Source: a virus
DNA length: 64,000 bases
Virus record (IMG/VR): IMGVR_UViG_3300007512_000008
Location: 1 to 64,000 of that record
Direction: 5' to 3' (one strand)
The notes under the pieces are model-generated. The model was not told the DNA's origin and ran no database searches. It worked only from the letters and a program-made list of their open reading frames with translations. The translations under genes were made by a program, and so were the position numbers. Each line of letters begins with the position of its first letter. Position 1 is the stretch's first letter. Of this stretch, positions 1 to 64,000 are shown in pieces.

Positions 1-105
1 GATATCCACATCGAGCCGGAGGACCACGATCCTGAGCTACTGAAGTCTCTGGAGGAAGCGAAGACCCTCATGGACGGGCTCTCGAGGGCTCGAGCCGGAC
101 GCTAA
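1..105 (+). CDS. C-terminal end of an upstream gene (partial)
   Basis: The window opens inside an open reading frame that ends with TAA at 103-105. The 34 residues visible (beginning DIHIEPEDHDPELL and ending SRARAGR) are acidic and then basic, and helical in character. No domain can be recognised from so short a tail. The next gene starts 41 nt downstream with its own ribosome binding site, so this may belong to the same operon. Function unknown. Confidence 0.6.
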   Translation, partial: DIHIEPEDHDPELLKSLEEAKTLMDGLSRARAGR

Positions 106-146
106 CCTCTCTTGCACACGGTATCTCTACTCCTCGGAGGGGATAC

Positions 147-2513
147 GTGCGGAAACGTGGAATCTACAGTGGGACCGTAGTCGCTCTGGTCTACGAGTCG
201 GAGGACTTCCGGATAGTCAAGCTCCGCCTGGACACGGGCGGGATGTCCGTCACGGCCAAGGGTGACTTCTACGCCCAGACCGTCCGCATCGGGTCCTGGG
301 TCTCGTTCGAAGGCCGCTGGGAAGAACACTCCCAGTACGGACGCCAGCTACAGGTTCTGCGCAGTCCCATCTGCCTCCCCCATTGGACGGATGAGTCGGT
401 CCTCGCGGCGCTCACCGCCCACGGCGTTGGGCCCACACTTCGGATGAAGCTCCGCGTCCATGCGATCGAGACCGACCTCTCCCTGAAGGAACTCCTCGAC
501 TCAGGGAACCTGTCGGGCTCTGATCTGGATCCCGACCACCAGGATCACATCCTCTCCCGCTGGAGGGCCCTCCGGACCTACATGGACGCAACCATGTTCC
601 TGGAGGAGGTGGGCATCCCGCCGAAGGCGGTCGGTCCTCTCATGAAGAGGTTCGGGAACGAGCTCTCCCAACGCTTGACCGAAGATCCCTGGATCCTGGT
701 GCGTCTGGCCGGCCTCACCTTCGAGCAAGCTGACGGGGTCGCCCTCCGTCTGGGTGTCTCTCTGGATTCGCCCAAGCGGATGGAAGGGGCTGTCCTCTCC
801 ATCCTACAGGATCTCACCCGACAAGGCCATGTCTTCGGCACGGTCGGCCAGCTCAAGTACGAGACCCTGAAGTTGTTCCCCGATACGTTCACTGCGGAGA
901 AGCTTGCCAACGCTATCCGCGCCCTGGCGGGGGACAATCAGGTCATCGTGGACAGCAAAACCCGTCCGGGGATCTTCGCCATCTATCTGCCGTGGTTCCA
1001 TGAGATGGAGCAGACGTGCGTAGAGGAGATCCAGGACCGGATGTCCAACCCCCCGCGCGCCGAGGAGCTCGTCCAAGCCCTGTCCATCTTCCTCTACGAG
1101 GGGCCTCCTCAGCTTACTGACCATGAGAACGAGCCGGATTTCACTCCTGAGTTCCTGGCCCGCCTCGCTTTGCAGTCATGGGCTCGGGGGAACTCCCTTG
1201 CCCTGTCCGATTCCCAGATGCAGGCAGCGGTCCTCTCGATCATATCCCCGATCTTCATCCTCACCGGCCTGCCCGGGACCGGTAAAACGACCACGCTCCG
1301 TGCTGTCGTCACCGTCCTCAAAGAGGCTGGTGTCCGGTTCACCCTCGTGGCCCCCACAGGCATCGCTGCCAAGCGGATGTCCTCCCTCGCCGGACACCCC
1401 GCCTACACGGTCCATCGAGCCTTCGGGGCGGCTGGCCATCGGAAGGACGACGATCGGGAGGCTGGATACACGGGAGTCAAGGGGGCTCGCCGTCCTGCCG
1501 ACCCTCGGATGAAGAAGGGAGGCAAGGACTGGGAGTTTGGGCCGGATAACCTACACCCGTCCCAGGTCATCATCGTCGATGAGACCTCGATGCTTGACCT
1601 ACACCTCCTGTACCGGATCCTCTCCGGTACGCGGTCGGACTGTCGAATCGTGTTCGTCGGCGACCCCTTCCAGCTTCCGAGCGTGGGGGCTGGGGATGTC
1701 CTTCGGGACATGGCCAAGTCCGACGTATTCCCCCATGTCCACCTGGATGAGATATTCCGGCAGGACGAGGCGTCTGGGATTGTCCTTGCGGCGCATAGCA
1801 TCAACGCAGGGAAGACTCCCGCCAAGAATCTCCCCGACTTCAACATGATCCGGGAAGCTCGGGAGAAGCACGCTGCCGAACGGATCGTTGAGATCGCTGA
1901 GCATCTGTATGCGGCGCGGATCAACTTCCAGGTCCTCTCCCCGCGCCACGGTGGGGATGTAGGGGTCACTGCCCTGAATGAGGCCCTCCGTCGTCGGCTC
2001 AACCCGGCGCTCCCGGGTCTCGTGGATATCCGCCTTGGTGGGGATGTCGTTCGGGAGGATGACCGAGTCATGGTCACTCGCAACGACTACCAGAGGGAGG
2101 TGTACAACGGAGACGTAGGGAAGATCAGCATGATTGACCGCCGGGCGCGGGAGGTCTCTGTCAAGGTCTTCGAGCCTCCGGGAGTCCCCGACCGAATCGT
2201 CCGCTTCCCCTTCTCAGGTCCGGATGGAGCCTCTCGGACTCTCCGGCTGGCCTATGCCCAAACGGTCCACAAGTCCCAGGGGCAGGAGTACGATGTCATC
2301 GTTGTGCCTGTCCTCCGAAGCTTCGGTCGTCAGCTCCAGAGGAACCTGTTCTACACGGCGATCACTCGTGCCCGCAAGAAGGTGTTCCTGGTGGGCACCT
2401 GGGACGCTTTCTCCCGTGCTGTGCAGAACAACACAGCGGAGGAGCGGAACTCCCTACTCCGAGACCACCTATCCAAGATCGTCACGGTTTCCGGGCTCAT
2501 CTCGGAGGCGTAA
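147..2513 (+). CDS. RecD2-like superfamily 1 DNA helicase
   Basis: Predicted 5'-3' DNA helicase of the RecD2/TraA type, 788 aa. Residues about 5-70 (GTVVALVYESEDFRIVKL) look like the N-terminal OB-type domain of RecD2 proteins. The ATPase core carries Walker A GLPGTGKTTT near residue 372, Walker B VIIVDETSMLD near 473, a Q-rich motif near FVGDPFQLPS, and the C-terminal UvrD_C_2 motifs VHKSQGQEYD near 706 and NLFYTAITRARKK near 732. The GTG start is supported by GGAGGGG at about 135-141. It probably unwinds DNA during replication or recombination alongside the RecA, RuvC and SbcCD genes downstream. RecD2 versus another SF1B helicase is decided mainly by the OB domain and overall length. Confidence 0.9.
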   Translation: MRKRGIYSGTVVALVYESEDFRIVKLRLDTGGMSVTAKGDFYAQTVRIGSWVSFEGRWEEHSQYGRQLQVLRSPICLPHWTDESVLAALTAHGVGPTLRMKLRVHAIETDLSLKELLDSGNLSGSDLDPDHQDHILSRWRALRTYMDATMFLEEVGIPPKAVGPLMKRFGNELSQRLTEDPWILVRLAGLTFEQADGVALRLGVSLDSPKRMEGAVLSILQDLTRQGHVFGTVGQLKYETLKLFPDTFTAEKLANAIRALAGDNQVIVDSKTRPGIFAIYLPWFHEMEQTCVEEIQDRMSNPPRAEELVQALSIFLYEGPPQLTDHENEPDFTPEFLARLALQSWARGNSLALSDSQMQAAVLSIISPIFILTGLPGTGKTTTLRAVVTVLKEAGVRFTLVAPTGIAAKRMSSLAGHPAYTVHRAFGAAGHRKDDDREAGYTGVKGARRPADPRMKKGGKDWEFGPDNLHPSQVIIVDETSMLDLHLLYRILSGTRSDCRIVFVGDPFQLPSVGAGDVLRDMAKSDVFPHVHLDEIFRQDEASGIVLAAHSINAGKTPAKNLPDFNMIREAREKHAAERIVEIAEHLYAARINFQVLSPRHGGDVGVTALNEALRRRLNPALPGLVDIRLGGDVVREDDRVMVTRNDYQREVYNGDVGKISMIDRRAREVSVKVFEPPGVPDRIVRFPFSGPDGASRTLRLAYAQTVHKSQGQEYDVIVVPVLRSFGRQLQRNLFYTAITRARKKVFLVGTWDAFSRAVQNNTAEERNSLLRDHLSKIVTVSGLISEA

Positions 2514-2540
2514 CGGTGGGGAACCCGAACCGAGGATCCC

Positions 2541-2756
2541 ATGGCCCCTTCCCTGACCGACTCCGATCTCCAGACCTGTACGGATACCTGGTGGGCCCTC
2601 CAGGATCCCTGTGAGGACTCCGACTGCCAGAACAGTCGCTTCGGATGCGACTGCAAATCCAGCAGGCCGGTTGTTCTCTCCTTTGGATACGCGGACGTCC
2701 ACCAGGACGGCTCCGTCACCGTTTACGGGGGTGTCATCGCCAACGTCGGTGCGTGA
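2541..2756 (+). CDS. Small Cys-rich hypothetical protein
   Basis: A 71-aa open frame starting at ATG 2541 with GAGGA five bases upstream. It contains a cluster of cysteines (CTDTWW, CEDSDCQ, FGCDCKS) that could bind a metal, followed by a short beta-rich tail (VLSFGYADVHQDGSVTVYGG). I recognise no family. It fills the gap between the helicase and the exonuclease, and no better frame exists there. It could be spurious because it is short. Confidence 0.5.
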   Translation: MAPSLTDSDLQTCTDTWWALQDPCEDSDCQNSRFGCDCKSSRPVVLSFGYADVHQDGSVTVYGGVIANVGA

Positions 2757-2774
2757 ACTGTCCCGTTTGGGTAG

Positions 2775-2781
2775 CGGTAAC
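2775..2781 (+). promoter_or_regulatory. CGGTAAC intergenic motif (copy 1)
   Basis: CGGTAAC about 32 nt upstream of the exonuclease start. The same 7-mer occurs in four other intergenic gaps (4960, 7709, 11261, 56864). Its function is unknown. It is reported because it recurs in leaders that are otherwise dissimilar. Confidence 0.3.
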
Positions 2782-2812
2782 GGTAGGAACGCCTGTTCAA
2801 TGCAGGTGATGT

Positions 2813-3511
2813 ATGCCCGATGCTGCTCCCCGTGACGGGGACTCGATCGTCTTCTTCGACATCGAGACCGTCCAAGTTCCGCAGAATGACCCTCTCTGGC
2901 TTCGCCTCAGTGCCCGGATACAGCGGCTGCCTGACGAATCCGAGGGGGACTTCGAAGAGCGTCTGGGGAACATCCACCGCAAGACGACCCTGAACCCGGC
3001 TCTCGGTCGGGTCTGGATGATCGGCTATGCGGTCAACAAGGGAGAGCCCAAGGTGCTCCTCGGGGATGGCTCCCTTGGAGAAGAGAAGCGGATCGTATCT
3101 GAGTTCCTGGGATTCCTCAAGGACACCCCGCGCTTCTGGCTGGCTGGACACAACATCTTGGGGTTTGACATCCCGTTCCTCCAGGTCAGAGCCCTCCATC
3201 ACGGGCTGGGGAGGGAGGCTGCTGTCCTCGGCCGCGTCACGGAGAAGCCTTGGGAGCGTCGAGCAATCGACACCATGAAGCTCTGGCCGCGGACCTCCAA
3301 TGACCGCTCTGCCTGGCGGGAAGGGCTGTCTGGCCTGGGGAAGCTCAGCACCATCTGCCATGTCCTTGGCATCCCTCTCCAGGAGGGAGTCATGGGCGAG
3401 ACCATCTACGATGCGTTCAAGGCGGGAGACACTGGGGGCGCGGTAAAACACGTTCGGGAAGATATTGAGCAGATTCGTGAGGTGTTCCGTCGCCTCTGGC
3501 CTCTTCGGTAG
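2813..3511 (+). CDS. PolB-type 3'-5' DNA exonuclease (RNase H fold)
   Basis: A 232-aa protein resembling the stand-alone 3'-5' exonucleases related to the proofreading domain of family B polymerases. Exo I is FFDIETVQV (D16, E18), Exo II is AGHNILGFDIPFL near residues 104-116, and a late acidic residue lies in HVREDIEQI near 217-225. These fit the two-metal DEDD arrangement. It probably degrades or proofreads DNA ends during phage replication. It is followed immediately by the phosphoribosyltransferase gene (stop and next start adjacent). The ATG at 2813 is preceded by AGGTGAT. Confidence 0.8.
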   Translation: MPDAAPRDGDSIVFFDIETVQVPQNDPLWLRLSARIQRLPDESEGDFEERLGNIHRKTTLNPALGRVWMIGYAVNKGEPKVLLGDGSLGEEKRIVSEFLGFLKDTPRFWLAGHNILGFDIPFLQVRALHHGLGREAAVLGRVTEKPWERRAIDTMKLWPRTSNDRSAWREGLSGLGKLSTICHVLGIPLQEGVMGETIYDAFKAGDTGGAVKHVREDIEQIREVFRRLWPLR

Positions 3512-4081
3512 GTGTCCATGACCCAGGTTCAGGTCCATCCCTTCCTCCTGGCGGAGGATATCCAGAAGTGCGTGGTCCAGGTGGGCCGGGATATCCGCGC
3601 ACACTACGGAGAGGGGACCGTCATCGACTGTGTGGTGGTCCTCACTGGGGCCTTCACGTTTGCCTCAGATCTGGTCCGCCAGATTGGCTCTCCTCTCCGT
3701 CTACATTTCGTCCGGGCGGCCTCCTATCAGGGCACCACCAGCACTGGGAACGTTCGGGTCTCGACACCACCTCGCCTCTCGGAATGTCATGTCCTCCTGA
3801 TCGAGGACATCGTGGACACAGGCCAGACCCTGGACAACCTTCTTCGGGAGTTCCGGAACGTCCTTCCCAAGAGCCTCCGTGCAGTTTCTCTGTTGGACAA
3901 GCCCTCACGCCGACTCCCAAACAAGCCAGGCCCTGACTTCACCGGGTTCATCATCTCCGACTCTTTCGTGGTGGGCTACGGGATGGACTGGAACGAGAGG
4001 TATCGGGAGCTCCCCTACATCGGCATCATAGGACCCTCCGAGAAGCGGTCTGCTCTCATACCTCCAGAGGACTCTACGTGA
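3512..4081 (+). CDS. Purine-type phosphoribosyltransferase
   Basis: A 189-aa type I phosphoribosyltransferase similar to hypoxanthine-guanine phosphoribosyltransferases. It shows the PRPP-binding loop VLLIEDIVDTGQTL near residues 92-105, an early PPi-loop region VLTGAFTFASDLV, a flexible-loop region RAASYQGTTSTGNV, and the C-terminal base-binding region VVGYGMDWNERYRELPYIG. It would convert a purine base and PRPP to a nucleotide, supporting nucleotide salvage during replication. The start could be GTG 3512 or ATG 3518. It overlaps the next gene by 4 nt, implying translational coupling. Substrate specificity cannot be read from the sequence. Confidence 0.85.
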   Translation: MSMTQVQVHPFLLAEDIQKCVVQVGRDIRAHYGEGTVIDCVVVLTGAFTFASDLVRQIGSPLRLHFVRAASYQGTTSTGNVRVSTPPRLSECHVLLIEDIVDTGQTLDNLLREFRNVLPKSLRAVSLLDKPSRRLPNKPGPDFTGFIISDSFVVGYGMDWNERYRELPYIGIIGPSEKRSALIPPEDST

Positions 4082-4935
4082 CCACAGCGCAGCTTCCGGT
4101 CGTCAGCCAGGATTCCGTCAATCGCATCTTCTCCCGTCTCTCCCAGATGGAAGTGCAGCTGGACGCGGATCCTCTCATCTATGGGCCCAAGCGCCTCAAC
4201 GGCAAGGTCGCTCAAGCTCGGCGCCTGCTTTCCGAAGCGGAACTCCTGTTCCAACGGATTTCCCACTGGCAGCAGCAGTACCGAGTCGCCCATCGTACTG
4301 TCAACGCGACTCTCGATCTGGAGGTCAAGGATCTCCTGGCGAATGATCCCGAGGTGCGCGCCGGGCGCAACCTGAACACATCCGTGGCGATCGCTCACAT
4401 GAAGAAGCGGCCTCTGGTGGAAGAGGTCCAGCGCCTGGAGGGAGTTCTCCAGGACCTCGAGGCCATCCAGACGGTCGTCAAGGCCAAGCGGTCGGATCTC
4501 AAGGACACCCAGGCTCGCATCCGAGACCAGATCAAGCTCTGTCACGAGGAGCTTGGGCTCGGTGGTCACTGGGGCTCCGCCCGCGCCCCGCAGGACGATT
4601 CCTCCCGGCCGCGAACCGGTCACACTCTCCGAGACCTGCTGGACATCTGGCAGCGGGGGGAAGACCCCTCCCAGACCCCTGTGCGGGGAACTCCCGCCCC
4701 AACTCCTGCCCCCGCCCCTACGCCTGCTGTAGAGGCTCCCACAGAGGAGTCTCCTTCAACGGAGACCAAGGCAGGGTTCCGTGACCTCACGGTTCTGGAT
4801 GGGGGGAAGGACGGAGAGGAGCCTCTCAAGGATCTCCTGGGAGATGAGGAGCCCGGGGCCAAGCACTTCCCCAGAGATGGCCGGGTAGGCTCCCAACAGG
4901 AGATCGATGACCTCCTGCGGGGGCTTGATATCTGA
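4078..4935 (+). CDS. Helical protein with Pro/Ala linker and LLxGL tail
   Basis: A 285-aa protein of unknown function. Residues 1-150 are predicted to be long amphipathic helices, probably coiled coil (LEGVLQDLEAIQTVVKAKRSDL). They are followed by a disordered Pro/Ala/Thr linker near residues 200-225 and an acidic tail that ends EIDDLLRGLDI. The neighbouring 5040 protein ends DVKSLLGGL, a similar acidic-LL-GL tail, so the two may share a partner. The GTG start overlaps the phosphoribosyltransferase stop by 4 nt. A recombination mediator or ssDNA-binding accessory role is possible from position alone. Confidence 0.8.
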   Translation: MTTAQLPVVSQDSVNRIFSRLSQMEVQLDADPLIYGPKRLNGKVAQARRLLSEAELLFQRISHWQQQYRVAHRTVNATLDLEVKDLLANDPEVRAGRNLNTSVAIAHMKKRPLVEEVQRLEGVLQDLEAIQTVVKAKRSDLKDTQARIRDQIKLCHEELGLGGHWGSARAPQDDSSRPRTGHTLRDLLDIWQRGEDPSQTPVRGTPAPTPAPAPTPAVEAPTEESPSTETKAGFRDLTVLDGGKDGEEPLKDLLGDEEPGAKHFPRDGRVGSQQEIDDLLRGLDI

Positions 4936-4959
4936 AACGCTGTCAGATCAGTCCCGACC

Positions 4960-4966
4960 CGGTAAC
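4960..4966 (+). promoter_or_regulatory. CGGTAAC intergenic motif (copy 2)
   Basis: CCGGTAACC in the 104-nt leader between 4936 and 5039, 74 nt before the start of the probable ssDNA-binding protein. The rest of this leader holds a GTGAGGATGAG ribosome binding site and no obvious terminator. Confidence 0.3.
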
Positions 4967-5039
4967 CACATGCATGGTGCAAAACTCGCCCCAAGGGCAC
5001 ACCAACCAGCGCCATTACAACAAGTGAGGATGAGAAACT

Positions 5040-5810
5040 ATGTCTGACGGATTCATGGACTTCAGCACCAATCTGGGCGACGACGACGTTCGCTCCAAGG
5101 GCGGACGCTTCAAGGCCAAGGACGAGACCACCTACCGCGCCAGCATGGGCTGGCTCTCCGTACCCACCATCAAGGACGGCAAGGTCGTCGCCTGGGATGA
5201 CGAGGCGGCCTTCCCCGCCGAGGGTGGGATCCACCCGGACGCGAAGATCCGCTACACGGGCTGCGATCGCGTCTACATCAAGGGCTGCGGCTACGTGATG
5301 TATGCCGGCCCCGCCTACGCCAAGTTCCTGGGCGGCAAGAAGCCTCGTACCACGGTCGCCACGATCATCGTCCTCTGGCCGACCGACTCCGAGGGTGATC
5401 TCGACGAGGCGAAGTTCAAGGCGGGCAAGGGCTGGGATGTCAAGTCCTTCGTCTTCGACCTGGGCAAGTACAACGACATCAAGGCCAAGGACAAGCGATT
5501 CGCTCTGACCAGCCACGACATCTCCATGGCCTGCCCCGAGAACGGTTCGGAGTTCCAGAAGCTCCAGTTCACTCCCGAGGGTGAGAGCCTGCTTCGCATG
5601 GTCCTGGAGTCGGAGAACCCCCACTTCCAGGAGGTCGCTCGCCGCATCCGCGCCGACATCGCTGGCGTGGCTCTGACCATCCGTGACGACGTCGCCCGCT
5701 TGATGACCGTGTCCGAGATCGAAGACAAGCTGTCCGGGAAGGAGAACTCCCCCGCCAAGTCGAAGTCCCTCACCTCGGGTGACGTGAAGAGCCTCCTGGG
5801 CGGTCTCTGA
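5040..5810 (+). CDS. Probable single-stranded DNA-binding protein
   Basis: A 256-aa protein with strong bias to C-ending codons, as in the capsid and sheath genes, so probably made in large amounts. It has a beta-rich core (residues 30-150, with YTGCDRVYIKGCGYVMYAG) followed by helices, a flexible KENSPAKSKSLTS linker and a conserved-looking tail DVKSLLGGL. It sits directly upstream of RuvC and RecA. Abundance, the modular core plus short C-terminal interaction tail, and position all fit a gp32/SSB role. No diagnostic motif proves it, so this is inference. Good ribosome binding site (GAGGATGAG) before ATG 5040. Confidence 0.75.
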   Translation: MSDGFMDFSTNLGDDDVRSKGGRFKAKDETTYRASMGWLSVPTIKDGKVVAWDDEAAFPAEGGIHPDAKIRYTGCDRVYIKGCGYVMYAGPAYAKFLGGKKPRTTVATIIVLWPTDSEGDLDEAKFKAGKGWDVKSFVFDLGKYNDIKAKDKRFALTSHDISMACPENGSEFQKLQFTPEGESLLRMVLESENPHFQEVARRIRADIAGVALTIRDDVARLMTVSEIEDKLSGKENSPAKSKSLTSGDVKSLLGGL

Positions 5811-5816
5811 GCCCAG

Positions 5817-6518
5817 GTGCTGATTCTCGGGGTAGATCCCAGTCTGACCGGATACGGCTGGGCTCTCCACGATACGGAGGCCCCCGTTGGGACGGCAGCG
5901 CGCTGTCCTGATCGGGGGCGCTTCTCTACGTCGGCGCGGATGGAGTTCATCGATCGCTACGTCTTCCTTCGGGAGAGTCTCGATCAGGTACTCCGCCGCG
6001 CCCCCCATGATCGAGTAGGTCTGGAGCAACCTGTCTTCGGGAACCTCTACTCGGAAGGGATGTATGGGCTGTTCCTCTTCACCTGTGAGGCCCTGAAGAG
6101 GAACAACTGCGATGTGGTCCTATGGACCCCGCTCCAAATCAAGGCCCACGCTCGGGACTCCATAGATCGCCCTCCGAAGTGGAAGATGGAGAAGCCCGAT
6201 ATGGTGGAAGCCGCCCGGAATGAGACCGGTGGCGGCAAGTGGAACCACAACGAGGCCGACGCGTACCTATGTGCGGTGCTGGCTGGCCGGTTCTGGAAGC
6301 TCCACGCAGGGGAGATCTCAGTAGATGATCTGACCCCTACCGAGAAGAGATACTTCACCCGAGTGTGGAACCCCAAACGTGGGAAGCATGCCGGGAAGAC
6401 GATCAAGACGGGAACCCTCCACCGAGAGGATGACCGATTCTTTCTATGGTCCAGAGGGAGGGAACCATCACATGGCAAAGAACAGCAGGGCTCTCAGGGG
6501 CTCCAAGAGCCCACTTGA
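5817..6518 (+). CDS. RuvC-like Holliday junction resolvase
   Basis: A 233-aa member of the RuvC family (RNase H fold). The catalytic carboxylates are visible: D7 in LGVDPSLTGYGWAL, E70 in RVGLEQPVFG, and E146 and D148 in NHNEADAYL. Together these form the D-E-D-D arrangement of resolvases. It would cut four-way junctions formed by RecA-driven recombination, consistent with a recombination-dependent replication mode. GTG start 6 nt after the preceding stop. Its 3' end overlaps the RecA coding region. Length is slightly above that of bacterial RuvC, with an extra basic tail. Confidence 0.9.
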   Translation: MLILGVDPSLTGYGWALHDTEAPVGTAARCPDRGRFSTSARMEFIDRYVFLRESLDQVLRRAPHDRVGLEQPVFGNLYSEGMYGLFLFTCEALKRNNCDVVLWTPLQIKAHARDSIDRPPKWKMEKPDMVEAARNETGGGKWNHNEADAYLCAVLAGRFWKLHAGEISVDDLTPTEKRYFTRVWNPKRGKHAGKTIKTGTLHREDDRFFLWSRGREPSHGKEQQGSQGLQEPT

Positions 6519-7698
6519 CGCGGCTCGCGCCTATCTACACTCGAAGCAGAAGAAGGTCTACGAGAACGCCCGCGTTCGGCTGAGCGACGAGGACCTCAAG
6601 GAGTCCTTTCCGCATCTCCCCTCTGGCTGTGATGTCATCGACTTCCTCATCGGGGGAGACAAGAACGAGTTCGGGGTGGCGCCCTGTCCGGGGTTCCCTC
6701 GGGGTCGGGTGGCTCAGATTTGGGGTCACGAGTCCGCAGGGAAGACGACCGTGGCTCTCACGTGCTGTGCATCGGCCTGTGAGTTCATCCACCACAATGG
6801 GCGTCCAGGCAGCGCTCTCTACATCGACTGGGAGAACGACATCGTTCCCTGGTACGCGCGGGCCCTCGGGGTCCCTACCTCCGATGAGTCTCGGTTCGAG
6901 CTCCTCCAGCCGGAGACCCTCGAGGACGGCATCAAGTTCGCCATGACCTATGCAGCGGCGGGTGTCGATCTCATCGTCTTCGACTCGGTCGGCGCTGCTG
7001 TCCCTCGTCGTCTCGCCGAGCGGGATGCTCTGGATACTGCGGAGCAGGGCAAGATGATGGAGCTCCAGGCTATCTGGTCCCAGGAGCTCCCCAACCTCAA
7101 GAGGGTCATTGCCCAGACCGGAACGGCGGTCATCGGCATCTCCCAGACTCGCGCCTCCATGGCCAAAGTGGGGAAGCAGACCAAGCCTCAGGGTGGCAAC
7201 GCCTGGAAGTTCTACTCCTCGGTGCGGATGGAGCTCCGCCGGGTCCAGAACGAGAAGTCCAAGAGGTTCAACGCGCTGAAGCACACCGCCGAAGAGCGGG
7301 TGGTCGGCGGCGTCATCAAGGCCCAGCTGGTCAAGTGCAAGATGTCCCCCAACCAGGGCCGCGAAGAGGTCTTCTACATTCGGTGGGGGGAGGGGATCGA
7401 CAACGTTCGTACCACCCTCGAGGTCGCCCGGTGCCACGGCATCATCAAGAAGAGCGGCAGCTGGCTCGCCTGGGAGGACTGCCCTGGCGGCAAGTTCTCC
7501 ACCCAGGGAACCGAGAAGTTCCGGCAGCACCTCATCGACAACCCGGACAAGTACGACATCCTCCACGCACGGGTCCAGCCTCTCCTGGGACAGGGCCTCG
7601 CGGACGAGTTCGAGGACGAGGAGGTCTTCGACCTGGATGACGTCGACGGGATCGGCGCGATCCTGGCCGGAGCCGCCAAGGAAGAGGGCGGCGAGTAG
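6472..7698 (+). CDS. recA: RecA/UvsX-type recombinase
   Basis: A 408-aa RecA-family strand-exchange ATPase. Walker A is GHESAGKTT (residues 85-93), Walker B is GVDLIVFDSVGAA, and the L2-region signature KPQGGNAWKFYSSVRMELRR matches RecA. An acidic C-terminal tail (DEFEDEEVFDLDDVD) is also typical. The frame is open upstream to 6379, but ATG 6472 is preferred because GAGGGAGGG lies at the right spacing and the upstream codons overlap RuvC and encode a low-complexity peptide. It would form presynaptic filaments for recombination-dependent replication and repair. No intein or intron interrupts it. Confidence 0.95.
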   Translation: MAKNSRALRGSKSPLDAARAYLHSKQKKVYENARVRLSDEDLKESFPHLPSGCDVIDFLIGGDKNEFGVAPCPGFPRGRVAQIWGHESAGKTTVALTCCASACEFIHHNGRPGSALYIDWENDIVPWYARALGVPTSDESRFELLQPETLEDGIKFAMTYAAAGVDLIVFDSVGAAVPRRLAERDALDTAEQGKMMELQAIWSQELPNLKRVIAQTGTAVIGISQTRASMAKVGKQTKPQGGNAWKFYSSVRMELRRVQNEKSKRFNALKHTAEERVVGGVIKAQLVKCKMSPNQGREEVFYIRWGEGIDNVRTTLEVARCHGIIKKSGSWLAWEDCPGGKFSTQGTEKFRQHLIDNPDKYDILHARVQPLLGQGLADEFEDEEVFDLDDVDGIGAILAGAAKEEGGE

Positions 7699-7708
7699 AG
7701 TCTCCTCC

Positions 7709-7715
7709 CGGTAAC
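7709..7715 (+). promoter_or_regulatory. CGGTAAC intergenic motif (copy 3)
   Basis: CCCGGTAACTCGAGGG lies in the 28-nt gap between recA and the SbcC-like N-half gene, directly before its GAGGG ribosome binding site. It can pair imperfectly with the ribosome binding site region. Confidence 0.3.
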
Positions 7716-7726
7716 TCGAGGGATAG

Positions 7727-8956
7727 ATGCCTGTCCGCGTCCGGATCAAGAACTTCCAGTCCATCGCAGACGCGGATCTGCAGATATCGGGGTTCGTTAT
7801 CATTACAGGCCCCAACAACTCGGGGAAGACGGCGGTCCTCCGCGCAATCCGGGGTGTGTTCACGAACCCGCCTGCAGGACCTCTCCTCCGGTCTGGTGCC
7901 TGCTACCTCTCGGTCCATCTCACCTTCGATGACGGCACAGATATCATCTGGGAGAAGGGCTGGGAGAAACCCTTCCAGAAGGGGCCTGGCGTCAACCGCT
8001 ACATCCTGAATGGACAGACCCTCAGTTCCGTGGGTCGCAAGGTCCCTCCTGAGATAGAGGATTTGGGGGTCCGGAGTATCCAAGCCGCTTCCCACTGCAT
8101 CTGGCCGCAGGTGGCATCCCAGTTCACAGGCCAGTTGTTCTTGGTCAACCGGCCTGGCTCTGCCATCGCAGAGGCCCTATCCGATGTCTCCCGGGTCGGG
8201 CAGCTGACCGCAGCCATGCGTCTCTCCGAAAGTGAGCGGAGGACTGCTGATAATGAGCTCCGGGTTCGGCGCAAGGATGTCAAGGCCCTCACCTCCGAGG
8301 TGGCCAAGTACGACGGCCTTGAGGGGGTCCGGGCCCTCGCGGACGCAGCCAAGCAGGGCCGCGAGGCATCCGCACAGGCTGCTGAGAGCCTCGAGACCAC
8401 CCGTTCCCTACAGCGTAGGTTCAAGGACTCAGCAGCCTCTGTACAGGCGTTTTCGGGCTTCGACCCAGGCGTCCTTCCTCCTGCTGACACACCCCGGACG
8501 ATACGGGATCTCCAGGCTCGGATACACCAGTATCGAAGTCTGTCCAGTCGTCTGTCCCGAGCCCTGGCAGAGGACGATCTCTACAGTAGCTTCTGGGTCC
8601 AACTACCAGATGCTTCCCGGGCTTCCCGGATCGGGAAGGGCCTGCGTCGCGTCCGGGGATTCCACTCCCGGCATCAGGCTCTACAGAGGGAAGCGCAGGT
8701 ATTCTCCGATACCCCCATGCCGGCACTTCCTGATGAGACCGCATCCCGAGAGGTAGGCGCGCGGCTCTACGAGACTCGGCGACTTGCCCGGTTCTATGGG
8801 CGGGCCGGGTCCGAGGTATCGGGCTGGGAGTCCGATCTGAGCAGAGCACGAACCCAACACCAAGAGGCGGTGTCCCTGGTGCAGAATCTCCTCGGTAAAA
8901 GAGGCCTCTGTCCTACCTGCGGGACGGTTTGCCAAGAACACCCAGGGAGTCTATGA
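7727..8956 (+). CDS. SbcC/Rad50-like ATPase, N-terminal half ending at zinc hook
   Basis: A 409-aa protein with an SMC/Rad50-type P-loop GPNNSGKTAVLRA (residues 28-40) near the N-terminus, then a Rad50-like ABC lobe and a long coiled coil with Ala/Arg/Glu-rich heptads. It ends within a CPTCG zinc-hook motif (C395, C398) about ten residues from the stop. It has no signature motif, Walker B or C-terminal lobe. Those are found in the separate 12740-13375 gene. With SbcD at 9279 it would form a gp46/gp47-type end-processing nuclease. It overlaps the next gene by 4 nt. Confidence 0.85.
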   Translation: MPVRVRIKNFQSIADADLQISGFVIITGPNNSGKTAVLRAIRGVFTNPPAGPLLRSGACYLSVHLTFDDGTDIIWEKGWEKPFQKGPGVNRYILNGQTLSSVGRKVPPEIEDLGVRSIQAASHCIWPQVASQFTGQLFLVNRPGSAIAEALSDVSRVGQLTAAMRLSESERRTADNELRVRRKDVKALTSEVAKYDGLEGVRALADAAKQGREASAQAAESLETTRSLQRRFKDSAASVQAFSGFDPGVLPPADTPRTIRDLQARIHQYRSLSSRLSRALAEDDLYSSFWVQLPDASRASRIGKGLRRVRGFHSRHQALQREAQVFSDTPMPALPDETASREVGARLYETRRLARFYGRAGSEVSGWESDLSRARTQHQEAVSLVQNLLGKRGLCPTCGTVCQEHPGSL

Positions 8957-9282
8957 TGAACCGCGCCGACGCGATGAGATTGATCAAGGATGTCATTGCC
9001 AAGGAACTCGGGATCAACATCCCCGTGGTTGGGGACGTCCTGGATATCCAAGGCACCGAGTGGGTCATGGCGGGCTTCAACGACGCCTTGCCGGGTTGGA
9101 TCCAGGTCCTCCGGAAGGAGGTGTACGAGGAGGTCCGGCAAGGAGACGAGGCTGTCATCATCGACGGCACGTGGGCCTTCTATCCGCCGCTTGCGCGGAT
9201 TGCCCAAGAGATGAACACGCTCAGGACTGAGAACCCGGAACGCCTGCGTGCCATCTTCCAGAAGATGGGCCTGTCTGTATGA
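8953..9282 (+). CDS. Hypothetical protein between SbcC half and SbcD
   Basis: A 109-aa alpha/beta protein (MMNRADAMRLIKDVIAKELG at the start) of no recognised family. The start is ATG 8953 (or 8956), chosen because it overlaps the SbcC-half stop in ATGA and follows CAGGGAG. Its own stop overlaps the SbcD start by 4 nt. Such tight coupling between the two nuclease subunits suggests co-expression, perhaps as an accessory to the complex. No motifs visible. Confidence 0.75.
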   Translation: MMNRADAMRLIKDVIAKELGINIPVVGDVLDIQGTEWVMAGFNDALPGWIQVLRKEVYEEVRQGDEAVIIDGTWAFYPPLARIAQEMNTLRTENPERLRAIFQKMGLSV

Positions 9283-10295
9283 TCAGCTTCGTCTGGCGCA
9301 CAGACGTTCACATCTCCGACCGGGCTCCTTCTTCCCGGACGGACGATTGGACCGAGACTGTCCTGGGGAAGCTGGGCCAGGTACGGGACGTCGCGCGCCG
9401 CGAGAAGGCGGCTGCTATCCTGGACGGCGGAGACTTCTTCCACTTCAAGTCTCCGAGCAAGAACTCCCATCGGCTGGTGCAGAAGATCGCTGTGCACCAC
9501 GCCAACTATCCCTGCCCGGTCTACTGCACCCCAGGCAACCATGACTCGGTCTACGGGGACTACAGCTTCCTCCACCAACAGCCCCTGGGTTCCCTGTATG
9601 CCGCCGGAGTCTTCAAACGGCTCTACGATGCCCATGAGGCTGAGTTCGTAGAGAACACGGACCTCGGCCACCTGGGCCACTTCCGCAACATCAAGGTTCG
9701 GGTGGTCGGCATCCCCTACCATGGCCCACGCTACGAGATGGAGAGGTTCACCGGGATCACTCGCGGGGATGAGGATATCCTCATCTGCGTGGCGCATGTC
9801 CTTGCCTCGTCTACGGGGGGCAAGATGTTCGAGGGTGAGGACATCATCCGCTACTCGGACCTGATGGGGACCGCTCCTGACGTGTTCTGTTTCGGCCACT
9901 GGCACATGGACCAGGGGGTCACCCGGATCAAGGATAAGACGTTCATCAACGTAGGGTCCCTCACCCGAGGTTCCCTGTCCCAAGATAACGTCCAGCGCCA
10001 GCCTGCCTGTGTGGTAATCCGATGTATCGAGGGACACGGAGGGAACAAGGCCCGTGTCGGAACTGAGGTCGTTCGGCTCAAGGTAGGCTCCGCCGAGGAG
10101 GTGTTCGACGTGGAGGCCCGGCAACGTCAGGTCCAGCGCCAGGTTCAGATGGACACCTTCGTCGAGAGCATCCGTTCCTCCCTGGCGCCTCGGAACCCGG
10201 GGGATACGGTGGAGGATGCTCTCCGCGCCGTAGAGAACGTGCCGGATGATGTTCGGGAGCGCGCTCTTGGGTTCCTGGAGCGCGCTGCTCGGTAG
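9279..10295 (+). CDS. sbcD: SbcD/Mre11-like nuclease
   Basis: A 338-aa calcineurin-like metallophosphoesterase of the SbcD/Mre11/T4 gp47 family. Metal-binding motifs are WRTDVHISD (D9, H11), DGGDFFHFK (D52), TPGNHDSVYGD (N87, H88) and CFGHWHMDQG. The order and spacing match Mre11 nucleases. A C-terminal helical region follows from about residue 270. It should be the nuclease subunit of the SbcCD complex with the split ATPase encoded at 7727 and 12740, resecting or clearing DNA ends before RecA loading. ATG overlaps the previous stop by 4 nt. Confidence 0.9.
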   Translation: MISFVWRTDVHISDRAPSSRTDDWTETVLGKLGQVRDVARREKAAAILDGGDFFHFKSPSKNSHRLVQKIAVHHANYPCPVYCTPGNHDSVYGDYSFLHQQPLGSLYAAGVFKRLYDAHEAEFVENTDLGHLGHFRNIKVRVVGIPYHGPRYEMERFTGITRGDEDILICVAHVLASSTGGKMFEGEDIIRYSDLMGTAPDVFCFGHWHMDQGVTRIKDKTFINVGSLTRGSLSQDNVQRQPACVVIRCIEGHGGNKARVGTEVVRLKVGSAEEVFDVEARQRQVQRQVQMDTFVESIRSSLAPRNPGDTVEDALRAVENVPDDVRERALGFLERAAR

Positions 10296-10321
10296 AGTGT
10301 GGGGGTTCCCCAGGAGCCCCC

Positions 10322-11251
10322 GTGGATCGAGACTCAGCGTGGTATTGGAGCCATATCTCCAAGTATGAGGCCTGCCCCCGCCAGTTACTCTGGCACAAAG
10401 GGTGGGAGGGCATAGATCTTGGACGTGGCGAAGGGAAGGGGAGACCTTTCCCTGATGTGCGGAGGTCTGAGCACCACCCCTTGATGGGGAAGGTGATCCA
10501 GAAAGTTGTAGAGCGTCTCTACAACGAACAGCACTACATGGACCCTGCGCGTCTCCGGATCCGCCTGGAGGCCATGGTAGAGCGAGAGTTCGAGCGAATC
10601 CTTCGCAAGACCTATCTGGACACCCGGATGCCCAAGTCCGAGATGAAGAAGGTCTGTCACGACGGGGTCCAGGGCTACCTCCGAACGATGAAAGCCCACA
10701 AGCTCCTCGGGACCTATGCCCGTGCTGAGGTCCACCTACTGGGGTGGATCAAGAAGTGGACCAAGGTGGGCGGCTACGCGGACATGATCATCCGTCGGGA
10801 GGACAACGGTGTCACTATCCTTGACGGCAAGAACACCAAGAACAAGGACAGCGCGAACCCTGATCAGCTGAGGTTCTACGCATTGCTGTTCTGGCTCTCC
10901 TACCGAGAGCTCCCCGACCGGCTCGGGTTCGTCTGGTACAGGTATCCTCACGGGACGGAGACCCCCAACGAGGACGGCTCAACCACTCTTGAAGAAGGGG
11001 TTACGTGGGTTCCCTTCACCCGAGAGGACTTGCTCGGCCTGGCTGACCGAGCAGTGGCTGCGAGGAACGGTATGCGCAAGCACCACTTCGAAGCTACTCC
11101 GGAACCCTCCAAGTGTCGCTACTGCGATTTTCAGCCGGTCTGTCCCGAACGCCAGGAGCAGATCAAGGCCAACGCCAAGAACCGGACAGGCCCGGAGAAG
11201 CCTCCCGAGCTCGAAGGATCGAGCGGGGGATTCATAGACTTCTCCATGTGA
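10322..11251 (+). CDS. Cas4/AddB-like PD-(D/E)XK exonuclease with Fe-S cysteines
   Basis: A 309-aa nuclease of the PD-(D/E)XK superfamily. The core reads GGYADMIIRR then VTILDGKNTKNK, giving the D...(D/E)xK catalytic set, followed by a Q in NPDQLRFYALL (motif IV QhxxY). One cysteine near the N-terminus (C18 in YEACPRQLLWHK) and three near the C-terminus (CRYCDFQPVC) match the four-cysteine iron-sulphur arrangement of Cas4 and AddB nucleases. It probably processes DNA ends in recombination. GTG 10322 start. No cas genes are nearby, so a CRISPR role is not implied. Confidence 0.85.
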   Translation: MDRDSAWYWSHISKYEACPRQLLWHKGWEGIDLGRGEGKGRPFPDVRRSEHHPLMGKVIQKVVERLYNEQHYMDPARLRIRLEAMVEREFERILRKTYLDTRMPKSEMKKVCHDGVQGYLRTMKAHKLLGTYARAEVHLLGWIKKWTKVGGYADMIIRREDNGVTILDGKNTKNKDSANPDQLRFYALLFWLSYRELPDRLGFVWYRYPHGTETPNEDGSTTLEEGVTWVPFTREDLLGLADRAVAARNGMRKHHFEATPEPSKCRYCDFQPVCPERQEQIKANAKNRTGPEKPPELEGSSGGFIDFSM

Positions 11252-11260
11252 GTGCAGAAC

Positions 11261-11267
11261 CGGTAAC
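11261..11267 (+). promoter_or_regulatory. CGGTAAC intergenic motif (copy 4)
   Basis: CCGGTAACCC in the 41-nt gap before the coiled-coil gene at 11293. A TCCTC (11273-11277) further on can pair with the GAGGA of the ribosome binding site. Confidence 0.3.
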
Positions 11268-11292
11268 CCATCCTCTCCCCATTGGAGGACGT

Positions 11293-11562
11293 GTGTCCCT
11301 CGACGATAGACTGGCTGCAGCCATCAGAGACCGAGATCAACTGGCTGCGGAGGTCCAACGGATCGAGGGTCGGAAGCAGGCGGCGGAAGAAAACCTCGCC
11401 ACCGTCCGTCAAGAGATCCAGGAAGCGGGTCTCGACCCAGACCGCCTGGACGCTACCATCTCCCAGCTCGAACAGGCGTACGACAAGAGCGTCACCGAGT
11501 TCGAAACCCAACTGAGGGCCGCCCAAGAAGCCCTCGAACCCTACAAGGATGCCACCAGATGA
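11293..11562 (+). CDS. Small coiled-coil protein
   Basis: An 89-aa protein that is almost entirely predicted coiled coil (heptads through QLAAEVQRIEGRKQAAEENL). GTG 11293 is preferred over upstream codons because GGAGGA precedes it and the upstream frame would overlap the nuclease gene. It overlaps the clamp gene by 4 nt. It lies between the two halves of the split SbcC-like ATPase, so it could be a detached coiled-coil or partner piece, but no family is recognised. Confidence 0.7.
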   Translation: MSLDDRLAAAIRDRDQLAAEVQRIEGRKQAAEENLATVRQEIQEAGLDPDRLDATISQLEQAYDKSVTEFETQLRAAQEALEPYKDATR

Positions 11563-12743
11563 AGATCACTGTTGCGAAGCCGGACCTGGAAGCTGCCCTC
11601 TCTGTCGCCCGTCTCACCACCGGCTCGAGCACGGACCTCTCCGCCCACTACCTGTTCCGGGTCAAGGAGGGCCGCGCTGAGGTCCTGTCCTTCGATCTCC
11701 GGACCTTCTCCTGCGCTTCCTTCGTCGCCAACGCGGATGAGGACGGTCAGTTCACCGTGGAGGCTTGGCGCCTCGACAAGTGGGTAGCTTCGGTCTCCAA
11801 CGGCGTGCTGGAGTTCAGCACCGCCAAGAAGGGTGAGGTCGTCGCGAAGGGCGGCCGGAGCCGTGTTCGGTTCCGTTCCTTGGACGCCAATCGATTCCCC
11901 TTCTGGGATGAGCTCATTCCGAACTCCACTTCCCATGGGAAGGTCCGGGCCAACAACCTGGTCCGCGCCTTCTCGGCCTGCCGCCCCTACATCTCTGATG
12001 ACGACACCGTCAAGCCGGAGATGTGTCAGATCGAGGGCATCTCCGGGACCCTCTACGCCACCGACCGCACCGGTCTCATCATGGTGGACCTCCGGGCCCT
12101 CCCCGACATCAACCTCCGGATCCCGGGCAAGGATCTCCCCTCGGTGGTCAAGTTCCTTTCCTCCAAGGATGTGCGGAACGACGAGGTCGAGGTGAAGACC
12201 TTCGAGCGGAGTTCCGACGGACGTGGGGGGCGCAGCATCCTGTTCATCAGGGGCGACGGGGCCTATGTGGGCGTGGCCGAGCCCTTCATCCCGCTCAACA
12301 AGATCAAGATGGACCGCGATGCTCCGGCAACGGCGGTCCTCAACCTGAACTGGGAGGAGTTCTCCGCTGGAATGGCAGTCCTCCTGGCGGGAGCCCCCAA
12401 GAGCTGGAGCGCGGTCACGTTCATCTACGATCACGAGAAGGAGCAGGTCTCCCTCCGTCTGCCCTGCGAGGCCGGGGGCTTCTCCGAGTATCCCCTCCAG
12501 TCAGCGTCCGTTGAGGATGACCAGAACCTCAAGGACCCGATCTGTATCCGGACTCGGTACCTGCAGGGCATCCAGTCTCTGGCAGGATCCAACGACCTGC
12601 GTCTGCGCATCTACGTCTTCCCCCAGGGCGGCTACTTCTCATTCCAGTGCGAGGATGAGCCCCCAGACGGTATTCCCGTCGAGGAGAGCACCTCCAACGT
12701 GTACTTCGTCGTGATCATCTGGCAGGACGAGGATGAGATTTGA
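11559..12743 (+). CDS. DnaN-like beta sliding clamp
   Basis: A 394-aa protein resembling bacterial beta clamps in length, the N-terminal pattern (MKITVAKPDLEAALSVARL), and three successive clamp-like domains, including GISGTLYATDRTGLIMVDL in the middle one. The C-terminus lacks the classic M-P-M-R(L) ending, so it is divergent. It would tether a DNA polymerase and other proteins to DNA, loaded by the DnaX homologue at 16190. Strong codon bias suggests high expression. In T4 the clamp also co-activates late transcription. A sigma-like gene in this window makes the same arrangement possible here, but that is inference. Confidence 0.8.
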   Translation: MKITVAKPDLEAALSVARLTTGSSTDLSAHYLFRVKEGRAEVLSFDLRTFSCASFVANADEDGQFTVEAWRLDKWVASVSNGVLEFSTAKKGEVVAKGGRSRVRFRSLDANRFPFWDELIPNSTSHGKVRANNLVRAFSACRPYISDDDTVKPEMCQIEGISGTLYATDRTGLIMVDLRALPDINLRIPGKDLPSVVKFLSSKDVRNDEVEVKTFERSSDGRGGRSILFIRGDGAYVGVAEPFIPLNKIKMDRDAPATAVLNLNWEEFSAGMAVLLAGAPKSWSAVTFIYDHEKEQVSLRLPCEAGGFSEYPLQSASVEDDQNLKDPICIRTRYLQGIQSLAGSNDLRLRIYVFPQGGYFSFQCEDEPPDGIPVEESTSNVYFVVIIWQDEDEI

Positions 12744-13375
12744 GCGCGGAGCTCGATTCCCTTCTGGAAGAGACCCTTCGACTTGAGACCCTCCGGGACT
12801 CGGCCAAGCAACGGCTGCGCCAGCACCGGATACAGGTCCTTCGTCTCGAAGGAGAGTCCGAGACCCTGTCTCGAGTGGCGGACTTGTTCCGCTACCTGGT
12901 AGACAGGGAGGTCATCGATAGCGCCAAGACAGCGGAGGGTCTCCTCACAGAGGGTCTCCGTGCGATCTTCAATGATATGGACCTGAAGGCCAAGGCGGTC
13001 GTGGACATACAGAGAGGGAAGGTCTCCGTAGACTTCCTCACCATCCAGAGGCACGCGGACGGCTCCGAAACCGAGGGCTCAAGCGTGGAGGCCTACGGAG
13101 GGTCGGTGGCTGCGGTGCAGTCGGTTCTCCTTCGGCTGGTGGTTATCACTCGCAGGGACCTCCGCCCCCTCCTTCTCCTGGACGAGAGCTTGGGGGCTGT
13201 TGCTGAAGACTATGTTCCTCGGGTGGGGGAGTTCTTGTCGGTCTTAGCCCAGAGACTTGGAATGGATGTGCTCTCCGTGAGCCACAACCCGGTATTGGTG
13301 GACTCGGCCACCAGTGCGTATCGGATAAAGAACGTTCGGGGGGCTGCGACCTTCTCCCGAGTGCGTTCCCGGTGA
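12740..13375 (+). CDS. SbcC/Rad50-like ATPase, C-terminal half
   Basis: A 211-aa protein carrying the C-terminal half of an SMC/Rad50-type ATPase. It has a short coiled coil (residues 5-60), a signature-like motif EAYGGSVAAVQSVLLRL (118-134), Walker B RPLLLLDESLG (142-152) and an H-loop LSVSHNP (178-184). It has no P-loop. The matching P-loop half is encoded about 3.8 kb upstream (7727-8956). Together they would reconstitute a gp46-like ATPase. TTG start overlapping the clamp stop by 4 nt. No zinc-hook half is visible in this piece. Confidence 0.85.
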   Translation: MSAELDSLLEETLRLETLRDSAKQRLRQHRIQVLRLEGESETLSRVADLFRYLVDREVIDSAKTAEGLLTEGLRAIFNDMDLKAKAVVDIQRGKVSVDFLTIQRHADGSETEGSSVEAYGGSVAAVQSVLLRLVVITRRDLRPLLLLDESLGAVAEDYVPRVGEFLSVLAQRLGMDVLSVSHNPVLVDSATSAYRIKNVRGAATFSRVRSR

Positions 13376-14178
13376 AGACCCCAGGTCAAATAGCGCAGAA
13401 GCTCAAGCAGATCCGGTTCCGCCGGACCAAGCGTGAGCTCTCCAGGCTCCTCAAGGAATCCGGAGCCAACTGTGCTCACAACTTTGAGGCATCCGCTCGG
13501 AATGTGTCCCTCCGGGTCTGCCGGTTGGACGAGAAAGCCTGTGACTCTCGTTTCCGTGACCGCTCCAAAGAGTGCGGGAAGTTCCAGCAGAGACACACGG
13601 CGGAGGATCTCAAGAATAGTCTCCGAGATTTCTTCGCAGAGGCTTCCCTGGAGGACCTATCCATCCGGTTCCCTGTGGTGGCTATCCTCCAGTGGGTTCT
13701 CGAGGGGGAAGATGTCCCGGGAGCCCCCAATCAGAATCCGTTCCCCTCCGCTGAGATTGAGGGCCGGATGGTATGGGCCGAGACCGAGGAAGACCTTCAA
13801 ACCGTCGCTCAGGCTCTCAAGGACGAGGAGGACCGGGCGGACGATCTCCACCAGCGGATCATGGAGATGAACAAGGAGATCTCCATCAGCCCCTCGGACT
13901 CCCTTCAGCAGTTCAGGACCGCCGTCATACAGTTACGGCAAGACGTGCGGACTGCCGAGTACCGGGCTCGTACGGGGATGGGGCTCGCCCAGGCGTTGGC
14001 CAAAGCTCTCGATGAGGACTACGATCCCCTATCTTCAGAGGATCCCGACAAGGCGCTCCAGGAGCTCACCACGACTCTCCTCAATAAGGCAGAGGAACTG
14101 ATGCGTCCGCCACCGAGCCCCCCGGCTCCCCAGGCCTCCTTCCAGTGGTGGAACCCTCTCACCTGGGTTACTCGATGA
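13372..14178 (+). CDS. Hypothetical protein with N-terminal Cys cluster
   Basis: A 268-aa protein of unknown function, starting at GTG 13372 and overlapping the ATPase half by 4 nt. Residues about 30-70 hold NCAHNF, VCRLD, ACDSR and ECGKF, a possible zinc site. The central part is helical and acidic, with a coiled-coil stretch from about 140. The end is Pro-rich (RPPPSPPAPQAS) and then WWNPLTWVTR, a Trp-rich tail. It lies between recombination and primase genes. Possibly DNA-interacting. Confidence 0.75.
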   Translation: MKTPGQIAQKLKQIRFRRTKRELSRLLKESGANCAHNFEASARNVSLRVCRLDEKACDSRFRDRSKECGKFQQRHTAEDLKNSLRDFFAEASLEDLSIRFPVVAILQWVLEGEDVPGAPNQNPFPSAEIEGRMVWAETEEDLQTVAQALKDEEDRADDLHQRIMEMNKEISISPSDSLQQFRTAVIQLRQDVRTAEYRARTGMGLAQALAKALDEDYDPLSSEDPDKALQELTTTLLNKAEELMRPPPSPPAPQASFQWWNPLTWVTR

Positions 14179-14771
14179 ATGTCCTGACGCAATACGTCGC
14201 CTCCAAGAAGGGAGAGAAGACCCCTTTCATGATCGAGATCCCCGTGGCTGCGGAACTCGAGGGACCGTTCCTGGTATCCGCTGCAGGCAAGAAGCGCGAC
14301 CTGATGTGGGTGGAGAACAAGTTCCCCAACAGCAGCATCCGGGCAGGAGTCCGCAAAGCTGCGACGGCGTTCCTGTTCCGCCAGGCCCTCGAGCACGTCT
14401 CCGAGATGTCTCAAGAGTGTGGTTGGGGCAGTGTCCACCCAGATACGGCAGAGGGCCTGTCCTCCGCTCTCCAACACCTACAAGACTACGACCTCGATGA
14501 AGTCATCGTTCTCTACGGAGACGGTTACGACAAGTCCCATATTCCAGAGGATGTTCCCTGCCACAAGGAGCTCTGGGTCCCCAAGGGATGGGCGGTGGTG
14601 GTGCCTCGGGACCGCTCCTATGTTGGGACTACTGTGGTGTTCGATGGGGGGTGGGTAGGGATGGTGGTCCACAACGCTGCTCGCGGTATCGGATTCTCCA
14701 TTCCTGAGTCCAGCGGTAACTCTGCTGAGGCGGGGGAGTCGGGTGAGGGAATGGCTGGGGGGGATGATTGA
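14175..14771 (+). CDS. Hypothetical protein upstream of primase
   Basis: A 198-aa protein of unknown family. ATG 14175 overlaps the preceding stop as ATGA, and is preferred over upstream codons. The fold looks alpha/beta, with ELWVPKGWAVVVPRDRSYVG and VFDGGWVGMVVHNAARGIGF forming likely beta hairpins near residues 130-175. The C-terminus is a Gly/Glu/Ser-rich flexible tail. Position in the replication operon suggests an accessory role. Confidence 0.7.
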   Translation: MNVLTQYVASKKGEKTPFMIEIPVAAELEGPFLVSAAGKKRDLMWVENKFPNSSIRAGVRKAATAFLFRQALEHVSEMSQECGWGSVHPDTAEGLSSALQHLQDYDLDEVIVLYGDGYDKSHIPEDVPCHKELWVPKGWAVVVPRDRSYVGTTVVFDGGWVGMVVHNAARGIGFSIPESSGNSAEAGESGEGMAGGDD

Positions 14772-15471
14772 GTCAGGAGCCCGGGACCTACCCGAAGAGC
14801 TCTATGGCCACGTCCTTGGTAGGGGTCTCCCGCTACCGCTGATGAGGGAGATGCGGGTCGGGATAGTTCGGCCAGAGAACACCCCTGCCCCGGACCCTGT
14901 GTATCGCAAGAGGAATGGCCCCTGCGGTGAGTATCGCGCTGGCTGGCTGGCTATTCCGTTCTGGTCTCCCACGGGGGAGATCCTTGGGGTTGAGTACCGG
15001 ACCTGGGGGGACCAAGAGAAGCTGGTCAAAGAACACCGTCTCGACGAGGCTCAGTTCTCCCCTGTCTTCATTGGTCTGGTCCCCTCGACTCTCCAACGAA
15101 TCTGGGATGGCGGGGATGTCTGGCTGGTCGAAGGGGCCTTCGACATTGCGCTCCAGCACGCTCTTCCAGAGAAAGATGTGGTCCTGGCATGTGGGACCGC
15201 TCGGGTATCCCGGCGCCAGGTGGACTTCATCTCCCGGATCCTCTCCCCCTACGCGACAGTCTATGTGGCGTTCGACATGGACTCCACGGGCCAGACGCAG
15301 ATGGAGGGGTTTATCGAAGAGAAGTCCGGTCGCAGGATCCCCGGGGTAATAGAGCGTCTGAGCCGGGCGGGCGCACATGTGATCCCTGTCAGGTATCTCG
15401 GAGGGAAGGATCCGGGAGCAATCTGGGAGCGTGGAGGGAAAGAAGCCCTCCGCCAAGCATTCAATCTGTAG
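14743..15471 (+). CDS. Toprim-domain DNA primase (DnaG-like, no zinc domain)
   Basis: A 242-aa DnaG-type primase core. The Toprim motifs are VWLVEGAFDIAL (catalytic Glu, EGxxD), YVAFDMDSTGQ (DxD) and LGGKDPGAIWERGG (KDP-type). The N-terminal part (WLAIPFWSPTGEILGVEYRT) matches the DnaG sub-domain before Toprim. There is no N-terminal CHC2 zinc ribbon and no helicase domain, so priming-site recognition must come from another protein. The start may be GTG 14743 (GGGGGAG upstream) or ATG 14764; both overlap the previous gene. Confidence 0.85.
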   Translation: MREWLGGMIESGARDLPEELYGHVLGRGLPLPLMREMRVGIVRPENTPAPDPVYRKRNGPCGEYRAGWLAIPFWSPTGEILGVEYRTWGDQEKLVKEHRLDEAQFSPVFIGLVPSTLQRIWDGGDVWLVEGAFDIALQHALPEKDVVLACGTARVSRRQVDFISRILSPYATVYVAFDMDSTGQTQMEGFIEEKSGRRIPGVIERLSRAGAHVIPVRYLGGKDPGAIWERGGKEALRQAFNL

Positions 15472-15485
15472 GAGGAAGCCCTCGA

Positions 15486-15983
15486 ATGGGTATCTACAAG
15501 GCAAACACGGAAATCCACGACATCATGAAGCGCCTGGTCCGGGCCAACCACCCCGACCTGGTCGACCACCTCGAAGAGATCGTGGTCGCCTTCAAGGACA
15601 AGGCGGGCAAGAGCGGAGGCCAGGTCATCTACGGCCAGCGCTCCAAGGTCAGCGACGTGGTCAACGCTCTGGCAGGGGAGGATTTCAAGTTCATGCTCCT
15701 GATCGGTGCGGACAAGTGGTCGGAGGCGCTCACCTCCCGCCAGCAGGAAGCCCTCCTCGACCATCTCCTCTGCGGCTGTGGATCCGAGTTCGACGAGAAG
15801 TCGGGAGACTACAAGCTGCGTCTGTACGCTCCGGACATCGTCGCCTACCGCGAGAACGTCGAGCGGTACGGGATGTGGTTCCCTCGAGAGGAAGAGGAGT
15901 CGGACCAGCCTCCCATCGATCCCGTGGCTGCCTCTGTCACGGGGGATGATGCGGATGGCGATGAGGGCGGGGACGACGAATGA
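15486..15983 (+). CDS. Degenerate phage metallopeptidase homologue
   Basis: A 165-aa protein that resembles the putative phage metallopeptidase family in the run from GADKWSEALTSRQQEALLDH to NVERYGMW. In that family, as I recall it, the active site reads about DHELxH, with a later HD in the RLRxHD segment. Here the site reads DHLLCG, so the Glu and second His are missing, and the later segment reads RLYAPD, losing its His too. It is probably catalytically dead. ATG 15486 follows GGAGGAAG. The acidic C-terminal tail (GDDADGDEGGDDE) is disordered. A binding or inhibitor role is possible. Confidence 0.8.
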   Translation: MGIYKANTEIHDIMKRLVRANHPDLVDHLEEIVVAFKDKAGKSGGQVIYGQRSKVSDVVNALAGEDFKFMLLIGADKWSEALTSRQQEALLDHLLCGCGSEFDEKSGDYKLRLYAPDIVAYRENVERYGMWFPREEEESDQPPIDPVAASVTGDDADGDEGGDDE

Positions 15984-16180
15984 CCTCCCCATGGAGCTCC
16001 CGTGCGGCCTGGCGGAAGGATGAGGAGTTCGTCTCATGGCTCCGTGACCGGGGGTATCTCGACCCGAACACTGTCGTGGACGCTTCGGTCATCCAGGAGT
16101 TGTTCTCTGCCTGGAAAGCAGGGAAGGCTGCAGCTGCCAAGACGGTAGTAGTAGGCTCCGTGGATACGATCAACATGTAG
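15980..16180 (+). CDS. Small hypothetical protein
   Basis: A 66-aa protein overlapping the previous gene by 4 nt (ATGA), which favours a real, coupled gene. It is a single helical domain (EEFVSWLRDRGYLDP, ASVIQELFSAWKAG) with no recognised family. It precedes the clamp-loader gene by 9 nt. Confidence 0.65.
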   Translation: MTSPWSSRAAWRKDEEFVSWLRDRGYLDPNTVVDASVIQELFSAWKAGKAAAAKTVVVGSVDTINM

Positions 16181-16189
16181 GGTCGCTCT

Positions 16190-17602
16190 GTGAGCTTCGA
16201 CACCACCTATCGCCCCTACAAGTACTGCGATGTCCTCGGCCAAGAGGCGACTACTGCTGTCCTTCAACAGTACGTCGCGGAGGGTAGGGGATACCACCAG
16301 TCCTATGTGTTCTGTGGCCAGCATGGCTCGGGGAAGACCACCCTGTGTCGGATCTTGGCCCGCGCGCTCCTATGTCCCAGTGCTCGAGGGAACGGAGGGA
16401 AGCCCTGTGACGGGTGTGAGTCCTGTCTCACCATGATCGCAGGAGAGCCACACGAGGGATTCGAGGAACTGGACGCCGCGTCCAAGTCTGGGAAAGCTGA
16501 TCTCGCTCGAGTAGTGGAGGACGTCAAGTACGCGACCTTCTCTGGGCAGCGGCGCATCTACCTGTTCGACGAGAGCCATCGGCTCTCCAAGGCAGCCCTG
16601 GATATCCTCCTGAAGCCTATGGAGGACTGTGTCCCCGGCACTCAGGAGAAGAAGCTCGTCTGCCTGTTCTCCACTACTGAGCCTGAGAAGATGCGGTCTA
16701 CGGTCTTCTCCCGCTGTGCCCCCGCGTTCGTCATTCGCCCGGTGGGTCCTGAGGCTATCGCGGAGCGACTCGCCTACGTCTGCGAACAGGAGCTCCTTGA
16801 GTACGACAGCGATGCCTTGGTCACTCTCGCTGAGTCCTGTGACTCCCACATCCGGGATGCCCTCAAGCTCCTCGAAGGCGTCTCCATGCTGGGCGGGGTC
16901 TCCGCAGCGAGCGTCTCCAAGTATCTCCGCCTCGATGCGAACCAGATGGCAGTGGCGCTCCTGCAGGCCCTCGGTACGGACCTCCCAGGGGCTGTTGAAC
17001 GAGTCCTGGAGATCTCACGGGAGGTATCCCCTTCCGTCGCCTACCGGCGTATTGCAGAGGCCTCTATGGTCGCCTACCGGCATCACCTCGGTGTCGGAAA
17101 GATCCCGACTCGGTGGGGGTCCGAGGATGTCAAGAGGGTGGCGGAGATGGGTTCTGCTCTCCTCATGATCTCCTCTCGCTTTGCTGCCCCTCCGCACCGC
17201 CCCTCGGACCACACCCTGGTCTTGGACGTAGGGTCCGTGTTCCATGCGCTGAAGGGACAACCCGTCTTCTCGGTTCCCTCGGATACCTCGATCACGGTTG
17301 CTGCAGTCCCAGCAACCGCTTCTCCTTCCCCCACACCTTCCCCAGTCTCGACCCCCACCCCGGAAAAATCTGCTCCCTCTGCTCCCTCGGCTCTCCCCTC
17401 TGCGGGTAATGGTACAGAACCGAGTGTTGCAAGAACCACTGGTGGGGTGTGGATTGATCCACGTGCTATTGGGAATGGGCCGGGACGAGAGGCTGCCCAA
17501 TCAGGGGAAATCTCTGATTCCCTGTCTCTCTCCCCGGAGACTTTCCGTGAGCTGGTGCAGAACCACTTGCGGAGGTTGATGCGTGGGGGACGGACGGGAT
17601 GA
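16190..17602 (+). CDS. dnaX: DnaX-like clamp loader ATPase
   Basis: A 470-aa AAA+ protein close to bacterial DNA polymerase III gamma/tau. It has the N-terminal YRPYKYCDVLGQE box, Walker A GQHGSGKTT, a four-cysteine zinc module (CPSARGNGGKPCDGCESC), Walker B YLFDESHRL and sensor 1 LFSTTEPEK with an arginine finger SRC. A Pro/Ser/Ala linker (about residues 370-410) and a short C-terminal helix follow. It should load the beta clamp encoded at 11559. No separate delta or delta' gene is obvious here. GTG start. Confidence 0.9.
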   Translation: MSFDTTYRPYKYCDVLGQEATTAVLQQYVAEGRGYHQSYVFCGQHGSGKTTLCRILARALLCPSARGNGGKPCDGCESCLTMIAGEPHEGFEELDAASKSGKADLARVVEDVKYATFSGQRRIYLFDESHRLSKAALDILLKPMEDCVPGTQEKKLVCLFSTTEPEKMRSTVFSRCAPAFVIRPVGPEAIAERLAYVCEQELLEYDSDALVTLAESCDSHIRDALKLLEGVSMLGGVSAASVSKYLRLDANQMAVALLQALGTDLPGAVERVLEISREVSPSVAYRRIAEASMVAYRHHLGVGKIPTRWGSEDVKRVAEMGSALLMISSRFAAPPHRPSDHTLVLDVGSVFHALKGQPVFSVPSDTSITVAAVPATASPSPTPSPVSTPTPEKSAPSAPSALPSAGNGTEPSVARTTGGVWIDPRAIGNGPGREAAQSGEISDSLSLSPETFRELVQNHLRRLMRGGRTG

Positions 17603-18125
17603 GCGGACCTGGGTTGTATTTGAGCTGACGTCCTCTGGTGATAAAGCGGCCTCTGCGGGCTTGCTGGAAGCACATCTCCGACTGCAGTTCAAGTCCGATC
17701 TCGAGGTCTTCATCCCGTATATCTCCTTCACCTATGGAGGGCGCACGACGCTCTTCAACGTGATGGAGGGATACGCTTTCGTAGAATCCGGCTACCCTGA
17801 ACGGGCGTACCTGGAGTTCGCGGCCGAATCTCCATTCCTGAAGCAGGTGCTCCACACTACAGGGAGCTCCTTCTTCCCTGCTCTGATGACAGTTCCCCAC
17901 AGGAAGGTCCTACAACTACAGGACCAACTTGGGAATATGATCGCCGTCGAGATAGAGACGGGGATGGACGTCGTTGTTCGACAGGGGATCTGTACAGGAT
18001 TAAAAGGGCGGGTCTTGGGGGTTGACGATAACAACGCCCAGGTTCTCTTCACCATGAGGACGCTCAAAACAATCCGTTCCATCCCCCGGCAAGCCCTCTT
18101 GCCAAAGGAGATCGACGATGAGTAG
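17583..18125 (+). CDS. NusG-like transcription elongation factor
   Basis: A 180-aa protein with NusG architecture. The N-terminal NGN-like domain begins TWVVFELTSSGDKAASAG, continues through DLEVFIPYISF and contains GYAFVES, the hydrophobic Gly-Tyr-x-Phe-Val element of NusG. A KOW motif (QGICTGLKGRVLGVDDNNAQVL) follows, with a basic C-terminus. It would bind host RNA polymerase and modulate pausing or termination. GTG 17583 overlaps the DnaX 3' end and is preceded by GGAGG. It sits next to a sigma-like gene, so the pair may reprogramme host transcription. RfaH-like versus general NusG cannot be told. Confidence 0.75.
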   Translation: MGDGRDERTWVVFELTSSGDKAASAGLLEAHLRLQFKSDLEVFIPYISFTYGGRTTLFNVMEGYAFVESGYPERAYLEFAAESPFLKQVLHTTGSSFFPALMTVPHRKVLQLQDQLGNMIAVEIETGMDVVVRQGICTGLKGRVLGVDDNNAQVLFTMRTLKTIRSIPRQALLPKEIDDE

Positions 18126-18726
18126 CTACTGGGGAGGACAGCTCCTCAACGATCCCCACGATATGGAGAAGTTCTTCTCCACCGACCAAACCCTCGGCAG
18201 CCTCCCCACGGTGCGGGAAGAACTCCAGGGAGAACGCATCGGGCAGATGGAGGTAGTTCGCGCTCTCCTTCATCGTATCCCACCGAGGGAGGCGGATTTC
18301 ATTGAGCTCTACTACTTCAATCGTCTCCGTCAGACCTCGATCGCCCACTTGTTCTGTGTGAGCCAACCGACGGTGTGCTACCGGCTCCAGAGGGGGGCTG
18401 CTCGGTTGAAGTTCCTCATCTCTCTTCCCGAATACACCAAACAGGAGCTCGAGGATGCGCTTCTCGGTTCCGTCTCCTGTCCTACCGACCGGAGGATCAT
18501 GGTGCGGATGGTCAAGACGACCTGCCAAAGCGAAGTCGCCCGTGAGCTCGGCGTTACGCAGGGCTTCGTCCGGCACCGGTTCCTTCGGACTATCGAGCGT
18601 TTGAAGTTGGTCCGTGGGATGGAGAAGTTCGTGGATCTCTTCTCCAAGGTCGCTGCGAATCCCAACATCCTCAAGAACACCTCTCGGTCCGCGTGGCCGG
18701 AAGAGGTCATTCACAGCATCTACTGA
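18118..18726 (+). CDS. Sigma-like protein with two helix-turn-helix regions
   Basis: A 202-aa protein with a sigma-70 region 4-type HTH (READFIELYYF then TSIAHLFCVSQPTVCYRL) at about residues 57-98. A second HTH-like unit (SEVARELGVTQGFVRHRF) lies near 139-157. It overlaps the NusG-like gene by 8 nt. It may act as a phage sigma factor, analogous in role to T4 gp55, or as a repressor or activator. TTTATA elements upstream of three late gene blocks are candidate targets. No clear region 2 is seen, so recognition of a -10 element is uncertain. Confidence 0.75.
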   Translation: MSSYWGGQLLNDPHDMEKFFSTDQTLGSLPTVREELQGERIGQMEVVRALLHRIPPREADFIELYYFNRLRQTSIAHLFCVSQPTVCYRLQRGAARLKFLISLPEYTKQELEDALLGSVSCPTDRRIMVRMVKTTCQSEVARELGVTQGFVRHRFLRTIERLKLVRGMEKFVDLFSKVAANPNILKNTSRSAWPEEVIHSIY

Positions 18727-18773
18727 CGTCTCCAATATCCGAGCTATGGGAAGGGCCACGGCAGGAGTTGCGC

Positions 18774-19088
18774 GTGGCGAAACATGTCCCATCTGTTGTT
18801 CGGGTTGCCCTGGCGAAAAGGGTCGCAGAGCGGTGGGTCCGGGAAAACTCCCGTGCGGAGTACCGACTCTCTGTTTTCGGGATGGGCGGTGGGATTCGCA
18901 ACCTCCCGTCTCTCATGAGGTCGTTTCGGGACGGGTGTAGCAAGCTCGGCTCCTTGGAGTCTGTGTCAGACTTGGGCATCTTTGTCCGAGGAGACCGGAT
19001 GGACCTCCGAAGCGCGGACCGGGAGAAGCTCGCCGCGCTTGACAAGTGGCTCACCAAGAAGGGGTGTGAAACCTCTGGGGTCTGGTAG
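18774..19088 (+). CDS. Hypothetical protein at start of virion region
   Basis: A 104-aa basic protein starting at GTG 18774 after CAGGAG. Earlier in-frame codons overlap the sigma-like gene and look non-coding. It has a helical N-terminus (VALAKRVAERWVRE) resembling the RVAxRW-like helices seen in other virion-region proteins here, and ends with a helix and KGCETSGVW. It abuts the next gene (TAG then ATG). Family unknown. Confidence 0.65.
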   Translation: MAKHVPSVVRVALAKRVAERWVRENSRAEYRLSVFGMGGGIRNLPSLMRSFRDGCSKLGSLESVSDLGIFVRGDRMDLRSADREKLAALDKWLTKKGCETSGVW

Positions 19089-19511
19089 ATGCAGCTGGCC
19101 CAAGCAGAGTTCACGTACACCTCGGTCGCCGGGTCCGACACATACACATTCACAATTGTACAGAATTCGGCAGGGAAGATCCTGGTCCGGGACATCCAGG
19201 ACCCCTACGGCATGGTCGTCTCTCCGTATACCCAGATCCCCCAATCGGTCACGGATGACATCGCCTCGGCGATGACCCAGGTGGAGGATATCTTGGCTGT
19301 CTCCAGTTCCATCAACGGCACCCTCACGTTTGCTGCGGAGACCTCCAAGAGCGTCACGTTCTCAGAGGCCCTCTCGGGAACGGACTACCGAGTGCATCTC
19401 TCCTCTGATCTCTTCACGGCCCTTCGGATTACCAGCAAGACGGTCTCTGGGTTCACAGTTGAGGCTGCTGCTGTGGTGACGGGATCCGTCGGGTACGACG
19501 TCCTCCTGTAA
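19089..19511 (+). CDS. Beta-rich virion/tail-type protein
   Basis: A 140-aa protein. The C-terminal half (TSKSVTFSEALSGTDYRV, then KTVSGFTVEAAAVVTGSVGY) matches the short beta-sandwich bead found in phage tail fibres and adhesins. A similar bead closes the 37246 beta-helix protein. The N-terminal half (FTYTSVAGSDTYTFTIVQNS) is also beta-rich. Probably a virion surface or tail component. It begins immediately after the preceding stop. Confidence 0.7.
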   Translation: MQLAQAEFTYTSVAGSDTYTFTIVQNSAGKILVRDIQDPYGMVVSPYTQIPQSVTDDIASAMTQVEDILAVSSSINGTLTFAAETSKSVTFSEALSGTDYRVHLSSDLFTALRITSKTVSGFTVEAAAVVTGSVGYDVLL

Positions 19512-19556
19512 CCGGTAGCCTCACTATCCTCTACGGACCCCAGAATTGGAGCCCTC

Positions 19557-20255
19557 ATGTCCAGCCATCTCCTCCCCTTCGAAGTTCGCCAGATCCAGGC
19601 GTCCCTCACCACTCATCGTGCTCGCTTCAAGGAAGGTCCTGAGGGCAAGAAGGAGTTCAAGAAGTGGCTGTCCGAGCAGTCCAAGGACTTCCAGGACACC
19701 TGGAAGGAGATGAAGGACAAGTATGGCGACCAGATCAAGGCCGCCTCTGATGAGCCGGCGGGGGACAAGGTGGCCTCCCTGGACGACCAGATCCGCCTCC
19801 GCATCGCCAACCGTCTCAAGGCGCGCTCTACGGAGATCCGCCGGCAGGCAGAGCTCATTCAGGAGCGCGCTGTACTGATCGCTGCCTCGGTGGACGGCAC
19901 TGTCTCCGACAAGACAGCGGGGGAGGTCTCCTCCCACATCTGGCAGCTCGAGCAGGGGCTGGAGAACTGGCTGTACAAGAACCTGCGCTGGACGGAGCTT
20001 CGCCACCTGGACAGGGCCATCGGCCAGTTCATCCAGGCAGTCGAGGCTGCAGAGCAGCGCGCCTACACGGACCAGCTCAACCGCAACGCGTCTGAGGTCC
20101 AGGACACCATCGGGGAGACCAAGTCTGGTCCTCTGACCCTTCCGGACAACAAGGAGGGGCTGGAAGGCCAGTTCACCCAGAAGGACCTCTCCGAGCTCCT
20201 CGGAGAGGTCGGTGGCGCCAAGAAGGCTGCCGAGTCCATCACTTGGATCGACTGA
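19557..20255 (+). CDS. Helical hypothetical virion-region protein
   Basis: A 232-aa, highly charged, alpha-helical protein (EFKKWLSEQSKDFQDTWKEM). It has a weakly folded C-terminus ending ITWID and C-rich codon usage suggesting good expression. No family recognised. ATG 19557 follows TTGGAGCC in a 45-nt gap that also contains CCGGTAGCC, a variant of the CGGTAAC motif. It precedes the Dps-like gene, but nothing links them except order. Confidence 0.75.
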   Translation: MSSHLLPFEVRQIQASLTTHRARFKEGPEGKKEFKKWLSEQSKDFQDTWKEMKDKYGDQIKAASDEPAGDKVASLDDQIRLRIANRLKARSTEIRRQAELIQERAVLIAASVDGTVSDKTAGEVSSHIWQLEQGLENWLYKNLRWTELRHLDRAIGQFIQAVEAAEQRAYTDQLNRNASEVQDTIGETKSGPLTLPDNKEGLEGQFTQKDLSELLGEVGGAKKAAESITWID

Positions 20256-20264
20256 AGAACTGAT

Positions 20265-21164
20265 GTGCTTGACTTTGACCCGCTCCAGGGATTCCGTCCC
20301 GTCCGGATCGCCGGTCTGGTCCTCCCCCAAGTGTCTGTGATGACCTCCAAGACGGCGTATCGGAACCTACATCCGGACGCCCAAGTAGGGCTGTTCAAGA
20401 CTCTGTCCCGGGTCCTCGCGGTGCTTCGGGCCCAGAGCATGTCCTACCAGACCAGCCATTGGCAGGTCTCAGGCCCCAACTTCTACGGAGATCATCTCCT
20501 GTTCGATCGGCTCTACGGTTCGGTCACCGTGCAGATCGATCAACTCGCCGAGAAGCTCGTCGGGTTCCTTGGCTCTCAGTCTGTCTCTCTGGCTCCTCAG
20601 CTCGAACTGATCCAAGGTCTCTGCGATCACTGGGGAACGATCTCCAACCATGCCGAGCGGGGGCTCCTCTCAGAGTCCGAGCTCCAGGCGTCAATCAAGG
20701 CTGCCCACGACTTCATCACGGAGACTGGCGCCGGAACCCTTGGACTGGATGACTGGCTCATGTCGACCGCCAACGCTCACGAAGAGAACTCGTACCTCCT
20801 CCAGCAGACCATCGCTCGGGTAGCTGCGGCTGCAAAGGGGAAGGAGGCCGTAGCGGCTCCCGCTCCTGTGGCTCCCTCTGCCGAGGATCTGTTCTTCGAC
20901 AACCCGGAGCGACGTGAGGTTCGGGAGTTCAGTGAGGCCAAGGCTCTGACAAACGACCCAGAGGTTGCGGCTCCTGCGGGAGCCCAGGATGGGATTGATA
21001 CCTCTCCTGCTCAGGCGGTATCGGATGCGAACGCAGCTCCTCCGACCGTGAGCGAGATTCTTGAGAGCCAAGATGATGAGGGCCTCTCTACTCTCATCCG
21101 ATACAAGACCTCGGAAGGTCCCCTCACGCTGGAGACCTGGGCCGCCGAGCTCTCGGAGGAATGA
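20265..21164 (+). CDS. Dps-like ferritin-fold protein with long C-terminal extension
   Basis: A 299-aa protein with a Dps-type ferritin domain at about residues 35-185. The intersubunit ferroxidase motif is complete: H65 in SHWQVSGPNF, H77 and D81 in DHLLFDRLY, D92 and E96 in QIDQLAEKL. This predicts Fe2+ oxidation and storage, or DNA protection. An Ala/Pro-rich disordered tail and an acidic end (TWAAELSEE) of over 100 residues are unlike host Dps and could anchor it to the virion. Start GTG 20265 is uncertain; ATG 20340 is an alternative. Overlaps the next gene by 4 nt. Confidence 0.8.
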   Translation: MLDFDPLQGFRPVRIAGLVLPQVSVMTSKTAYRNLHPDAQVGLFKTLSRVLAVLRAQSMSYQTSHWQVSGPNFYGDHLLFDRLYGSVTVQIDQLAEKLVGFLGSQSVSLAPQLELIQGLCDHWGTISNHAERGLLSESELQASIKAAHDFITETGAGTLGLDDWLMSTANAHEENSYLLQQTIARVAAAAKGKEAVAAPAPVAPSAEDLFFDNPERREVREFSEAKALTNDPEVAAPAGAQDGIDTSPAQAVSDANAAPPTVSEILESQDDEGLSTLIRYKTSEGPLTLETWAAELSEE

Positions 21165-22054
21165 TGTCCATTCGCGCCGCGATCACACGTCTCTCCCATG
21201 TCTATCCGAAGGGGTCTCCGGAAAGGCAAGCCCTCCTTCGGTATGCGCGGAGCATCCATGAGGAGCAGGTCAACAGAGCTCTCCGCTTGGATCAGGTCGA
21301 CCCGGTGTTGGCCAAGATCATCTCCCAGTCAGGGGACGGGAACAAGGACAAGGTCAATGTCTCCCGGAACTCCTGGTCTGCTTCCTCTCTGAAGCCCTCC
21401 CAGACCTCCATGGTCCTTCCCAAGGCAGTTGGGATGGCCCTCGGGATGCTGGCCTCTGGCAAGGTCGGGGGAGATCTTGGGGCCATCGTATCCGCTGATC
21501 GACACATCATGGACGGCCACCATCGGTGGGCGGCGACCATCCTCGCCTCTGGGTCCAAGGGCAAGGTCGGCGGTTGGGGTGCTGCTCTCGAAGGGAAGGA
21601 GCTTCTGCGTCTTCTCAACATCCTGACCAAGGGTCTGTTCGGTGTTCGCAACGGGAAGCCGGGCAAGGGCAACCTGGATGACTTCACCCCAGCCAAGGTC
21701 AGCGCCCTCCTCCAGAAGTTCTCTGTCGAAGGCATCGGGGGCTCGTTCCCGATCTCGGCAGAGAAGGTCCAGGGAATCCTGATCGACAACTTCGGGAGTG
21801 TGGGGGCCGGGATCGAGCAGATGGGGAAGAACGCCAGCCTCATCTCCAAATCGGTTCCCTCATGGGCTCCTCCGCGGAAGCAGATGCCGGTCATCGACCC
21901 CCAGAACGTTCCCAAGGCGGTCCGCGAGCTGAACCAGGGCAAGGTGGACTGGACACCCCCGTTCAAGCAGGCGTTGGACAAGGCTGCTTCTCTGCCCGTA
22001 GGATCTTCGGAACGACGAGAGATCCTACAGCGATTGGCGGGCGCTCGGGGCTGA
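21161..22054 (+). CDS. ParB/sulfiredoxin-fold protein
   Basis: A 297-aa protein with a ParB/Srx-type motif DRHIMDGHHRWAATILA (about residues 110-127), preceded by LKPSQTSMVLPKA, the usual pre-motif strand. Related folds include ParB nucleases and sulfiredoxin-like kinases; specificity is unknown. Both ends carry a short helical motif also seen elsewhere in the window: YPKGSPERQALL (near residue 15) and LPVGSSERREILQRL (near 278). Overlaps the Dps-like gene by 4 nt. Virion placement suggests it may be packaged. Confidence 0.75.
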   Translation: MMSIRAAITRLSHVYPKGSPERQALLRYARSIHEEQVNRALRLDQVDPVLAKIISQSGDGNKDKVNVSRNSWSASSLKPSQTSMVLPKAVGMALGMLASGKVGGDLGAIVSADRHIMDGHHRWAATILASGSKGKVGGWGAALEGKELLRLLNILTKGLFGVRNGKPGKGNLDDFTPAKVSALLQKFSVEGIGGSFPISAEKVQGILIDNFGSVGAGIEQMGKNASLISKSVPSWAPPRKQMPVIDPQNVPKAVRELNQGKVDWTPPFKQALDKAASLPVGSSERREILQRLAGARG

Positions 22055-22074
22055 CTGTGCGGTAGGGTCGGCGT

Positions 22075-22539
22075 ATGCCGATCTATGAATACCAGTGCGA
22101 CTCCTGTGGGTTCCGTGTGGAGAAGCTTTGGAAGCGTGCTGCGCTCTCCGAAGGGAAGCTCCTGGAATGTAACTGTGGTGAGATCATGCGGAAGCTGGTC
22201 TCCGCCGCGAACCATACGTTCGTGCACCCACCCTCACAGTTGAGAGGTATCGCCCCGCCCAACACGGGAACCTCAGATGACTGGAACATGGACAAGGCTA
22301 TTGGCCGGGACTCCGCTCGTCGGTGGAAGGGGATAGAAGGTCGGGGATCGGTCAAGGACTCCGTAATCCGAGATGAGAGGAAAGCGGGGCGTGTCGTGAC
22401 TCGAGACCAGTTGGTTCCCACGATGGACGGAACCGGATATCGGGTCATCACCGAGAAGGAACGCGTCAAGGCCAACTCCAATCGTCAAGCCGCGTTTCAG
22501 ATCGCCCAAGCAGCCAAAGAGGCTTCTGCTGAGGAATAG
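22075..22539 (+). CDS. FmdB-like zinc-ribbon protein
   Basis: A 154-aa protein that begins MPIYEYQCDSCGFRVEKLW, the hallmark of FmdB-family zinc ribbons. A second metal-binding pair is CNCGEIMRKL. The remainder is basic and helical with no clear motif. Such proteins are often regulators or small metal-binding partners. Their role in phage is not established. A five-base-pair hairpin (TCGGC-GTAT-GCCGA) spans the ATG. It lies directly upstream of the sheath gene's leader. Confidence 0.8.
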   Translation: MPIYEYQCDSCGFRVEKLWKRAALSEGKLLECNCGEIMRKLVSAANHTFVHPPSQLRGIAPPNTGTSDDWNMDKAIGRDSARRWKGIEGRGSVKDSVIRDERKAGRVVTRDQLVPTMDGTGYRVITEKERVKANSNRQAAFQIAQAAKEASAEE

Positions 22540-22551
22540 GCCGGTTCTCCG

Positions 22552-22557
22552 TTTATA
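22552..22557 (+). promoter_or_regulatory. Candidate late promoter TTTATA upstream of sheath
   Basis: TTTATA sits in an 86-nt gap, 68 nt before the sheath start. CGGT lies 10 nt upstream of it, an arrangement also found at 50071. By eye, TTTATA occurs only three times on the + strand in this GC-rich window, each time in front of a structural gene. Confidence 0.45.
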
Positions 22558-22625
22558 GAGCTCCACTAAGTCCCAGGCTATGCCCTGCGGTCAGATTACT
22601 GAGCTCGTGAGTTTCGGAGTCCCTA

Positions 22626-25600
22626 ATGAGCTTTCCCGGCGACACATACGCTCCTCCGGGCGTATACACCCAGACCTTCTTCGACAATCCCCTCCAGGGA
22701 ATCTCGGCCAGTCTCCGGATCCCCCTGCTCCTGGGGACGGGGTCGGAGTCGCTCTTCCAGGACGCCCTTGAGGTGGTCCGGGGTTCGAGCTCTTCCTCCG
22801 ACCAGCGGGTCGTGGATGAGGATCTCTCTGGTCGGGCGGTCGTATCCGTCTCCGAGTCTGGGGAGGTCACCCTCGGTGCCTTCAACGGAAGCCTGAAGCG
22901 CGTCCAGGTCAAGAACTTCCCCATCGTCAACGGCAACGGCACGGGGACGACGGCTACCAACTCCTCCAAGATCCGCGTCACCATCGCAGGGAACCCTGTG
23001 GTGGTCCTCGCGATCGATGGAGCCAAGGGCATTCTGACTCTCTCGACGGCCCCCAAGCTGGGCGAAGAGACTCTGGCCACCTACTTCTTCAACCGCACCG
23101 ATACGCTGGTCACGGATACCCTGTCCGACCAGGTCACCTCGGATGCTCCCGAGATCTACGGGACGGCGGACCAGAACTACGACATCACCACGGACGTGAA
23201 CGACACCCTTGAGTTCACAGTGGACTCCGAGGATGCGGTCACGGTCACCCTGTCCGAGTCTCCCACTGGTGGCTGGACGGCGGCCCAGATCGCCGCGTTC
23301 ATCAACAGCGACGCCTCGGGAACCTCTCTGTCCGCGACGACGGCTGAGGATTCCCAGGGTCGGACGGTCCTGTACCTGACGGCGGACCGGGACATCGTGG
23401 TGGGCTCCGGCTCGGCGAACACGACCCTGGGTCTGACCACGGGCACCGATACCGCCCGCAACAAGACCTTCTTCACCTTCCAAGGACCCATCGTCGACGG
23501 AACCAACGGGGGCATCACCTCCACCGATCCGGCCGATGTGACAGTGAAGGTGGACGGGACGCAGGTCATCCCCGAGTCCCTGGACGGAGCCTCTCGCACC
23601 TTCACTCTCGGGTTCGCCCCGGAGCCCGGCGCGGTCGTCACCTGTCAGTACTACTTCAACAGCTGGCAGGATACTTTCGACCACCTGCAGCACCGGAACA
23701 TCACGGCGATCACCCAGGCGGGTCTGACTCCCGACCGGAAGGACTACACCAGCGGAACCGACTTCATCCTCAAGGACGACAAGATCCTCTGGGGGACTGC
23801 CTCCCTGGTTGAGTCTGGGGTTCACACCTCTGGGGCGACGTACTTCAACGACACCCAGGTGTCCACGACACTGGTGGATGCACGCCAGTACCTGGCCGAG
23901 TGCGCGGCCTACGTCGACACCTCGGTCAACCCGCCCCTCGAGGATCGGAAGACCTTCACCCTGCCTCTGGTCGCGACGACGGGGAATGGGCGCAACTCCC
24001 TGATTGACTCCGACACCTTCACCGACGTGGCCAATGGTCGGGTGGGTCTCCCCACCAACCGACCTGATCTCGTCCTGGTCTACTGGGGCTACAGCCTCAG
24101 CGATGCGGTGGAGCGAGGGGCCGTCGAGGTCACCAAGGTCGACTCCGACAACTCTCGGGTGACTCTGGCCAGCGCTGTCCCGGTCGGCGCCTCTGTCTAC
24201 GCCACCTTCTACTACAACACCATCCAGGACCAGGAGTACACCCTCACCGTCGATACCGAGGGTGGTTCGGGTGTCGGTGTCTACAGCGTGGCCAACGAGG
24301 ACGGGGACTCCCTGTACACGGCTCTCTTCTCCTCCAAGAGCGCGGGTCTGGCCACCATCCAGATCCAGTTCCCGAGCGGCGCGGAGAGCACGGCGGATAC
24401 TCGCTTCGAGACTCCGTTCGATGCGACCAGCTACGTCGGTCCTGTCGAGGAGGACGTCACCGTCACGTTCGCGACCCAGAACGCGACCTTGGGGTCCTAC
24501 ACCGTCCCCGGTGCCGGACCCTACTACATCGCACCGGGCGCCAGTGACAACTTCGACATCATCGTCGATGGAGCCACCCTGACCGGGGGCCATGTCGATC
24601 TCTCCGACCCGATCGGTTCTGGGTCGGGATTCTTCGCTCAGATGGTGGGCAACGAGATCGAGTACTCCGCCGCATCCGGCGGAACCTCCTTCGTGGTGGA
24701 CTCTACCAACAACACCATCGACCTGATGGTGGACGGGGTCCTGCTCAACGCGATCGCTCTGGATGACTCCACCAGCATCACCGCGAGCTTCACCAACGTG
24801 ATCAACCAGGTGGCCTTCGGGGTCTACGGAGCCACGGCTTCCTCCGGCGGGGCGGCGACCATCGTCATCCCGAACGGTTCCTACGCCTCCGGAACCGATG
24901 ACTACTACATCGGCTGGGAAGTGGTTGTCACTGGAGGGCTCGGGGCTGCTGCAACCATCCGGACTGTCACCGACTACGTGGCGTCGACCAAGACCCTGAC
25001 CCTGGACGGAGGCACCTACGACGGAACCTCGGTCTTCTCTCTGTACAACCCGGACAACGCCCCCTACATGACGGGAGCCACTCGGTTCCTCTCTGCGGTC
25101 ACGATCACGGCAGGGGAGTACGATGAGCTCCAGATCAGCGTCACGGGATCAACGACGGGCCAGACCACTCTCGACTGCGCTGGTGGCGATGCGATCGTAG
25201 CCGGAACCTACACGACTGCCACGGCTCTGGCTGCTGCGGTCCAGACTGCAATCGACGCGGCGATCTCAACAGCTGCTGCTGCGTGTGTCATCACCGTTGG
25301 AGTAGATACCAGCGGACGTCTGACGTTCTCCCTGATCCCGGACCCGACCGATACGGAAGGTGCGTACCTGGAGTTCGTGGCTCAGACGGCGGGCGAGGAC
25401 TTCGCTCTCCTCGCAGGGCTGGACACCGACGCTGCGGCCCAGTCCGGACAGGCCAAGCTGTTCGCGGGCCCCATCGCGCGGGTCTACTCTCTGGGCGCCT
25501 CCCCCTACCTGACCGACCGTATCATCCTCCGCAACCGGCTCATCCCTGGCCAGACCGGCTCGATGGATGGGGAGTTCATCAAGGGCTTCTGTCAGCTGGA

Positions 25601-27812
25601 GGTTCTGGGTGGGACCGGCGCAGAGCAGGCCGGCTTGGTAGCCAAGGACACTGCCGATGCAGGGATCCGCGGGACCATGATGGAGCCGACCATCTTCGGT
25701 GAGGTTGGTATCTCCGGAGGTCAGGTCCCGACGACCACATATGGCGATGCTCGGGACGGTCAGCCGGTCGTGACCTTCTACGCGGATGGTGGGACCACTC
25801 CCCAGAACAACGTCTTCAAGATGACGTTTGAGGGAACCCCCATCACGGTGGAGTTCACGGACGCCTCCGGAGTCGCGATCGCCTCGGGAAGCTCCGCTGA
25901 CGTGCCTCTGGGCCCTGTGGGTTCGGCCAACACGGTCCTGGGCCAGATCAGCGCTGCCATGACGGCAGCGGGTCTCTCCGCCGCTCCGGTCCAGGAAGGG
26001 GCTGGTATCCGTCTCCGTGGTGATCTGACCACGGCGGCCACCAGCATCGTCCTCGGGACTGGCTCGGCCAACGAGATCCTCGGGTTCACCGACGGTGACT
26101 CTGTCGAGCGTGAGACCCTCTCGGTGGATACCCTGGTCTCCGCCCTGATGGCTCACACCAACACGACCCTGTCGGACTCGATCTTCACCTGGGCCGGGGC
26201 CTCCGGATACTTCGCCTTCGCCGCTCTCGCGAAGCGGGTCACGGACTCGGCCAACGCTCAGTACCTGTACCTGCAGAGCCAGGGCAACGCGGGCGCTGGC
26301 ACGACCTCAAGCATCGCCATCGACGAGGCCGCCACCGACTCCACTACCCTTCCGGGCACGGGCCTGGGGATCTCCGACGGCGACGGCGGCTCGGGTGAGG
26401 ATGCCGTCGACGGCTTCTACGTCACCTCCTCCGATACCGTGAACGGATCCGGGTCCGCAGGAACCTCGGTGTTCAACTCCGGAACGGGCCAGGACGGATA
26501 CGTCGGCCAGACCTACCGTGACTCGGTGACGGGCCTCACCTTCTCGGTTCTCGCTCGAGAGGGGGGCTCTTCCTACCCGGCGGGCCAGACCTTCACCATC
26601 ACCTGTCGGTCTCTGGCGACCACGGACTCCAACCTCCCGACCAACGTGATTCCTGGGGTGGAGCTCATCGTCTCCAACACCTCTGGAATCACGGCGGGCG
26701 ACACAGCGGTTGTGTCCACCTTCGACAGTTCCGGAAACTCTCCGGATGTGGGCGACCTCTACTATGTCTCCTACAACTACAGCAAGGCGGACTTCTCCAC
26801 TTCCCTGTACACCAAGATGGCGGCCATCGAGGCAGCTTTCGGTGGTCTCTCTCCGGAGAACCCCGCGACTCTCGCCTCGTATCTGGCTCTCCTGAACGGT
26901 GCGGTCATCCTGGCCATCCGCCAGGTCCAGGCCGATACGGACTCCGACAGCGATGGCGTCAATGACGAGGCCAGCGTCGCTGCGTTCATGTCGGCTATCG
27001 ACTCGGTGGCGGGGGCTCTCCCCGGCGGTGCGTATCCGGACACTCTGATCGCTCTCAAGGGCGGGAGTGACACTCTGAACCAGTACCTGGCGCAGCAGGC
27101 CGACATCCAGTCCAGCCTTCGCTATCGTGCGGAGCGCACCGTCATCGCTGGTTGCTCGGCGGGAACGGAGCCTCGCGCGGCAGGGGACCAGGCCGAGGCC
27201 GTCGCCCGTTATCGCTTCCGCCTCGTCTACCCGGACATGTACAACATCACCCTGAGCACAGCGACTGCGGAGAACGAGGAGTTCCTGGTCGACGGGACCT
27301 TCATGGCTGCCGCTCTGGCTGGGAACCGGGCCTCTCCTCGGGTCGATGTCGCGACTCCCTGGACGGGCGCGCGGATCCTCGGTATCGATTCGGTCGCTCG
27401 GGTCCTCGATGCGGTTCAGGAGAACCAGGTTGCGGTTCGCGGTGTCACGGTGATCACTCAGGAGCGCTCCGTCATCAAGGTCCGCCAGGGCTTCACGACG
27501 GATATGGCGAACAACCTCACCAAGCTCCCGACGATCATCACGATCGCGGACGAGGTTCAGCGTCAGTCCCGGTCCACCTTGGACCGGTTCAGCGGGATCA
27601 AGAACCTGGACGGCGTCACCGGCCAGATCGAGACTCAGCTGAACTCGACGCTCCGTCAGCTGAACAAGGCCCAGATCATTGCGGCGTACACCCCGTCCAC
27701 GGCGCAGTCCTCTCCGGACAACCCGACGACGGCAGAGGTGGAGTCCAGCTACGCTCCGGTGTTCCCGCTCCTGTACCTGCTCCTGACGTTCCAGATGCGT
27801 TCAAGTTTGTGA
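22626..27812 (+). CDS. Giant contractile tail sheath protein
   Basis: A 1728-aa protein. The N-terminus has the sheath hallmark YAPPGVYTQTF (residues 8-18), and the C-terminal ~250 residues (DVATPWTGARILGIDSVARV, then KVRQGFTTDMANNLTKLP and LDRFSGIKNLDG) match the conserved sheath core. Between them are large beta-rich insertions with at least three copies of an Ala-Ile-Asn/LGF module, e.g. SANTTLGLTTG near 262 and SANEILGFTDG near 1146. Ordinary sheaths are about 400-700 aa, so this one is very long. Strong codon bias indicates high expression. It builds the contractile tail and drives injection. A TTTATA element lies upstream. Confidence 0.9.
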   Translation: MSFPGDTYAPPGVYTQTFFDNPLQGISASLRIPLLLGTGSESLFQDALEVVRGSSSSSDQRVVDEDLSGRAVVSVSESGEVTLGAFNGSLKRVQVKNFPIVNGNGTGTTATNSSKIRVTIAGNPVVVLAIDGAKGILTLSTAPKLGEETLATYFFNRTDTLVTDTLSDQVTSDAPEIYGTADQNYDITTDVNDTLEFTVDSEDAVTVTLSESPTGGWTAAQIAAFINSDASGTSLSATTAEDSQGRTVLYLTADRDIVVGSGSANTTLGLTTGTDTARNKTFFTFQGPIVDGTNGGITSTDPADVTVKVDGTQVIPESLDGASRTFTLGFAPEPGAVVTCQYYFNSWQDTFDHLQHRNITAITQAGLTPDRKDYTSGTDFILKDDKILWGTASLVESGVHTSGATYFNDTQVSTTLVDARQYLAECAAYVDTSVNPPLEDRKTFTLPLVATTGNGRNSLIDSDTFTDVANGRVGLPTNRPDLVLVYWGYSLSDAVERGAVEVTKVDSDNSRVTLASAVPVGASVYATFYYNTIQDQEYTLTVDTEGGSGVGVYSVANEDGDSLYTALFSSKSAGLATIQIQFPSGAESTADTRFETPFDATSYVGPVEEDVTVTFATQNATLGSYTVPGAGPYYIAPGASDNFDIIVDGATLTGGHVDLSDPIGSGSGFFAQMVGNEIEYSAASGGTSFVVDSTNNTIDLMVDGVLLNAIALDDSTSITASFTNVINQVAFGVYGATASSGGAATIVIPNGSYASGTDDYYIGWEVVVTGGLGAAATIRTVTDYVASTKTLTLDGGTYDGTSVFSLYNPDNAPYMTGATRFLSAVTITAGEYDELQISVTGSTTGQTTLDCAGGDAIVAGTYTTATALAAAVQTAIDAAISTAAAACVITVGVDTSGRLTFSLIPDPTDTEGAYLEFVAQTAGEDFALLAGLDTDAAAQSGQAKLFAGPIARVYSLGASPYLTDRIILRNRLIPGQTGSMDGEFIKGFCQLEVLGGTGAEQAGLVAKDTADAGIRGTMMEPTIFGEVGISGGQVPTTTYGDARDGQPVVTFYADGGTTPQNNVFKMTFEGTPITVEFTDASGVAIASGSSADVPLGPVGSANTVLGQISAAMTAAGLSAAPVQEGAGIRLRGDLTTAATSIVLGTGSANEILGFTDGDSVERETLSVDTLVSALMAHTNTTLSDSIFTWAGASGYFAFAALAKRVTDSANAQYLYLQSQGNAGAGTTSSIAIDEAATDSTTLPGTGLGISDGDGGSGEDAVDGFYVTSSDTVNGSGSAGTSVFNSGTGQDGYVGQTYRDSVTGLTFSVLAREGGSSYPAGQTFTITCRSLATTDSNLPTNVIPGVELIVSNTSGITAGDTAVVSTFDSSGNSPDVGDLYYVSYNYSKADFSTSLYTKMAAIEAAFGGLSPENPATLASYLALLNGAVILAIRQVQADTDSDSDGVNDEASVAAFMSAIDSVAGALPGGAYPDTLIALKGGSDTLNQYLAQQADIQSSLRYRAERTVIAGCSAGTEPRAAGDQAEAVARYRFRLVYPDMYNITLSTATAENEEFLVDGTFMAAALAGNRASPRVDVATPWTGARILGIDSVARVLDAVQENQVAVRGVTVITQERSVIKVRQGFTTDMANNLTKLPTIITIADEVQRQSRSTLDRFSGIKNLDGVTGQIETQLNSTLRQLNKAQIIAAYTPSTAQSSPDNPTTAEVESSYAPVFPLLYLLLTFQMRSSL

Positions 27813-27852
27813 GCCCCGCCAGCTTATAGCGACTCCACTTTAGATACGGTAA

Positions 27853-27876
27853 GGTTATCCTGAACGAAGGATAACC
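27853..27876 (+). promoter_or_regulatory. RBS-sequestering hairpin before homing endonuclease
   Basis: A perfect inverted repeat, GGTTATCC (27853-27860), loop TGAACGAA, then GGATAACC (27869-27876), ends one base before the ATG at 27878. The likely Shine-Dalgarno AAGGAT overlaps the loop and 3' arm. Folding in RNA would hide the ribosome binding site, a type of control known for T4 homing endonucleases. Confidence 0.55.
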
Positions 27877-27877
27877 C

Positions 27878-29797
27878 ATGTCGCAACGTGTCTCGAACCC
27901 CAACCGCAGGGTTCCGCACCGCTCTCCCAAGAAGAACCCCACGCCTCCTGATTCTGTTCTAAGGGAAGCGTGGGGTAGGGATCTCCCTCTCAAGAGGACG
28001 GCCCAAGACTTGGGCATTCCTCATGTTCGTCTGAGAAAGAACTGGGTCCGTCTCTTTGGCCTCGATGTTTACAAGGCGAGAGGGAAGAGACTCCAGGCAG
28101 AGTCAGCGGCTCGTGTCTGCAGGGAGAACGCGAAGACCCGGACCTATCGAACCGTTCAGGTTCCTTGCTCGAAGTGCGCTGTCTCCCAGGACCTACGTGC
28201 AAACCAGGCAGCGCACCTGGACCGGAGCAAGTTCGTCTGTGATGATTGTCGGTACGATCGAGCCTGTCCAGTTTGTCAGAAGAGAGTCTCCGGGGCTGTG
28301 GGCTTGTCCGCCCATCTCTCCCGCTCGAAGGACGAGGCTCACCGAGCCTACCAGGACCAGCAGCGGGCATCCAAGTGGGAGGGGAAGACCGAGCCTCGGG
28401 ACTTCGTGACCTGTCGGGAGTGTGGGTTCCGAGGGGAGACTCTCGCCAATCACATCCAGAAGCACGGTCTCACTGCTGCCACCTATCGGGAGAAGTACGG
28501 AGAATCCACCCCTATCCGTTCGGACGCGTGTCGTGAGAACCGGAGTGCGGCTATCAAGAAGGCTCTGTCCATTCAGGACAGGACGGGAACGAAGGAGACC
28601 ACTTGCCCTGACTGCGGATGTCCCCATCAGGTGAACAAGCACTACGGTCCTCGTCATGACCACCGCTGTGGAGAGTGTCGAGCCTGGGCAGAGGCTTTGC
28701 GGTGGGAGAATCTTCGGGAACCGTTCGACTACGTGGAGTGTGTAGAGTGTGGCTACCGGGCTGAGAACCTGACCTCTCATATCACGAACGCCCACCCCAC
28801 CTATCGAGAGGACTACCCTGAGGTAGTGATCGTTGCTCTGAACTCACCTATCCGAGACAAGTCCGAACTCCGAGGAAGAGTCCTCTCGGAGGAGACCCGA
28901 CGCCGGATGTCAGTGAACGCGGGTCGGTGGAACAAGGGGCTCACGAAGGACACCCACCCTTCCCTACAGGCTATCTCCGAGAAGATGGTAGGACGCGTTC
29001 CTTGGAACAGAGGGCTCACCCGAGAAACAGATCCCCGAGTCCAGGCCGCAGCAGCCAAGATTCGTCTCTACGTGGGAGAGAACCGGCCGTGGGACAACGG
29101 TCTCCGTATAGATCTCTCCTCTGAGGACATGGCTCCTGTCCTCGACTCCAAGGGCCGGGTGGATTGGAAGAAGGTTTCGGAGCAGGGTCTTCCCGGAACA
29201 GCTGTTCGCAGATACATGGACGAGCACGACCTCAAGGTCTCTCCTGACAACAGGAGAGCAGCCTCGGACGCTCAGATCATCCGTTTGGACAAGGAAGTGT
29301 TCGAGCCCTTCAAGCTCAAGAACGGCAAAGTTGATCGGCGGAGAGCGGCTGAGGGAATTGGTCATGGAGTTGGAGTCATCACCCGAGAAGCTCTCCGCCA
29401 TGGTATAGAAATCGCACATCGGAGGGTTGCCCAACCAAAATGCCTCCAGGCCATCTCCAAGGCCCTTGGAGATTCTACATTCACCGAGGAGTGGAAGGAC
29501 TGGAGGTTCGTCTCCTTGAAGGGCTTCCGCTATCGATACGACGGTTTCTTCCCAGCCCACAACCTTGTTGTGGAGTTCCAGGGCTATCAGCACTACACCT
29601 GGCCCAACCGATACCACAAGAGCTACTCTCAGTTCCTCGCAGGGCGTCAGCGGGACCGGCTCAAGCGGGGGCTCGTCGAGGCTGTCCCGGACTTGGTGTT
29701 CCTGGAGGTTCGGGAGGATGAACCCTACGATGATGTCTCCTACCTCCAGGGCCGTTTAGTTCAGTTGGGAGTTTCCCCTTGCCTCCGCGAGACGTAA
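27878..29797 (+). CDS. Composite homing endonuclease: zinc fingers, NUMOD3, PD-(D/E)XK
   Basis: A 639-aa free-standing homing-type nuclease. Several CxxC zinc modules come first, including MucR-like fingers such as VTCRECGFRGETLANHI with TAATYREKYGES, and VECVECGYRAENLTSHI. NUMOD3-type DNA-binding motifs (SEETRRRMSVNAGRWNKGLT, then MVGRVPWNRGLT) follow. The C-terminal domain has a Vsr/EDxHD-like PD-(D/E)XK core: RYDGFFPAHNLVVEFQGYQHY and DLVFLEVREDE. It probably cuts a phage locus to spread itself. It separates the sheath from the next small gene, and its less biased codons suggest recent arrival. Its start is preceded by a perfect hairpin. Confidence 0.8.
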   Translation: MSQRVSNPNRRVPHRSPKKNPTPPDSVLREAWGRDLPLKRTAQDLGIPHVRLRKNWVRLFGLDVYKARGKRLQAESAARVCRENAKTRTYRTVQVPCSKCAVSQDLRANQAAHLDRSKFVCDDCRYDRACPVCQKRVSGAVGLSAHLSRSKDEAHRAYQDQQRASKWEGKTEPRDFVTCRECGFRGETLANHIQKHGLTAATYREKYGESTPIRSDACRENRSAAIKKALSIQDRTGTKETTCPDCGCPHQVNKHYGPRHDHRCGECRAWAEALRWENLREPFDYVECVECGYRAENLTSHITNAHPTYREDYPEVVIVALNSPIRDKSELRGRVLSEETRRRMSVNAGRWNKGLTKDTHPSLQAISEKMVGRVPWNRGLTRETDPRVQAAAAKIRLYVGENRPWDNGLRIDLSSEDMAPVLDSKGRVDWKKVSEQGLPGTAVRRYMDEHDLKVSPDNRRAASDAQIIRLDKEVFEPFKLKNGKVDRRRAAEGIGHGVGVITREALRHGIEIAHRRVAQPKCLQAISKALGDSTFTEEWKDWRFVSLKGFRYRYDGFFPAHNLVVEFQGYQHYTWPNRYHKSYSQFLAGRQRDRLKRGLVEAVPDLVFLEVREDEPYDDVSYLQGRLVQLGVSPCLRET

Positions 29798-29809
29798 CTC
29801 AAACGGAGG
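29782..29809 (+). promoter_or_regulatory. CCTCCG/CGGAGG hairpin over the RBS of the next gene
   Basis: CCTCCG (29782-29787) in the last codons of the endonuclease gene can pair with CGGAGG (29804-29809), the ribosome binding site for ATG 29814, across a 16-nt loop. Translation through the upstream stop would open the structure. Confidence 0.35.
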
Positions 29810-29813
29810 TAAT

Positions 29814-30068
29814 ATGGGATACGATCGATCAGTTTGGGACAGTGTGTCGGCTTCGGCTCGTCAGTTGATCCAGGAGCACTTCGGAACTTCTCCGAAGCAG
29901 GTGCCCTACTTCACGACCTGGGACAAGCCGGACTTCGTGGAGACGGACATCCCCCACATCGAGTCGGAGGGTGTGTTCACCACCGGAGAGACCAACGGGG
30001 AGAAGGCCGTGCGGTGGGAGCACAGCAACCAGGCAGGGCACTCCTTCTTTCTGCCTCCGTTGCCATGA
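29814..30068 (+). CDS. Small hypothetical protein
   Basis: An 84-aa protein with a strong ribosome binding site (CGGAGG). It starts as a helix (WDSVSASARQLIQEHFG) and continues as a loop- and Trp-rich region. No recognised family. It overlaps the following gene by 4 nt (ATGA). It is in the virion-associated region, downstream of the sheath and the inserted endonuclease. Confidence 0.65.
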   Translation: MGYDRSVWDSVSASARQLIQEHFGTSPKQVPYFTTWDKPDFVETDIPHIESEGVFTTGETNGEKAVRWEHSNQAGHSFFLPPLP

Positions 30069-30325
30069 ACTGCGAGCACCGGTGCAACGAGGTGGGTGGT
30101 CCTTGGATCGCCGAGAACCCTGCCTGTCCTGTGCATGGGGCGGAGGCGGTTCTCGAGAGGGCCATCCATGAGCGAGAGAAGAAGGATCTCACGGCGCAGG
30201 TACAGATTCTCACCCAATGTATGCGCTCTATCACACTCACTCCCTGCTGCTGTCGCGAAAGGATATTCTGTCCCTCGTGTGAGGCGAACAAGGCGCTGAC
30301 TCTCGCGGAACATGCCGCCCGGTAA
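30065..30325 (+). CDS. Small Cys/His-rich protein
   Basis: An 86-aa protein starting at ATG 30065 inside the previous stop. Two clusters could bind zinc: CEHRCNEVGGPW with CPVHG near the N-terminus, and CCCRERIFCPSCEANK near the C-terminus, linked by a helix (LERAIHEREKKDLTAQVQIL). No known family. Confidence 0.65.
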   Translation: MNCEHRCNEVGGPWIAENPACPVHGAEAVLERAIHEREKKDLTAQVQILTQCMRSITLTPCCCRERIFCPSCEANKALTLAEHAAR

Positions 30326-30333
30326 TCCTGGGT

Positions 30334-30699
30334 ATGTCCGAAGTCAACCTCCGACCTCTCCTCCGAACTATCGGCCGTGTTGCTCGGTTCTATCCAAGCG
30401 GACAAGACCGAGGGAGTTGGTCCTATTCGAAGGCGTTCATTCGCCGGAACATGTCTTGGGTGTTCGAGGAAGGCATCGACCTCGGGGAGCTCTTCAACGC
30501 GACCCCTGAAGTACTTCAGAAGTACAGCCTCTCCGCTTGGGGTGGCCTGACTGCTCCCCGAAGAGCAGAGGCCGAGATAGCTCTACAGCTGTTGGAGGCA
30601 GACCAGCCGGTTTCCAAGCAGGAACTCGAGCGTCTCAAACCCGCGCGGAAAGACCACCGACGCAGAAGTTCCCGGAGCAGGAGGCGTCGTCGACGGTAG
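30334..30699 (+). CDS. Hypothetical protein with Arg-rich C-terminus
   Basis: A 121-aa protein. The first 90 residues form a small mixed domain (RTIGRVARFYPSGQDRGSWS), and the last 20 are nearly all Arg/Ser/Lys (ending RRRRRR). The basic tail suggests nucleic-acid binding or DNA condensation in the head. Family not recognised. Confidence 0.65.
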   Translation: MSEVNLRPLLRTIGRVARFYPSGQDRGSWSYSKAFIRRNMSWVFEEGIDLGELFNATPEVLQKYSLSAWGGLTAPRRAEAEIALQLLEADQPVSKQELERLKPARKDHRRRSSRSRRRRRR

Positions 30700-30723
30700 G
30701 ATCGCTATCCATGGCATCCTATC

Positions 30724-31374
30724 ATGGAAGATCTCAGATCCATTTCCGTCCGTGTCGCTCGGAGCCACCGCCAAGCTCGAGCCCCAGTGGCTCTCCTGCG
30801 GCAGCGAACTCAGTTCTCCTGTATGGCGACGTCTATGACGATGTGCCTCCGCGCGTTGGGGCATCAGTCCAATGAGGACGAGGTCAACAAGGTGATGGGA
30901 GCTACTCCTGCACGAGGCGCTTCCTGGGAGCAGGCCCTCGCCACCGCCCAGCACTATGGTTGCCGAGCAACCCTGACCACCCCCTCTACGGTCATGCAGC
31001 TACAGGGGTGGACGGACGCAGAGAAGCCGGTGATGATCGCGTGGAACCCTGAGGGGCGAGACTGGTCCCACGCTTCCTGTGTGTTCGACGTGGCGCCGGG
31101 TCTTCCAGACCCCATCCCTCCGGAGGCGGTTGTCCAGGGCTCGGGAGAGGGACTCTACATCTGGGTAGCGGATCCGAATATTCCCCACCCTGAGAAGCTC
31201 ATCCGCATCGTCCATGAGGACGTGTTCTATTCGAAGTGGTACGAGAAGTGGCCTCGCTATCTGGTGCGCCGGCCTGCCCTCATGTTGGAGAGGGAGATCA
31301 CCTCTGGAGGCCGTCAGGTGATGGCATCTTCCGAGTCCCATCCGGAAAGGGCAGCTCGCCTGAACGGGCGGTAG
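30724..31374 (+). CDS. C39-like cysteine peptidase
   Basis: A 216-aa papain-like protein of the C39-like type. The catalytic segment is LRQRTQFSCMATSMTMCLRALG, with an oxyanion Gln at 27 and nucleophile C33; H116 in WSHASCVF and D150 in YIWVADPN complete a triad. Such peptidases are common in large phages near the packaging genes, and could take part in protein maturation or act in the virion. Its substrate is unknown. The serine head protease at 52398 is separate. Confidence 0.7.
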   Translation: MEDLRSISVRVARSHRQARAPVALLRQRTQFSCMATSMTMCLRALGHQSNEDEVNKVMGATPARGASWEQALATAQHYGCRATLTTPSTVMQLQGWTDAEKPVMIAWNPEGRDWSHASCVFDVAPGLPDPIPPEAVVQGSGEGLYIWVADPNIPHPEKLIRIVHEDVFYSKWYEKWPRYLVRRPALMLEREITSGGRQVMASSESHPERAARLNGR

Positions 31375-31381
31375 ATCCGCT

Positions 31382-31409
31382 ATTGGACCTCTCTCACGGG
31401 AGGTCCAAT
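31382..31409 (+). promoter_or_regulatory. 10-bp hairpin over RBS and start codon
   Basis: ATTGGACCTC (31382-31391), loop TCTCACGG, GAGGTCCAAT (31400-31409): a perfect 10-bp stem whose 3' arm contains GGAGG and the first two bases of the ATG at 31408. In RNA it would block initiation of the 31408 gene. Confidence 0.6.
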
Positions 31410-31980
31410 GTCTCGAAGGCTCATCGGAGGGCAGAAGCCGTTCACGGTTCTGGTCGCTCATTTCACCGGCCAGACGGACTCTCGGGGCAACCCGGTCAAG
31501 TCCCGTTCTGCCATGACCATGCAGCATTTCCCCGAAGTGGCTCGGGCCAACGGGGTGGAATCTCTCCCCCATCAGGGAAGGACCCCGGGCCTCCGGACCC
31601 GTGTGGGGCATGCCAGCTTCACCACTGACGGTGTTCCGGTCTCAGCCACGGGGACCATTACCGTCACGGACACCGCTCTCGTACACCCCACCCGGGTGCA
31701 CTTGGGCTCCTTCGTCCTGACGGCCGGCGAGGATTTCGCCCTCACGGGAACGACAACGGATGTCGCTCTGGCCCTCTCCAACGCGATCGACAACCTTCCG
31801 GGATACAGCGGGACTCCAGTTGCGAACGTGATCACCGTGTCCGGACCCACCGGTCCTATCGGAAACGAGGCTCTGTTCAAGGCAACGGGGTCCTCTGCGT
31901 ATCTCCTCACCTTCTCCCCGACCAACGGAGCCCTGTCCGGGGCGGAACCTGCCATTGGCCCCATCACGAGCGTCTCGTAG
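31408..31980 (+). CDS. Virion-region protein with sheath-insert-like domain
   Basis: A 190-aa protein. A basic, extended N-terminus (SRRLIGGQKPFTVLVAHFTG) is followed by a beta-rich domain with TDVALALSNAIDNLPGYSG and NVITVSGPTGPIGNEALF. This is similar in pattern to the insertion modules of the giant sheath and the 37246 beta-helix protein. Probably a virion structural or decoration protein. Its start codon is buried in a 10-bp hairpin. Confidence 0.7.
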   Translation: MSRRLIGGQKPFTVLVAHFTGQTDSRGNPVKSRSAMTMQHFPEVARANGVESLPHQGRTPGLRTRVGHASFTTDGVPVSATGTITVTDTALVHPTRVHLGSFVLTAGEDFALTGTTTDVALALSNAIDNLPGYSGTPVANVITVSGPTGPIGNEALFKATGSSAYLLTFSPTNGALSGAEPAIGPITSVS

Positions 31981-31993
31981 GAGAATGGAATAG

Positions 31994-32707
31994 ATGTCTA
32001 CAGCAGCCACACCCTATGAGAGTCAGACCAAGAGAGACCGCAAGCGTCTCCTCAACAACCTTCCTGTGGGAACCCGCCGAGTCCGGATTCTCAATGCACA
32101 GGGGAAGCAGCAGTACAAGCGGCCTGAGGACGTCGACGTCGATCGGGATATCATCCCTCTGAACAAGAACGGTGTCCCCATTGTGATGCGGAAGAAGCCG
32201 GGGGCTCCGGTCAAGACCCGCTCCCAACTCAATCCCCTGTCGTCCCAGATCGGTCAGGTCATGGACGCTCGGGACGAGTGGATCTCCACCAACGATCTCC
32301 TGTCCCAGGCTATGGATGACGCCTCGGGAGATCCCTTCCTTGACCTTGTGCTGGTCAACATGATCGCGGAGGCCGTCAACATCGAGTTCGAGCGGGTGGA
32401 GCTCCAGCGCCATGGCCAGGGTTCCGATGCTGCGGATCTCTCGACCAAGCGTGCTCGTGTCCTCAAGGCGATCGCTGACCTGGTCCTCAACCGTCGGAAG
32501 ATCGCGGACGGGGCTCTGATCGACCTCGACTCTCCGGTCTTCAAGGCGCTGTTCACTCTCCTGCTGGAGACCTTCCGTGAGGCCATGGCCACCGGAGGCT
32601 GTCGCTCCGAGCAGATCGAGCAGACCTTCACCCATATGGTGTCCTCCCTGGATGGTGACTCCTGGAAGGGTGAGGCGCGTGCCCGGATGAAGGATGCCTT
32701 GAAGTGA
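31994..32707 (+). CDS. Candidate small terminase subunit
   Basis: A 237-aa mostly helical protein directly upstream of, and overlapping by 4 nt, the large terminase gene. The basic N-terminus (TKRDRKRLLNN) and helical core (LTLLLETFREAMATGG-like segments) are compatible with a small terminase that recognises packaging DNA. The assignment is by position. No HTH is clearly visible, so it could be another head-packaging protein. Confidence 0.6.
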   Translation: MSTAATPYESQTKRDRKRLLNNLPVGTRRVRILNAQGKQQYKRPEDVDVDRDIIPLNKNGVPIVMRKKPGAPVKTRSQLNPLSSQIGQVMDARDEWISTNDLLSQAMDDASGDPFLDLVLVNMIAEAVNIEFERVELQRHGQGSDAADLSTKRARVLKAIADLVLNRRKIADGALIDLDSPVFKALFTLLLETFREAMATGGCRSEQIEQTFTHMVSSLDGDSWKGEARARMKDALK

Positions 32708-34647
32708 GCCTCGCTGACCTGGCTGCCGCGGTCGGTAGAAGGTCCTCCGATCAAGAGGTCACCAAGGTCGCGGATATCATCACCTTCGTTGAGTCCCCCT
32801 GGGGACTGGGGCTCCGCCTGTATCCTGTCCAGAGGGTCATCCTCAAGGCCCACTATGGGATCGCCCTGGATGACAATCCTCACAACTTCCCTCTCGATGT
32901 CCCCATCCCCAAGGACCACCCCGCCTATGACGAGGAGTTGGTCGACGTAGACGGGTTCTACAAGTTCCGCATCCCGATTACGGATTGGCGCCGGGAGAAC
33001 GAGAAGTTCTTCACTGAAGCGGGATACCTGGCCTGGCTGTTCAAGCAGGGCCGCTGCAACATCGAGAAGGTGGTTCCGGGCCAGCAGCGCCGAGAGATGG
33101 TCCTCTCGATTGGACGCCGGTCGGGCAAAACCCTCATCACCTCTTGCATCGTCGCATACGAGACCTACAAGCTCCTGCTCAAGCCCAGCGCTCAGGAGTT
33201 CTACGGGGTCTCCCCCTCCAACATCATCCAGCTGATCTCTGTCGCCACGGACAAGGACCAGGCAGGTCTCCTGTACCAGGAAGCCTCCGGCCACTTCCAG
33301 AAGTGCAAGTTCTTCGCCGCCTATGCGGCCAACGCCACCCAGAGCTTCGCTACCTTCCAGACTCCTCATGACATCGACAGGTACGGCACCTACAAGGACA
33401 ACAACAAGGCTCGGTTCTCCATCAAGGTCACCTTCAAGTCCTGTGTTGCGAAGGGCCTTCGGGGTGGGAACAATATCCTGGTCGCTCTTGATGAGGCGGC
33501 CCACTTCGGGGAGAAGGGACAGGCTTCGGCAGATGAGGTCTACCAGGCCGTGGAGCCCTCCACCCGAACCTTCTCCCCGAAGACCAAGAGGGACAAGACT
33601 CGCGTGGTCCGGGACCCGAAGACAGGGAAGCCGATGCCCAACGAGGGGCGGATCATCATGATCTCTTCCCCCCTCGGGAAACAGGGTCTCTTCTACAAGT
33701 CCTATCGTGTGGGATTCGGAGACAACCTGGCGGCGCAGAACATGCTCTGTGTCCGAGCACCTACCTGGGAGGTCAATCCCACGGTCCCCGGAGAGACTTT
33801 CGTCGGATCGTACCTCAAGGACCCGGCTGTCTTCGCAACAGAGTTCGGGGCTGAGTTCACTGATCGAACCCGGGGTTGGGTCGAGAACGCCAAGGATCTG
33901 TTGGACTGTGTGGATCCGGATCTCCGCCCCCGCCGCCGCGCGCCGGCTCGAGTCCCCAACTTCATGGGAATCGATGTCGCGCTTGTCGGTGACTGGTGCT
34001 CGTTGGTAATCGGACACAACACCCCAGACAAGCGCGTCGCGGTGGATTTCTACGAGAGGATCCGCGCTGGAGAGGGGGACTACGTCGGGCTGGATCGCTT
34101 GGAGTTCGAGGACGTCGCTGACTGGATCGCCTACTGGGCAAAGAGGTTCTACATCTACGAGGGGATCTTCGATCAGTGGGCCGGAATCCCCCTGGAACAA
34201 GCCCTGAAGCGCCGGGGGCTGAACCAGCTTCTCTCCGTGACGCACAACCGGAAGCTGTCCAGCCAGATGTACCAGAACCTCAAGAACATGATGCTGGATC
34301 GCCGGCTGGTCCTGTATGACTGGCCCCTCCCTCCCGAGGGCAAGGGACACAGCCCTCTGATCCAAGAGCTCCTGGAGCTCCAGGCAGAGAGGATCTCCAA
34401 GTACGTCATCAAGGTGTCCGCTCCTAACGAGGATGGGAAGCACGACGATATCTCTGATGCCCTCTCTCGCATGGTTTGGTCCGCAGTCAAGAACGGGGGT
34501 CGGGTCAATCGGGTGACTGGCGTATCTCGGAACACGAACCCCGGCTCGGGGGTTCGTTTCGGGAGGGCTCCTCGGATGGCTCGAAGAGGGGGCTCCCATG
34601 TATCCCGTCAGCCTCGGATGGCGAAGCTGGGGTACAGGAGGAAGTAA
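32704..34647 (+). CDS. Terminase large subunit
   Basis: A 647-aa DNA-packaging motor. The ATPase has Walker A SIGRRSGKTLIT near residues 136-147 and Walker B LVALDEAAHF near 258-267, then a coupling motif (ISSPLGKQG). The RNase H-type nuclease has FMGIDVALVGDWC near 419 and a late DDISDALSRM near 580. A basic C-terminus follows. It translocates DNA into proheads through the portal and cuts the concatemer. GTG start in a GTGA overlap with the preceding gene. Confidence 0.95.
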   Translation: MSLADLAAAVGRRSSDQEVTKVADIITFVESPWGLGLRLYPVQRVILKAHYGIALDDNPHNFPLDVPIPKDHPAYDEELVDVDGFYKFRIPITDWRRENEKFFTEAGYLAWLFKQGRCNIEKVVPGQQRREMVLSIGRRSGKTLITSCIVAYETYKLLLKPSAQEFYGVSPSNIIQLISVATDKDQAGLLYQEASGHFQKCKFFAAYAANATQSFATFQTPHDIDRYGTYKDNNKARFSIKVTFKSCVAKGLRGGNNILVALDEAAHFGEKGQASADEVYQAVEPSTRTFSPKTKRDKTRVVRDPKTGKPMPNEGRIIMISSPLGKQGLFYKSYRVGFGDNLAAQNMLCVRAPTWEVNPTVPGETFVGSYLKDPAVFATEFGAEFTDRTRGWVENAKDLLDCVDPDLRPRRRAPARVPNFMGIDVALVGDWCSLVIGHNTPDKRVAVDFYERIRAGEGDYVGLDRLEFEDVADWIAYWAKRFYIYEGIFDQWAGIPLEQALKRRGLNQLLSVTHNRKLSSQMYQNLKNMMLDRRLVLYDWPLPPEGKGHSPLIQELLELQAERISKYVIKVSAPNEDGKHDDISDALSRMVWSAVKNGGRVNRVTGVSRNTNPGSGVRFGRAPRMARRGGSHVSRQPRMAKLGYRRK

Positions 34648-34650
34648 TCC

Positions 34651-35181
34651 ATGGGCCAGCATTCCAACATAGACGACACCGGAGATGTGGATATCCTGGT
34701 CCGTGGGGATTCCTTCCCTGTGTACGCAGGGCCAAGTCTCCGAGACTCGGGTTGGCGTGGAGGTCTGTGGGTCCAGTATGTGGACGGAGACCAAGAGTTC
34801 ACCGTAGAGGTTAGCGACGGGAACTCCGTGGCCGGCTTCCTTCTGGCTCCTTCCGAGACTCGAGTCCCTCCAGGCTCCGTCCAGAACTGGACGTCTATCC
34901 AGCTGCGAAGGCTTCCCGGAGTTACGACTCTATCGAGCGAAGGCCCTCGAGGCTACTTCAAAATGTTCGAGACTGTGGCTCTCTCAGGAGGCACGCGCTC
35001 TGGTTCCGCCATTACATACACCAGGGGGGAGAGCCTCAAGGTCAGCGAGAACGGCCTCCTCTGCAATGACTCGGATAGCGAGCTTGCCCTTGCGGGAGTT
35101 ACGGCTCCTCATGTAGTGGGTATCGTATCCTCGCCCCCGACGCGGAATCAGTCCCGTCTGGGTGCGGACATCAAGTACTGA
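34651..35181 (+). CDS. Beta-rich hypothetical head-region protein
   Basis: A 176-aa beta-rich protein starting three bases after the terminase stop, with GGAGGAAG as ribosome binding site. Segments such as FTVEVSDGNSVAGFLLAP and TSIQLRRLPGVTTLSS suggest a beta sandwich. The end (VVGIVSSPPTRNQSRLGADIKY) is conserved-looking. It lies between terminase and portal, so it could be a head fibre or decoration protein, but no family is recognised. Confidence 0.7.
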   Translation: MGQHSNIDDTGDVDILVRGDSFPVYAGPSLRDSGWRGGLWVQYVDGDQEFTVEVSDGNSVAGFLLAPSETRVPPGSVQNWTSIQLRRLPGVTTLSSEGPRGYFKMFETVALSGGTRSGSAITYTRGESLKVSENGLLCNDSDSELALAGVTAPHVVGIVSSPPTRNQSRLGADIKY

Positions 35182-35188
35182 GGGTGTC

Positions 35189-35509
35189 GTGGAAAGGAAG
35201 GCCCTACAGGATCGGGATGCGCGCGTGGGTTCCCATGTGTTCACCGCTCTTCAAGAGATAGAGTCTGCCATCCGCATCTCTCGCGACCACACCCAAACCC
35301 GACAAGCGCGGAAGGCGCACCGGGATCTTCTTCATATCCGGGACGGCCTGAAGAGAATCTCCTCCGCATCCCCCAACTGGTCCGATCCGGACACTATTCC
35401 TGAAGAGGAATGGTCTCGGAGGGCTCGGGAGAAAAGAGAGCAACGACGGAAAGAGCTCATGGAGAAGAAGCTGAAGCAGGCGACCCAGGCGGAGGCCTCT
35501 GATGAGTAA
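35189..35509 (+). CDS. Small charged helical protein before portal
   Basis: A 106-aa protein starting at GTG 35189 (an alternative GTG lies at 35162). It is helical and very basic in its C-terminal half (SRRAREKREQRRKELMEKKL), predicted coiled coil. It overlaps the portal gene by 8 nt. Function unknown; it may assist head assembly. Confidence 0.65.
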   Translation: MERKALQDRDARVGSHVFTALQEIESAIRISRDHTQTRQARKAHRDLLHIRDGLKRISSASPNWSDPDTIPEEEWSRRAREKREQRRKELMEKKLKQATQAEASDE

Positions 35510-37202
35510 AGACAAACAGGAGGGAGTCCCTGTAGGGAAGGTGAGTAGCGGCGACGGGAAGAAGCGCGCCAAGACAGGGAAGCCTCGGAAGATCATCGTC
35601 GGGAGCATGCGTTCTCGGTACGCAGCAGTCGGATCCATGGCCAACACGGTCCAGGGATACGGGGGCAACTTCTACAGTCCTGAGCTCTCCACGGACTTCC
35701 TCGAGCTTCCCCAGAGCCTCCACGAGAAGTGGGCCTATTACCGGTTCTTCTATGAGAATGAGCCGTTCGTAGGGCAGGCGCTCAATCTTCATGTTGAGCT
35801 CCCCATCTCCAAGATCCGGATTGGGATCCCCAAGGCCAAGAACCGAGAGATCGCTCTGGCGGCCACCCGGTTCTGCACCAAGTGGGCCCGTCGGGTTCGT
35901 CTCGTAGAGCGCCTCATGTCGATGGTCCACGAGAGGAATCTGATCGGAGAGGCGTTCGTCTGGTTCGAGGATGAGAACCCCGAGATGCCTCAGGAGGTTC
36001 GCCATGAAGCGCGGAGGACCCTGACTACAGAAGGGGAGGCTGTAGAGGAATGGGTCCTCCGTGAGGATGCCGACCAGCGCGCTTCCAAGTGGCTCCGGAA
36101 GAACTACAAGGGATGGACGGACGTCCGGTGTCTCCCTCCGGAGCAGATCCGCTTCGAGTCCTTCAACTTCACAAGCGAGATGCTGTTCGAGGTCATCCCG
36201 GATTCGAAGACCAAGCGCATCGTGGATCGCGCAAAGCAGGGAGATCCCCAGGCCCAGCGGGTCGTCAAGACGATGTCCGCCGATGTGGTCCGTGCCTGTG
36301 TAGAGGGGCGCAATGTCCCCCTGAACACCGACCCTGATGCTGGCTCCTTCATCTACTATCTGGCCAACAAGCGGTCGGACTACCAGGCGCGCGGGACTTC
36401 CATTCTCCAGCGCTGTATCCGTGCTCTTGTCTACCGGGACAAGCTCCGCCAAGCCCAGACCAGCATCGCCTCTCGCCATATGACCCCCATCCGGATTGTC
36501 TGGGGGGAAGACATGAGCGAGGGGGATGTCGAAGATCTGCGCGAACAGGTCGACATGGCGCTGATGGATCCGGACTACTCCATCATCACCAACTTCCAGG
36601 TCAACTGGGAAGAGATGGGGGCGGACCAGCGTCTGCTGGATCTCAACGGAGAATACGACCTCACCGATCGGCAGCTGTACGCAGGACTCTCGGTTACCGA
36701 GGGTCTTCTCTCGGGGGAGTCCTCCTACTCTGGGGACCGGGCCAACCTCGAGGTCATCAACACTCGGTACATGTTGCTCCGAGAGCAACTCCAAGCCTTC
36801 GTTGAGGACTTCGTGTTCCGGCCGATGTGTGCTCGGATGGGGTTCATCGAGAAGGACGAAGATGGCGAGGATGTGGTGGTAGTTCCCTCCCTGACCTTCA
36901 CTCGTCTGGCTCTCCGCGACAACCGCGACACCTTCGATGCTCTGTACAACCTGTACACCAAGGGCAGCTTGGACGTCGAGACCATCCTTGAGCTCCTGAA
37001 CCTTGATCCTGTCCTGGTCCGCGAGCGGATCGAACGGGATCTCTGGACTGTCAACGATCCGACCTTCAACGAGGTCCTGCGGGGCATCTACGGAGATGCG
37101 GGTCGTGAGCTCGTTGGATCTACGAACATCCTTGAGGTCTTGGCCAAGGCCCTCAAGCTCGAGTACAACCCGCCCTCTGATGACGGCGACGGCCGGTTCT
37201 GA
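35502..37202 (+). CDS. Portal protein
   Basis: A 566-aa protein with the marks of phage portals. After a basic N-terminus there is the clip/stem region (LHEKWAYYRFFYENEPFVGQ). The crown and stem helix segment follows (YAGLSVTEGLLSGESSYSGD, then NLEVINTRYMLLREQLQAFV), then a C-terminal domain with VVVVPSLTFTRLALRDNRDT. It would form the dodecameric channel at the head vertex and bind the terminase encoded just upstream. ATG 35502 overlaps the preceding gene. Confidence 0.9.
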   Translation: MSKDKQEGVPVGKVSSGDGKKRAKTGKPRKIIVGSMRSRYAAVGSMANTVQGYGGNFYSPELSTDFLELPQSLHEKWAYYRFFYENEPFVGQALNLHVELPISKIRIGIPKAKNREIALAATRFCTKWARRVRLVERLMSMVHERNLIGEAFVWFEDENPEMPQEVRHEARRTLTTEGEAVEEWVLREDADQRASKWLRKNYKGWTDVRCLPPEQIRFESFNFTSEMLFEVIPDSKTKRIVDRAKQGDPQAQRVVKTMSADVVRACVEGRNVPLNTDPDAGSFIYYLANKRSDYQARGTSILQRCIRALVYRDKLRQAQTSIASRHMTPIRIVWGEDMSEGDVEDLREQVDMALMDPDYSIITNFQVNWEEMGADQRLLDLNGEYDLTDRQLYAGLSVTEGLLSGESSYSGDRANLEVINTRYMLLREQLQAFVEDFVFRPMCARMGFIEKDEDGEDVVVVPSLTFTRLALRDNRDTFDALYNLYTKGSLDVETILELLNLDPVLVRERIERDLWTVNDPTFNEVLRGIYGDAGRELVGSTNILEVLAKALKLEYNPPSDDGDGRF

Positions 37203-37210
37203 CGGTACGC

Positions 37211-37242
37211 TGCCTATGCCATAGGCAGGGACGGAGGCCTAT
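37211..37242 (+). promoter_or_regulatory. Two mutually exclusive hairpins in the leader of the 37246 gene
   Basis: TGCCTATG (37211-37218) and CATAGGCA (37220-37227) form a perfect 8-bp inverted repeat around a single C. The same 3' segment (ATAGGC, 37221-37226) can instead pair with GCCTAT (37237-37242), placing the GGAG ribosome binding site (37233-37236) in the loop. Only one pairing is possible at a time. The first could also be a DNA operator. Confidence 0.45.
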
Positions 37243-37245
37243 CTG

Positions 37246-38802
37246 ATGGCACAGTCCCCTCTTCTGGTTGACGCTGTACAGATTGAGCCCGGAGCTTCCG
37301 GGACTCGGCTCATCGAACGGGACACCGCTACAGGGGGTCTGGCGTTCTCTGACGCGGAGATCACCACTGCAGTTCTCCTGTCCCAGCTGGTTGGCTTCCG
37401 GGCGATCACCGGAGTGTTCGTCGTGGGGCGCGCGGGCTCGGGGGCCCAGTACACTGCGATCCAAGATGCCCTCGACGCAGTGCCGGATTCTTCGAGTGCG
37501 GCCGCTCCTTCTCTGGTTCTGATCACCGCAGGTGTCTACACGGAGAACGTAGTCATCCAGAAGGATGGTGTGGTTCTCCATGGGCTGGGGGGCGCCAAGA
37601 TCTCCAACTCTGGAGATGACGAAACCGTCACGGTATCTGCCTCCCTCGACACCACCCCCCTCAGCGTCGTTCTCCGGGGACTGGAGATCGAGAACGACCA
37701 GGATGGCCGGTCCTGCGTCCGTATCCTGGGGGCAGACACCTTTGCCAGCGGAACCGTCACCTGCAACACAGCACCGCTTGCTGCGGGCGACACTCTGACG
37801 ATCAACGGGAATGTCCTCACCGGGATCGCTGGGACTCGCAACTCAGGTTCGAACAACTTCTCCGTTCTCGGGTCAACCACCACCGCTATCGCAGCGGAGA
37901 TTGCAGCGGCCATCAACGATACGGCGAACTCCTTCTCCGGAGATGTGTCCGCGAGCGTCGCTTCGAACATCATCACCCTCCAGGCGGTGACTGCTGGATC
38001 GGGTGGGAATGCCATCACTCTGGCGGACTCTACAACGCCCTCTGGCGGCTTCTCCCTCTCCGGCGCTACCCTTTCCGGGGGTTCCTCCGATGGGAGTGTG
38101 GTAGTGTCCCAGGGACTCCTGGTAGAGTCCTGCACGCTGGTGTCCTCGGGGAACTCCGGCTACCAGATCAACGCGGATACTGCCAATCATATCCTGGTCC
38201 GCCAAGGCACCTGGAGAGGCTCTGCTTCGACATCCTCTTGTCGCGCTGCGGACTGCGCTTCCCTCCGGGTGTTCGGTGTCGAGTGGGCGAATGACTTCGC
38301 TCTCTCCTTCGACACGGGGAACGACAACCCGAGCGAGACCCCAACCACCTACGAGGTCCAGACCTGCGGGCGCGTCGGGGATATCGTAGCAACTCTCACC
38401 TCTGCAGGGGCTCTGGACCTGCGGGAGAACCCAGTCGTTGGGAACCTGACTGTTGGGGGCACTCAGGCTGTCTCCGCTGTCTCCTGTGGGTTCGGGGATC
38501 TGGACTTCTCCGATACGGTGGTCGCCACGCTATCTCGGTGTGCCCGGGGTTCTGCTGTCTCATCCAGCGGGTCCCCGACTCTCGATGAGTCTCGGATCCT
38601 TGGGTCTGTCAGCTTCACTTCCTCTACTCAAGAGTCCGTTGTCTTCGACGTAGAGAACTCCGACGCCGACTACACCGTTGTTCTGGAGAGCCCCAGTACT
38701 GTCGCTTTCGGGGTATCCTCCAAGGCGGCAACTGGCTTCGATATCGACGCAGCCTCCGCGATCACAGGAACCGTCAGCTACGTTGTTCAAAGGGATACCT
38801 AA
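37246..38802 (+). CDS. Pectin-lyase-like beta-helix virion protein
   Basis: A 518-aa protein with a right-handed beta-helix signature at about residues 60-115 (AQYTAIQDALDAVP, then LVLITAGVYTENVVIQ). An inserted module (about residues 160-285, with TTTAIAAEIAAAINDTANSF) resembles the sheath insertions. It ends with a beta bead (VAFGVSSKAATGFDIDAASA) like that of the 19089 protein. Probably a fibre or spike on the head or tail. Its leader carries alternative hairpins. It sits just downstream of the portal and overlaps the next gene by 1 nt. Confidence 0.75.
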   Translation: MAQSPLLVDAVQIEPGASGTRLIERDTATGGLAFSDAEITTAVLLSQLVGFRAITGVFVVGRAGSGAQYTAIQDALDAVPDSSSAAAPSLVLITAGVYTENVVIQKDGVVLHGLGGAKISNSGDDETVTVSASLDTTPLSVVLRGLEIENDQDGRSCVRILGADTFASGTVTCNTAPLAAGDTLTINGNVLTGIAGTRNSGSNNFSVLGSTTTAIAAEIAAAINDTANSFSGDVSASVASNIITLQAVTAGSGGNAITLADSTTPSGGFSLSGATLSGGSSDGSVVVSQGLLVESCTLVSSGNSGYQINADTANHILVRQGTWRGSASTSSCRAADCASLRVFGVEWANDFALSFDTGNDNPSETPTTYEVQTCGRVGDIVATLTSAGALDLRENPVVGNLTVGGTQAVSAVSCGFGDLDFSDTVVATLSRCARGSAVSSSGSPTLDESRILGSVSFTSSTQESVVFDVENSDADYTVVLESPSTVAFGVSSKAATGFDIDAASAITGTVSYVVQRDT

Positions 38803-39257
38803 TGCCACGCTTGCGCAAGATTCTCGCTTCTGAGGGGCTGGAGAGAGCCGCTTCTGATCTCCCCAGCGTGTCCTTGGTCAAATCTCAACTGAAGAGCGCT
38901 CTCACGGGGAAGCGTGTCGGGAAGTTCTACGACACGTTCGTAGTGGATGTGCAGGTGATCTCCGACTACGCTGTGGATGTGGTCATTGGCTTCCGGTGGC
39001 GGAACTCGGATCGGGTGGTAGACTCATCCACTGCCATTTTTGATCTTGTGTCTCCAATCAAGAAGCTGCTTCTCGACTTCGTGGCCTCTCACGACTGGGC
39101 AGAAGGGTTGGGTACTCAAACTTCTCGTGATGGTGTGTACGTCTCGACGCACCGAGATTCCAGAGCCCCCATCTCCCAACCTGAGTATGCTGTCCTGCGG
39201 GCTCGGATCTTCACTCCTGTCGTCATGAGTCGGACCTTCCCGCATCTTCTCCGGTGA
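38802..39257 (+). CDS. Hypothetical head-neck region protein
   Basis: A 151-aa protein beginning with a helical basic segment (PRLRKILASEGLERAASD), then a mixed domain with VVDVQVISDYAVDVVIGFRW. It starts at the A of the preceding stop (TAATG). Position after the portal and before a neck-like gene suggests a connector or head-completion role. No family recognised. Confidence 0.65.
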   Translation: MPRLRKILASEGLERAASDLPSVSLVKSQLKSALTGKRVGKFYDTFVVDVQVISDYAVDVVIGFRWRNSDRVVDSSTAIFDLVSPIKKLLLDFVASHDWAEGLGTQTSRDGVYVSTHRDSRAPISQPEYAVLRARIFTPVVMSRTFPHLLR

Positions 39258-39263
39258 GCCTCT

Positions 39264-40499
39264 GTGCACTACGAGCTCTCCGATTCCATCAAGCGTCGGA
39301 TCATCCTGGAGCTCCGGGAGTTCTGGGCGCAAGACCCCAAGTACAGGGATTCCCTGGTCGGGAACATCCAGGGCCGACACTCATTTGATGAGAGGCCTCA
39401 ACAGGCGCTGGTAGTCAAGGGAGCCTCGGCTCTCCCTATCCGATTCTCCGCGGACAACTTCCAGGGGACGGTGGTCTCCTATTGCTCTCTGTTCAAGACG
39501 GCGGCCCAGCCCGGCACCTCTGTGGAATGGGTTCGGGAGGATGTCCGGGCGATCCAGAAGAACGGGGGTGTGTTCCCATCGGAAGCAGGGATCTACTACA
39601 TAGAGGTGCGGCGTGAGGAGTACGCCTGGCAAGGAGTGCCGCGCCAGTACCTGGTCTTCTATGTAGACCCCCTCTTGTCGGTCCTGGACGAATCTCCCTC
39701 CAAGAGCGCGGTGGATCCCCGGATCTACACAGTGTCTGCAGGGTCCTTTCATCCAGGATCTCTGGCAGTCTATGAGATGCCTGGGAACCTTCCCCTCACG
39801 GATGGGATCAACTTCTCCTCGGACCCCATTACAGGGGAAATCACTCTCGTCCGCCCTCTCCCGACCCAGTCCAGCCTGTCCGTCGACTACAGGTATGCTG
39901 GGACCAGCACAGGCCCCTTCCCTGTAGAGGAGAACGGAGCTAACAACTCAGCGATCCCCGGAGTGATCCTGGCCTTCGGCCGACGCGCTCAAGAAGGGGA
40001 TGTGATGGCCGTGCGGGTCTCCAACCTCCGGGAACCTTCGGCGCGGGAGTACGGGGGTCGGTTCGAGGTCTCCCTTGATATCGATGTCCTTGCTCGGGAT
40101 GTCCATGCCCAGGCAGAGATAGCGGACCGTACCTTCATGTACCTCCAGGCGGAGCTCAGGGACCGCCTCTCCTTCGAGGGCATCGAGATCGATCAGGTCT
40201 CCAATTCAGGAGAGGCGGAGGAATCCTACGACGAGAACGAGGACTCCCTCTACTACACCGCTTCCTTGTCTTTGACCATCATGACCAATTGGTCAATCCG
40301 TCTCCCGCTGGGCCCCGCGTTCACTCGAATCATCGCCAACACAGTGGAGGCTGAGCAAATCGCTTCGGCTCTCGATGACGACCAGCTCATAGACATGGGA
40401 TCCTCGACCGGGTTGGTCATGGCAGAGCAGCTGGGTCTCCAGCCCCTGCAGGATCCTTGGTTCCGGAACCGTTCCCGGAACTACGAGATGATTCGGTAG
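39264..40499 (+). CDS. Neck/connector-type structural protein
   Basis: A 411-aa beta-rich protein (GTG start). The N-terminal part includes GRHSFDERPQQALVVKG and PGTSVEWVREDVRAIQKNGG. The C-terminal part (SLDIDVLARDVHAQAEIADR, then LQAELRDRLSFEGIEIDQ) resembles tail-terminator or neck proteins that load onto the tail tube. Many myovirus-like phages have a protein of this pattern near the portal. Exact function is inferred. Confidence 0.65.
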   Translation: MHYELSDSIKRRIILELREFWAQDPKYRDSLVGNIQGRHSFDERPQQALVVKGASALPIRFSADNFQGTVVSYCSLFKTAAQPGTSVEWVREDVRAIQKNGGVFPSEAGIYYIEVRREEYAWQGVPRQYLVFYVDPLLSVLDESPSKSAVDPRIYTVSAGSFHPGSLAVYEMPGNLPLTDGINFSSDPITGEITLVRPLPTQSSLSVDYRYAGTSTGPFPVEENGANNSAIPGVILAFGRRAQEGDVMAVRVSNLREPSAREYGGRFEVSLDIDVLARDVHAQAEIADRTFMYLQAELRDRLSFEGIEIDQVSNSGEAEESYDENEDSLYYTASLSLTIMTNWSIRLPLGPAFTRIIANTVEAEQIASALDDDQLIDMGSSTGLVMAEQLGLQPLQDPWFRNRSRNYEMIR

Positions 40500-40536
40500 A
40501 TGAACTATCCTCCAGGACCTGTCGCAAGGAGCCAAG

Positions 40537-41088
40537 ATGTCTGACCTGTGGGAAAACCTCCTCGCCGGGCACACCGCGTCCAATCATGAGACGACAGTGG
40601 ATGCCCACCTGTCTCGGTCTCAGCTCACCGCTGCGTCCCTGGTAGATCTCACGGAGCGGGGTCGGGCCTCCAATGCTCTCAAGCTCCCGGTCTCGGAGGG
40701 CACTCGAGTCGCCTTCAAGGGAACCTTGGGTGCAGTGCTCTCGATGACGGATCCTCCGGCACGAGGGGACACGGGAGAGGTGGTGGCGGTCCGCTCAGGG
40801 AAGACTTACATCACCAGTCACGATGGCATGGTCTTCGTGAAGTGGTCCGATGGCAGGTTCCGGCCGACCCACGCTGAGTTCCTCATGATGGCTCCCCAGG
40901 GCCGCACCGGCTCTCATCGGCTCCGGGTGGCATCCCTGGGCGACCTTTCCGGGTTCCTCAAGACCTCCAGTGGCCGGTTGGTCCAGAAGAGCACTCGAGA
41001 CCTCTGGTCTATCCACAAAGATGGGGATGGCGGGGGCTTCGTGGTCGAGCGACTCTTCTCCGGCGATGGCAAGCCCCTCAAGGGATAG
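40537..41088 (+). CDS. Structural-region protein with SH3-like strand pattern
   Basis: A 183-aa protein. Residues about 55-110 (GTRVAFKGTLGAVL, GDTGEVVAVRSGKTYITSHD, VFVKWSDGRFRPTH) look like a KOW/SH3-type beta barrel. The C-terminal region (RLVQKSTRDLWSIHKDGDGG, then FVVERLFSGDGKPLKG) looks like a small conserved domain. It precedes the broken gene at 41101. No precise family name can be given. Confidence 0.65.
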   Translation: MSDLWENLLAGHTASNHETTVDAHLSRSQLTAASLVDLTERGRASNALKLPVSEGTRVAFKGTLGAVLSMTDPPARGDTGEVVAVRSGKTYITSHDGMVFVKWSDGRFRPTHAEFLMMAPQGRTGSHRLRVASLGDLSGFLKTSSGRLVQKSTRDLWSIHKDGDGGGFVVERLFSGDGKPLKG

Positions 41089-41100
41089 GGATAGAAGAAC

Positions 41101-41295
41101 ATGAAGCGCATCTCCAGAGAGCAGCTTCCAGGCCTCCTCCAGAAGGCTGCGTCGCTCCCCGCAGGGAACCCCGAACGCCGGGCCATCTTGGCTCGGATCA
41201 TGCTCGGCGGTCCCATCGTGTTCCAACGCAAGGACATGCAGCGCATCCTCAAGATGCTTGACAAGTCCCGGGACGAGACGCATCTCCTGGCGTAG
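41101..41295 (+). CDS. N-terminal fragment of interrupted gene (or short protein)
   Basis: A 64-aa open frame ending at TAG 41293-41295. It contains a helical motif LPAGNPERRAILARIM also found in the 21161 and 48181 proteins. Translation beyond the TAG stays protein-like, so this is probably the 5' piece of the larger broken or recoded gene listed separately (41101-41802). If it is a stand-alone short protein, it would be helical and basic. Confidence 0.5.
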   Translation: MKRISREQLPGLLQKAASLPAGNPERRAILARIMLGGPIVFQRKDMQRILKMLDKSRDETHLLA

Positions 41296-41439
41296 GCCCG
41301 CCAGATGGCTCGATCGATCAAGGACTGGAAGAAGGCCCAGCGTTGAGGTCTCGCGGCGGAGAATGAGAATCTCCATGGCGTCGCGAAGATCTTCTTCGAC
41401 CGAGCAAAGGAACTCAACCCAGGGGAAGCGGAATCTCCG

Positions 41440-41802
41440 GTGGTCCCTCTTCGGAATACCCGATACCAGGAAGTACACGTCCTTCCGATGGGCGTCGTGG
41501 ATCTCAAGACGGGCAACAACAAGGTCTTCAACTACGTCCGGGAGTGGGGTGGCGAGCCCTCTCAGATGACCGTCGCCGAGAACCTGGACAACAACCGTCG
41601 GGTCCTGATCAACGGTTGGGGATCTCCTTCTGAGCTGTTGCCTCGGGGGACTCATTTCTTCATGTACCATGACCAGACCCGGAGGGAGATTGGAAGGTTC
41701 ATCTCCGTCAGTGTGGTCACCGGGGATATGTCTCTCGATCTCCTGGCGCAGACTGCCCGGAAGGCAGGCAAGAACCGGATGTACGGGTACGTCCTCAAGT
41801 AG
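41440..41802 (+). CDS. C-terminal fragment of interrupted gene
   Basis: A 120-aa open segment beginning at GTG 41440 and sharing the frame of the 41101 gene. It is a mixed alpha/beta domain (YQEVHVLPMGVVDLKTGNN, FVVREWGG-like strands, then HFFMYHDQTRREIG). No strong ribosome binding site precedes the GTG, and codons upstream of it back to the TGA at 41344 are also protein-like. It is thus better seen as the 3' part of a disrupted gene than as an independent gene. Confidence 0.5.
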   Translation: MVPLRNTRYQEVHVLPMGVVDLKTGNNKVFNYVREWGGEPSQMTVAENLDNNRRVLINGWGSPSELLPRGTHFFMYHDQTRREIGRFISVSVVTGDMSLDLLAQTARKAGKNRMYGYVLK

Positions 41803-41810
41803 GAAGGATC

Positions 41811-42143
41811 ATGGATCTCAAGAAGTTCCTCAAGAAGCACGTCGGTCGCAAACGGATCAAGACCAAGAATCTGCTGGGCAAGGACTACCACTCGGTCAAG
41901 GGGAACTTCTCCTATGAGCTGAAACGGGCCCTCGAGAAGGAGGGGTTCAAGGTGTTCGACTCCCACTTCAGCAGCTCGACCATCTACCGGATGACCGACG
42001 GTACGTTCCACATAGAGCTCTCGTACAGCCCCAGCAACCAGACCACCTCCATCGGCGAGTCCGGGTTGCTTCCTCCGCGGAACCGCGCGGCTCGTCTGAA
42101 GCTCATCCTGGCCTCTGAGGGCTTCGACCTCCCGAAGCGGTAG
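41811..42143 (+). CDS. Small hypothetical protein
   Basis: A 110-aa basic protein (MDLKKFLKKHVGRKRIKTKN) with a central alpha/beta domain and a C-terminal helix (ARLKLILASEGFDLPKR). A GGAAGGA ribosome binding site lies in front of ATG 41811. It follows the interrupted gene by 8 nt. Family unknown. Confidence 0.65.
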   Translation: MDLKKFLKKHVGRKRIKTKNLLGKDYHSVKGNFSYELKRALEKEGFKVFDSHFSSSTIYRMTDGTFHIELSYSPSNQTTSIGESGLLPPRNRAARLKLILASEGFDLPKR

Positions 42144-42151
42144 ACCACCTA

Positions 42152-42189
42152 TCAGGACGCAGATGGACAGGAGTCTCCATGCGTCCTGA
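42152..42189 (+). promoter_or_regulatory. 10-bp hairpin enclosing RBS and start codon
   Basis: TCAGGACGCA (42152-42161) pairs perfectly with TGCGTCCTGA (42180-42189). The ATG at 42179 lies at the base of the 3' arm (its T and G are paired), and the CAGGAG ribosome binding site is in the 18-nt loop, which also contains TGGA/TCCA for further pairing. In RNA it would restrict initiation of the 42179 gene. Confidence 0.55.
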
Positions 42190-42817
42190 CCCAAAGAAGG
42201 TTGCTGCTGCTTTCCTCGCGCAGAAGTCCGGTATGTCTCGGACGGCGGGTGAGGTTCGGTTCGTCAAGGATCGTGGGGGTGACAAGTCCGAGTGGGGTTG
42301 GAACACCCCCGGCCCGTCTGAGAGAGATATCTCGGACAACTTCGTGTTCAACGCGGAGAACCTGAAGCCGTTGGCTTTGGTGATGCGGTCGGTCCTGATG
42401 GGATTGGGCCACGCCACTTCGGCGCACACTCGGATGGTGAAGATCAAGAGCCGGAACGTTAGCCCTGATGGGGCTCTCGGAGGCAAGGGGTACATTCAGA
42501 AGATCCCGGACCTGCGGCGCCAGCTCATGAACTGTGTCGAGGTTCTCTCTGCGATTTCCGATACCCTGTACGATGAGATCAAGGCCCCTCACTGGGATCC
42601 CTCCGAGGACAAGATGACTCCACGGGACCGCGACGAGGTTCGTGAGATCGTAGAGGACGCTGAGGAGATCAAGGAAGATCCTGAGGCCTGGGCGGATGAG
42701 CAGGAAGAAGAGCTCGATGAGGAACACGACACCCTCGCTGTCCACAAGCAAGCAAGCCAGAAGGTGAGCTTGCACCGGGTGATCCGGAACTTCCAGAGGA
42801 GCACCGATGTCGGATAG
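42179..42817 (+). CDS. Virion-region protein with N-terminal PxxVAxxFLA motif
   Basis: A 212-aa protein. It begins MRPDPKKVAAAFLAQKSG, an N-terminal pattern repeated in the 45212 and 48181 proteins. A helical middle (RQLMNCVEVLSAISDTLYDE) and a very acidic C-terminal region (EEIKEDPEAWADEQEEELDE) follow. It overlaps the next gene by 11 nt. Position among probable packaged or injected proteins suggests a virion role. Function unknown. Confidence 0.7.
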   Translation: MRPDPKKVAAAFLAQKSGMSRTAGEVRFVKDRGGDKSEWGWNTPGPSERDISDNFVFNAENLKPLALVMRSVLMGLGHATSAHTRMVKIKSRNVSPDGALGGKGYIQKIPDLRRQLMNCVEVLSAISDTLYDEIKAPHWDPSEDKMTPRDRDEVREIVEDAEEIKEDPEAWADEQEEELDEEHDTLAVHKQASQKVSLHRVIRNFQRSTDVG

Positions 42818-45215
42818 CACGATCCACCAGCTGGGCAATGCGGAGCTCCCCGCTGACCTGTTCACGGAGACCCTGGCGAACGGCTTTGGGCTCGGTGAGT
42901 ACCCTGACATGCAATACGGAATGGGGTCTCAGTCAGCCGTTGTCCTGCAGGACGGCCCCACGACTGCACCTGCTGTTCCTGACGGTCTGGCGAAGGGGTC
43001 CGCAGAGGATCTCGATCTCCGTTCTCTGATCGCCGAGACCGTCCCCGATCTCGATTGGCTCGACGCCAGCCTCCTGGAGCAGGATCCCGCGCGCCTTCCG
43101 AAGAACCCAACGGACGTGATCCCGGAGCTCGTTGACGCTTGGAGCTCCGACGGCCCTTCTCTCACAGCACAGACTCGAGACCTTTCCCGCGTTCGGTACG
43201 AGGAATCTCTCAAGGAGGGCTCCGGGACTTCCCAGAAGGCTTCCGTCAAGCAGATGCGAGAAGTGGCTTCCAAGGCGATGCGTCGGTCTGTGATGGGTCA
43301 CGATATCGCGACCATCATCCGCGAGGCTCAGGAGTGTATGGGGGAAGAGGCGGCCCGGTTGGAGCCTCTCCTCAAGATGGTCCTCGCTGAGCATGGCCTG
43401 GCGGGGAATGTGTTCATTCGAGCTGCTGCCTATCCCAAGTACGGGTCGGGCCAGTGGGGAGCCCACCTCCGGAGATATGCACGGGACGCCCGGTATGTGG
43501 TGGTCTCTGAGCGGGATCTCAAGAACGCAACCTGGATCCAGAACGGTCGGTGCTCTCTCACCGGCAAGTTCGCCGTCACGAAGGTCCCCTGGGAAGAGGC
43601 AGTCACCCACTACAAGTCTCGGCTGGCTGGCCGCTCTCCTTCTCGCACTGGTCTGCGTTCTGCGTTCCTCCAGAGGGAGGGTCTCTCCAAGAAGGCCAAC
43701 AGCTGGCTTCCACACCACACGGCTGCTGCTGATCGGGTCTCCACTGAGGAGGCGTGGAAGGCGTTCGCGTCGTACAAGCCCGAGGTTCCTCAGCTTCGGG
43801 ATCCGAAGGCCGTGCGGCTGGCTTCGGACAAGCGGGCGGCAGAGGAGAAGATCAACTCCCTCGTCGCTCAGGGAGTTCTCCCTGAGGTGGACCGGGATCG
43901 TATCCTGGCCTCTGGCGCTTCTCCCTCTGACCAGTTGAAGGCGGCAGCTCAGATCGCTGCTCTCCCCAAGGTCTCTGCGTACCAGGGAGTGCAGAACAAG
44001 GCCAACGAGGTCAATCGAGATCTGTATCTGGCGCGGCTCGAGATGAGCCACCTGGCTGCTCAGGAGCGTGTCTCCCGCCTCCGTGTCGAGGCTTCGCGCC
44101 GCTCTCAGGCAGCCATTCAGGACCTGGTGGATCGAAAGATCCTCAAGGCCTCCGAAGCGAAGGCGATGCTGGAGTCCGGCAAGTCGGTCCACGCAATCCT
44201 CCGCGCAGCAGCCAAGATCTCCCTCATCCGACAGGGTGAGTTCAGCGGCCAGAACAACAACGCAGCTGAGGCGGGAGTCCAGAGGGTTGTCTCCGGAGCA
44301 GAGAAGAACCAGGCTCGTATCCGCACTGCCCAGACCAACATCGACCGTCGTGTCCGGAGGGAAGCAGCGGAGAGTACCCTCGAGGCCCGCGCCGCCCAGG
44401 ATCGCGTCACCCGGCTCAAGGCAGGGTATCGGGAGGTCCGCCGGGCGATCGAGGCTGGCGCCCGTGGTCAGGTCCTCAAGAACATCATCGCCAAGACGTT
44501 CCATGGGAACGATGCCGAGATTGGCCGTCGTATGCTCGCTGGCCTCCTGGAGCGCACAGGAGCCCTGAAGGAGCCCACCAAGGCCAACTATGAAGGGAAG
44601 TCCTTCAAGATCCATCAGGCAGAGGCTCGGAAGGCTCGGTTCTCTGGGACCGAAGCCCGGAAGGTCCTGTCTTGGCTCGGCCGGACCCTCTCTGAGGGCT
44701 TCGCAGGGAAGCCCTTGGATGAGCTCATCCAGCGTCGGTTCACTGCTCGGACACGGGAGGCTCTCAAGAGCGAGATCTTCGTAGCTCGGACCTCCCACGA
44801 GGGTGGTGCAGGGTTCGTCTATGTGGACGCCTCTGCGTATGCAACCCTCAAGGGGGTCAAGGGGTGCGAGACCGGGGCCCTCAAGCACCGGGCGAATCAG
44901 ATCCCCTCCGTCCTGGAGATGAGCCGGTGCGCTTCTTGCTCCCTGGTCTCGACTCGGGAGAACGGCGAGCGGGTTTGCTCCCTGTACAACAAGGTCCTGC
45001 TCGCCGACGCTCGGGGTCCCGAGATGGACCGCATCCGTTCGGCCAACGTCCAGGTAGCCAACATGAGCCGCGCGGAGCAGACCCAGTCTCTGTTCGCCGG
45101 TGTCTACGATCCAGCGGAGTTCGATCTCCAGAACACCAATCTGGAGGGGATCTCTCCCGGGATGCCTGAGACGGACAAGTTGGCTGAGATCTTCTTCGAG
45201 ACGCGACTGCAGTGA
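42807..45215 (+). CDS. Large helical virion-region protein with C-terminal Cys cluster
   Basis: An 802-aa protein of unknown family. An N-terminal region (ELPADLFTETLANGFGLGEY) and a central long helical, Arg/Ala/Gln-rich section (about residues 300-560) are followed by a domain containing EMSRCASCSLVSTRENGERV with a third Cys (CSLYNK), a possible zinc site. It overlaps genes on both sides. Size, location and composition suggest an internal or injected virion protein, but no enzymatic motif is seen. Confidence 0.7.
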   Translation: MSDSTIHQLGNAELPADLFTETLANGFGLGEYPDMQYGMGSQSAVVLQDGPTTAPAVPDGLAKGSAEDLDLRSLIAETVPDLDWLDASLLEQDPARLPKNPTDVIPELVDAWSSDGPSLTAQTRDLSRVRYEESLKEGSGTSQKASVKQMREVASKAMRRSVMGHDIATIIREAQECMGEEAARLEPLLKMVLAEHGLAGNVFIRAAAYPKYGSGQWGAHLRRYARDARYVVVSERDLKNATWIQNGRCSLTGKFAVTKVPWEEAVTHYKSRLAGRSPSRTGLRSAFLQREGLSKKANSWLPHHTAAADRVSTEEAWKAFASYKPEVPQLRDPKAVRLASDKRAAEEKINSLVAQGVLPEVDRDRILASGASPSDQLKAAAQIAALPKVSAYQGVQNKANEVNRDLYLARLEMSHLAAQERVSRLRVEASRRSQAAIQDLVDRKILKASEAKAMLESGKSVHAILRAAAKISLIRQGEFSGQNNNAAEAGVQRVVSGAEKNQARIRTAQTNIDRRVRREAAESTLEARAAQDRVTRLKAGYREVRRAIEAGARGQVLKNIIAKTFHGNDAEIGRRMLAGLLERTGALKEPTKANYEGKSFKIHQAEARKARFSGTEARKVLSWLGRTLSEGFAGKPLDELIQRRFTARTREALKSEIFVARTSHEGGAGFVYVDASAYATLKGVKGCETGALKHRANQIPSVLEMSRCASCSLVSTRENGERVCSLYNKVLLADARGPEMDRIRSANVQVANMSRAEQTQSLFAGVYDPAEFDLQNTNLEGISPGMPETDKLAEIFFETRLQ

Positions 45216-48181
45216 AGCCGAACCCAGCCCGCGTGGCTGTGCGTTGGGCCGTATCCCAGCAGCAAGCAGCCCCGAAGCCCATGGCGCCCGTTGGGAAGCC
45301 AGGGGTTCATGTGGGTCTGTTCTTCCCCGTCCCCGAGGATATCGCTGATCAGTTCCCGGAGAAGGAGCAGGACAAGTCCAACCCCCACGTGACCTTCCTG
45401 TATGTGGGAGAGGTGGAAACCTCTCGGGAACAGGAGCTCGTAGAACTGGTCTCCGACTTCTTCCTGGAGCTGCCGGCTATCCGGGCCTCTCTGGGCCCTA
45501 TGGACTACTTCCTGACGCCAACCCAAAAGGTGGTGTTCAGCTCGGTCCGTTTCTCCCATGACATCTCGAGTATCCGAGACCAGATCCGGGAAGCTCTCCT
45601 GAAAGCGGGCTTCCGTGTCAAAGATGCCTCCCCTATCCGATGGCATCCCCACGTAACCATCGCGTATGTCAGCCCGGAGGAGAACCTCAAGCTGGCGCCG
45701 CCCAAGGGGTCCTGGGATATCGAGACTGTGCGGGTCTGGGGCTTCTCCAAGGAGCACACGATCCTGTTCGGAGGTGCGGGCCGCCGTCCTACCTTCAAGA
45801 GCATGTCCCATCGGGTCGCTGCCAAGTACAAGTCCAAGAAGGATGTCAAGGGTCCCGACGGCAAGACCCACACGATCTACGAGTACTCGGACCAGCACAA
45901 CGCGAACAAGGACAAGGACAAATCCAAGAGGGTCGAGAAGCTCCGCCAGAGCCTCTCGAAGCTCCGGAGCAAGTACCGTAAAGGGCTGTCAGCAGAGGAC
46001 GCTCGAGAGCGTCTCACGGCCCTCGCCGTTGCTCTGGTAGACTGCACCTACGAGCGCGTCGGGAATGACGGCTCCGCCAAGGAAGGACACTTCGGTGTCA
46101 CCGGCTGGCAGAAGAAGCATGTCACCATCTCTGGGAATACAGCCACCTTCAAGTACACCGGGAAGTCGGGGATCGACCACGAGAAAAAGGTCACCAACTC
46201 CAAGGTGGTCGGGGCTCTCAAGAAGGCACTCGAAGGGAAGAAGCCCGGGGACAAGATCCTTTGCGATGGCGATGAGTGTGTGATCTCAGCCACCCAGGTC
46301 AATCAGTACCTGTCGGAGTTCGGAGTCACCGCCAAGGATATCCGAGGCCTCCACGCCAACGAGGAGATGAAGAAGAGTCTCTCGGCCATCCGCAAGAAGG
46401 GACCCAAGCTTCCCTCCGACAAGAAGGAGCGGGAGAAACTCCTCAAGGATGAGTTCAAGCAGGCCCTCGAGTCCGCAGCCGAGGCAGTCGGCCACACCAC
46501 CTCCATTCTGCGCTCCAGCTATCTGGTTCCGGGTCTGGAGGACAAGTTCATGCAGGACGGAACGGTGATCAACAAGCTGAACAAGGCTGGCCGTACAAAG
46601 ACGGCTGCCTTTGACATCCTGCGGCACTGCCCCCACTGTCTGGGGATTGTGTCTGACCTGGCCAAGTTCTGGGATACCTGTACGGACTGTGGCTACGAGG
46701 TCAATCTGGGAGGCTTCTATAATGGGCGTGGTGATGCTCCTCACGGAGGAAAGCCTGTCGAGAGGATGGCCCGCGAAGACGCGTGGCAGCCGATTCCTGA
46801 GACGGATCCTCGCCTGATCAAGCAGGCCCTGGATACCTTCTCCCAGTACTCCCGAGGTCCAATGATGTGGATCGGGGAGGAAACACGCCTGGCCACACTT
46901 GAAGAGCTCGCCCAGTACCTGGAACGTGTCGGAGCTCCCATCCCTGCCGTTCCCCATACCAAGACTGCTGCGGGGAACCAAGAGGTCATCGAGGCTCCTC
47001 ACAACTTCCATCGAGTCAAGGTAGAGCCCCCACGAGCCAAGCGGAAGGTGTACCCGTTCGAGGGCTACATCGACTTCCAGGGCATCCAGATCGATGTAGA
47101 GAACAAGAAGGGGTCCTCTCGCTCCGGGGCGGATCCCGACGGGAACAAGTGGTCTATCAAGATGCACGCCCACTACGGGGAGATCCGTGGGACCGAGGGC
47201 ACCGACGGGGATAAGCTTGACGTCTACGTGGGGGAGAACCACGATTCCTCGGTGGTGGTCGTAGTTCACCAACAGGACCCCAGCACTGGCAAGTTCGACG
47301 AGGACAAGGTCCTGTTGGGATTCGACTCTCCTGAGGAGGCCATCGGTCTCTACAAGAAGCAGTACGACAAGCCAGGCTTCTTCAAGGAGGGCGAGTTCCT
47401 GACCATGCCCATTGGCCAGTTCTGGCGCTGGGTCAACGATCGGAAGAACAAGGGGAAGAAGGTGAAGGCTCGGTACTGGAGACCTCTCTCCGATGCTGTC
47501 GGGCTCAAGACTGCCAAGAAGGGCTCCTGGCAGGAGAGGTACTGGAAGACTGCCATTATCCACCTCTGGAACGCAACAGACGGAGAGGGTGATCTCCGGG
47601 GGAATCCCGGTCTTCAGTCGAGCCTGACTCTGTACGAGCGCGCGCTGATACAGGAGCTCTTGATTCATGAGCAGCCCATTCTCCGGACGGGCGAGCACTA
47701 CCACGTCCGGGACCACCGACTGGATCCCGAGGCGGTTGGGGAGCTCATCGGCGCAGGATATCTCGAGGAACTGGAGGACGGTTCGGTTGTCGTTTCTCCG
47801 ATGTACCACGCCAAGGCACGCCTGTATGGTGGGGGTCTGACTCTGAAGGAGCAGATCATGGCCTACGAGCTCGGGTACGACCACACCAAGTCTGCTGCGC
47901 GTCACGGTCCTCCGACTCAGGTTGGTCTCTCCTCTGTTCTGAAGCGGAAAGGTCTGGAGCCGGTCGATATCTGGTTCGGACAGGTTCGTCCCCACCGCCG
48001 GCCGACGGTGACCAAGCTCGAGGCTCTGCGCACACGCGCCGGAGATATCGTCTACTTTGCCGGGATGGATGGCAAGGGCGAGCCTGTCGTTGGCCGCACT
48101 GAGCGGGAAGCAAAGGAGCTCGCCAACGAGATCGTTAAGCTCCGCCTTCGCCACCAAACCCCAACGATCCACAGCACCTGA
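45212..48181 (+). CDS. Polyvalent protein: 2H phosphoesterase + topoisomerase IB + InPase-like domain
   Basis: A 989-aa multidomain protein. Residues about 30-190 are a 2H phosphoesterase with HVTFLYV (H59, T61) and HVTIAYV (H147, T149). Residues about 200-445 are a type IB DNA topoisomerase with all five catalytic positions: R282 (ERVGND), K318 (YTGKSG), R378 (KDIRGL), H428 (VGHTT) and Y437 (RSSYLVP). A zinc ribbon (CPHCLG, CTDCGY) follows. Then comes an InPase-like polyvalent domain near 612-745 (ENKKGSSRSGADPDG, HYGEIRGTEGTDGDKLDVYV) and a C-terminal helical region. It is probably packaged and injected to act on host or phage nucleic acids. Overlaps the previous gene by 4 nt. Confidence 0.85.
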   Translation: MKPNPARVAVRWAVSQQQAAPKPMAPVGKPGVHVGLFFPVPEDIADQFPEKEQDKSNPHVTFLYVGEVETSREQELVELVSDFFLELPAIRASLGPMDYFLTPTQKVVFSSVRFSHDISSIRDQIREALLKAGFRVKDASPIRWHPHVTIAYVSPEENLKLAPPKGSWDIETVRVWGFSKEHTILFGGAGRRPTFKSMSHRVAAKYKSKKDVKGPDGKTHTIYEYSDQHNANKDKDKSKRVEKLRQSLSKLRSKYRKGLSAEDARERLTALAVALVDCTYERVGNDGSAKEGHFGVTGWQKKHVTISGNTATFKYTGKSGIDHEKKVTNSKVVGALKKALEGKKPGDKILCDGDECVISATQVNQYLSEFGVTAKDIRGLHANEEMKKSLSAIRKKGPKLPSDKKEREKLLKDEFKQALESAAEAVGHTTSILRSSYLVPGLEDKFMQDGTVINKLNKAGRTKTAAFDILRHCPHCLGIVSDLAKFWDTCTDCGYEVNLGGFYNGRGDAPHGGKPVERMAREDAWQPIPETDPRLIKQALDTFSQYSRGPMMWIGEETRLATLEELAQYLERVGAPIPAVPHTKTAAGNQEVIEAPHNFHRVKVEPPRAKRKVYPFEGYIDFQGIQIDVENKKGSSRSGADPDGNKWSIKMHAHYGEIRGTEGTDGDKLDVYVGENHDSSVVVVVHQQDPSTGKFDEDKVLLGFDSPEEAIGLYKKQYDKPGFFKEGEFLTMPIGQFWRWVNDRKNKGKKVKARYWRPLSDAVGLKTAKKGSWQERYWKTAIIHLWNATDGEGDLRGNPGLQSSLTLYERALIQELLIHEQPILRTGEHYHVRDHRLDPEAVGELIGAGYLEELEDGSVVVSPMYHAKARLYGGGLTLKEQIMAYELGYDHTKSAARHGPPTQVGLSSVLKRKGLEPVDIWFGQVRPHRRPTVTKLEALRTRAGDIVYFAGMDGKGEPVVGRTEREAKELANEIVKLRLRHQTPTIHST

Positions 48182-50034
48182 TGATTGTCTCCCCCGAGCG
48201 TGTGGCCCGTCTGTTCTTGGCGACCAAGACACGTTCGGAGAAGGAAGAGGCTGAGGCGGAGCGGCTGATCAGGCCCTCTCCGAAGAAGAAGCCTCCTCGT
48301 CGGGATCTGGAACGAGGTCGGGTCAACGATAGCGAGGACGACCCGGACGAGAAGCAGGACAAGAAGGACCGGTCCCACAACTACAAGGACTCAAGCTTCG
48401 ACCTGGTAGCTTGGTGGTTCAAGAACGCTCGGGACACCAGTACGGTCAGGATGCGCAAGGTGGATACCGGGCGCGTCGTCGACGTCTCTCCGGACACTGT
48501 CTCTGAGAACCCAGGCGCGTACGAGGAAGTCACTGGGGACGATGCAACAGATACGGACGACGCTGATCCTGATGCAACCGAGGACACCCCTTCCGACACT
48601 CCCAGTTCTGATCCAAAAGGGGATGCCCCTCCCAAGCCTGACCCCTCCTCTCTCCCAGGGCCTACGGACCTCCCGGACAAGGACGCGTACGAGAAGTTCC
48701 GCTCCGATGCCATGGCTCGCTACACAGCCTTGGGGATAGCTGAAGACGAGGTTACTGAGATCTTGGACATGGTCTCGAACCAAGGGGACGCTGAGGAATC
48801 AGTGGTCCTGTTGGATGAGCTCGCGGATACGGCTGCTGCGGAAAAGGCGGACCGAGAGAAGGCCGAGAAGGCCGAGGCCGAAGCTCTCCAGAAGGAGCAG
48901 ACCGAGGCTGAAGAGGCTCGGAAGAAGGAGGAGCGGGACAAGCTCACCAAGGATCTCACTCAGGGTCTGCCGAGGGACCAGGAGTCTGCTCTTGAGAGGT
49001 CCCTCGGGAAGCTCTCTCCCGAGCAGTTCCAGGCGTTCTCGGAAACTCTGCAGAACCGGGTGTCTGACCTCAACGCGAGTCGTCCGGACATCAAAGAGTT
49101 CATGGAGGACCTCTCCGCGCGGAAGAAGGATCTCCGGGAAAGCACTGACCCGGCCCGGTTGGGAGAAGCCCTCGCGGCCGTGACCTACTTCAACACGGTG
49201 GTAGACAACCCTGCTGTGGATCTGGATAACCCTCTTCCGGAGAAGGGAGGGGACGAGCTGGAAGGGGATGCTCTGACTGAGGCCCGGAAGAAGTCGGTCG
49301 AGAGGTCCTCACGTGCAGTAGAGAAGTATCGTGCGATGTCCTCCGAAGATCGGAAACGTCACCTCAAGCGGCTGGACCAAGAGCTCCTGGATCTCCCAGA
49401 CGGATCGCCCCGCCGAGTAGAGCTTGAGGCGATTGAGAAGGGGTTGGGAATCGCTGCTGTCCTCGAAGAGGGAGACTCGGTTCGAGGAGCCGGCTCTGCA
49501 GTAGCCGGAGTCATCCGTGCTGCCGATACAGCTGGGGATCTTGACAAGATCCTATCTCTCTCTGTGTTGGAGAGCACCGATGCCCTGGGTTCGGATGACC
49601 AGCATATCATCCGTGGTGTCTACAACAACCTGGGCTCTATGGATTTCGTAGATGTGGTCGCCAAGGACCACCCCGCCCGTCCCCTCGCTGAACTCCTTGC
49701 GGACCCGGCGGGGAGCAAGAACATGTCCCGGGCGGACAGGGCGTTCATGAAAGAACTCCTGGTGGATGCCCTAGTCGCGGACACTGCCTTCCTGGATCCC
49801 CTCGTTTCAGGGGAGAGCGAAGGCCTCACGGTCAAGGAACACCGCAAGAAGTCTCTGAAGAAGCGGAAGAAGTTCACCCCATCGACCAAGATCCCAACGG
49901 ACGTCAAGGGCGCTCGTGGTTGGTTCGAAGAGTTCCTCGAGAACCTCTCCGCACCGTTCCGAAAGAAGTCCTCCTCCCACATTCCTTGGGATTTCACCCC
50001 CTGGAACCCCGAAACCATCACCTTCCAGACCTAA
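48181..50034 (+). CDS. Large acidic helical virion-region protein
   Basis: A 617-aa protein beginning MIVSPERVARLFLATK, the N-terminal motif shared with 42179 and 45212. A highly charged, Asp/Pro-rich disordered stretch (about residues 35-170) is followed by a long coiled coil (AEKADREKAEKAEAEALQKE) and a helical C-terminus. It also holds LPDGSPRRVELEAIE, a variant of the LPxGSxERRxxL motif. Probably a core or internal head protein. It begins at the last base of the preceding stop codon. Confidence 0.65.
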   Translation: MIVSPERVARLFLATKTRSEKEEAEAERLIRPSPKKKPPRRDLERGRVNDSEDDPDEKQDKKDRSHNYKDSSFDLVAWWFKNARDTSTVRMRKVDTGRVVDVSPDTVSENPGAYEEVTGDDATDTDDADPDATEDTPSDTPSSDPKGDAPPKPDPSSLPGPTDLPDKDAYEKFRSDAMARYTALGIAEDEVTEILDMVSNQGDAEESVVLLDELADTAAAEKADREKAEKAEAEALQKEQTEAEEARKKEERDKLTKDLTQGLPRDQESALERSLGKLSPEQFQAFSETLQNRVSDLNASRPDIKEFMEDLSARKKDLRESTDPARLGEALAAVTYFNTVVDNPAVDLDNPLPEKGGDELEGDALTEARKKSVERSSRAVEKYRAMSSEDRKRHLKRLDQELLDLPDGSPRRVELEAIEKGLGIAAVLEEGDSVRGAGSAVAGVIRAADTAGDLDKILSLSVLESTDALGSDDQHIIRGVYNNLGSMDFVDVVAKDHPARPLAELLADPAGSKNMSRADRAFMKELLVDALVADTAFLDPLVSGESEGLTVKEHRKKSLKKRKKFTPSTKIPTDVKGARGWFEEFLENLSAPFRKKSSSHIPWDFTPWNPETITFQT

Positions 50035-50070
50035 AACTACTCTGCTGTTCCCGATTCTTGCGGTACCAGT

Positions 50071-50076
50071 TTTATA
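50071..50076 (+). promoter_or_regulatory. Candidate late promoter TTTATA upstream of the 50134 gene
   Basis: TTTATA preceded by CGGTACCAGT, so CGGT lies 10 nt upstream as at the sheath promoter. It is 57 nt before the ATG at 50134, in a 99-nt gap with no other feature. Confidence 0.45.
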
Positions 50077-50133
50077 TGGCTTCCGCTAAAGGTGAGTCGG
50101 CTCAGCCGTCCCTATCTCTGTGGAGACTGTGAA

Positions 50134-51072
50134 ATGACCAACAAGCTGACCCGGCTCGGTGCTCGGAACCTGACTTCGGCGATGGACAACGTCGCCGATA
50201 CGATCCAGACCCACTTCGCTCTGCTGGGCATCGACCCGAAGATCGCCGGGGACTATGCCCTGCGGACCGATCTTCTCTCCGATGTCATCGAGCGGCGTGC
50301 CTCTGAGAACTTCCCCAAGAACGCGGACATGGATCTCTCCGTCATCGGAGAGACCACCACCGCTTCCTCTGTCCCCGGCTACGCAGGGTTCACCGCTCAG
50401 ATCCGTGAGCTGGAGGGCCTCGCGACCCAGGCTGCTGAGATCTCCGCCCAGGTGGAGGAGGCCGTCGGCCCTCTCCTGCGGGAAGGCTCGGTTCTGGACG
50501 CCGGCCAGAAGAAGATCCACAAGGCCATCGTCGACGGGTACAAGCAGCACCTGGGGCAGATCGGAGACATCATCATCGAGCGCAAGACAGCTCTGGTGGG
50601 CGCTCGTGCCCGCCTCAAGGTCACCCAGGTCCGCCGGACTCCCAACCAGGTTCAGGGGGAGCTCCTCACGGCCGTTACTGAGCGCTACGGCGCTGAGGTC
50701 GCTGACTTCATCGCCACCACCCAGTCGGCCCTCCGGGATGCCGAGAAGAACCTGCGGATCGCCTTCAAGGGCTTCGAGCTCGAGCAGCGTGCTCTCACCG
50801 CCTCCGGCAAGACGGCGGGCCTCGCCGATCTTCTGGCCCGGTTCCAGGAGACCCTGTCCAAGACCTGGCAGCGTATCGTTCAGGTGGTCCAGAACGCCGT
50901 CGGTCTGGTCTCCGGGGCGGCCAAGCGCGTCACCACGGCCCATGACGACTTCATGGAGGCCTTCTCCGCAGCACAGTCCAAGGCTGCCTCTGATGACGAG
51001 GATGCTGAGGACACCGACAAGGAAGCCTCCCAGACCGACAAGGTCGCGGGCCCCTTCAACCTCTTTGCGTAG
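50134..51072 (+). CDS. Probable core-like head protein
   Basis: A 312-aa, helical, strongly codon-biased protein. ATG 50134 is chosen over the upstream 50092 codon because the intervening residues are Cys-rich and non-conserved, and GTGGAG lies closer. Segments such as AALLDSV-type helices and GFTAQIRELEGLATQAAEIS suggest coiled coil. The C-terminus is acidic with a FNLFA end. High expression and its own TTTATA element fit an abundant late virion protein, perhaps a prohead core component. No motif proves it. Confidence 0.7.
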   Translation: MTNKLTRLGARNLTSAMDNVADTIQTHFALLGIDPKIAGDYALRTDLLSDVIERRASENFPKNADMDLSVIGETTTASSVPGYAGFTAQIRELEGLATQAAEISAQVEEAVGPLLREGSVLDAGQKKIHKAIVDGYKQHLGQIGDIIIERKTALVGARARLKVTQVRRTPNQVQGELLTAVTERYGAEVADFIATTQSALRDAEKNLRIAFKGFELEQRALTASGKTAGLADLLARFQETLSKTWQRIVQVVQNAVGLVSGAAKRVTTAHDDFMEAFSAAQSKAASDDEDAEDTDKEASQTDKVAGPFNLFA

Positions 51073-51086
51073 GTCGATCTGATCGG

Positions 51087-51566
51087 ATGACTCGCTCCGC
51101 TTCCAACTTCGTCGACTTCCAGTCTCGGGCTCGTGAGTTCTCCGAAGGGGACCTCGCTGCCCCCTTCGGATATTCCGTGGACCAGGCAGGACGGGTCACC
51201 AATGTGTGGCCTGCCGTCGGGATGGTGGATGTGGAGTTCGCGACGGGGAACCGTCGTCTTCCGGCAGAGGATCTCCAGAAGTTCACTCCTGATGGAGATC
51301 CTGACCCCCCGAAGACCAACTCGGTCACCGGACCGAGTTCTACCAAGGTGGCACTCTACTGGGCTCAGCGGGATCGCAAGTATCGGATGTCTCGTCCTGA
51401 GATCATCGATGGTTGTCCCTGCTGCCCTCGCTGCCCGGACAAGCCCAAGCTCAGCCGCGCCATCTACAAAAGGTTGGACGGCGCCAGCGAGCGGCTCCTC
51501 GGTTGCAAGTCCTGTCTCTTCCTGATCAAAAGTTCTGATATCGTCAATATGGGGGGTGGGGGATGA
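51087..51566 (+). CDS. Zinc-binding protein interrupted at its 3' end by a homing gene
   Basis: A 159-aa protein with an SH3-like front part (DQAGRVTNVWPAVGMVDVEF) and a C-terminal four-plus cysteine cluster (DGCPCCPRCPDKPK, GCKSC). It ends KSSDIVNMGGGG. The GIY-YIG gene that overlaps its stop ends with the same peptide, KSSDIVN, followed by NPSCA. The original C-terminus was therefore probably KSSDIVNNPSCA, replaced on insertion. Function unknown; a nucleic-acid or virion role is possible. Confidence 0.75.
   Translation: MTRSASNFVDFQSRAREFSEGDLAAPFGYSVDQAGRVTNVWPAVGMVDVEFATGNRRLPAEDLQKFTPDGDPDPPKTNSVTGPSSTKVALYWAQRDRKYRMSRPEIIDGCPCCPRCPDKPKLSRAIYKRLDGASERLLGCKSCLFLIKSSDIVNMGGGG
51528..51548 (+). 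repeat. Upstream copy of duplicated KSSDIVN coding segment
   Basis: 21 nt encoding KSSDIVN at the end of the 51087 gene. It matches 52358-52378 at 17 of 21 positions. All four differences are at third codon positions and are silent. It marks the left boundary of the inserted GIY-YIG gene. Confidence 0.65.
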
Positions 51567-52396
51567 CTCCGGGCATTTATTCCATCCTCAACACCCAGAA
51601 TGGGAAGAGGTACGTCGGGAGATCCAAGAATATGGAGGCCCGGTGGCGAGGCCATGAACGTTCGCTGGTGGCGGGGTCTCATTGCAACAACCATCTCCAG
51701 AGGTCCTGGAACCTTTACGGATCCTCCACCTTTCAGTTTGAGATTCTTGAGGTAGTCCCGGATGCGATGACGCGGGCCCACAGGGAAGCGTTCTGGTGTG
51801 GCCACTTCGATACCCACAACCGAGACAAGGGCTACAATATCGGGGATGTCCGGACAGATGAAGGGTCGGTTTACGTTTCAGACGAAGTTCGTTTGAAACG
51901 TTCTGCAGCGCGGCTTGGGAAGACTATGTCGGCAGAGACGCGAAGGAAGATTTCGATCGCCAACAAGGGGCGAAAGAGGACATCTGAGGTTTGCGAGAGG
52001 ATTCGGCAAGCACGTACCGGGACCAAGGCTTCCGAAGAAACCCGGAAGAAGATGTCCGTGTCTCGTAGGAAATGGAACCACAGCCCGGAGACAGTGGCGA
52101 AGATAGCTGACTCCAACCGAGGACAGAAGAGATCCCCTGCCATTTGCCAGGCTATGTCAGAAGCCCGAAAGGGGAGGCCTGGACGCCCTCACACCGCTGA
52201 GACCAAAGCCAAGATCTCAGAGAAACTCCAGGGGCAGAAGCGCACGCCGGAGCAGTGTGCGCGGATTTCCGTCTCGAAGCAGGGGCCTCGGAAACCGCAT
52301 TCTGAGGAAACCCGGAACAAGATAGCGGCTTCTCTCAGAGCCTATTGGGCTCGGCGGAAGAGTTCCGACATCGTCAACAACCCAAGCTGCGCATAG
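51563..52396 (+). CDS. GIY-YIG homing endonuclease with NUMOD3 repeats
   Basis: A 277-aa free-standing homing endonuclease. The GIY-YIG domain is GIYSILNTQNGKRYVGRS (residues 4-21), with R27-type and Glu (HREAFW, about 75) catalytic positions in place. NUMOD3-type DNA-binding repeats follow from about residue 110 (GKTMSAETRRKISIANKGRK, then ASEETRKKMSVSRRKWNHS and others). The last residues (RRKSSDIVNNPSCA) belong in origin to the interrupted gene upstream. It overlaps 51566 by ATGA. Codon usage is less C-biased than that of its neighbours, as expected of a mobile gene. Confidence 0.85.
   Translation: MTPGIYSILNTQNGKRYVGRSKNMEARWRGHERSLVAGSHCNNHLQRSWNLYGSSTFQFEILEVVPDAMTRAHREAFWCGHFDTHNRDKGYNIGDVRTDEGSVYVSDEVRLKRSAARLGKTMSAETRRKISIANKGRKRTSEVCERIRQARTGTKASEETRKKMSVSRRKWNHSPETVAKIADSNRGQKRSPAICQAMSEARKGRPGRPHTAETKAKISEKLQGQKRTPEQCARISVSKQGPRKPHSEETRNKIAASLRAYWARRKSSDIVNNPSCA
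52358..52378 (+). repeat. Downstream copy of duplicated KSSDIVN coding segment
   Basis: Encodes the same KSSDIVN peptide in frame at the end of the endonuclease gene, then NPSCA and TAG one base before the protease ATG. This is probably the native 3' end of the interrupted gene. Confidence 0.65.
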
Positions 52397-52397
52397 A

Positions 52398-53855
52398 ATG
52401 GCTCACTCCAAGAAAGCATATGCGATGCTCACCCATCCCCGGATCACCGGGCGTGGTTGGGGCAAAATGCGTCGGAAGGCGACGTCCGGGGCTTCCTCGG
52501 CCAACCTGTCGGATCAGGCTCGTCTGATCCTCGGCGGGCCTCTGGATCCCGACAAGTACCTCTTCTCGCACTGCACCATCGTGGCGTCGGTGGATATCGA
52601 TCCCGTCCCGGGTGTCCGTATGGGCACTGTCAAGGTAGGGAACTCGACCATTGACCGTCGCTATGGCGACTACTACATCAGGCCCACCAGTTCCCAGTAT
52701 GTGAACAACAACGGGGACTCTTGGTCTCGCCCAGTGCTGCTGGCCAGCTATCCGACCTTCGTCGGGGGCCACAACTTCCTCGAGCATGTCCAGGTTGCCT
52801 CCAAGTCCAAGGGCCGGATCATCGATGCGGTCGCTCGGGATGTTGGGGACTCGGTCTACATCGACATCCTGGTCGCGACCAATCGGAAGCATGCTTCCCT
52901 GATCTCGGACATCAAGTCCGGACGTCTCAACACCCTCTCGATGGGCTGTACCACCGACTTCACGATCTGCACCAAGTGCGGACACGTGGCGGTGGACGAG
53001 ACCGACCTCTGCGACCACGTCAAGGTTGCCAAGCTCGACACCTTCCTCGACGAGCGGAACGAGCGTCGGATCATCGCCGAGCTCTGCGGCCACATCTCTC
53101 ACAACGAGACGGGGGGTGTCAACTTCATCGAAGCCAGCTGGGTTGGGATCCCGGCTTTCACTGGCGCGGTGATGCGAAACATCCTGCAGATCGCCAACCT
53201 CGATGAGCGCGAGTCCGAGATTCGCCGGATCCTCGCCAGTCAAGGTCCCTCGTGGTCGGAGGCTGCCATGATGAAGGCAGCCAAGTTCGACCCCCAAAGG
53301 TTCCTGGTTGGACAAGGGGACGAGGACAACGAGGATCAAGAGCCAGAGCCAACCCCGGAGCCCGAGACCAAGGACACTCTCCAGAAGCTCGAAGATGACC
53401 TGGTTGACCGAGTCAAGGACCGCGTGCAGGACCGCCTCCGCTCCGAGATGCGTTCCGATGAGGGTGACAAGACCCTTGGGGACTCCGACTGGCCCAATGA
53501 CACTCTGAACAGGGAAGCCCGGACCCGGGTAGCCTCCAACACCCGCCGTCGCTACAAGATCGCGGTGGAAACGGCTCTCCGGCATGCGACCTCTCAGATC
53601 GCTCTCGTCGACTCGGTCGCTCGGATCAACATCGCCCACGATATCCGGATCCCCGTCTCCATCTATCGCGCCGCTCTCGAGGCTGGCTCCTCTTCTCGCT
53701 ACGCTGGAACTCAGCAGTACGTGAATCGGATGCAGCACCTCCTGGGTCGCCGCATCAGTCCCGCCGAATTCCGGGTTGTTGTCCGGGTCGGCTCCCTGCT
53801 CTCCCAGTGGGAGCAATTCAACAACCCGCAGTCATCCTCCCCGAGGAGTTCCTAA
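52398..53855 (+). CDS. Head maturation (prohead) protease
   Basis: A 485-aa protein. A central domain includes GGHNFLEHVQVASKSKGRII and RLNTLSMGCTTDFTICTKCG, the pattern of prohead serine proteases in large phages, with a His near residue 120-130 and a Ser in LSMGC near 180. A CxxC zinc-like unit follows (CTKCGHVAVDETDLCDHV). A Pro/Glu linker (about 315-335) and a C-terminal helical region come last, possibly scaffold-like. It should process the scaffold and capsid encoded immediately downstream. ATG follows the endonuclease stop by one base. Confidence 0.75.
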   Translation: MAHSKKAYAMLTHPRITGRGWGKMRRKATSGASSANLSDQARLILGGPLDPDKYLFSHCTIVASVDIDPVPGVRMGTVKVGNSTIDRRYGDYYIRPTSSQYVNNNGDSWSRPVLLASYPTFVGGHNFLEHVQVASKSKGRIIDAVARDVGDSVYIDILVATNRKHASLISDIKSGRLNTLSMGCTTDFTICTKCGHVAVDETDLCDHVKVAKLDTFLDERNERRIIAELCGHISHNETGGVNFIEASWVGIPAFTGAVMRNILQIANLDERESEIRRILASQGPSWSEAAMMKAAKFDPQRFLVGQGDEDNEDQEPEPTPEPETKDTLQKLEDDLVDRVKDRVQDRLRSEMRSDEGDKTLGDSDWPNDTLNREARTRVASNTRRRYKIAVETALRHATSQIALVDSVARINIAHDIRIPVSIYRAALEAGSSSRYAGTQQYVNRMQHLLGRRISPAEFRVVVRVGSLLSQWEQFNNPQSSSPRSS

Positions 53856-55027
53856 TGGCACGTCAGCGCCTCTCATGGATCGAGGAAGCTCGTCGAGCTT
53901 CCGCCCACCCCGCAACCCCCGACGAGGGTCCGGCCTCTCCCGCAGGCAACGGTGAGGACCCCACCGCCGACGCCTACGAGAACGGCGACACCTCCTCGTG
54001 GGCCTCTGACCCGCACCCGCACCCCGGCCCCTACCCGGACAGCGCCCACCCCGCCACGCCCGACGAGGGCTCGGACCACCCGGCCGGCAAGTCCGCCTCC
54101 GACGAGATCTCTCCCGAGACGAACCGTCGCGCCTCCCAGTGCGTCCGCATCGCGACCGCCATGCTCGGCGAGCCCGACAGCCCCGCCAAGGTCGCCGCCA
54201 TCGAGGCGCAGGCCATCGAGCTGATGCACCTCCCCGACGCTTCCATCACCGCCAGCCTCAAGCGGCTCGGTCTGGACGGCGACGGTGAGGACGACACCGA
54301 CAAGGAAGCCTCTTCCAAGATCTCCAAGAACACCGACCGGATCGCCCGGCTCGAGCGCGTTCTGATCCGCCTCGCCGACGACGACCTGGACGAGGAGGCC
54401 GCCACCAAGAAGGCTTCGGCTGAGCTGGAGACCCGCGTGGCGCGGCTCGAGCGCATCCTCGTCAAGCTGGCTGAGGAAGACGAGGATGACGACGGCGACC
54501 GGATCGCCCGGCTCGAGCGCGTTCTGATCCGCCTCGCCGAGGAGGAGGAGGAAGAGGACCCCGCCCCGAAGGCTGCCGCCACGGACAAGAAGGCCGACGA
54601 CCTGCTCCTCGAGGAGATGCTCCGCGAAGAGGGGATGCTGGACAAGAAGGCCGACGACCTGCTCCTCGAGGAGATGCTCCGCGAAGAGGGGATGCTGGAC
54701 GAGCCCTGCGGCATGGGTGAGCCCTCCATGGACGAGCCCTCCGGCGACACCGAGCTCGAGATCGATCTCGCTGAGGAGGATCCCATGACCATCCTCGCCG
54801 ACGACGACCTGGACGAGGAGGCCGCCACCGTGCTCGCCTCCCTGTACAGCGAGACCCCCGGCGCGAACCGCGAGGCCGCCACCGAGCCCGAGCGCCGGCC
54901 GCAGCCCAAGAAGGCGAGCACCGGTGCCTCCAGCCTCGGCAACGTCCGGACGGCGTCCAACGACTCCGACGTGGCTCAGCTCGAGAACCTGTGGAAGTCG
55001 GCTCCCGACGTCTCCGCGCTCATCTGA
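53855..55027 (+). CDS. Repeat-rich acidic scaffold-like protein
   Basis: A 390-aa, very acidic, helical protein between the head protease and capsid genes, the place of a T4 gp22-type scaffold. It has internal repeats: HPATPDEG twice, DRIARLERVLIRLA twice (plus a related copy), a 19-residue unit DKKADDLLLEEMLREEGML in perfect tandem, and DDDLDEEAAT twice. Strong C-ending codon bias suggests high expression. Its stop is followed by a strong terminator. It starts at the last base of the protease stop (TAATG). A scaffold role is inferred from position and composition. Confidence 0.8.
   Translation: MARQRLSWIEEARRASAHPATPDEGPASPAGNGEDPTADAYENGDTSSWASDPHPHPGPYPDSAHPATPDEGSDHPAGKSASDEISPETNRRASQCVRIATAMLGEPDSPAKVAAIEAQAIELMHLPDASITASLKRLGLDGDGEDDTDKEASSKISKNTDRIARLERVLIRLADDDLDEEAATKKASAELETRVARLERILVKLAEEDEDDDGDRIARLERVLIRLAEEEEEEDPAPKAAATDKKADDLLLEEMLREEGMLDKKADDLLLEEMLREEGMLDEPCGMGEPSMDEPSGDTELEIDLAEEDPMTILADDDLDEEAATVLASLYSETPGANREAATEPERRPQPKKASTGASSLGNVRTASNDSDVAQLENLWKSAPDVSALI
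54335..54540 (+). repeat. 44-bp direct repeat (54335-54378 and 54497-54540)
   Basis: Two identical 44-bp blocks encode DRIARLERVLIRLA. Exact identity at the DNA level, including silent positions, implies recent duplication or gene conversion within the scaffold-like gene. Confidence 0.8.
54371..54829 (+). repeat. 36-bp direct repeat (54371-54406 and 54794-54829)
   Basis: Two identical blocks encoding LADDDLDEEAAT, separated by about 390 bp within the same gene. Confidence 0.75.
54584..54697 (+). repeat. Perfect 57-bp tandem repeat, two copies
   Basis: 54584-54640 and 54641-54697 are identical and encode DKKADDLLLEEMLREEGML twice. Copy number could change by slippage without breaking the frame (57 is a multiple of 3). 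Confidence 0.85.
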
Positions 55028-55031
55028 TCGG

Positions 55032-55051
55032 ATCAGGCCACAGAGCCTGAT
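55032..55051 (+). terminator. Short hairpin before main terminator
   Basis: ATCAGGC (55032-55038) pairs with GCCTGAT (55045-55051) across a 6-nt loop. It lies just after the scaffold-like stop and next to the stronger hairpin at 55054. Confidence 0.45.
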
Positions 55052-55053
55052 AG

Positions 55054-55095
55054 CTGGCCCGTGGAAGTCCAATCCACGGGCCAGTTCTGTTTTTT
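55054..55095 (+). terminator. Rho-independent terminator
   Basis: A perfect 12-bp stem, CTGGCCCGTGGA (55054-55065) with TCCACGGGCCAG (55073-55084), 7-nt loop, followed by TTCTGTTTTTT. This is the clearest terminator in the window and separates the protease/scaffold genes from the capsid genes. The 215-nt gap 55028-55242 contains this, a TTTATA element and the leader of the 55243 gene. Confidence 0.9.
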
Positions 55096-55139
55096 AGATG
55101 CTGGAGGACTTCTTTTTCCTTCAGACTCCCAATACCGGA

Positions 55140-55145
55140 TTTATA
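55140..55145 (+). promoter_or_regulatory. Candidate late promoter TTTATA upstream of capsid genes
   Basis: TTTATA lies within the palindrome CGGATTTATATCCG (55136-55149), after the terminator and 97 nt before the 55243 start. The location directly after a terminator makes a promoter here necessary for strong capsid expression, unless transcription reads through. Confidence 0.55.
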
Positions 55146-55242
55146 TCCGTCCCTGAAGGTGGAGCTACTGGCTCTGGCGAAGGGTGGGTCCTCCCCCCAA
55201 GCCTCCTCAACCACTCTCTGTGAACAATGAGCAGGAGAACAA

Positions 55243-55899
55243 ATGCCTCTGCTTGGACAGGCGAGCGGTGGATGGACCGAGTCTTCCTCTGCCCTTCGGA
55301 TTCTGCACGTCGGCGTGCGGAACACGGTGGGTCAGCTGGCGGCCGATGCCTTCACCCAGACCAACCCTCCCAACCTGACCACCTCCAGCACCGTGTCGAC
55401 CAACGTTGACACCGCCGTGCTGGGCGTCCTCTCCGGATCCGTGGCGTTCACCCGCCCCGACGAGGGCGACAACTACATCGGCGGCCCGTCCGAGGCCGGC
55501 TCCGCGCACGACGCGTTCAACACGTCGCCGCTGGGCCTGTTCATCAACACCGCCGTCGGCAACAGCTTCGAGAACCAGCCGGGTGTGGCCTCCAACAAGG
55601 GCCCCTACACCTCGGCGCAGGGAACCCACGCGTCCCAGCTGTTCGAGACGCAGGCTGCCGCTTCCACCGGTGCCTACACCATCGGTGACGACCTGACCTA
55701 CACCGCCGGCATGGGCCTGATGGCCAGCCGCAACGGCTACCTCGTGCCGACGCACGACTCCGCCGTGGCTGCTCTCAACGCCACCGCCGCCTGGTCTTCC
55801 GAGGTCACCAACGGTCGCACCACCGCCACCACCCTCGCTGTCCTCAAGATGCCCTCGGACTCTACGCAGGCCGAGATCGTCTTCGACCAGCGCGTCTGA
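55243..55899 (+). CDS. Capsid-proximal decoration-like protein
   Basis: A 218-aa beta-rich protein immediately upstream of the capsid gene, with the same extreme codon bias. Segments such as AFNTSPLGLFINTAVGNSFE and PYTSAQGTHASQLFETQ are of a kind often found in head-decoration or stabilising proteins. Ribosome binding site GCAGGAG before ATG 55243. Abundant late virion protein by context. A decoration role is inferred. Confidence 0.75.
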   Translation: MPLLGQASGGWTESSSALRILHVGVRNTVGQLAADAFTQTNPPNLTTSSTVSTNVDTAVLGVLSGSVAFTRPDEGDNYIGGPSEAGSAHDAFNTSPLGLFINTAVGNSFENQPGVASNKGPYTSAQGTHASQLFETQAAASTGAYTIGDDLTYTAGMGLMASRNGYLVPTHDSAVAALNATAAWSSEVTNGRTTATTLAVLKMPSDSTQAEIVFDQRV

Positions 55900-55911
55900 G
55901 GAGGGACTACA

Positions 55912-56784
55912 ATGCCCGCAACCAACGCAGTCAAGGCTCGCCTCATCAGCGAGTTCATCGGCACCCAGGCTGGCCGTCACAAGCTCGCCGCGTCGATGAC
56001 CCAGCCCCTCCGGCTCCGCCGGGACTACATGGCCGTCGGCCGGAAGACCTTCCTCGTGGAAGAGCTCCCGGATGGCGCGCTGCCCATCTACGACAAGGAT
56101 CCGGACGTCACCGCGTACCTGGTCGGTGAGGAAGGCGAGAACATCGTCGCCGTCACCAAGCCCCGGCGCGTGTCCTTCCCGCTGTTCGAGATCGCCTCGA
56201 ACCCGGAGATCCCGCTGACGCAGATCAAGGAGCGCCGCTTCGACCTCATCGAGCGCGCCCAGGACCTGGCCCGTGCCCAGATCCAGGCCGCCGAGGACGA
56301 GCGCGTCTTCGCGATCATGGACTCGATCGCCACCAACGGCTTCGACTCCATCGCCGGTGGTGAGAACCCCGACATCCCCGTCGTCGCCCCGATCTCCGGC
56401 GCTGTCCTCGCGGACGCCTTCGCCGCGGTCGAGCAGCACGACCTCCGGGTGGCCCGGGTGTTCATGAACGCCGTCGACTACGCGGACATCCGCAAGTTCG
56501 GCCGGGACATCCTCGACGTCGAGACCCAGCGCGACCTCATCCAGACCGGCCTCATGGGTCGCCTCTGGGGTGCCAGCGTCATCGTCAGCCGCCTCGTGCC
56601 GGCCGGATTCGTCTACATCTGCTGCGAGCCCGAGAACTTCGGTCGGATTCCGGTCCGTACCGAGCTCACGGTCCTCAGCGCCGACGACCCGCGCGCCCGC
56701 ACCATTGGCTTCAGCGTTTTCGAAAACTTGGGCATCGGGGCCTTCAACCCCAAGGGCCTCTGCCGCCTGACGATCGCACGGTAG
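55912..56784 (+). CDS. Major capsid protein (HK97-like)
   Basis: A 290-aa protein matching HK97-fold capsid proteins of large myovirus-like phages. Landmarks are RLRRDYMAVGRKTFLVEELP, the E-loop/A-domain region NAVDYADIRKFGRDILDVET, and the C-terminal SVFENLGIGAFNPKGLCRL. It has very strong codon bias toward C-ending codons. It follows the decoration-like gene by 12 nt with GGAGGGAC before ATG 55912. It forms the capsid shell after cleavage by the protease at 52398. Two hairpins follow its stop. Confidence 0.9.
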   Translation: MPATNAVKARLISEFIGTQAGRHKLAASMTQPLRLRRDYMAVGRKTFLVEELPDGALPIYDKDPDVTAYLVGEEGENIVAVTKPRRVSFPLFEIASNPEIPLTQIKERRFDLIERAQDLARAQIQAAEDERVFAIMDSIATNGFDSIAGGENPDIPVVAPISGAVLADAFAAVEQHDLRVARVFMNAVDYADIRKFGRDILDVETQRDLIQTGLMGRLWGASVIVSRLVPAGFVYICCEPENFGRIPVRTELTVLSADDPRARTIGFSVFENLGIGAFNPKGLCRLTIAR

Positions 56785-56785
56785 T

Positions 56786-56836
56786 CCAGGCTCTGCCTGG
56801 CCGCCGTCATGGCCGCCCCCTCTCCGGGGCGGCCAT
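56786..56836 (+). terminator. Two hairpins after the capsid gene
   Basis: CCAGGC/GCCTGG (56786-56800, 3-nt loop) then a perfect 11-bp stem ATGGCCGCCCC (56809-56819) with GGGGCGGCCAT (56826-56836), 6-nt loop. No U-tract follows, so it may stabilise the 3' end of the capsid mRNA, or pause polymerase, rather than be a classic terminator. Confidence 0.6.
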
Positions 56837-56863
56837 AGCTGTGTTGGGCATTGTGGGATCAAG

Positions 56864-56888
56864 CGGTAACTCCAACCCTGGAGCTACC
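56864..56888 (+). promoter_or_regulatory. CGGTAAC motif (copy 5) forming a hairpin over the RBS
   Basis: GGTAACTCCA (56865-56874), loop ACCC, TGGAGCTACC (56879-56888): nine of ten pairs match, and the 3' arm holds GGAG and ends at the base before ATG 56889. This copy of CGGTAAC is thus part of an RBS-blocking hairpin. Confidence 0.5.
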
Positions 56889-57686
56889 ATGCCCACTACC
56901 CATTGCCTCCCTCCTGAGTTCCCTGCGGGGTTGGATCTCTTCATCGTCTTCACGGACGGGACGGAGATCCATACGCAGACCACGGGGAGGAAGTCTGGGA
57001 TCCCTGGCTTCGCGACTACCCACTCTCTACACCCGAAGACGTTCGACTATGGGGGGTCCTCCTGGGAGACGGGAGATCTGGTGATCCCTCTTGATCGGAG
57101 GGAGTTCTACCTCACCGTCTACGCTGGGAAGGAATCCAGAGTCCCCCAGCGTAGAGAGATCGCAGAGATGTGGGTCGACGGACGCCACGCCATCAGCCAG
57201 TACCCCGTCACAATCGAGGAGCGGGAGGGGGAATCCGGTCGGGAGTTCCGCATCATCTCCCTTCGACGAACCCTGGTGGGAGATTGGACACCTATCGACC
57301 AGATCGCCTTCTCCGGCGGGAAGCCTGAGTACTACGGGATCTCTCTGGGAGGGGCCCCTCCCATCCTCCTACAGAAGGTCTCCGACACACGGGCGATCCC
57401 CGAGAGATCCTCTGAAGAACTCCCGTTGGCGGTCCGGGTTCGGGTCCTCCCTATCGGCGCTATCGTCAATGTCAAGACCGAGGCCAAGACTGTGAGAGGC
57501 CAGATCGTCGATGGCTCCACTGACGCAGACGAGATCTACCTATCTGTGGTGGTAGGGGGATTCCCTCGGATCCTCTCTTTGGTGATCGACATCGAGGTAG
57601 TCCGACTCTCCTACAAAGCGGAGGACCTCGAAACCGTGATGGAGATCCAGCTCATCGAACTCCCTCCCGAGATGGAGGTCCAGTAG
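56889..57686 (+). CDS. Hypothetical tail/head-region protein
   Basis: A 265-aa protein starting at ATG 56889 (an in-frame GTG at 56841 is less likely because it lies next to the capsid hairpin). It is beta-rich in the first half (DLFIVFTDGTEIHTQTTGRK) and near the end (VRVLPIGAIVNVKTEAKTVR). Family unknown; perhaps a tail or neck component. Directly abuts the cupin-like gene. Confidence 0.7.
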   Translation: MPTTHCLPPEFPAGLDLFIVFTDGTEIHTQTTGRKSGIPGFATTHSLHPKTFDYGGSSWETGDLVIPLDRREFYLTVYAGKESRVPQRREIAEMWVDGRHAISQYPVTIEEREGESGREFRIISLRRTLVGDWTPIDQIAFSGGKPEYYGISLGGAPPILLQKVSDTRAIPERSSEELPLAVRVRVLPIGAIVNVKTEAKTVRGQIVDGSTDADEIYLSVVVGGFPRILSLVIDIEVVRLSYKAEDLETVMEIQLIELPPEMEVQ

Positions 57687-58157
57687 ATGGCCATGCTCTG
57701 GTTGACCAAGCCTTCTCACGGGTTCGGCCGGATCACGTACCTCCGTCTGGGCTGGCGTGGGATTCTCGAGGTCTGTCACGACAAGCTGATCATAGAAGAA
57801 CAGGAGTACATGGAGCGGTGGTACTTCCGCACCTTCCTGTTCCAGATACGGCTCCACAAGATCCTGGCCTCAGACGACCCCAAGCGCCCCCTACACGATC
57901 ATGCGGTGGGGATGGTATCCCTCATCCTCAAGGGATCCTACAGGGAGGAGACTCCCGAAGGGGACTCTTTCTTCAAGGCTCCTGCGATCAACGTGATTCC
58001 GGCGGCTCGTCCTCACCGGCTCACTCTCGGGCATACTCCGGTCTGGACTCTGGTCCTCACCGGCCGAGCAGTTCGGGAGTGGGGGTTCCTAACCCGCCAG
58101 GGCTGGATGCATCACGAGCGGTTCTTCGAGAGCCTGGCGGACTCCGAACCTACATAG
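57687..58157 (+). CDS. Cupin-like protein
   Basis: A 156-aa protein with a double-stranded beta-helix pattern: RPLHDHAVGMVSLILKGSYR (two His as metal ligands), INVIPAARPHRLTLGH (third His) and LVLTGRAVREWGF. This spacing fits small cupin/2OG-like proteins found in phages. Its reaction is unknown. Its 3' end overlaps that of the antisense gene by 8 nt. Confidence 0.75.
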   Translation: MAMLWLTKPSHGFGRITYLRLGWRGILEVCHDKLIIEEQEYMERWYFRTFLFQIRLHKILASDDPKRPLHDHAVGMVSLILKGSYREETPEGDSFFKAPAINVIPAARPHRLTLGHTPVWTLVLTGRAVREWGFLTRQGWMHHERFFESLADSEPT

Positions 58158-58539
58158 GGTGTCCGTTCAAGTCTTCCTGATCCCAGGGCAGCCTCTTCAA
58201 GAGAGTGAACCCGTGCGCTTCTGCCATAGCACGGGCCTCGTTGAGAGCCTCCCTGCTGGTATCGAAGGGACCGATCTCTGTCTCGGCGGGGTCTTGGATG
58301 AACCACTTATCCCCGTCGGAGAACACCTCGAACTCGCTCAAGGCATTGGGGTTGGCGGGGGCCAAGCTTGACACGGACTCTCGGAAGGCGTAGAACTTCC
58401 ATCCGTTGTCTACCTTGACCGGAGGGAGTAGGGGCTTGAAGACCTTCCCCCTGTCCCGGCGGAGGCTCTCCCTCTCCATGATTGCCCTGTTTGTGGGGTC
58501 GTCCAACAGGGCTGCCATCATTTGGTATCTCTGTGACAT
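58150..58539 (-). CDS. Only minus-strand gene; hypothetical protein
   Basis: A 129-aa protein on the - strand. The composition is natural (WKFYAFRESVSSLAPANPN, then KWFIQDPAETEIGPFDTSRE, EARAMAEAHGFTLL) and no plausible + strand gene occupies the region. It converges with the cupin-like gene and diverges from the fibre gene, so it should have its own promoter within about 60 nt. Function unknown. Isolated antisense genes of this type are often accessory (moron-like). Confidence 0.7.
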   Translation of the reverse strand: MSQRYQMMAALLDDPTNRAIMERESLRRDRGKVFKPLLPPVKVDNGWKFYAFRESVSSLAPANPNALSEFEVFSDGDKWFIQDPAETEIGPFDTSREALNEARAMAEAHGFTLLKRLPWDQEDLNGHPM

Positions 58540-58605
58540 GTAGTACTCTACCGAGAAGGGAAGCGGTTGCTGGCCTATTCAGGAGCCCTCCCAGAAGGGG
58601 TCATC

Positions 58606-61600
58606 GTGGCTGCGAGAATCCAAAGTCTCCGGAATGGTGGAAGTGCCGTAGATGAAGCCAGTCGGGATGACTTGGTCGCTACGGACGTTGTAGTTGTGTC
58701 CTCTCTGGACTCAGCCACGACCTACAACTGGACTCTCGTGTTCGTTCCAGAGGGCTCTGCCGCAACGTTCTCGGGAACCACCACTGCGGTAAGTCCCGGC
58801 TCGTTCACGGTTGACATCCCCGGCCCGTACCTCGTGCGACTTGTCGTAGATTCGGGACTCCCAACTGAGGACACACAGTACGTCCGGCTCCGAGCACTCA
58901 CCGAAGAGTTGGGCCTCACACTGGTCGCAGCTGGCGAGCGTCGTGACGGCACCGGCACCATCCCGGTAGATGTGGATCCTGAGGGTTGGGCGAACGAGCA
59001 GAACGCCAATCTGAAGGCTCTTGAGACTGCGGTCACCCTCGCCTCGAGCCCTGGAGTCCCTGAGTTCGTGTTCCGTCCCGGAGGCACCCAGACAGGGAAC
59101 ATCTTCACGGACTTCGCTGACCTGTACGCTGCGCTGACCGCAGCGGAGGGGAAGAAGCGTCTCGTCTTCGACAACTCCATCTCCTCGCCTTGCACGATCC
59201 CTGCGGGGGCCTACGATTTCGCGGATACGACCTGGGTGGGCGTGGGCTTCGGCGTCCTCCTTCCGGCTTTTGAGGCCCAGCCGCGCGTCGAGTTCGCCAA
59301 CGGGGTGGCGATCACGAACCTGACTCGGATCCAGCACCTTCTGATTGCGATGACTGCGGGAGTGTCTACTCCAATCACCTTCTCGGGGGTGGTACACATC
59401 CTGCAGATCCGGCTGAGCAAGCTCCTGTCGGAGGCTGGCGCCAACCCGCTGTTCGTGTTCTCGGGTGCCGGAGCGCACCTGATGGATCTCACCCAGACGG
59501 TTCTGGGCGGGAGTAGTCAGGAGGTCATCGACCTACAAGGTACGGTGAGCCTGGGATTCAATCTTCAGGTCCGAAGCCTCATCCAGACTGACGCGATCTC
59601 CGGGGCGGCGGGGACGTCTCTGTCTAAGACACTGGACGCGTCATCCAGTGTCGCCACCTTGTCGGCTTTCTCCGGAACCGACGCGGGCGACACCTTCATG
59701 GACGAGGCCGAACGGGTTGGCTTCGACGACTCAGGTCTCCAGCACATCTCCGCAGACGATGTTCAGAAAGCGATCGAGGACATCGATGTCGCCATCGATG
59801 ACCCGGCGGGTCTGATCACCGTAGCAACTGCAGGTGCAGACCACACCACCATCGAAGCGGCGCTGGCCGAAGCTGCGGGAGTGGCGTCCCCCAGCAATCG
59901 TATCCTGGTCGAGATCTACCCTGGCGACTACTCAGAGAACAACCCGCTCACGATCCCCGCCTACGTCAGTGTCAACTGTCCGGGCCGACACGCGGTCACT
60001 CGGCTCATTTGCCAGAACTCGGGAGCGGGGCAGCACGGCTTGGTCCTGACCAACGACACCGATGTCGTTGGTGTTCAGATCCAGGGGGCTTCCGGATCGG
60101 GTGCAGCGGGATTCCACTTTCCCGCCGCAGCGGCGGATATCGAGCTCCAGGACTGCAGGATTCAGGACTGCGACATCGGTTGGCTGAGCGAGGCTTCCGC
60201 GAACAGTCCGGGCATCAGCGTCAGGACCCCGTTTATCACTGCAGGGACGACTTCCAGCGCCTTCAAGTGCTCTGCAGGCGGCTTGATGAACGTGGAGGGG
60301 GCTCTGGTTCTGGCTGCCGCCACTGTAGGCAAGGTGTTCCACAGCGATGGGGCGAACTCTACCCTCCGAGCTTCGGGCTGTCGAACCAATGGGGACCTGA
60401 CGACCCACGCCTGCTACGTCGAGAACACCGGCGAAATGCAGCTCTTCGCGAACTACCACAATGGTGTGGCAACGGGTGTTGAGATCACCGCAACGGGGGG
60501 GACCCTGGAGTCTTCGGGCTGCACCTTCATCACAACCGGGAGCAGCATCGTACTGGCCGATACGGCGCTGGCTTCCCTGACTGTTCGGGGCGTGTCGCTG
60601 GACAGCTCCACTTTTAGTCTCGGGGCTGCCGCTACCTTCGCAGGGAGCTTCACGGACACGGGGTCCGTATTCCCTGGCTTCAACGCTATCGAGGAGCTCT
60701 GGGCCGGCGCCACGACCATCGAGCGCGTCCCTCTCGCCACCTACACCCGCGAGACTGCGGCGACTGCTTGGGTCGAGGGCGGGTTGGTTACCATCAACTC
60801 TGGATTCACCCTGGACGTGGCGGCGGGGAAAGGGTTCGTCAACACGGGGACTGGAGTTGTCTACGTAGTATGGAGCGGGCAGCAGGTCATCGCTTCGGCG
60901 GATAGCGACTTCTACGTCTATGTGGATTCAGCGGGGACTGCTTCCCTGGCTGGTACCACCCCGGACCTCGAGACCAACGTCCTTCTCGCGGCAGGGCGTA
61001 CCGATGACTCTGTCGTTGCCTTCCTGTCGCGTAACATCGTCCCCTCTCAGTTCCTCCGTTTGCGGCGTCATGAGTGGGTGGCGACAGCTGTGGGGTCTGT
61101 TTGGATCACCGGGCTGGCCGTCACAGAGTACTCAGGACCCAGTCTGCAGTTCCAGGTAGGGGCGGGCAGGTTCTACCAAGGGGATGTCGAGTACACAGCT
61201 TCTGCTTCCGCCACTCCCTGCGTGTTCAACTACTGGTATCGGGACGGGGCGACTTGGGATGTCACGGTCGCCGCCACTGCTCTGGACGCTACCAACTACG
61301 ATCCCGCCGGGTCCGGGCTCTCTCCGATCACTGCAGGTCAGTGGGTCAAGTGCGCGGTCTACGTCAATATCAACGAAGGCACGACCTATTGGCATGTCGT
61401 GTACGCGCAGGCGGAGTACGCCTCTCAAGTGGCGGCTGAAGGGGCTTCTCTGGCGGTCCCTCCGGAGATCTTCAACGCCAACGCTCTTCCTCTGGCAGCT
61501 TTCGTCTACCAGCAGGGAACGACGGATATCGTTTCCATCCTCGACATCCGACCCTCTATTGTGGCGGAAGGTCCTGGATCAACAGCGGCTCCTGCCGAAC

Positions 61601-62589
61601 ATTCGGCGCTGGCAAACCTGCATCTCGACGACCACAACCAGTACATGTTGCTGGCGGGCAATGCCGCGCGGAACGCCCTCACGGGTGCGCTGGATGCTTC
61701 CGGAGGCACGATCGTTGTTCCGACTTCCACGAGTCCGGTCCAGACGACCGAGGGCTCTGTAGTTTGGGATTCGGACGATGACGTCCTCACGGTGGGTGAT
61801 GGGTCCTCTCGGAAGACCTTGGTGGACACGAACTCCACCCAGACCCTTTCCAACAAGACGATTGTCAATCCGACGATCACCGACCACAGCAACGCGACGC
61901 ATGACCATTCGAACGCAACCAATGGGGGCCTGGTCGTACAGGCGACGGAGACTCTCAGAGGCGCGGCGGAGGTCGCTACCCAGGCGGAGGTCGACACAGG
62001 GACGGATGACGCTCGATTCGTGACTCCCGCAAAACTGGCTGCTGCAGCTACGGTGATCCAGTCGGGACAGGCGGCCGGTGGTGATCTGCAAGGCAGCTAT
62101 CCGAACCCTACAGTGGTGCAGGCGTCCACCACCGTCGCCGGCAAGGTAGAGCTCGCGACGCAATCTGAGGTGGACTCAGGAACTGACACCACTCGGGCTG
62201 TGACTCCTGCAACTCTGGCGAGCGCGCCCCGAAGAGCGGATATCCACATCATAGAGACGGATACGTTGAGCAACATCAGCTCTCCAACCCCGTCCATCGT
62301 GACTGGGATGTCCTGGACACCTCCTGCGGGAACTTGGCTGGTGGTGTTTGATGCGGAGATCGAGGGCCACGGCAACGCTGTGACAACAGTGCAGATCTAC
62401 ATGGATGCTGCAGCCCAGGGCTATCCTCGCAGAATCTCCATCACCACCAACGATTTCGACTCCATCATGGCACGCGCCCTTGTAACGACGACAGGCTCTG
62501 AAGTTGTGTCCCTGCAGGCGTCTGTGTCTGCCCATGACGTAGATTTCCGGGGACGCGCGTTGACGCTCATCCGGGTGGGCATCGTATGA
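58606..62589 (+). CDS. Long tail fibre with beta-helix and collar repeats
   Basis: A 1327-aa fibre. The N-terminal attachment domain (SRDDLVATDVVVVSSLDS, PEGSAATFSG, GPYLVRLVVD) is shared with the next fibre. Two beta-helix regions include ADHTTIEAALAEAAG with EIYPGDYSENNPLTI. The distal part has typical fibre repeats: HLDDHNQYMLLAGNAA, TQTLSNKTIVNPTIT, EVATQAEVDTGTDDARFVTP and GGDLQGSYPNPTVV. GTG 58606 (AAGGGG upstream) is preferred by alignment with the 62616 paralogue; the frame is open to TTG 58567. It probably binds or degrades a host surface glycan. Confidence 0.85.
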   Translation: MAARIQSLRNGGSAVDEASRDDLVATDVVVVSSLDSATTYNWTLVFVPEGSAATFSGTTTAVSPGSFTVDIPGPYLVRLVVDSGLPTEDTQYVRLRALTEELGLTLVAAGERRDGTGTIPVDVDPEGWANEQNANLKALETAVTLASSPGVPEFVFRPGGTQTGNIFTDFADLYAALTAAEGKKRLVFDNSISSPCTIPAGAYDFADTTWVGVGFGVLLPAFEAQPRVEFANGVAITNLTRIQHLLIAMTAGVSTPITFSGVVHILQIRLSKLLSEAGANPLFVFSGAGAHLMDLTQTVLGGSSQEVIDLQGTVSLGFNLQVRSLIQTDAISGAAGTSLSKTLDASSSVATLSAFSGTDAGDTFMDEAERVGFDDSGLQHISADDVQKAIEDIDVAIDDPAGLITVATAGADHTTIEAALAEAAGVASPSNRILVEIYPGDYSENNPLTIPAYVSVNCPGRHAVTRLICQNSGAGQHGLVLTNDTDVVGVQIQGASGSGAAGFHFPAAAADIELQDCRIQDCDIGWLSEASANSPGISVRTPFITAGTTSSAFKCSAGGLMNVEGALVLAAATVGKVFHSDGANSTLRASGCRTNGDLTTHACYVENTGEMQLFANYHNGVATGVEITATGGTLESSGCTFITTGSSIVLADTALASLTVRGVSLDSSTFSLGAAATFAGSFTDTGSVFPGFNAIEELWAGATTIERVPLATYTRETAATAWVEGGLVTINSGFTLDVAAGKGFVNTGTGVVYVVWSGQQVIASADSDFYVYVDSAGTASLAGTTPDLETNVLLAAGRTDDSVVAFLSRNIVPSQFLRLRRHEWVATAVGSVWITGLAVTEYSGPSLQFQVGAGRFYQGDVEYTASASATPCVFNYWYRDGATWDVTVAATALDATNYDPAGSGLSPITAGQWVKCAVYVNINEGTTYWHVVYAQAEYASQVAAEGASLAVPPEIFNANALPLAAFVYQQGTTDIVSILDIRPSIVAEGPGSTAAPAEHSALANLHLDDHNQYMLLAGNAARNALTGALDASGGTIVVPTSTSPVQTTEGSVVWDSDDDVLTVGDGSSRKTLVDTNSTQTLSNKTIVNPTITDHSNATHDHSNATNGGLVVQATETLRGAAEVATQAEVDTGTDDARFVTPAKLAAAATVIQSGQAAGGDLQGSYPNPTVVQASTTVAGKVELATQSEVDSGTDTTRAVTPATLASAPRRADIHIIETDTLSNISSPTPSIVTGMSWTPPAGTWLVVFDAEIEGHGNAVTTVQIYMDAAAQGYPRRISITTNDFDSIMARALVTTTGSEVVSLQASVSAHDVDFRGRALTLIRVGIV

Positions 62590-62615
62590 TCCAGCATCTT
62601 GCAGGAGACCTGTAG

Positions 62616-64000
62616 ATGGCTACTGCATCTATCGAGAGCTCTGTCACCGCACCGGTAGCGAAGCCGAGTGTCATCAATGCGTCTCGGGACGACCTTGAGA
62701 TCAATGATGTAGTCCTGCTGGACTCCGTCAACGCGGGAACCGTATACTCCTGGACGATTGCCTTCGCTCCCGAAGGCTCCACGGCATCCTTCTCGGGATC
62801 CGCTGTCGCCAAGAGCCCTGGTTCCTTCACCGTTGATGTCGAGGGGCCCTATCTCATCCGTCTGGTGTTTACAGACGGAACAGGAAGCACCGAACAGTTC
62901 GTGCGGCTCCGGGCGCTCACCTCCCTCGGGGACCTGAAGCTGGTTGCTGCGGGTGAGGGTGTCTATGCAGTCCCCGTTCCAGTAGACGGAACAGCAGCGG
63001 GGTGGGCGGACGACCAGAACGGGAACCTCCTTTCTCTCCTCTCTCTGATCACCAAGGCGGGGTCAGGAGGGCGGCTCCTCTATGTGGACCCCGCACAGGG
63101 AGACTACCAGACGATCCAGGAGGCCCTCGACTACGCTCAGACACAGACCCCTACGGCGATTGCTCCGTGGGCTGTCTTGGTCCGTCCAGGCACCTACACA
63201 GAAGACCTCACCTTCTACTCGCATGTTCACGTCTTCGGGGCCCCTGGGGGTGGGGAGACCAAGGTGGTCCGTATCCAAAACGATACGGCAGCCCACTCCG
63301 TCTTCCTTGCGGGATCCTTGGACGAGGTCAACCTCACGAATCTGTACTTCGAGAATCCCGACACTTCAGCCAATGCTGTACTCAGCCTTTCCGGGGCAGG
63401 AACCCTCACCCTGTCCCAGTGTGTAGTCTCGGCGGAAGGAGGGGCCTCTCCCCAAGGACCTGCTATCCTCACTGCAGGGACGAGCGCTCTTCGGGTTCGG
63501 GGTGGAATCCTCTCCTCGAACTCAGGAGCCTCGGCAGACAGCTATGCGCTCATCGTAGGGGATGGGACAACAGCATCCCTCTGGAATGCGACCGTCGATA
63601 TCCGGGGGATCCATGCCCGGGCAGGGTCGACCCTCGAGCTCCGGGACTGTTCCATTGCGTCGAGCGGCTCCTATGGGATCCGCTCCGAGGCCGACTTCCT
63701 CGATGTTGAGCTCACGAAGATCTCTGGTGCGGCTACCCAAGACATAGCCTTCAATCCTGGCGGGGGTGCCGTTACTGGGGATGTGGTGTCAGTCATCCGT
63801 TGGAGCCGCTTCGGCGCTCTTCTGTATGACACGGCAGGCATCTCAGGGACCACCTCTCTCACTATGGGGAGTGTTGACCACGGGGCTCTCTCGTTCCCCT
63901 CCGGGAACCCTGGAGTCCTCGCAGCTACGGTTCTCTCAAGCACTCAGTTCTTCGACAACACCGCTACGGGACTGGCGGCAGAGAATGTACAGGCCGCTAT
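62616..64000 (+). CDS. Second beta-helix tail fibre (3' truncated by window)
   Basis: Open from ATG 62616 (GCAGGAG upstream) to the window end, 461 codons seen. The N-terminus (ASRDDLEINDVVLLDS, PEGSTASFSG, GPYLIRLVFTDG) is paralogous to the previous fibre. A pectin-lyase-like region follows (GDYQTIQEALDYAQ, VLVRPGTYTEDLTFYSH), then a beta-helix with many short strands. The visible end (TGLAAENVQAAI) marks a repeat like DDVQKAIEDI in the other fibre. Probably a receptor-binding fibre expressed with it. Confidence 0.85.
   Translation, partial: MATASIESSVTAPVAKPSVINASRDDLEINDVVLLDSVNAGTVYSWTIAFAPEGSTASFSGSAVAKSPGSFTVDVEGPYLIRLVFTDGTGSTEQFVRLRALTSLGDLKLVAAGEGVYAVPVPVDGTAAGWADDQNGNLLSLLSLITKAGSGGRLLYVDPAQGDYQTIQEALDYAQTQTPTAIAPWAVLVRPGTYTEDLTFYSHVHVFGAPGGGETKVVRIQNDTAAHSVFLAGSLDEVNLTNLYFENPDTSANAVLSLSGAGTLTLSQCVVSAEGGASPQGPAILTAGTSALRVRGGILSSNSGASADSYALIVGDGTTASLWNATVDIRGIHARAGSTLELRDCSIASSGSYGIRSEADFLDVELTKISGAATQDIAFNPGGGAVTGDVVSVIRWSRFGALLYDTAGISGTTSLTMGSVDHGALSFPSGNPGVLAATVLSSTQFFDNTATGLAAENVQAA

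Follow-up and report, generated by a model that had tools for sequence, protein, structure and literature searches.

The window analysed was a 64,000-nucleotide stretch (positions 1 to 64,000) of the 126-kb virus record IMGVR_UViG_3300007512_000008, and the genes of its packaging and head module described here lay on the plus strand. The module included genes for the terminase large subunit (32704..34647; phrog_2, E 5.1e-24), the portal protein (35502..37202; phrog_16240, E 5.7e-27), a head maturation protease candidate (52398..53855; phrog_18299, E 6.3e-13) and the major capsid protein (55912..56784; phrog_2522, E 2.5e-49). Between portal and protease were found a 212-aa head-module protein (42179..42817) in which a motif scan located an N-terminal KVAAAFL, an 802-aa head-module protein (42807..45215), the 989-aa fusion protein that is the subject of this analysis (45212..48181), a 617-aa protein (48181..50034) with an N-terminal RVARLFL, and a conserved 326-aa head-module protein rich in [KR]xA[SAG] (50092..51072). 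An acidic protein dense in the same short pattern, probably acting as a scaffold, was encoded at 53807..55027. A GIY-YIG/NUMOD3 homing endonuclease gene was inserted at 51563-52396 between two head-module genes, just upstream of the head protease, and a similar gene occurred in the same region of LR745208, a 485-kb uncultured phage (L003 17229-18089). Shortly downstream of the major capsid protein gene, a cysteine-dioxygenase-like protein was encoded at 57687-58157 (phrog_4786, E 6.7e-34).

The fusion gene was an uninterrupted reading frame with no internal stops, whose GTG start overlapped the upstream gene's stop codon and whose last base also served as the first of the next gene's ATG (48181). 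An assembly chimera was rejected as unlikely because the same 989-aa protein, 100% identical, was present on an 87-kb contig of another metagenome (L001/L005). A sequence-only reading of this DNA had placed 2H phosphoesterase, type IB topoisomerase (TopoIB) and InPase-like domains in one protein, and all three were recovered by Pfam above the curated cut-offs. The 2H phosphoesterase domain (aa 31-187; 45302..45772) matched 2_5_RNA_ligase2 (PF13563, aa 50-158, E 9.5e-13) and retained both HxT motifs as that reading had said, namely H59VT and H147VT; the HxT/HxT pair was invariant in 23 of 23 relatives with a 2H domain. The TopoIB domain (aa 202-457; 45815..46582) matched Topoisom_I (PF01028, aa 231-432, E 6.5e-27), and its closest sequence match in the PDB was the D. 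radiodurans TopoIB. The polyvalent-type InPase domain (aa 602-754; 47015..47473) matched InPase (PF18823, aa 617-741, E 5.8e-41) and carried the conserved acidic motif EIRGTEGTDGDKLDVYVG, with DGDKLDV from aa 665; its closest PDB match was a portal protein with a C-terminal InPase (9b41 gp19). Two further parts had been missed earlier: a zinc-ribbon-like linker (aa 464-535, CPHC...CTDC; 46601..46816) shared with the relative L006, its CxxC...CxxC stretch lying at about aa 472-493, and a helical C-terminal region (aa about 779-873; 47546..47830) common to some relatives (L013, L031, L034 and L069). A structure model of the whole protein was confident for the 2H and TopoIB domains only, the C-terminus and the InPase, whose polyvalent type is marked by loss of the beta hairpin seen in cellular InPases, being modelled poorly.

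The five catalytic residues of TopoIB (R282, K318, R378, H428 and Y437) were found exactly at the positions given by the sequence-only reading and in the order required for a type IB topoisomerase. A profile search of viral contigs gave 80 TopoIB loci with 46-67% identity (the identical copy excepted), mostly on contigs longer than 50 kb and reaching a maximum of 536 kb. After removal of near-duplicates a non-redundant set of 63 loci was obtained, which took in one phage record and two MAG contigs, and the pentad was invariant in all 63. The domain was modelled with AlphaFold2 from 44 sequences (pLDDT 85.8), and a Foldseek search with the model ranked the variola topoisomerase (2h7g) first with a TM-score of 0.72, followed by the TopoIB enzymes 6z01, human and D. 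radiodurans, with Xer recombinases far weaker. A degenerate TopoIB or a tyrosine recombinase was rejected on the intact pentad and the Foldseek ranking. Judged from the conserved residues and the predicted fold, the active site is very likely functional. When genome contigs were scanned with the single TopoIB domain as query no match was returned; the scan with an alignment as query returned the two MAG contigs, in both of which TopoIB was located among phage head genes. Among phage records, the only close match was a metagenomic genome.

The position of the gene was conserved in most relatives. A locus was counted as a head locus when portal or protease was present on the examined stretch, and by this definition TopoIB was part of the packaging/head module, with its terminase, portal, protease and major capsid protein genes, in 49 of the 63 non-redundant loci. 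In the other 14, the examined stretches placed TopoIB outside the head module; they reached only about 10 kb to each side, so that counts of absence are lower bounds. Where both portal and protease were present (n = 39), TopoIB was located between them in 31 loci and after the terminase but before the portal in 8. LR745208 had largely the same gene set, with TopoIB after the portal; its TopoIB protein carried a HAD 'Swiss Army Knife' (HAD_SAK) phosphatase in place of 2H, and the 2H domain was found in a different protein.

The partners of TopoIB were interchangeable. TopoIB occurred alone (about 350 aa) or within proteins of up to 2834 aa. Fused or adjacent to it in the 49 head loci were 2H (23 loci), a CCA/poly(A)-polymerase-type nucleotidyltransferase (19), the HAD_SAK RNA-repair phosphatase (9), InPase (4), PAP2 (3) and, in a single TopoIB ORF (L062, aa about 1301-1500), an RNA ligase. 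GNAT, Nudix, ART-PolyVal and LPD1 were occasional partners, the polyvalent domains LPD1 and ART-PolyVal being found in relatives or their cargo ORFs. An RNA-end enzyme was present near TopoIB in 32/49 head loci compared with 0/14 non-head loci; in the other 17 head loci, stand-alone 350-aa TopoIB loci among them, none was found on the examined stretch. The same parts could be fused or separate. For example, in L006, the closest relative, 2H, HAD and CCA-type domains were all in the upstream ORF, followed by an ORF that combined TopoIB with InPase, while L039 distributed 2H, CCA plus InPase, and TopoIB over three genes. Because relatives vary in this way, the 2H-TopoIB-InPase set should be regarded as one draw from a toolbox, and the suggestion that this exact set is special was not borne out; a special function of the fusion as such was rejected. 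What should be taken as the unit is rather a modular cargo locus centred on TopoIB and biased to RNA-end chemistry. In the 126-kb record itself neither a CCA-type transferase nor an RNA ligase was found, and the RNA-repair reading therefore rests on relatives. Inteins interrupted some of the CCA/poly(A)-polymerase domains of head-cargo proteins (the L008 and L034 TopoIB ORFs). On a 315-kb viral contig (L002), stand-alone 2H-like and InPase proteins were encoded about 2.6 kb apart (6373-7131 and 9740-10678), and no TopoIB was seen near this pair.

A second element separated the head loci from the others. The gene that follows the fusion gene (48181..50034) encodes, besides its N-terminal motif, a module PSPKKKPPRRDL...YKD that in most relatives was fused behind TopoIB and was thus called the post-TopoIB module. 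Its pattern, PSPKxKPPRxDL...DLSLNYKD, was present in 49/49 head loci versus 0/14 of the others. This split makes chance, in the form of low complexity, an unlikely source of the similarity between the next gene and the TopoIB ORFs of relatives.

The same proteins shared a short motif, RVAxR[YFW]L, which was first spotted by eye and afterwards tested on other genomes. In the fusion protein a motif scan located RVAVRW at aa 7-12 (45230..45247) and RVAAKY at aa 201-206, immediately before TopoIB (45812..45829). A copy started at residue 7 in three unrelated head-module proteins of the window, as RVAVRW in the fusion protein, KVAAAFL in the protein at 42179 and RVARLFL in the protein at 48181. RVAxR[YFW] was observed 62 times outside TopoIB cores against 1.1 expected from shuffling, a figure that overstates independence as some copies are kin by descent. 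All 71 motif copies lay outside enzyme domains and none within them: 28 before TopoIB, 32 between modules and 11 at protein ends. Because copies were partly related by descent, three large genomes were also tested whole, and terminal copies numbered 11 against 0.33 expected in the 536-kb genome G004, 8 against 0.40 in the 512-kb genome G012, and 4 against 0.25 in LR745208, where the separate 2H protein likewise had a copy. The strict motif was absent from the single 50-kb stretch taken from each of phiKZ and PhiXhv-15 (30,611 aa in total), and the motif peptide strings tried were not found in print in the literature searched. Motif-bearing proteins elsewhere included a UvrD-type helicase, a DNA-binding protein, a DRAT-type ADP-ribosyltransferase and a DnaJ protein. 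In G012, the motif near the start was combined with a DRAT-type ADP-ribosyltransferase (E 1.1e-10) or a DnaJ domain in the proteins at L176:4734-5924 and L165:2465-3865, which are candidates for further head cargo. A UvrD-type helicase of a 536-kb phage contained an intein (L098:15402-19997).

The linkers of these proteins were also enriched in [KR]xA[SAG]. Observed and expected counts were 360 and 81 in the scaffold-like protein, 175 and 79 in the protease, and 303 and 186 in the linkers of TopoIB ORFs, while TopoIB cores were depleted (4 vs 52) and the terminase and non-head controls were about as expected. In the fusion protein the pattern or a near form of it occurred at 463, 584, 766 (as KTAK) and 893, all between domains. 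Two of these are the KTAA sites behind TopoIB (aa 463-466; 46598..46609) and ahead of InPase (aa 584-587; 46961..46972), which are candidate head-protease sites by motif enrichment. That [KR]xA[SAG] is the site of the head protease is possible, with low confidence.

Taken together, these results suggest that the gene encodes a polyvalent head-cargo protein built around an intact TopoIB, which would be injected with the DNA and deliver the topoisomerase together with RNA-end-repair enzymes. We consider this reading probable, though with considerable room for doubt, because of the place in the head module, the head-specific companion module, the polyvalent-type partners and the location of the motif outside the enzyme domains. 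The suggestion of the sequence-only reading that the protein is injected from the virion was indirectly supported by the same four lines. A polyvalent protein with TopoIB as its core would hold a constant place among the head genes throughout a large group of huge phages. Judging from the gene position, the fusion protein would be made late, alongside the head proteins, and could enter the prohead through its RVAxR[YFW]L motifs and the post-TopoIB module on the next gene. The head protease may then split it into single enzymes at the KTAA-type linker sites, which is the weakest step. After presumed injection together with the DNA, TopoIB might relax the incoming phage DNA for early transcription; the early change of supercoiling proposed in the sequence-only reading would follow by analogy with vaccinia, whose TopoIB is encapsidated and thought to serve early transcription (PMC12188299, its references 72 and 73). 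Repair of RNA ends that host defences have cut would fall to the 2H domain and, in relatives, to the CCA nucleotidyltransferase, HAD_SAK and RNA ligase, and the task of InPase would be to clear away pyrophosphate or a nucleotide product. Jumbo phages have been described by Iyer and colleagues as needing such repair after cutting by host nucleases (PMC7824862). A wider proposal, that RVAxR[YFW]L at protein ends and between modules marks the head cargo of huge phages, with TopoIB as the centrepiece and exchangeable RNA-repair enzymes (2H, HAD_SAK, CCA transferase, RNA ligase) brought in ready-made with the genome against tRNA-cutting defences, is tentative and somewhat more likely to fail than to hold.

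The role of the 2H and InPase domains is the part of this reading with the strongest competitor. These domains might chiefly destroy host alarm nucleotides (cyclic oligonucleotides, or molecules like 2'-5' oligoadenylate) instead of repairing RNA, a role suggested earlier for both domains in polyvalent proteins; in the 2017 survey of such proteins, 2H was never found together with an RNA ligase, and functions as an RNase or in degrading signals were preferred (PMC5512222). In the present loci, however, 2H was repeatedly fused to a CCA-type transferase and HAD_SAK, and an RNA ligase was part of one TopoIB ORF. Since CCA transferase and HAD_SAK co-occur with 2H, and RNA ligase occurs once with TopoIB, RNA repair is argued for in the lineage, although not decisively in the phage of the window. 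The destruction of alarm nucleotides is rather unlikely to be the main role but deserves serious weight; it competes with the head-cargo reading at a single step and could hold together with packaging in the head.

Other explanations bear on whether the protein is packaged and what for. Genes of the head module can be late genes without their products being packaged, and TopoIB could be an ordinary late enzyme for late DNA metabolism, its place reflecting historical gene order. The 14 of 63 non-redundant relatives whose TopoIB lay outside the head module (on the stretches examined) and the presence of TopoIB in distant jumbo phages (PMC7824862) would agree with this, but the locus has been kept at 46-67% domain identity across many architectures and its partner domains are of polyvalent type, so that we regard it as very improbable. 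A packaged TopoIB might instead relax torsion during head filling or ejection, with the partner enzymes as passengers. The enzyme is known to work without a cofactor, and its fixed place, in the portal-protease interval or directly behind the terminase, would suit such a task; however, the ends of linear DNA are free to rotate, and the recurrent fusion of RNA-end enzymes and InPase would be left unexplained, which makes this explanation unlikely. The motif could alternatively target proteins to an intracellular compartment. If RVAxR[YFW]L generally directed proteins into a compartment for replication, or one resembling a nucleus, the protein would act there after its synthesis and be absent from the virion. 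Motif-bearing genes are spread across the genome, and the UvrD-type helicase and the DNA-binding protein among them would fit such targeting. Against this, the motif copies of TopoIB ORFs are mostly in head-module genes and are repeated between modules, the post-TopoIB module is head-specific, and the motif bearers include an ADP-ribosyltransferase domain, which is typical of injected effectors. We give compartment targeting a small but not negligible chance.

If the head-cargo reading is true, an active type IB topoisomerase would travel in a phage particle, a bacterial-virus parallel to the poxviruses, and phages would bring ready RNA-repair enzymes that need not wait for expression. The reading is also relevant to the question whether 2H domains of polyvalent proteins serve RNA repair or signal degradation, and the shared short motif would offer a simple and testable way to predict which uncharacterised proteins of huge phages are carried in the head.

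The fusion protein resembles the polyvalent proteins (Iyer et al. 2017, PMC5512222), multidomain enzymes encoded near late or head genes. It combines 2H and InPase, two enzyme domains of the listed repertoire whose polyvalent proteins are encoded near late genes, with TopoIB, and its relatives bear LPD1 and ART-PolyVal. It differs in its TopoIB core, in the CCA-type transferase, HAD_SAK and RNA ligase partners, in the fixed huge-phage locus and in the shared motif; in that paper 'topoisomerase' occurs only in a reference title, and no earlier description of TopoIB as a polyvalent domain was found. The TopoIB of vaccinia and variola has the same catalytic pentad and fold, and the poxvirus enzyme is packaged and tied to early transcription (PMC12188299), but it is a single-function enzyme of a eukaryotic virus, whereas here TopoIB is a domain of a multi-enzyme phage protein whose packaging is presumed. 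Packaging of proteins in phage heads has precedents. P1 DarA is bound within the head (PMC12810830), and ejection proteins of giant phages have targeting propeptides and are processed by a protease (PMC5694885). The putative targeting motif, the candidate head protease and the presumed injection with the DNA would be shared with the internal (ejection) proteins of T4, SPN3US and phiKZ, which have capsid-targeting propeptides (PMC5694885). The motifs differ, being of the AxE/SxE cleavage type in those proteins and RVAxR[YFW]L here, where many copies are placed inside the protein between its modules. Portal or minor head proteins with a C-terminal InPase (PDB 9b41 gp19) have a homologous InPase on a head protein, although there the InPase stands alone on the portal, without TopoIB. 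The TopoIB proteins of the jumbo phages phiRSL1, Lu11, PaBG and Motura (PMC7824862) and of PhiXhv-15/Ep032 share the tyrosine-recombinase-type catalytic domain, but they are not described as head cargo or as fused to RNA-repair enzymes. The PhiXhv-15/Ep032 TopoIB had only about 29-30% identity across 66% of the domain. In PhiXhv-15, an isolated jumbo phage of Xanthomonas, this distant 668-aa TopoIB was encoded at L180:21174-23180, with lysis/tail genes on one side and a head-tail connector gene on the other.
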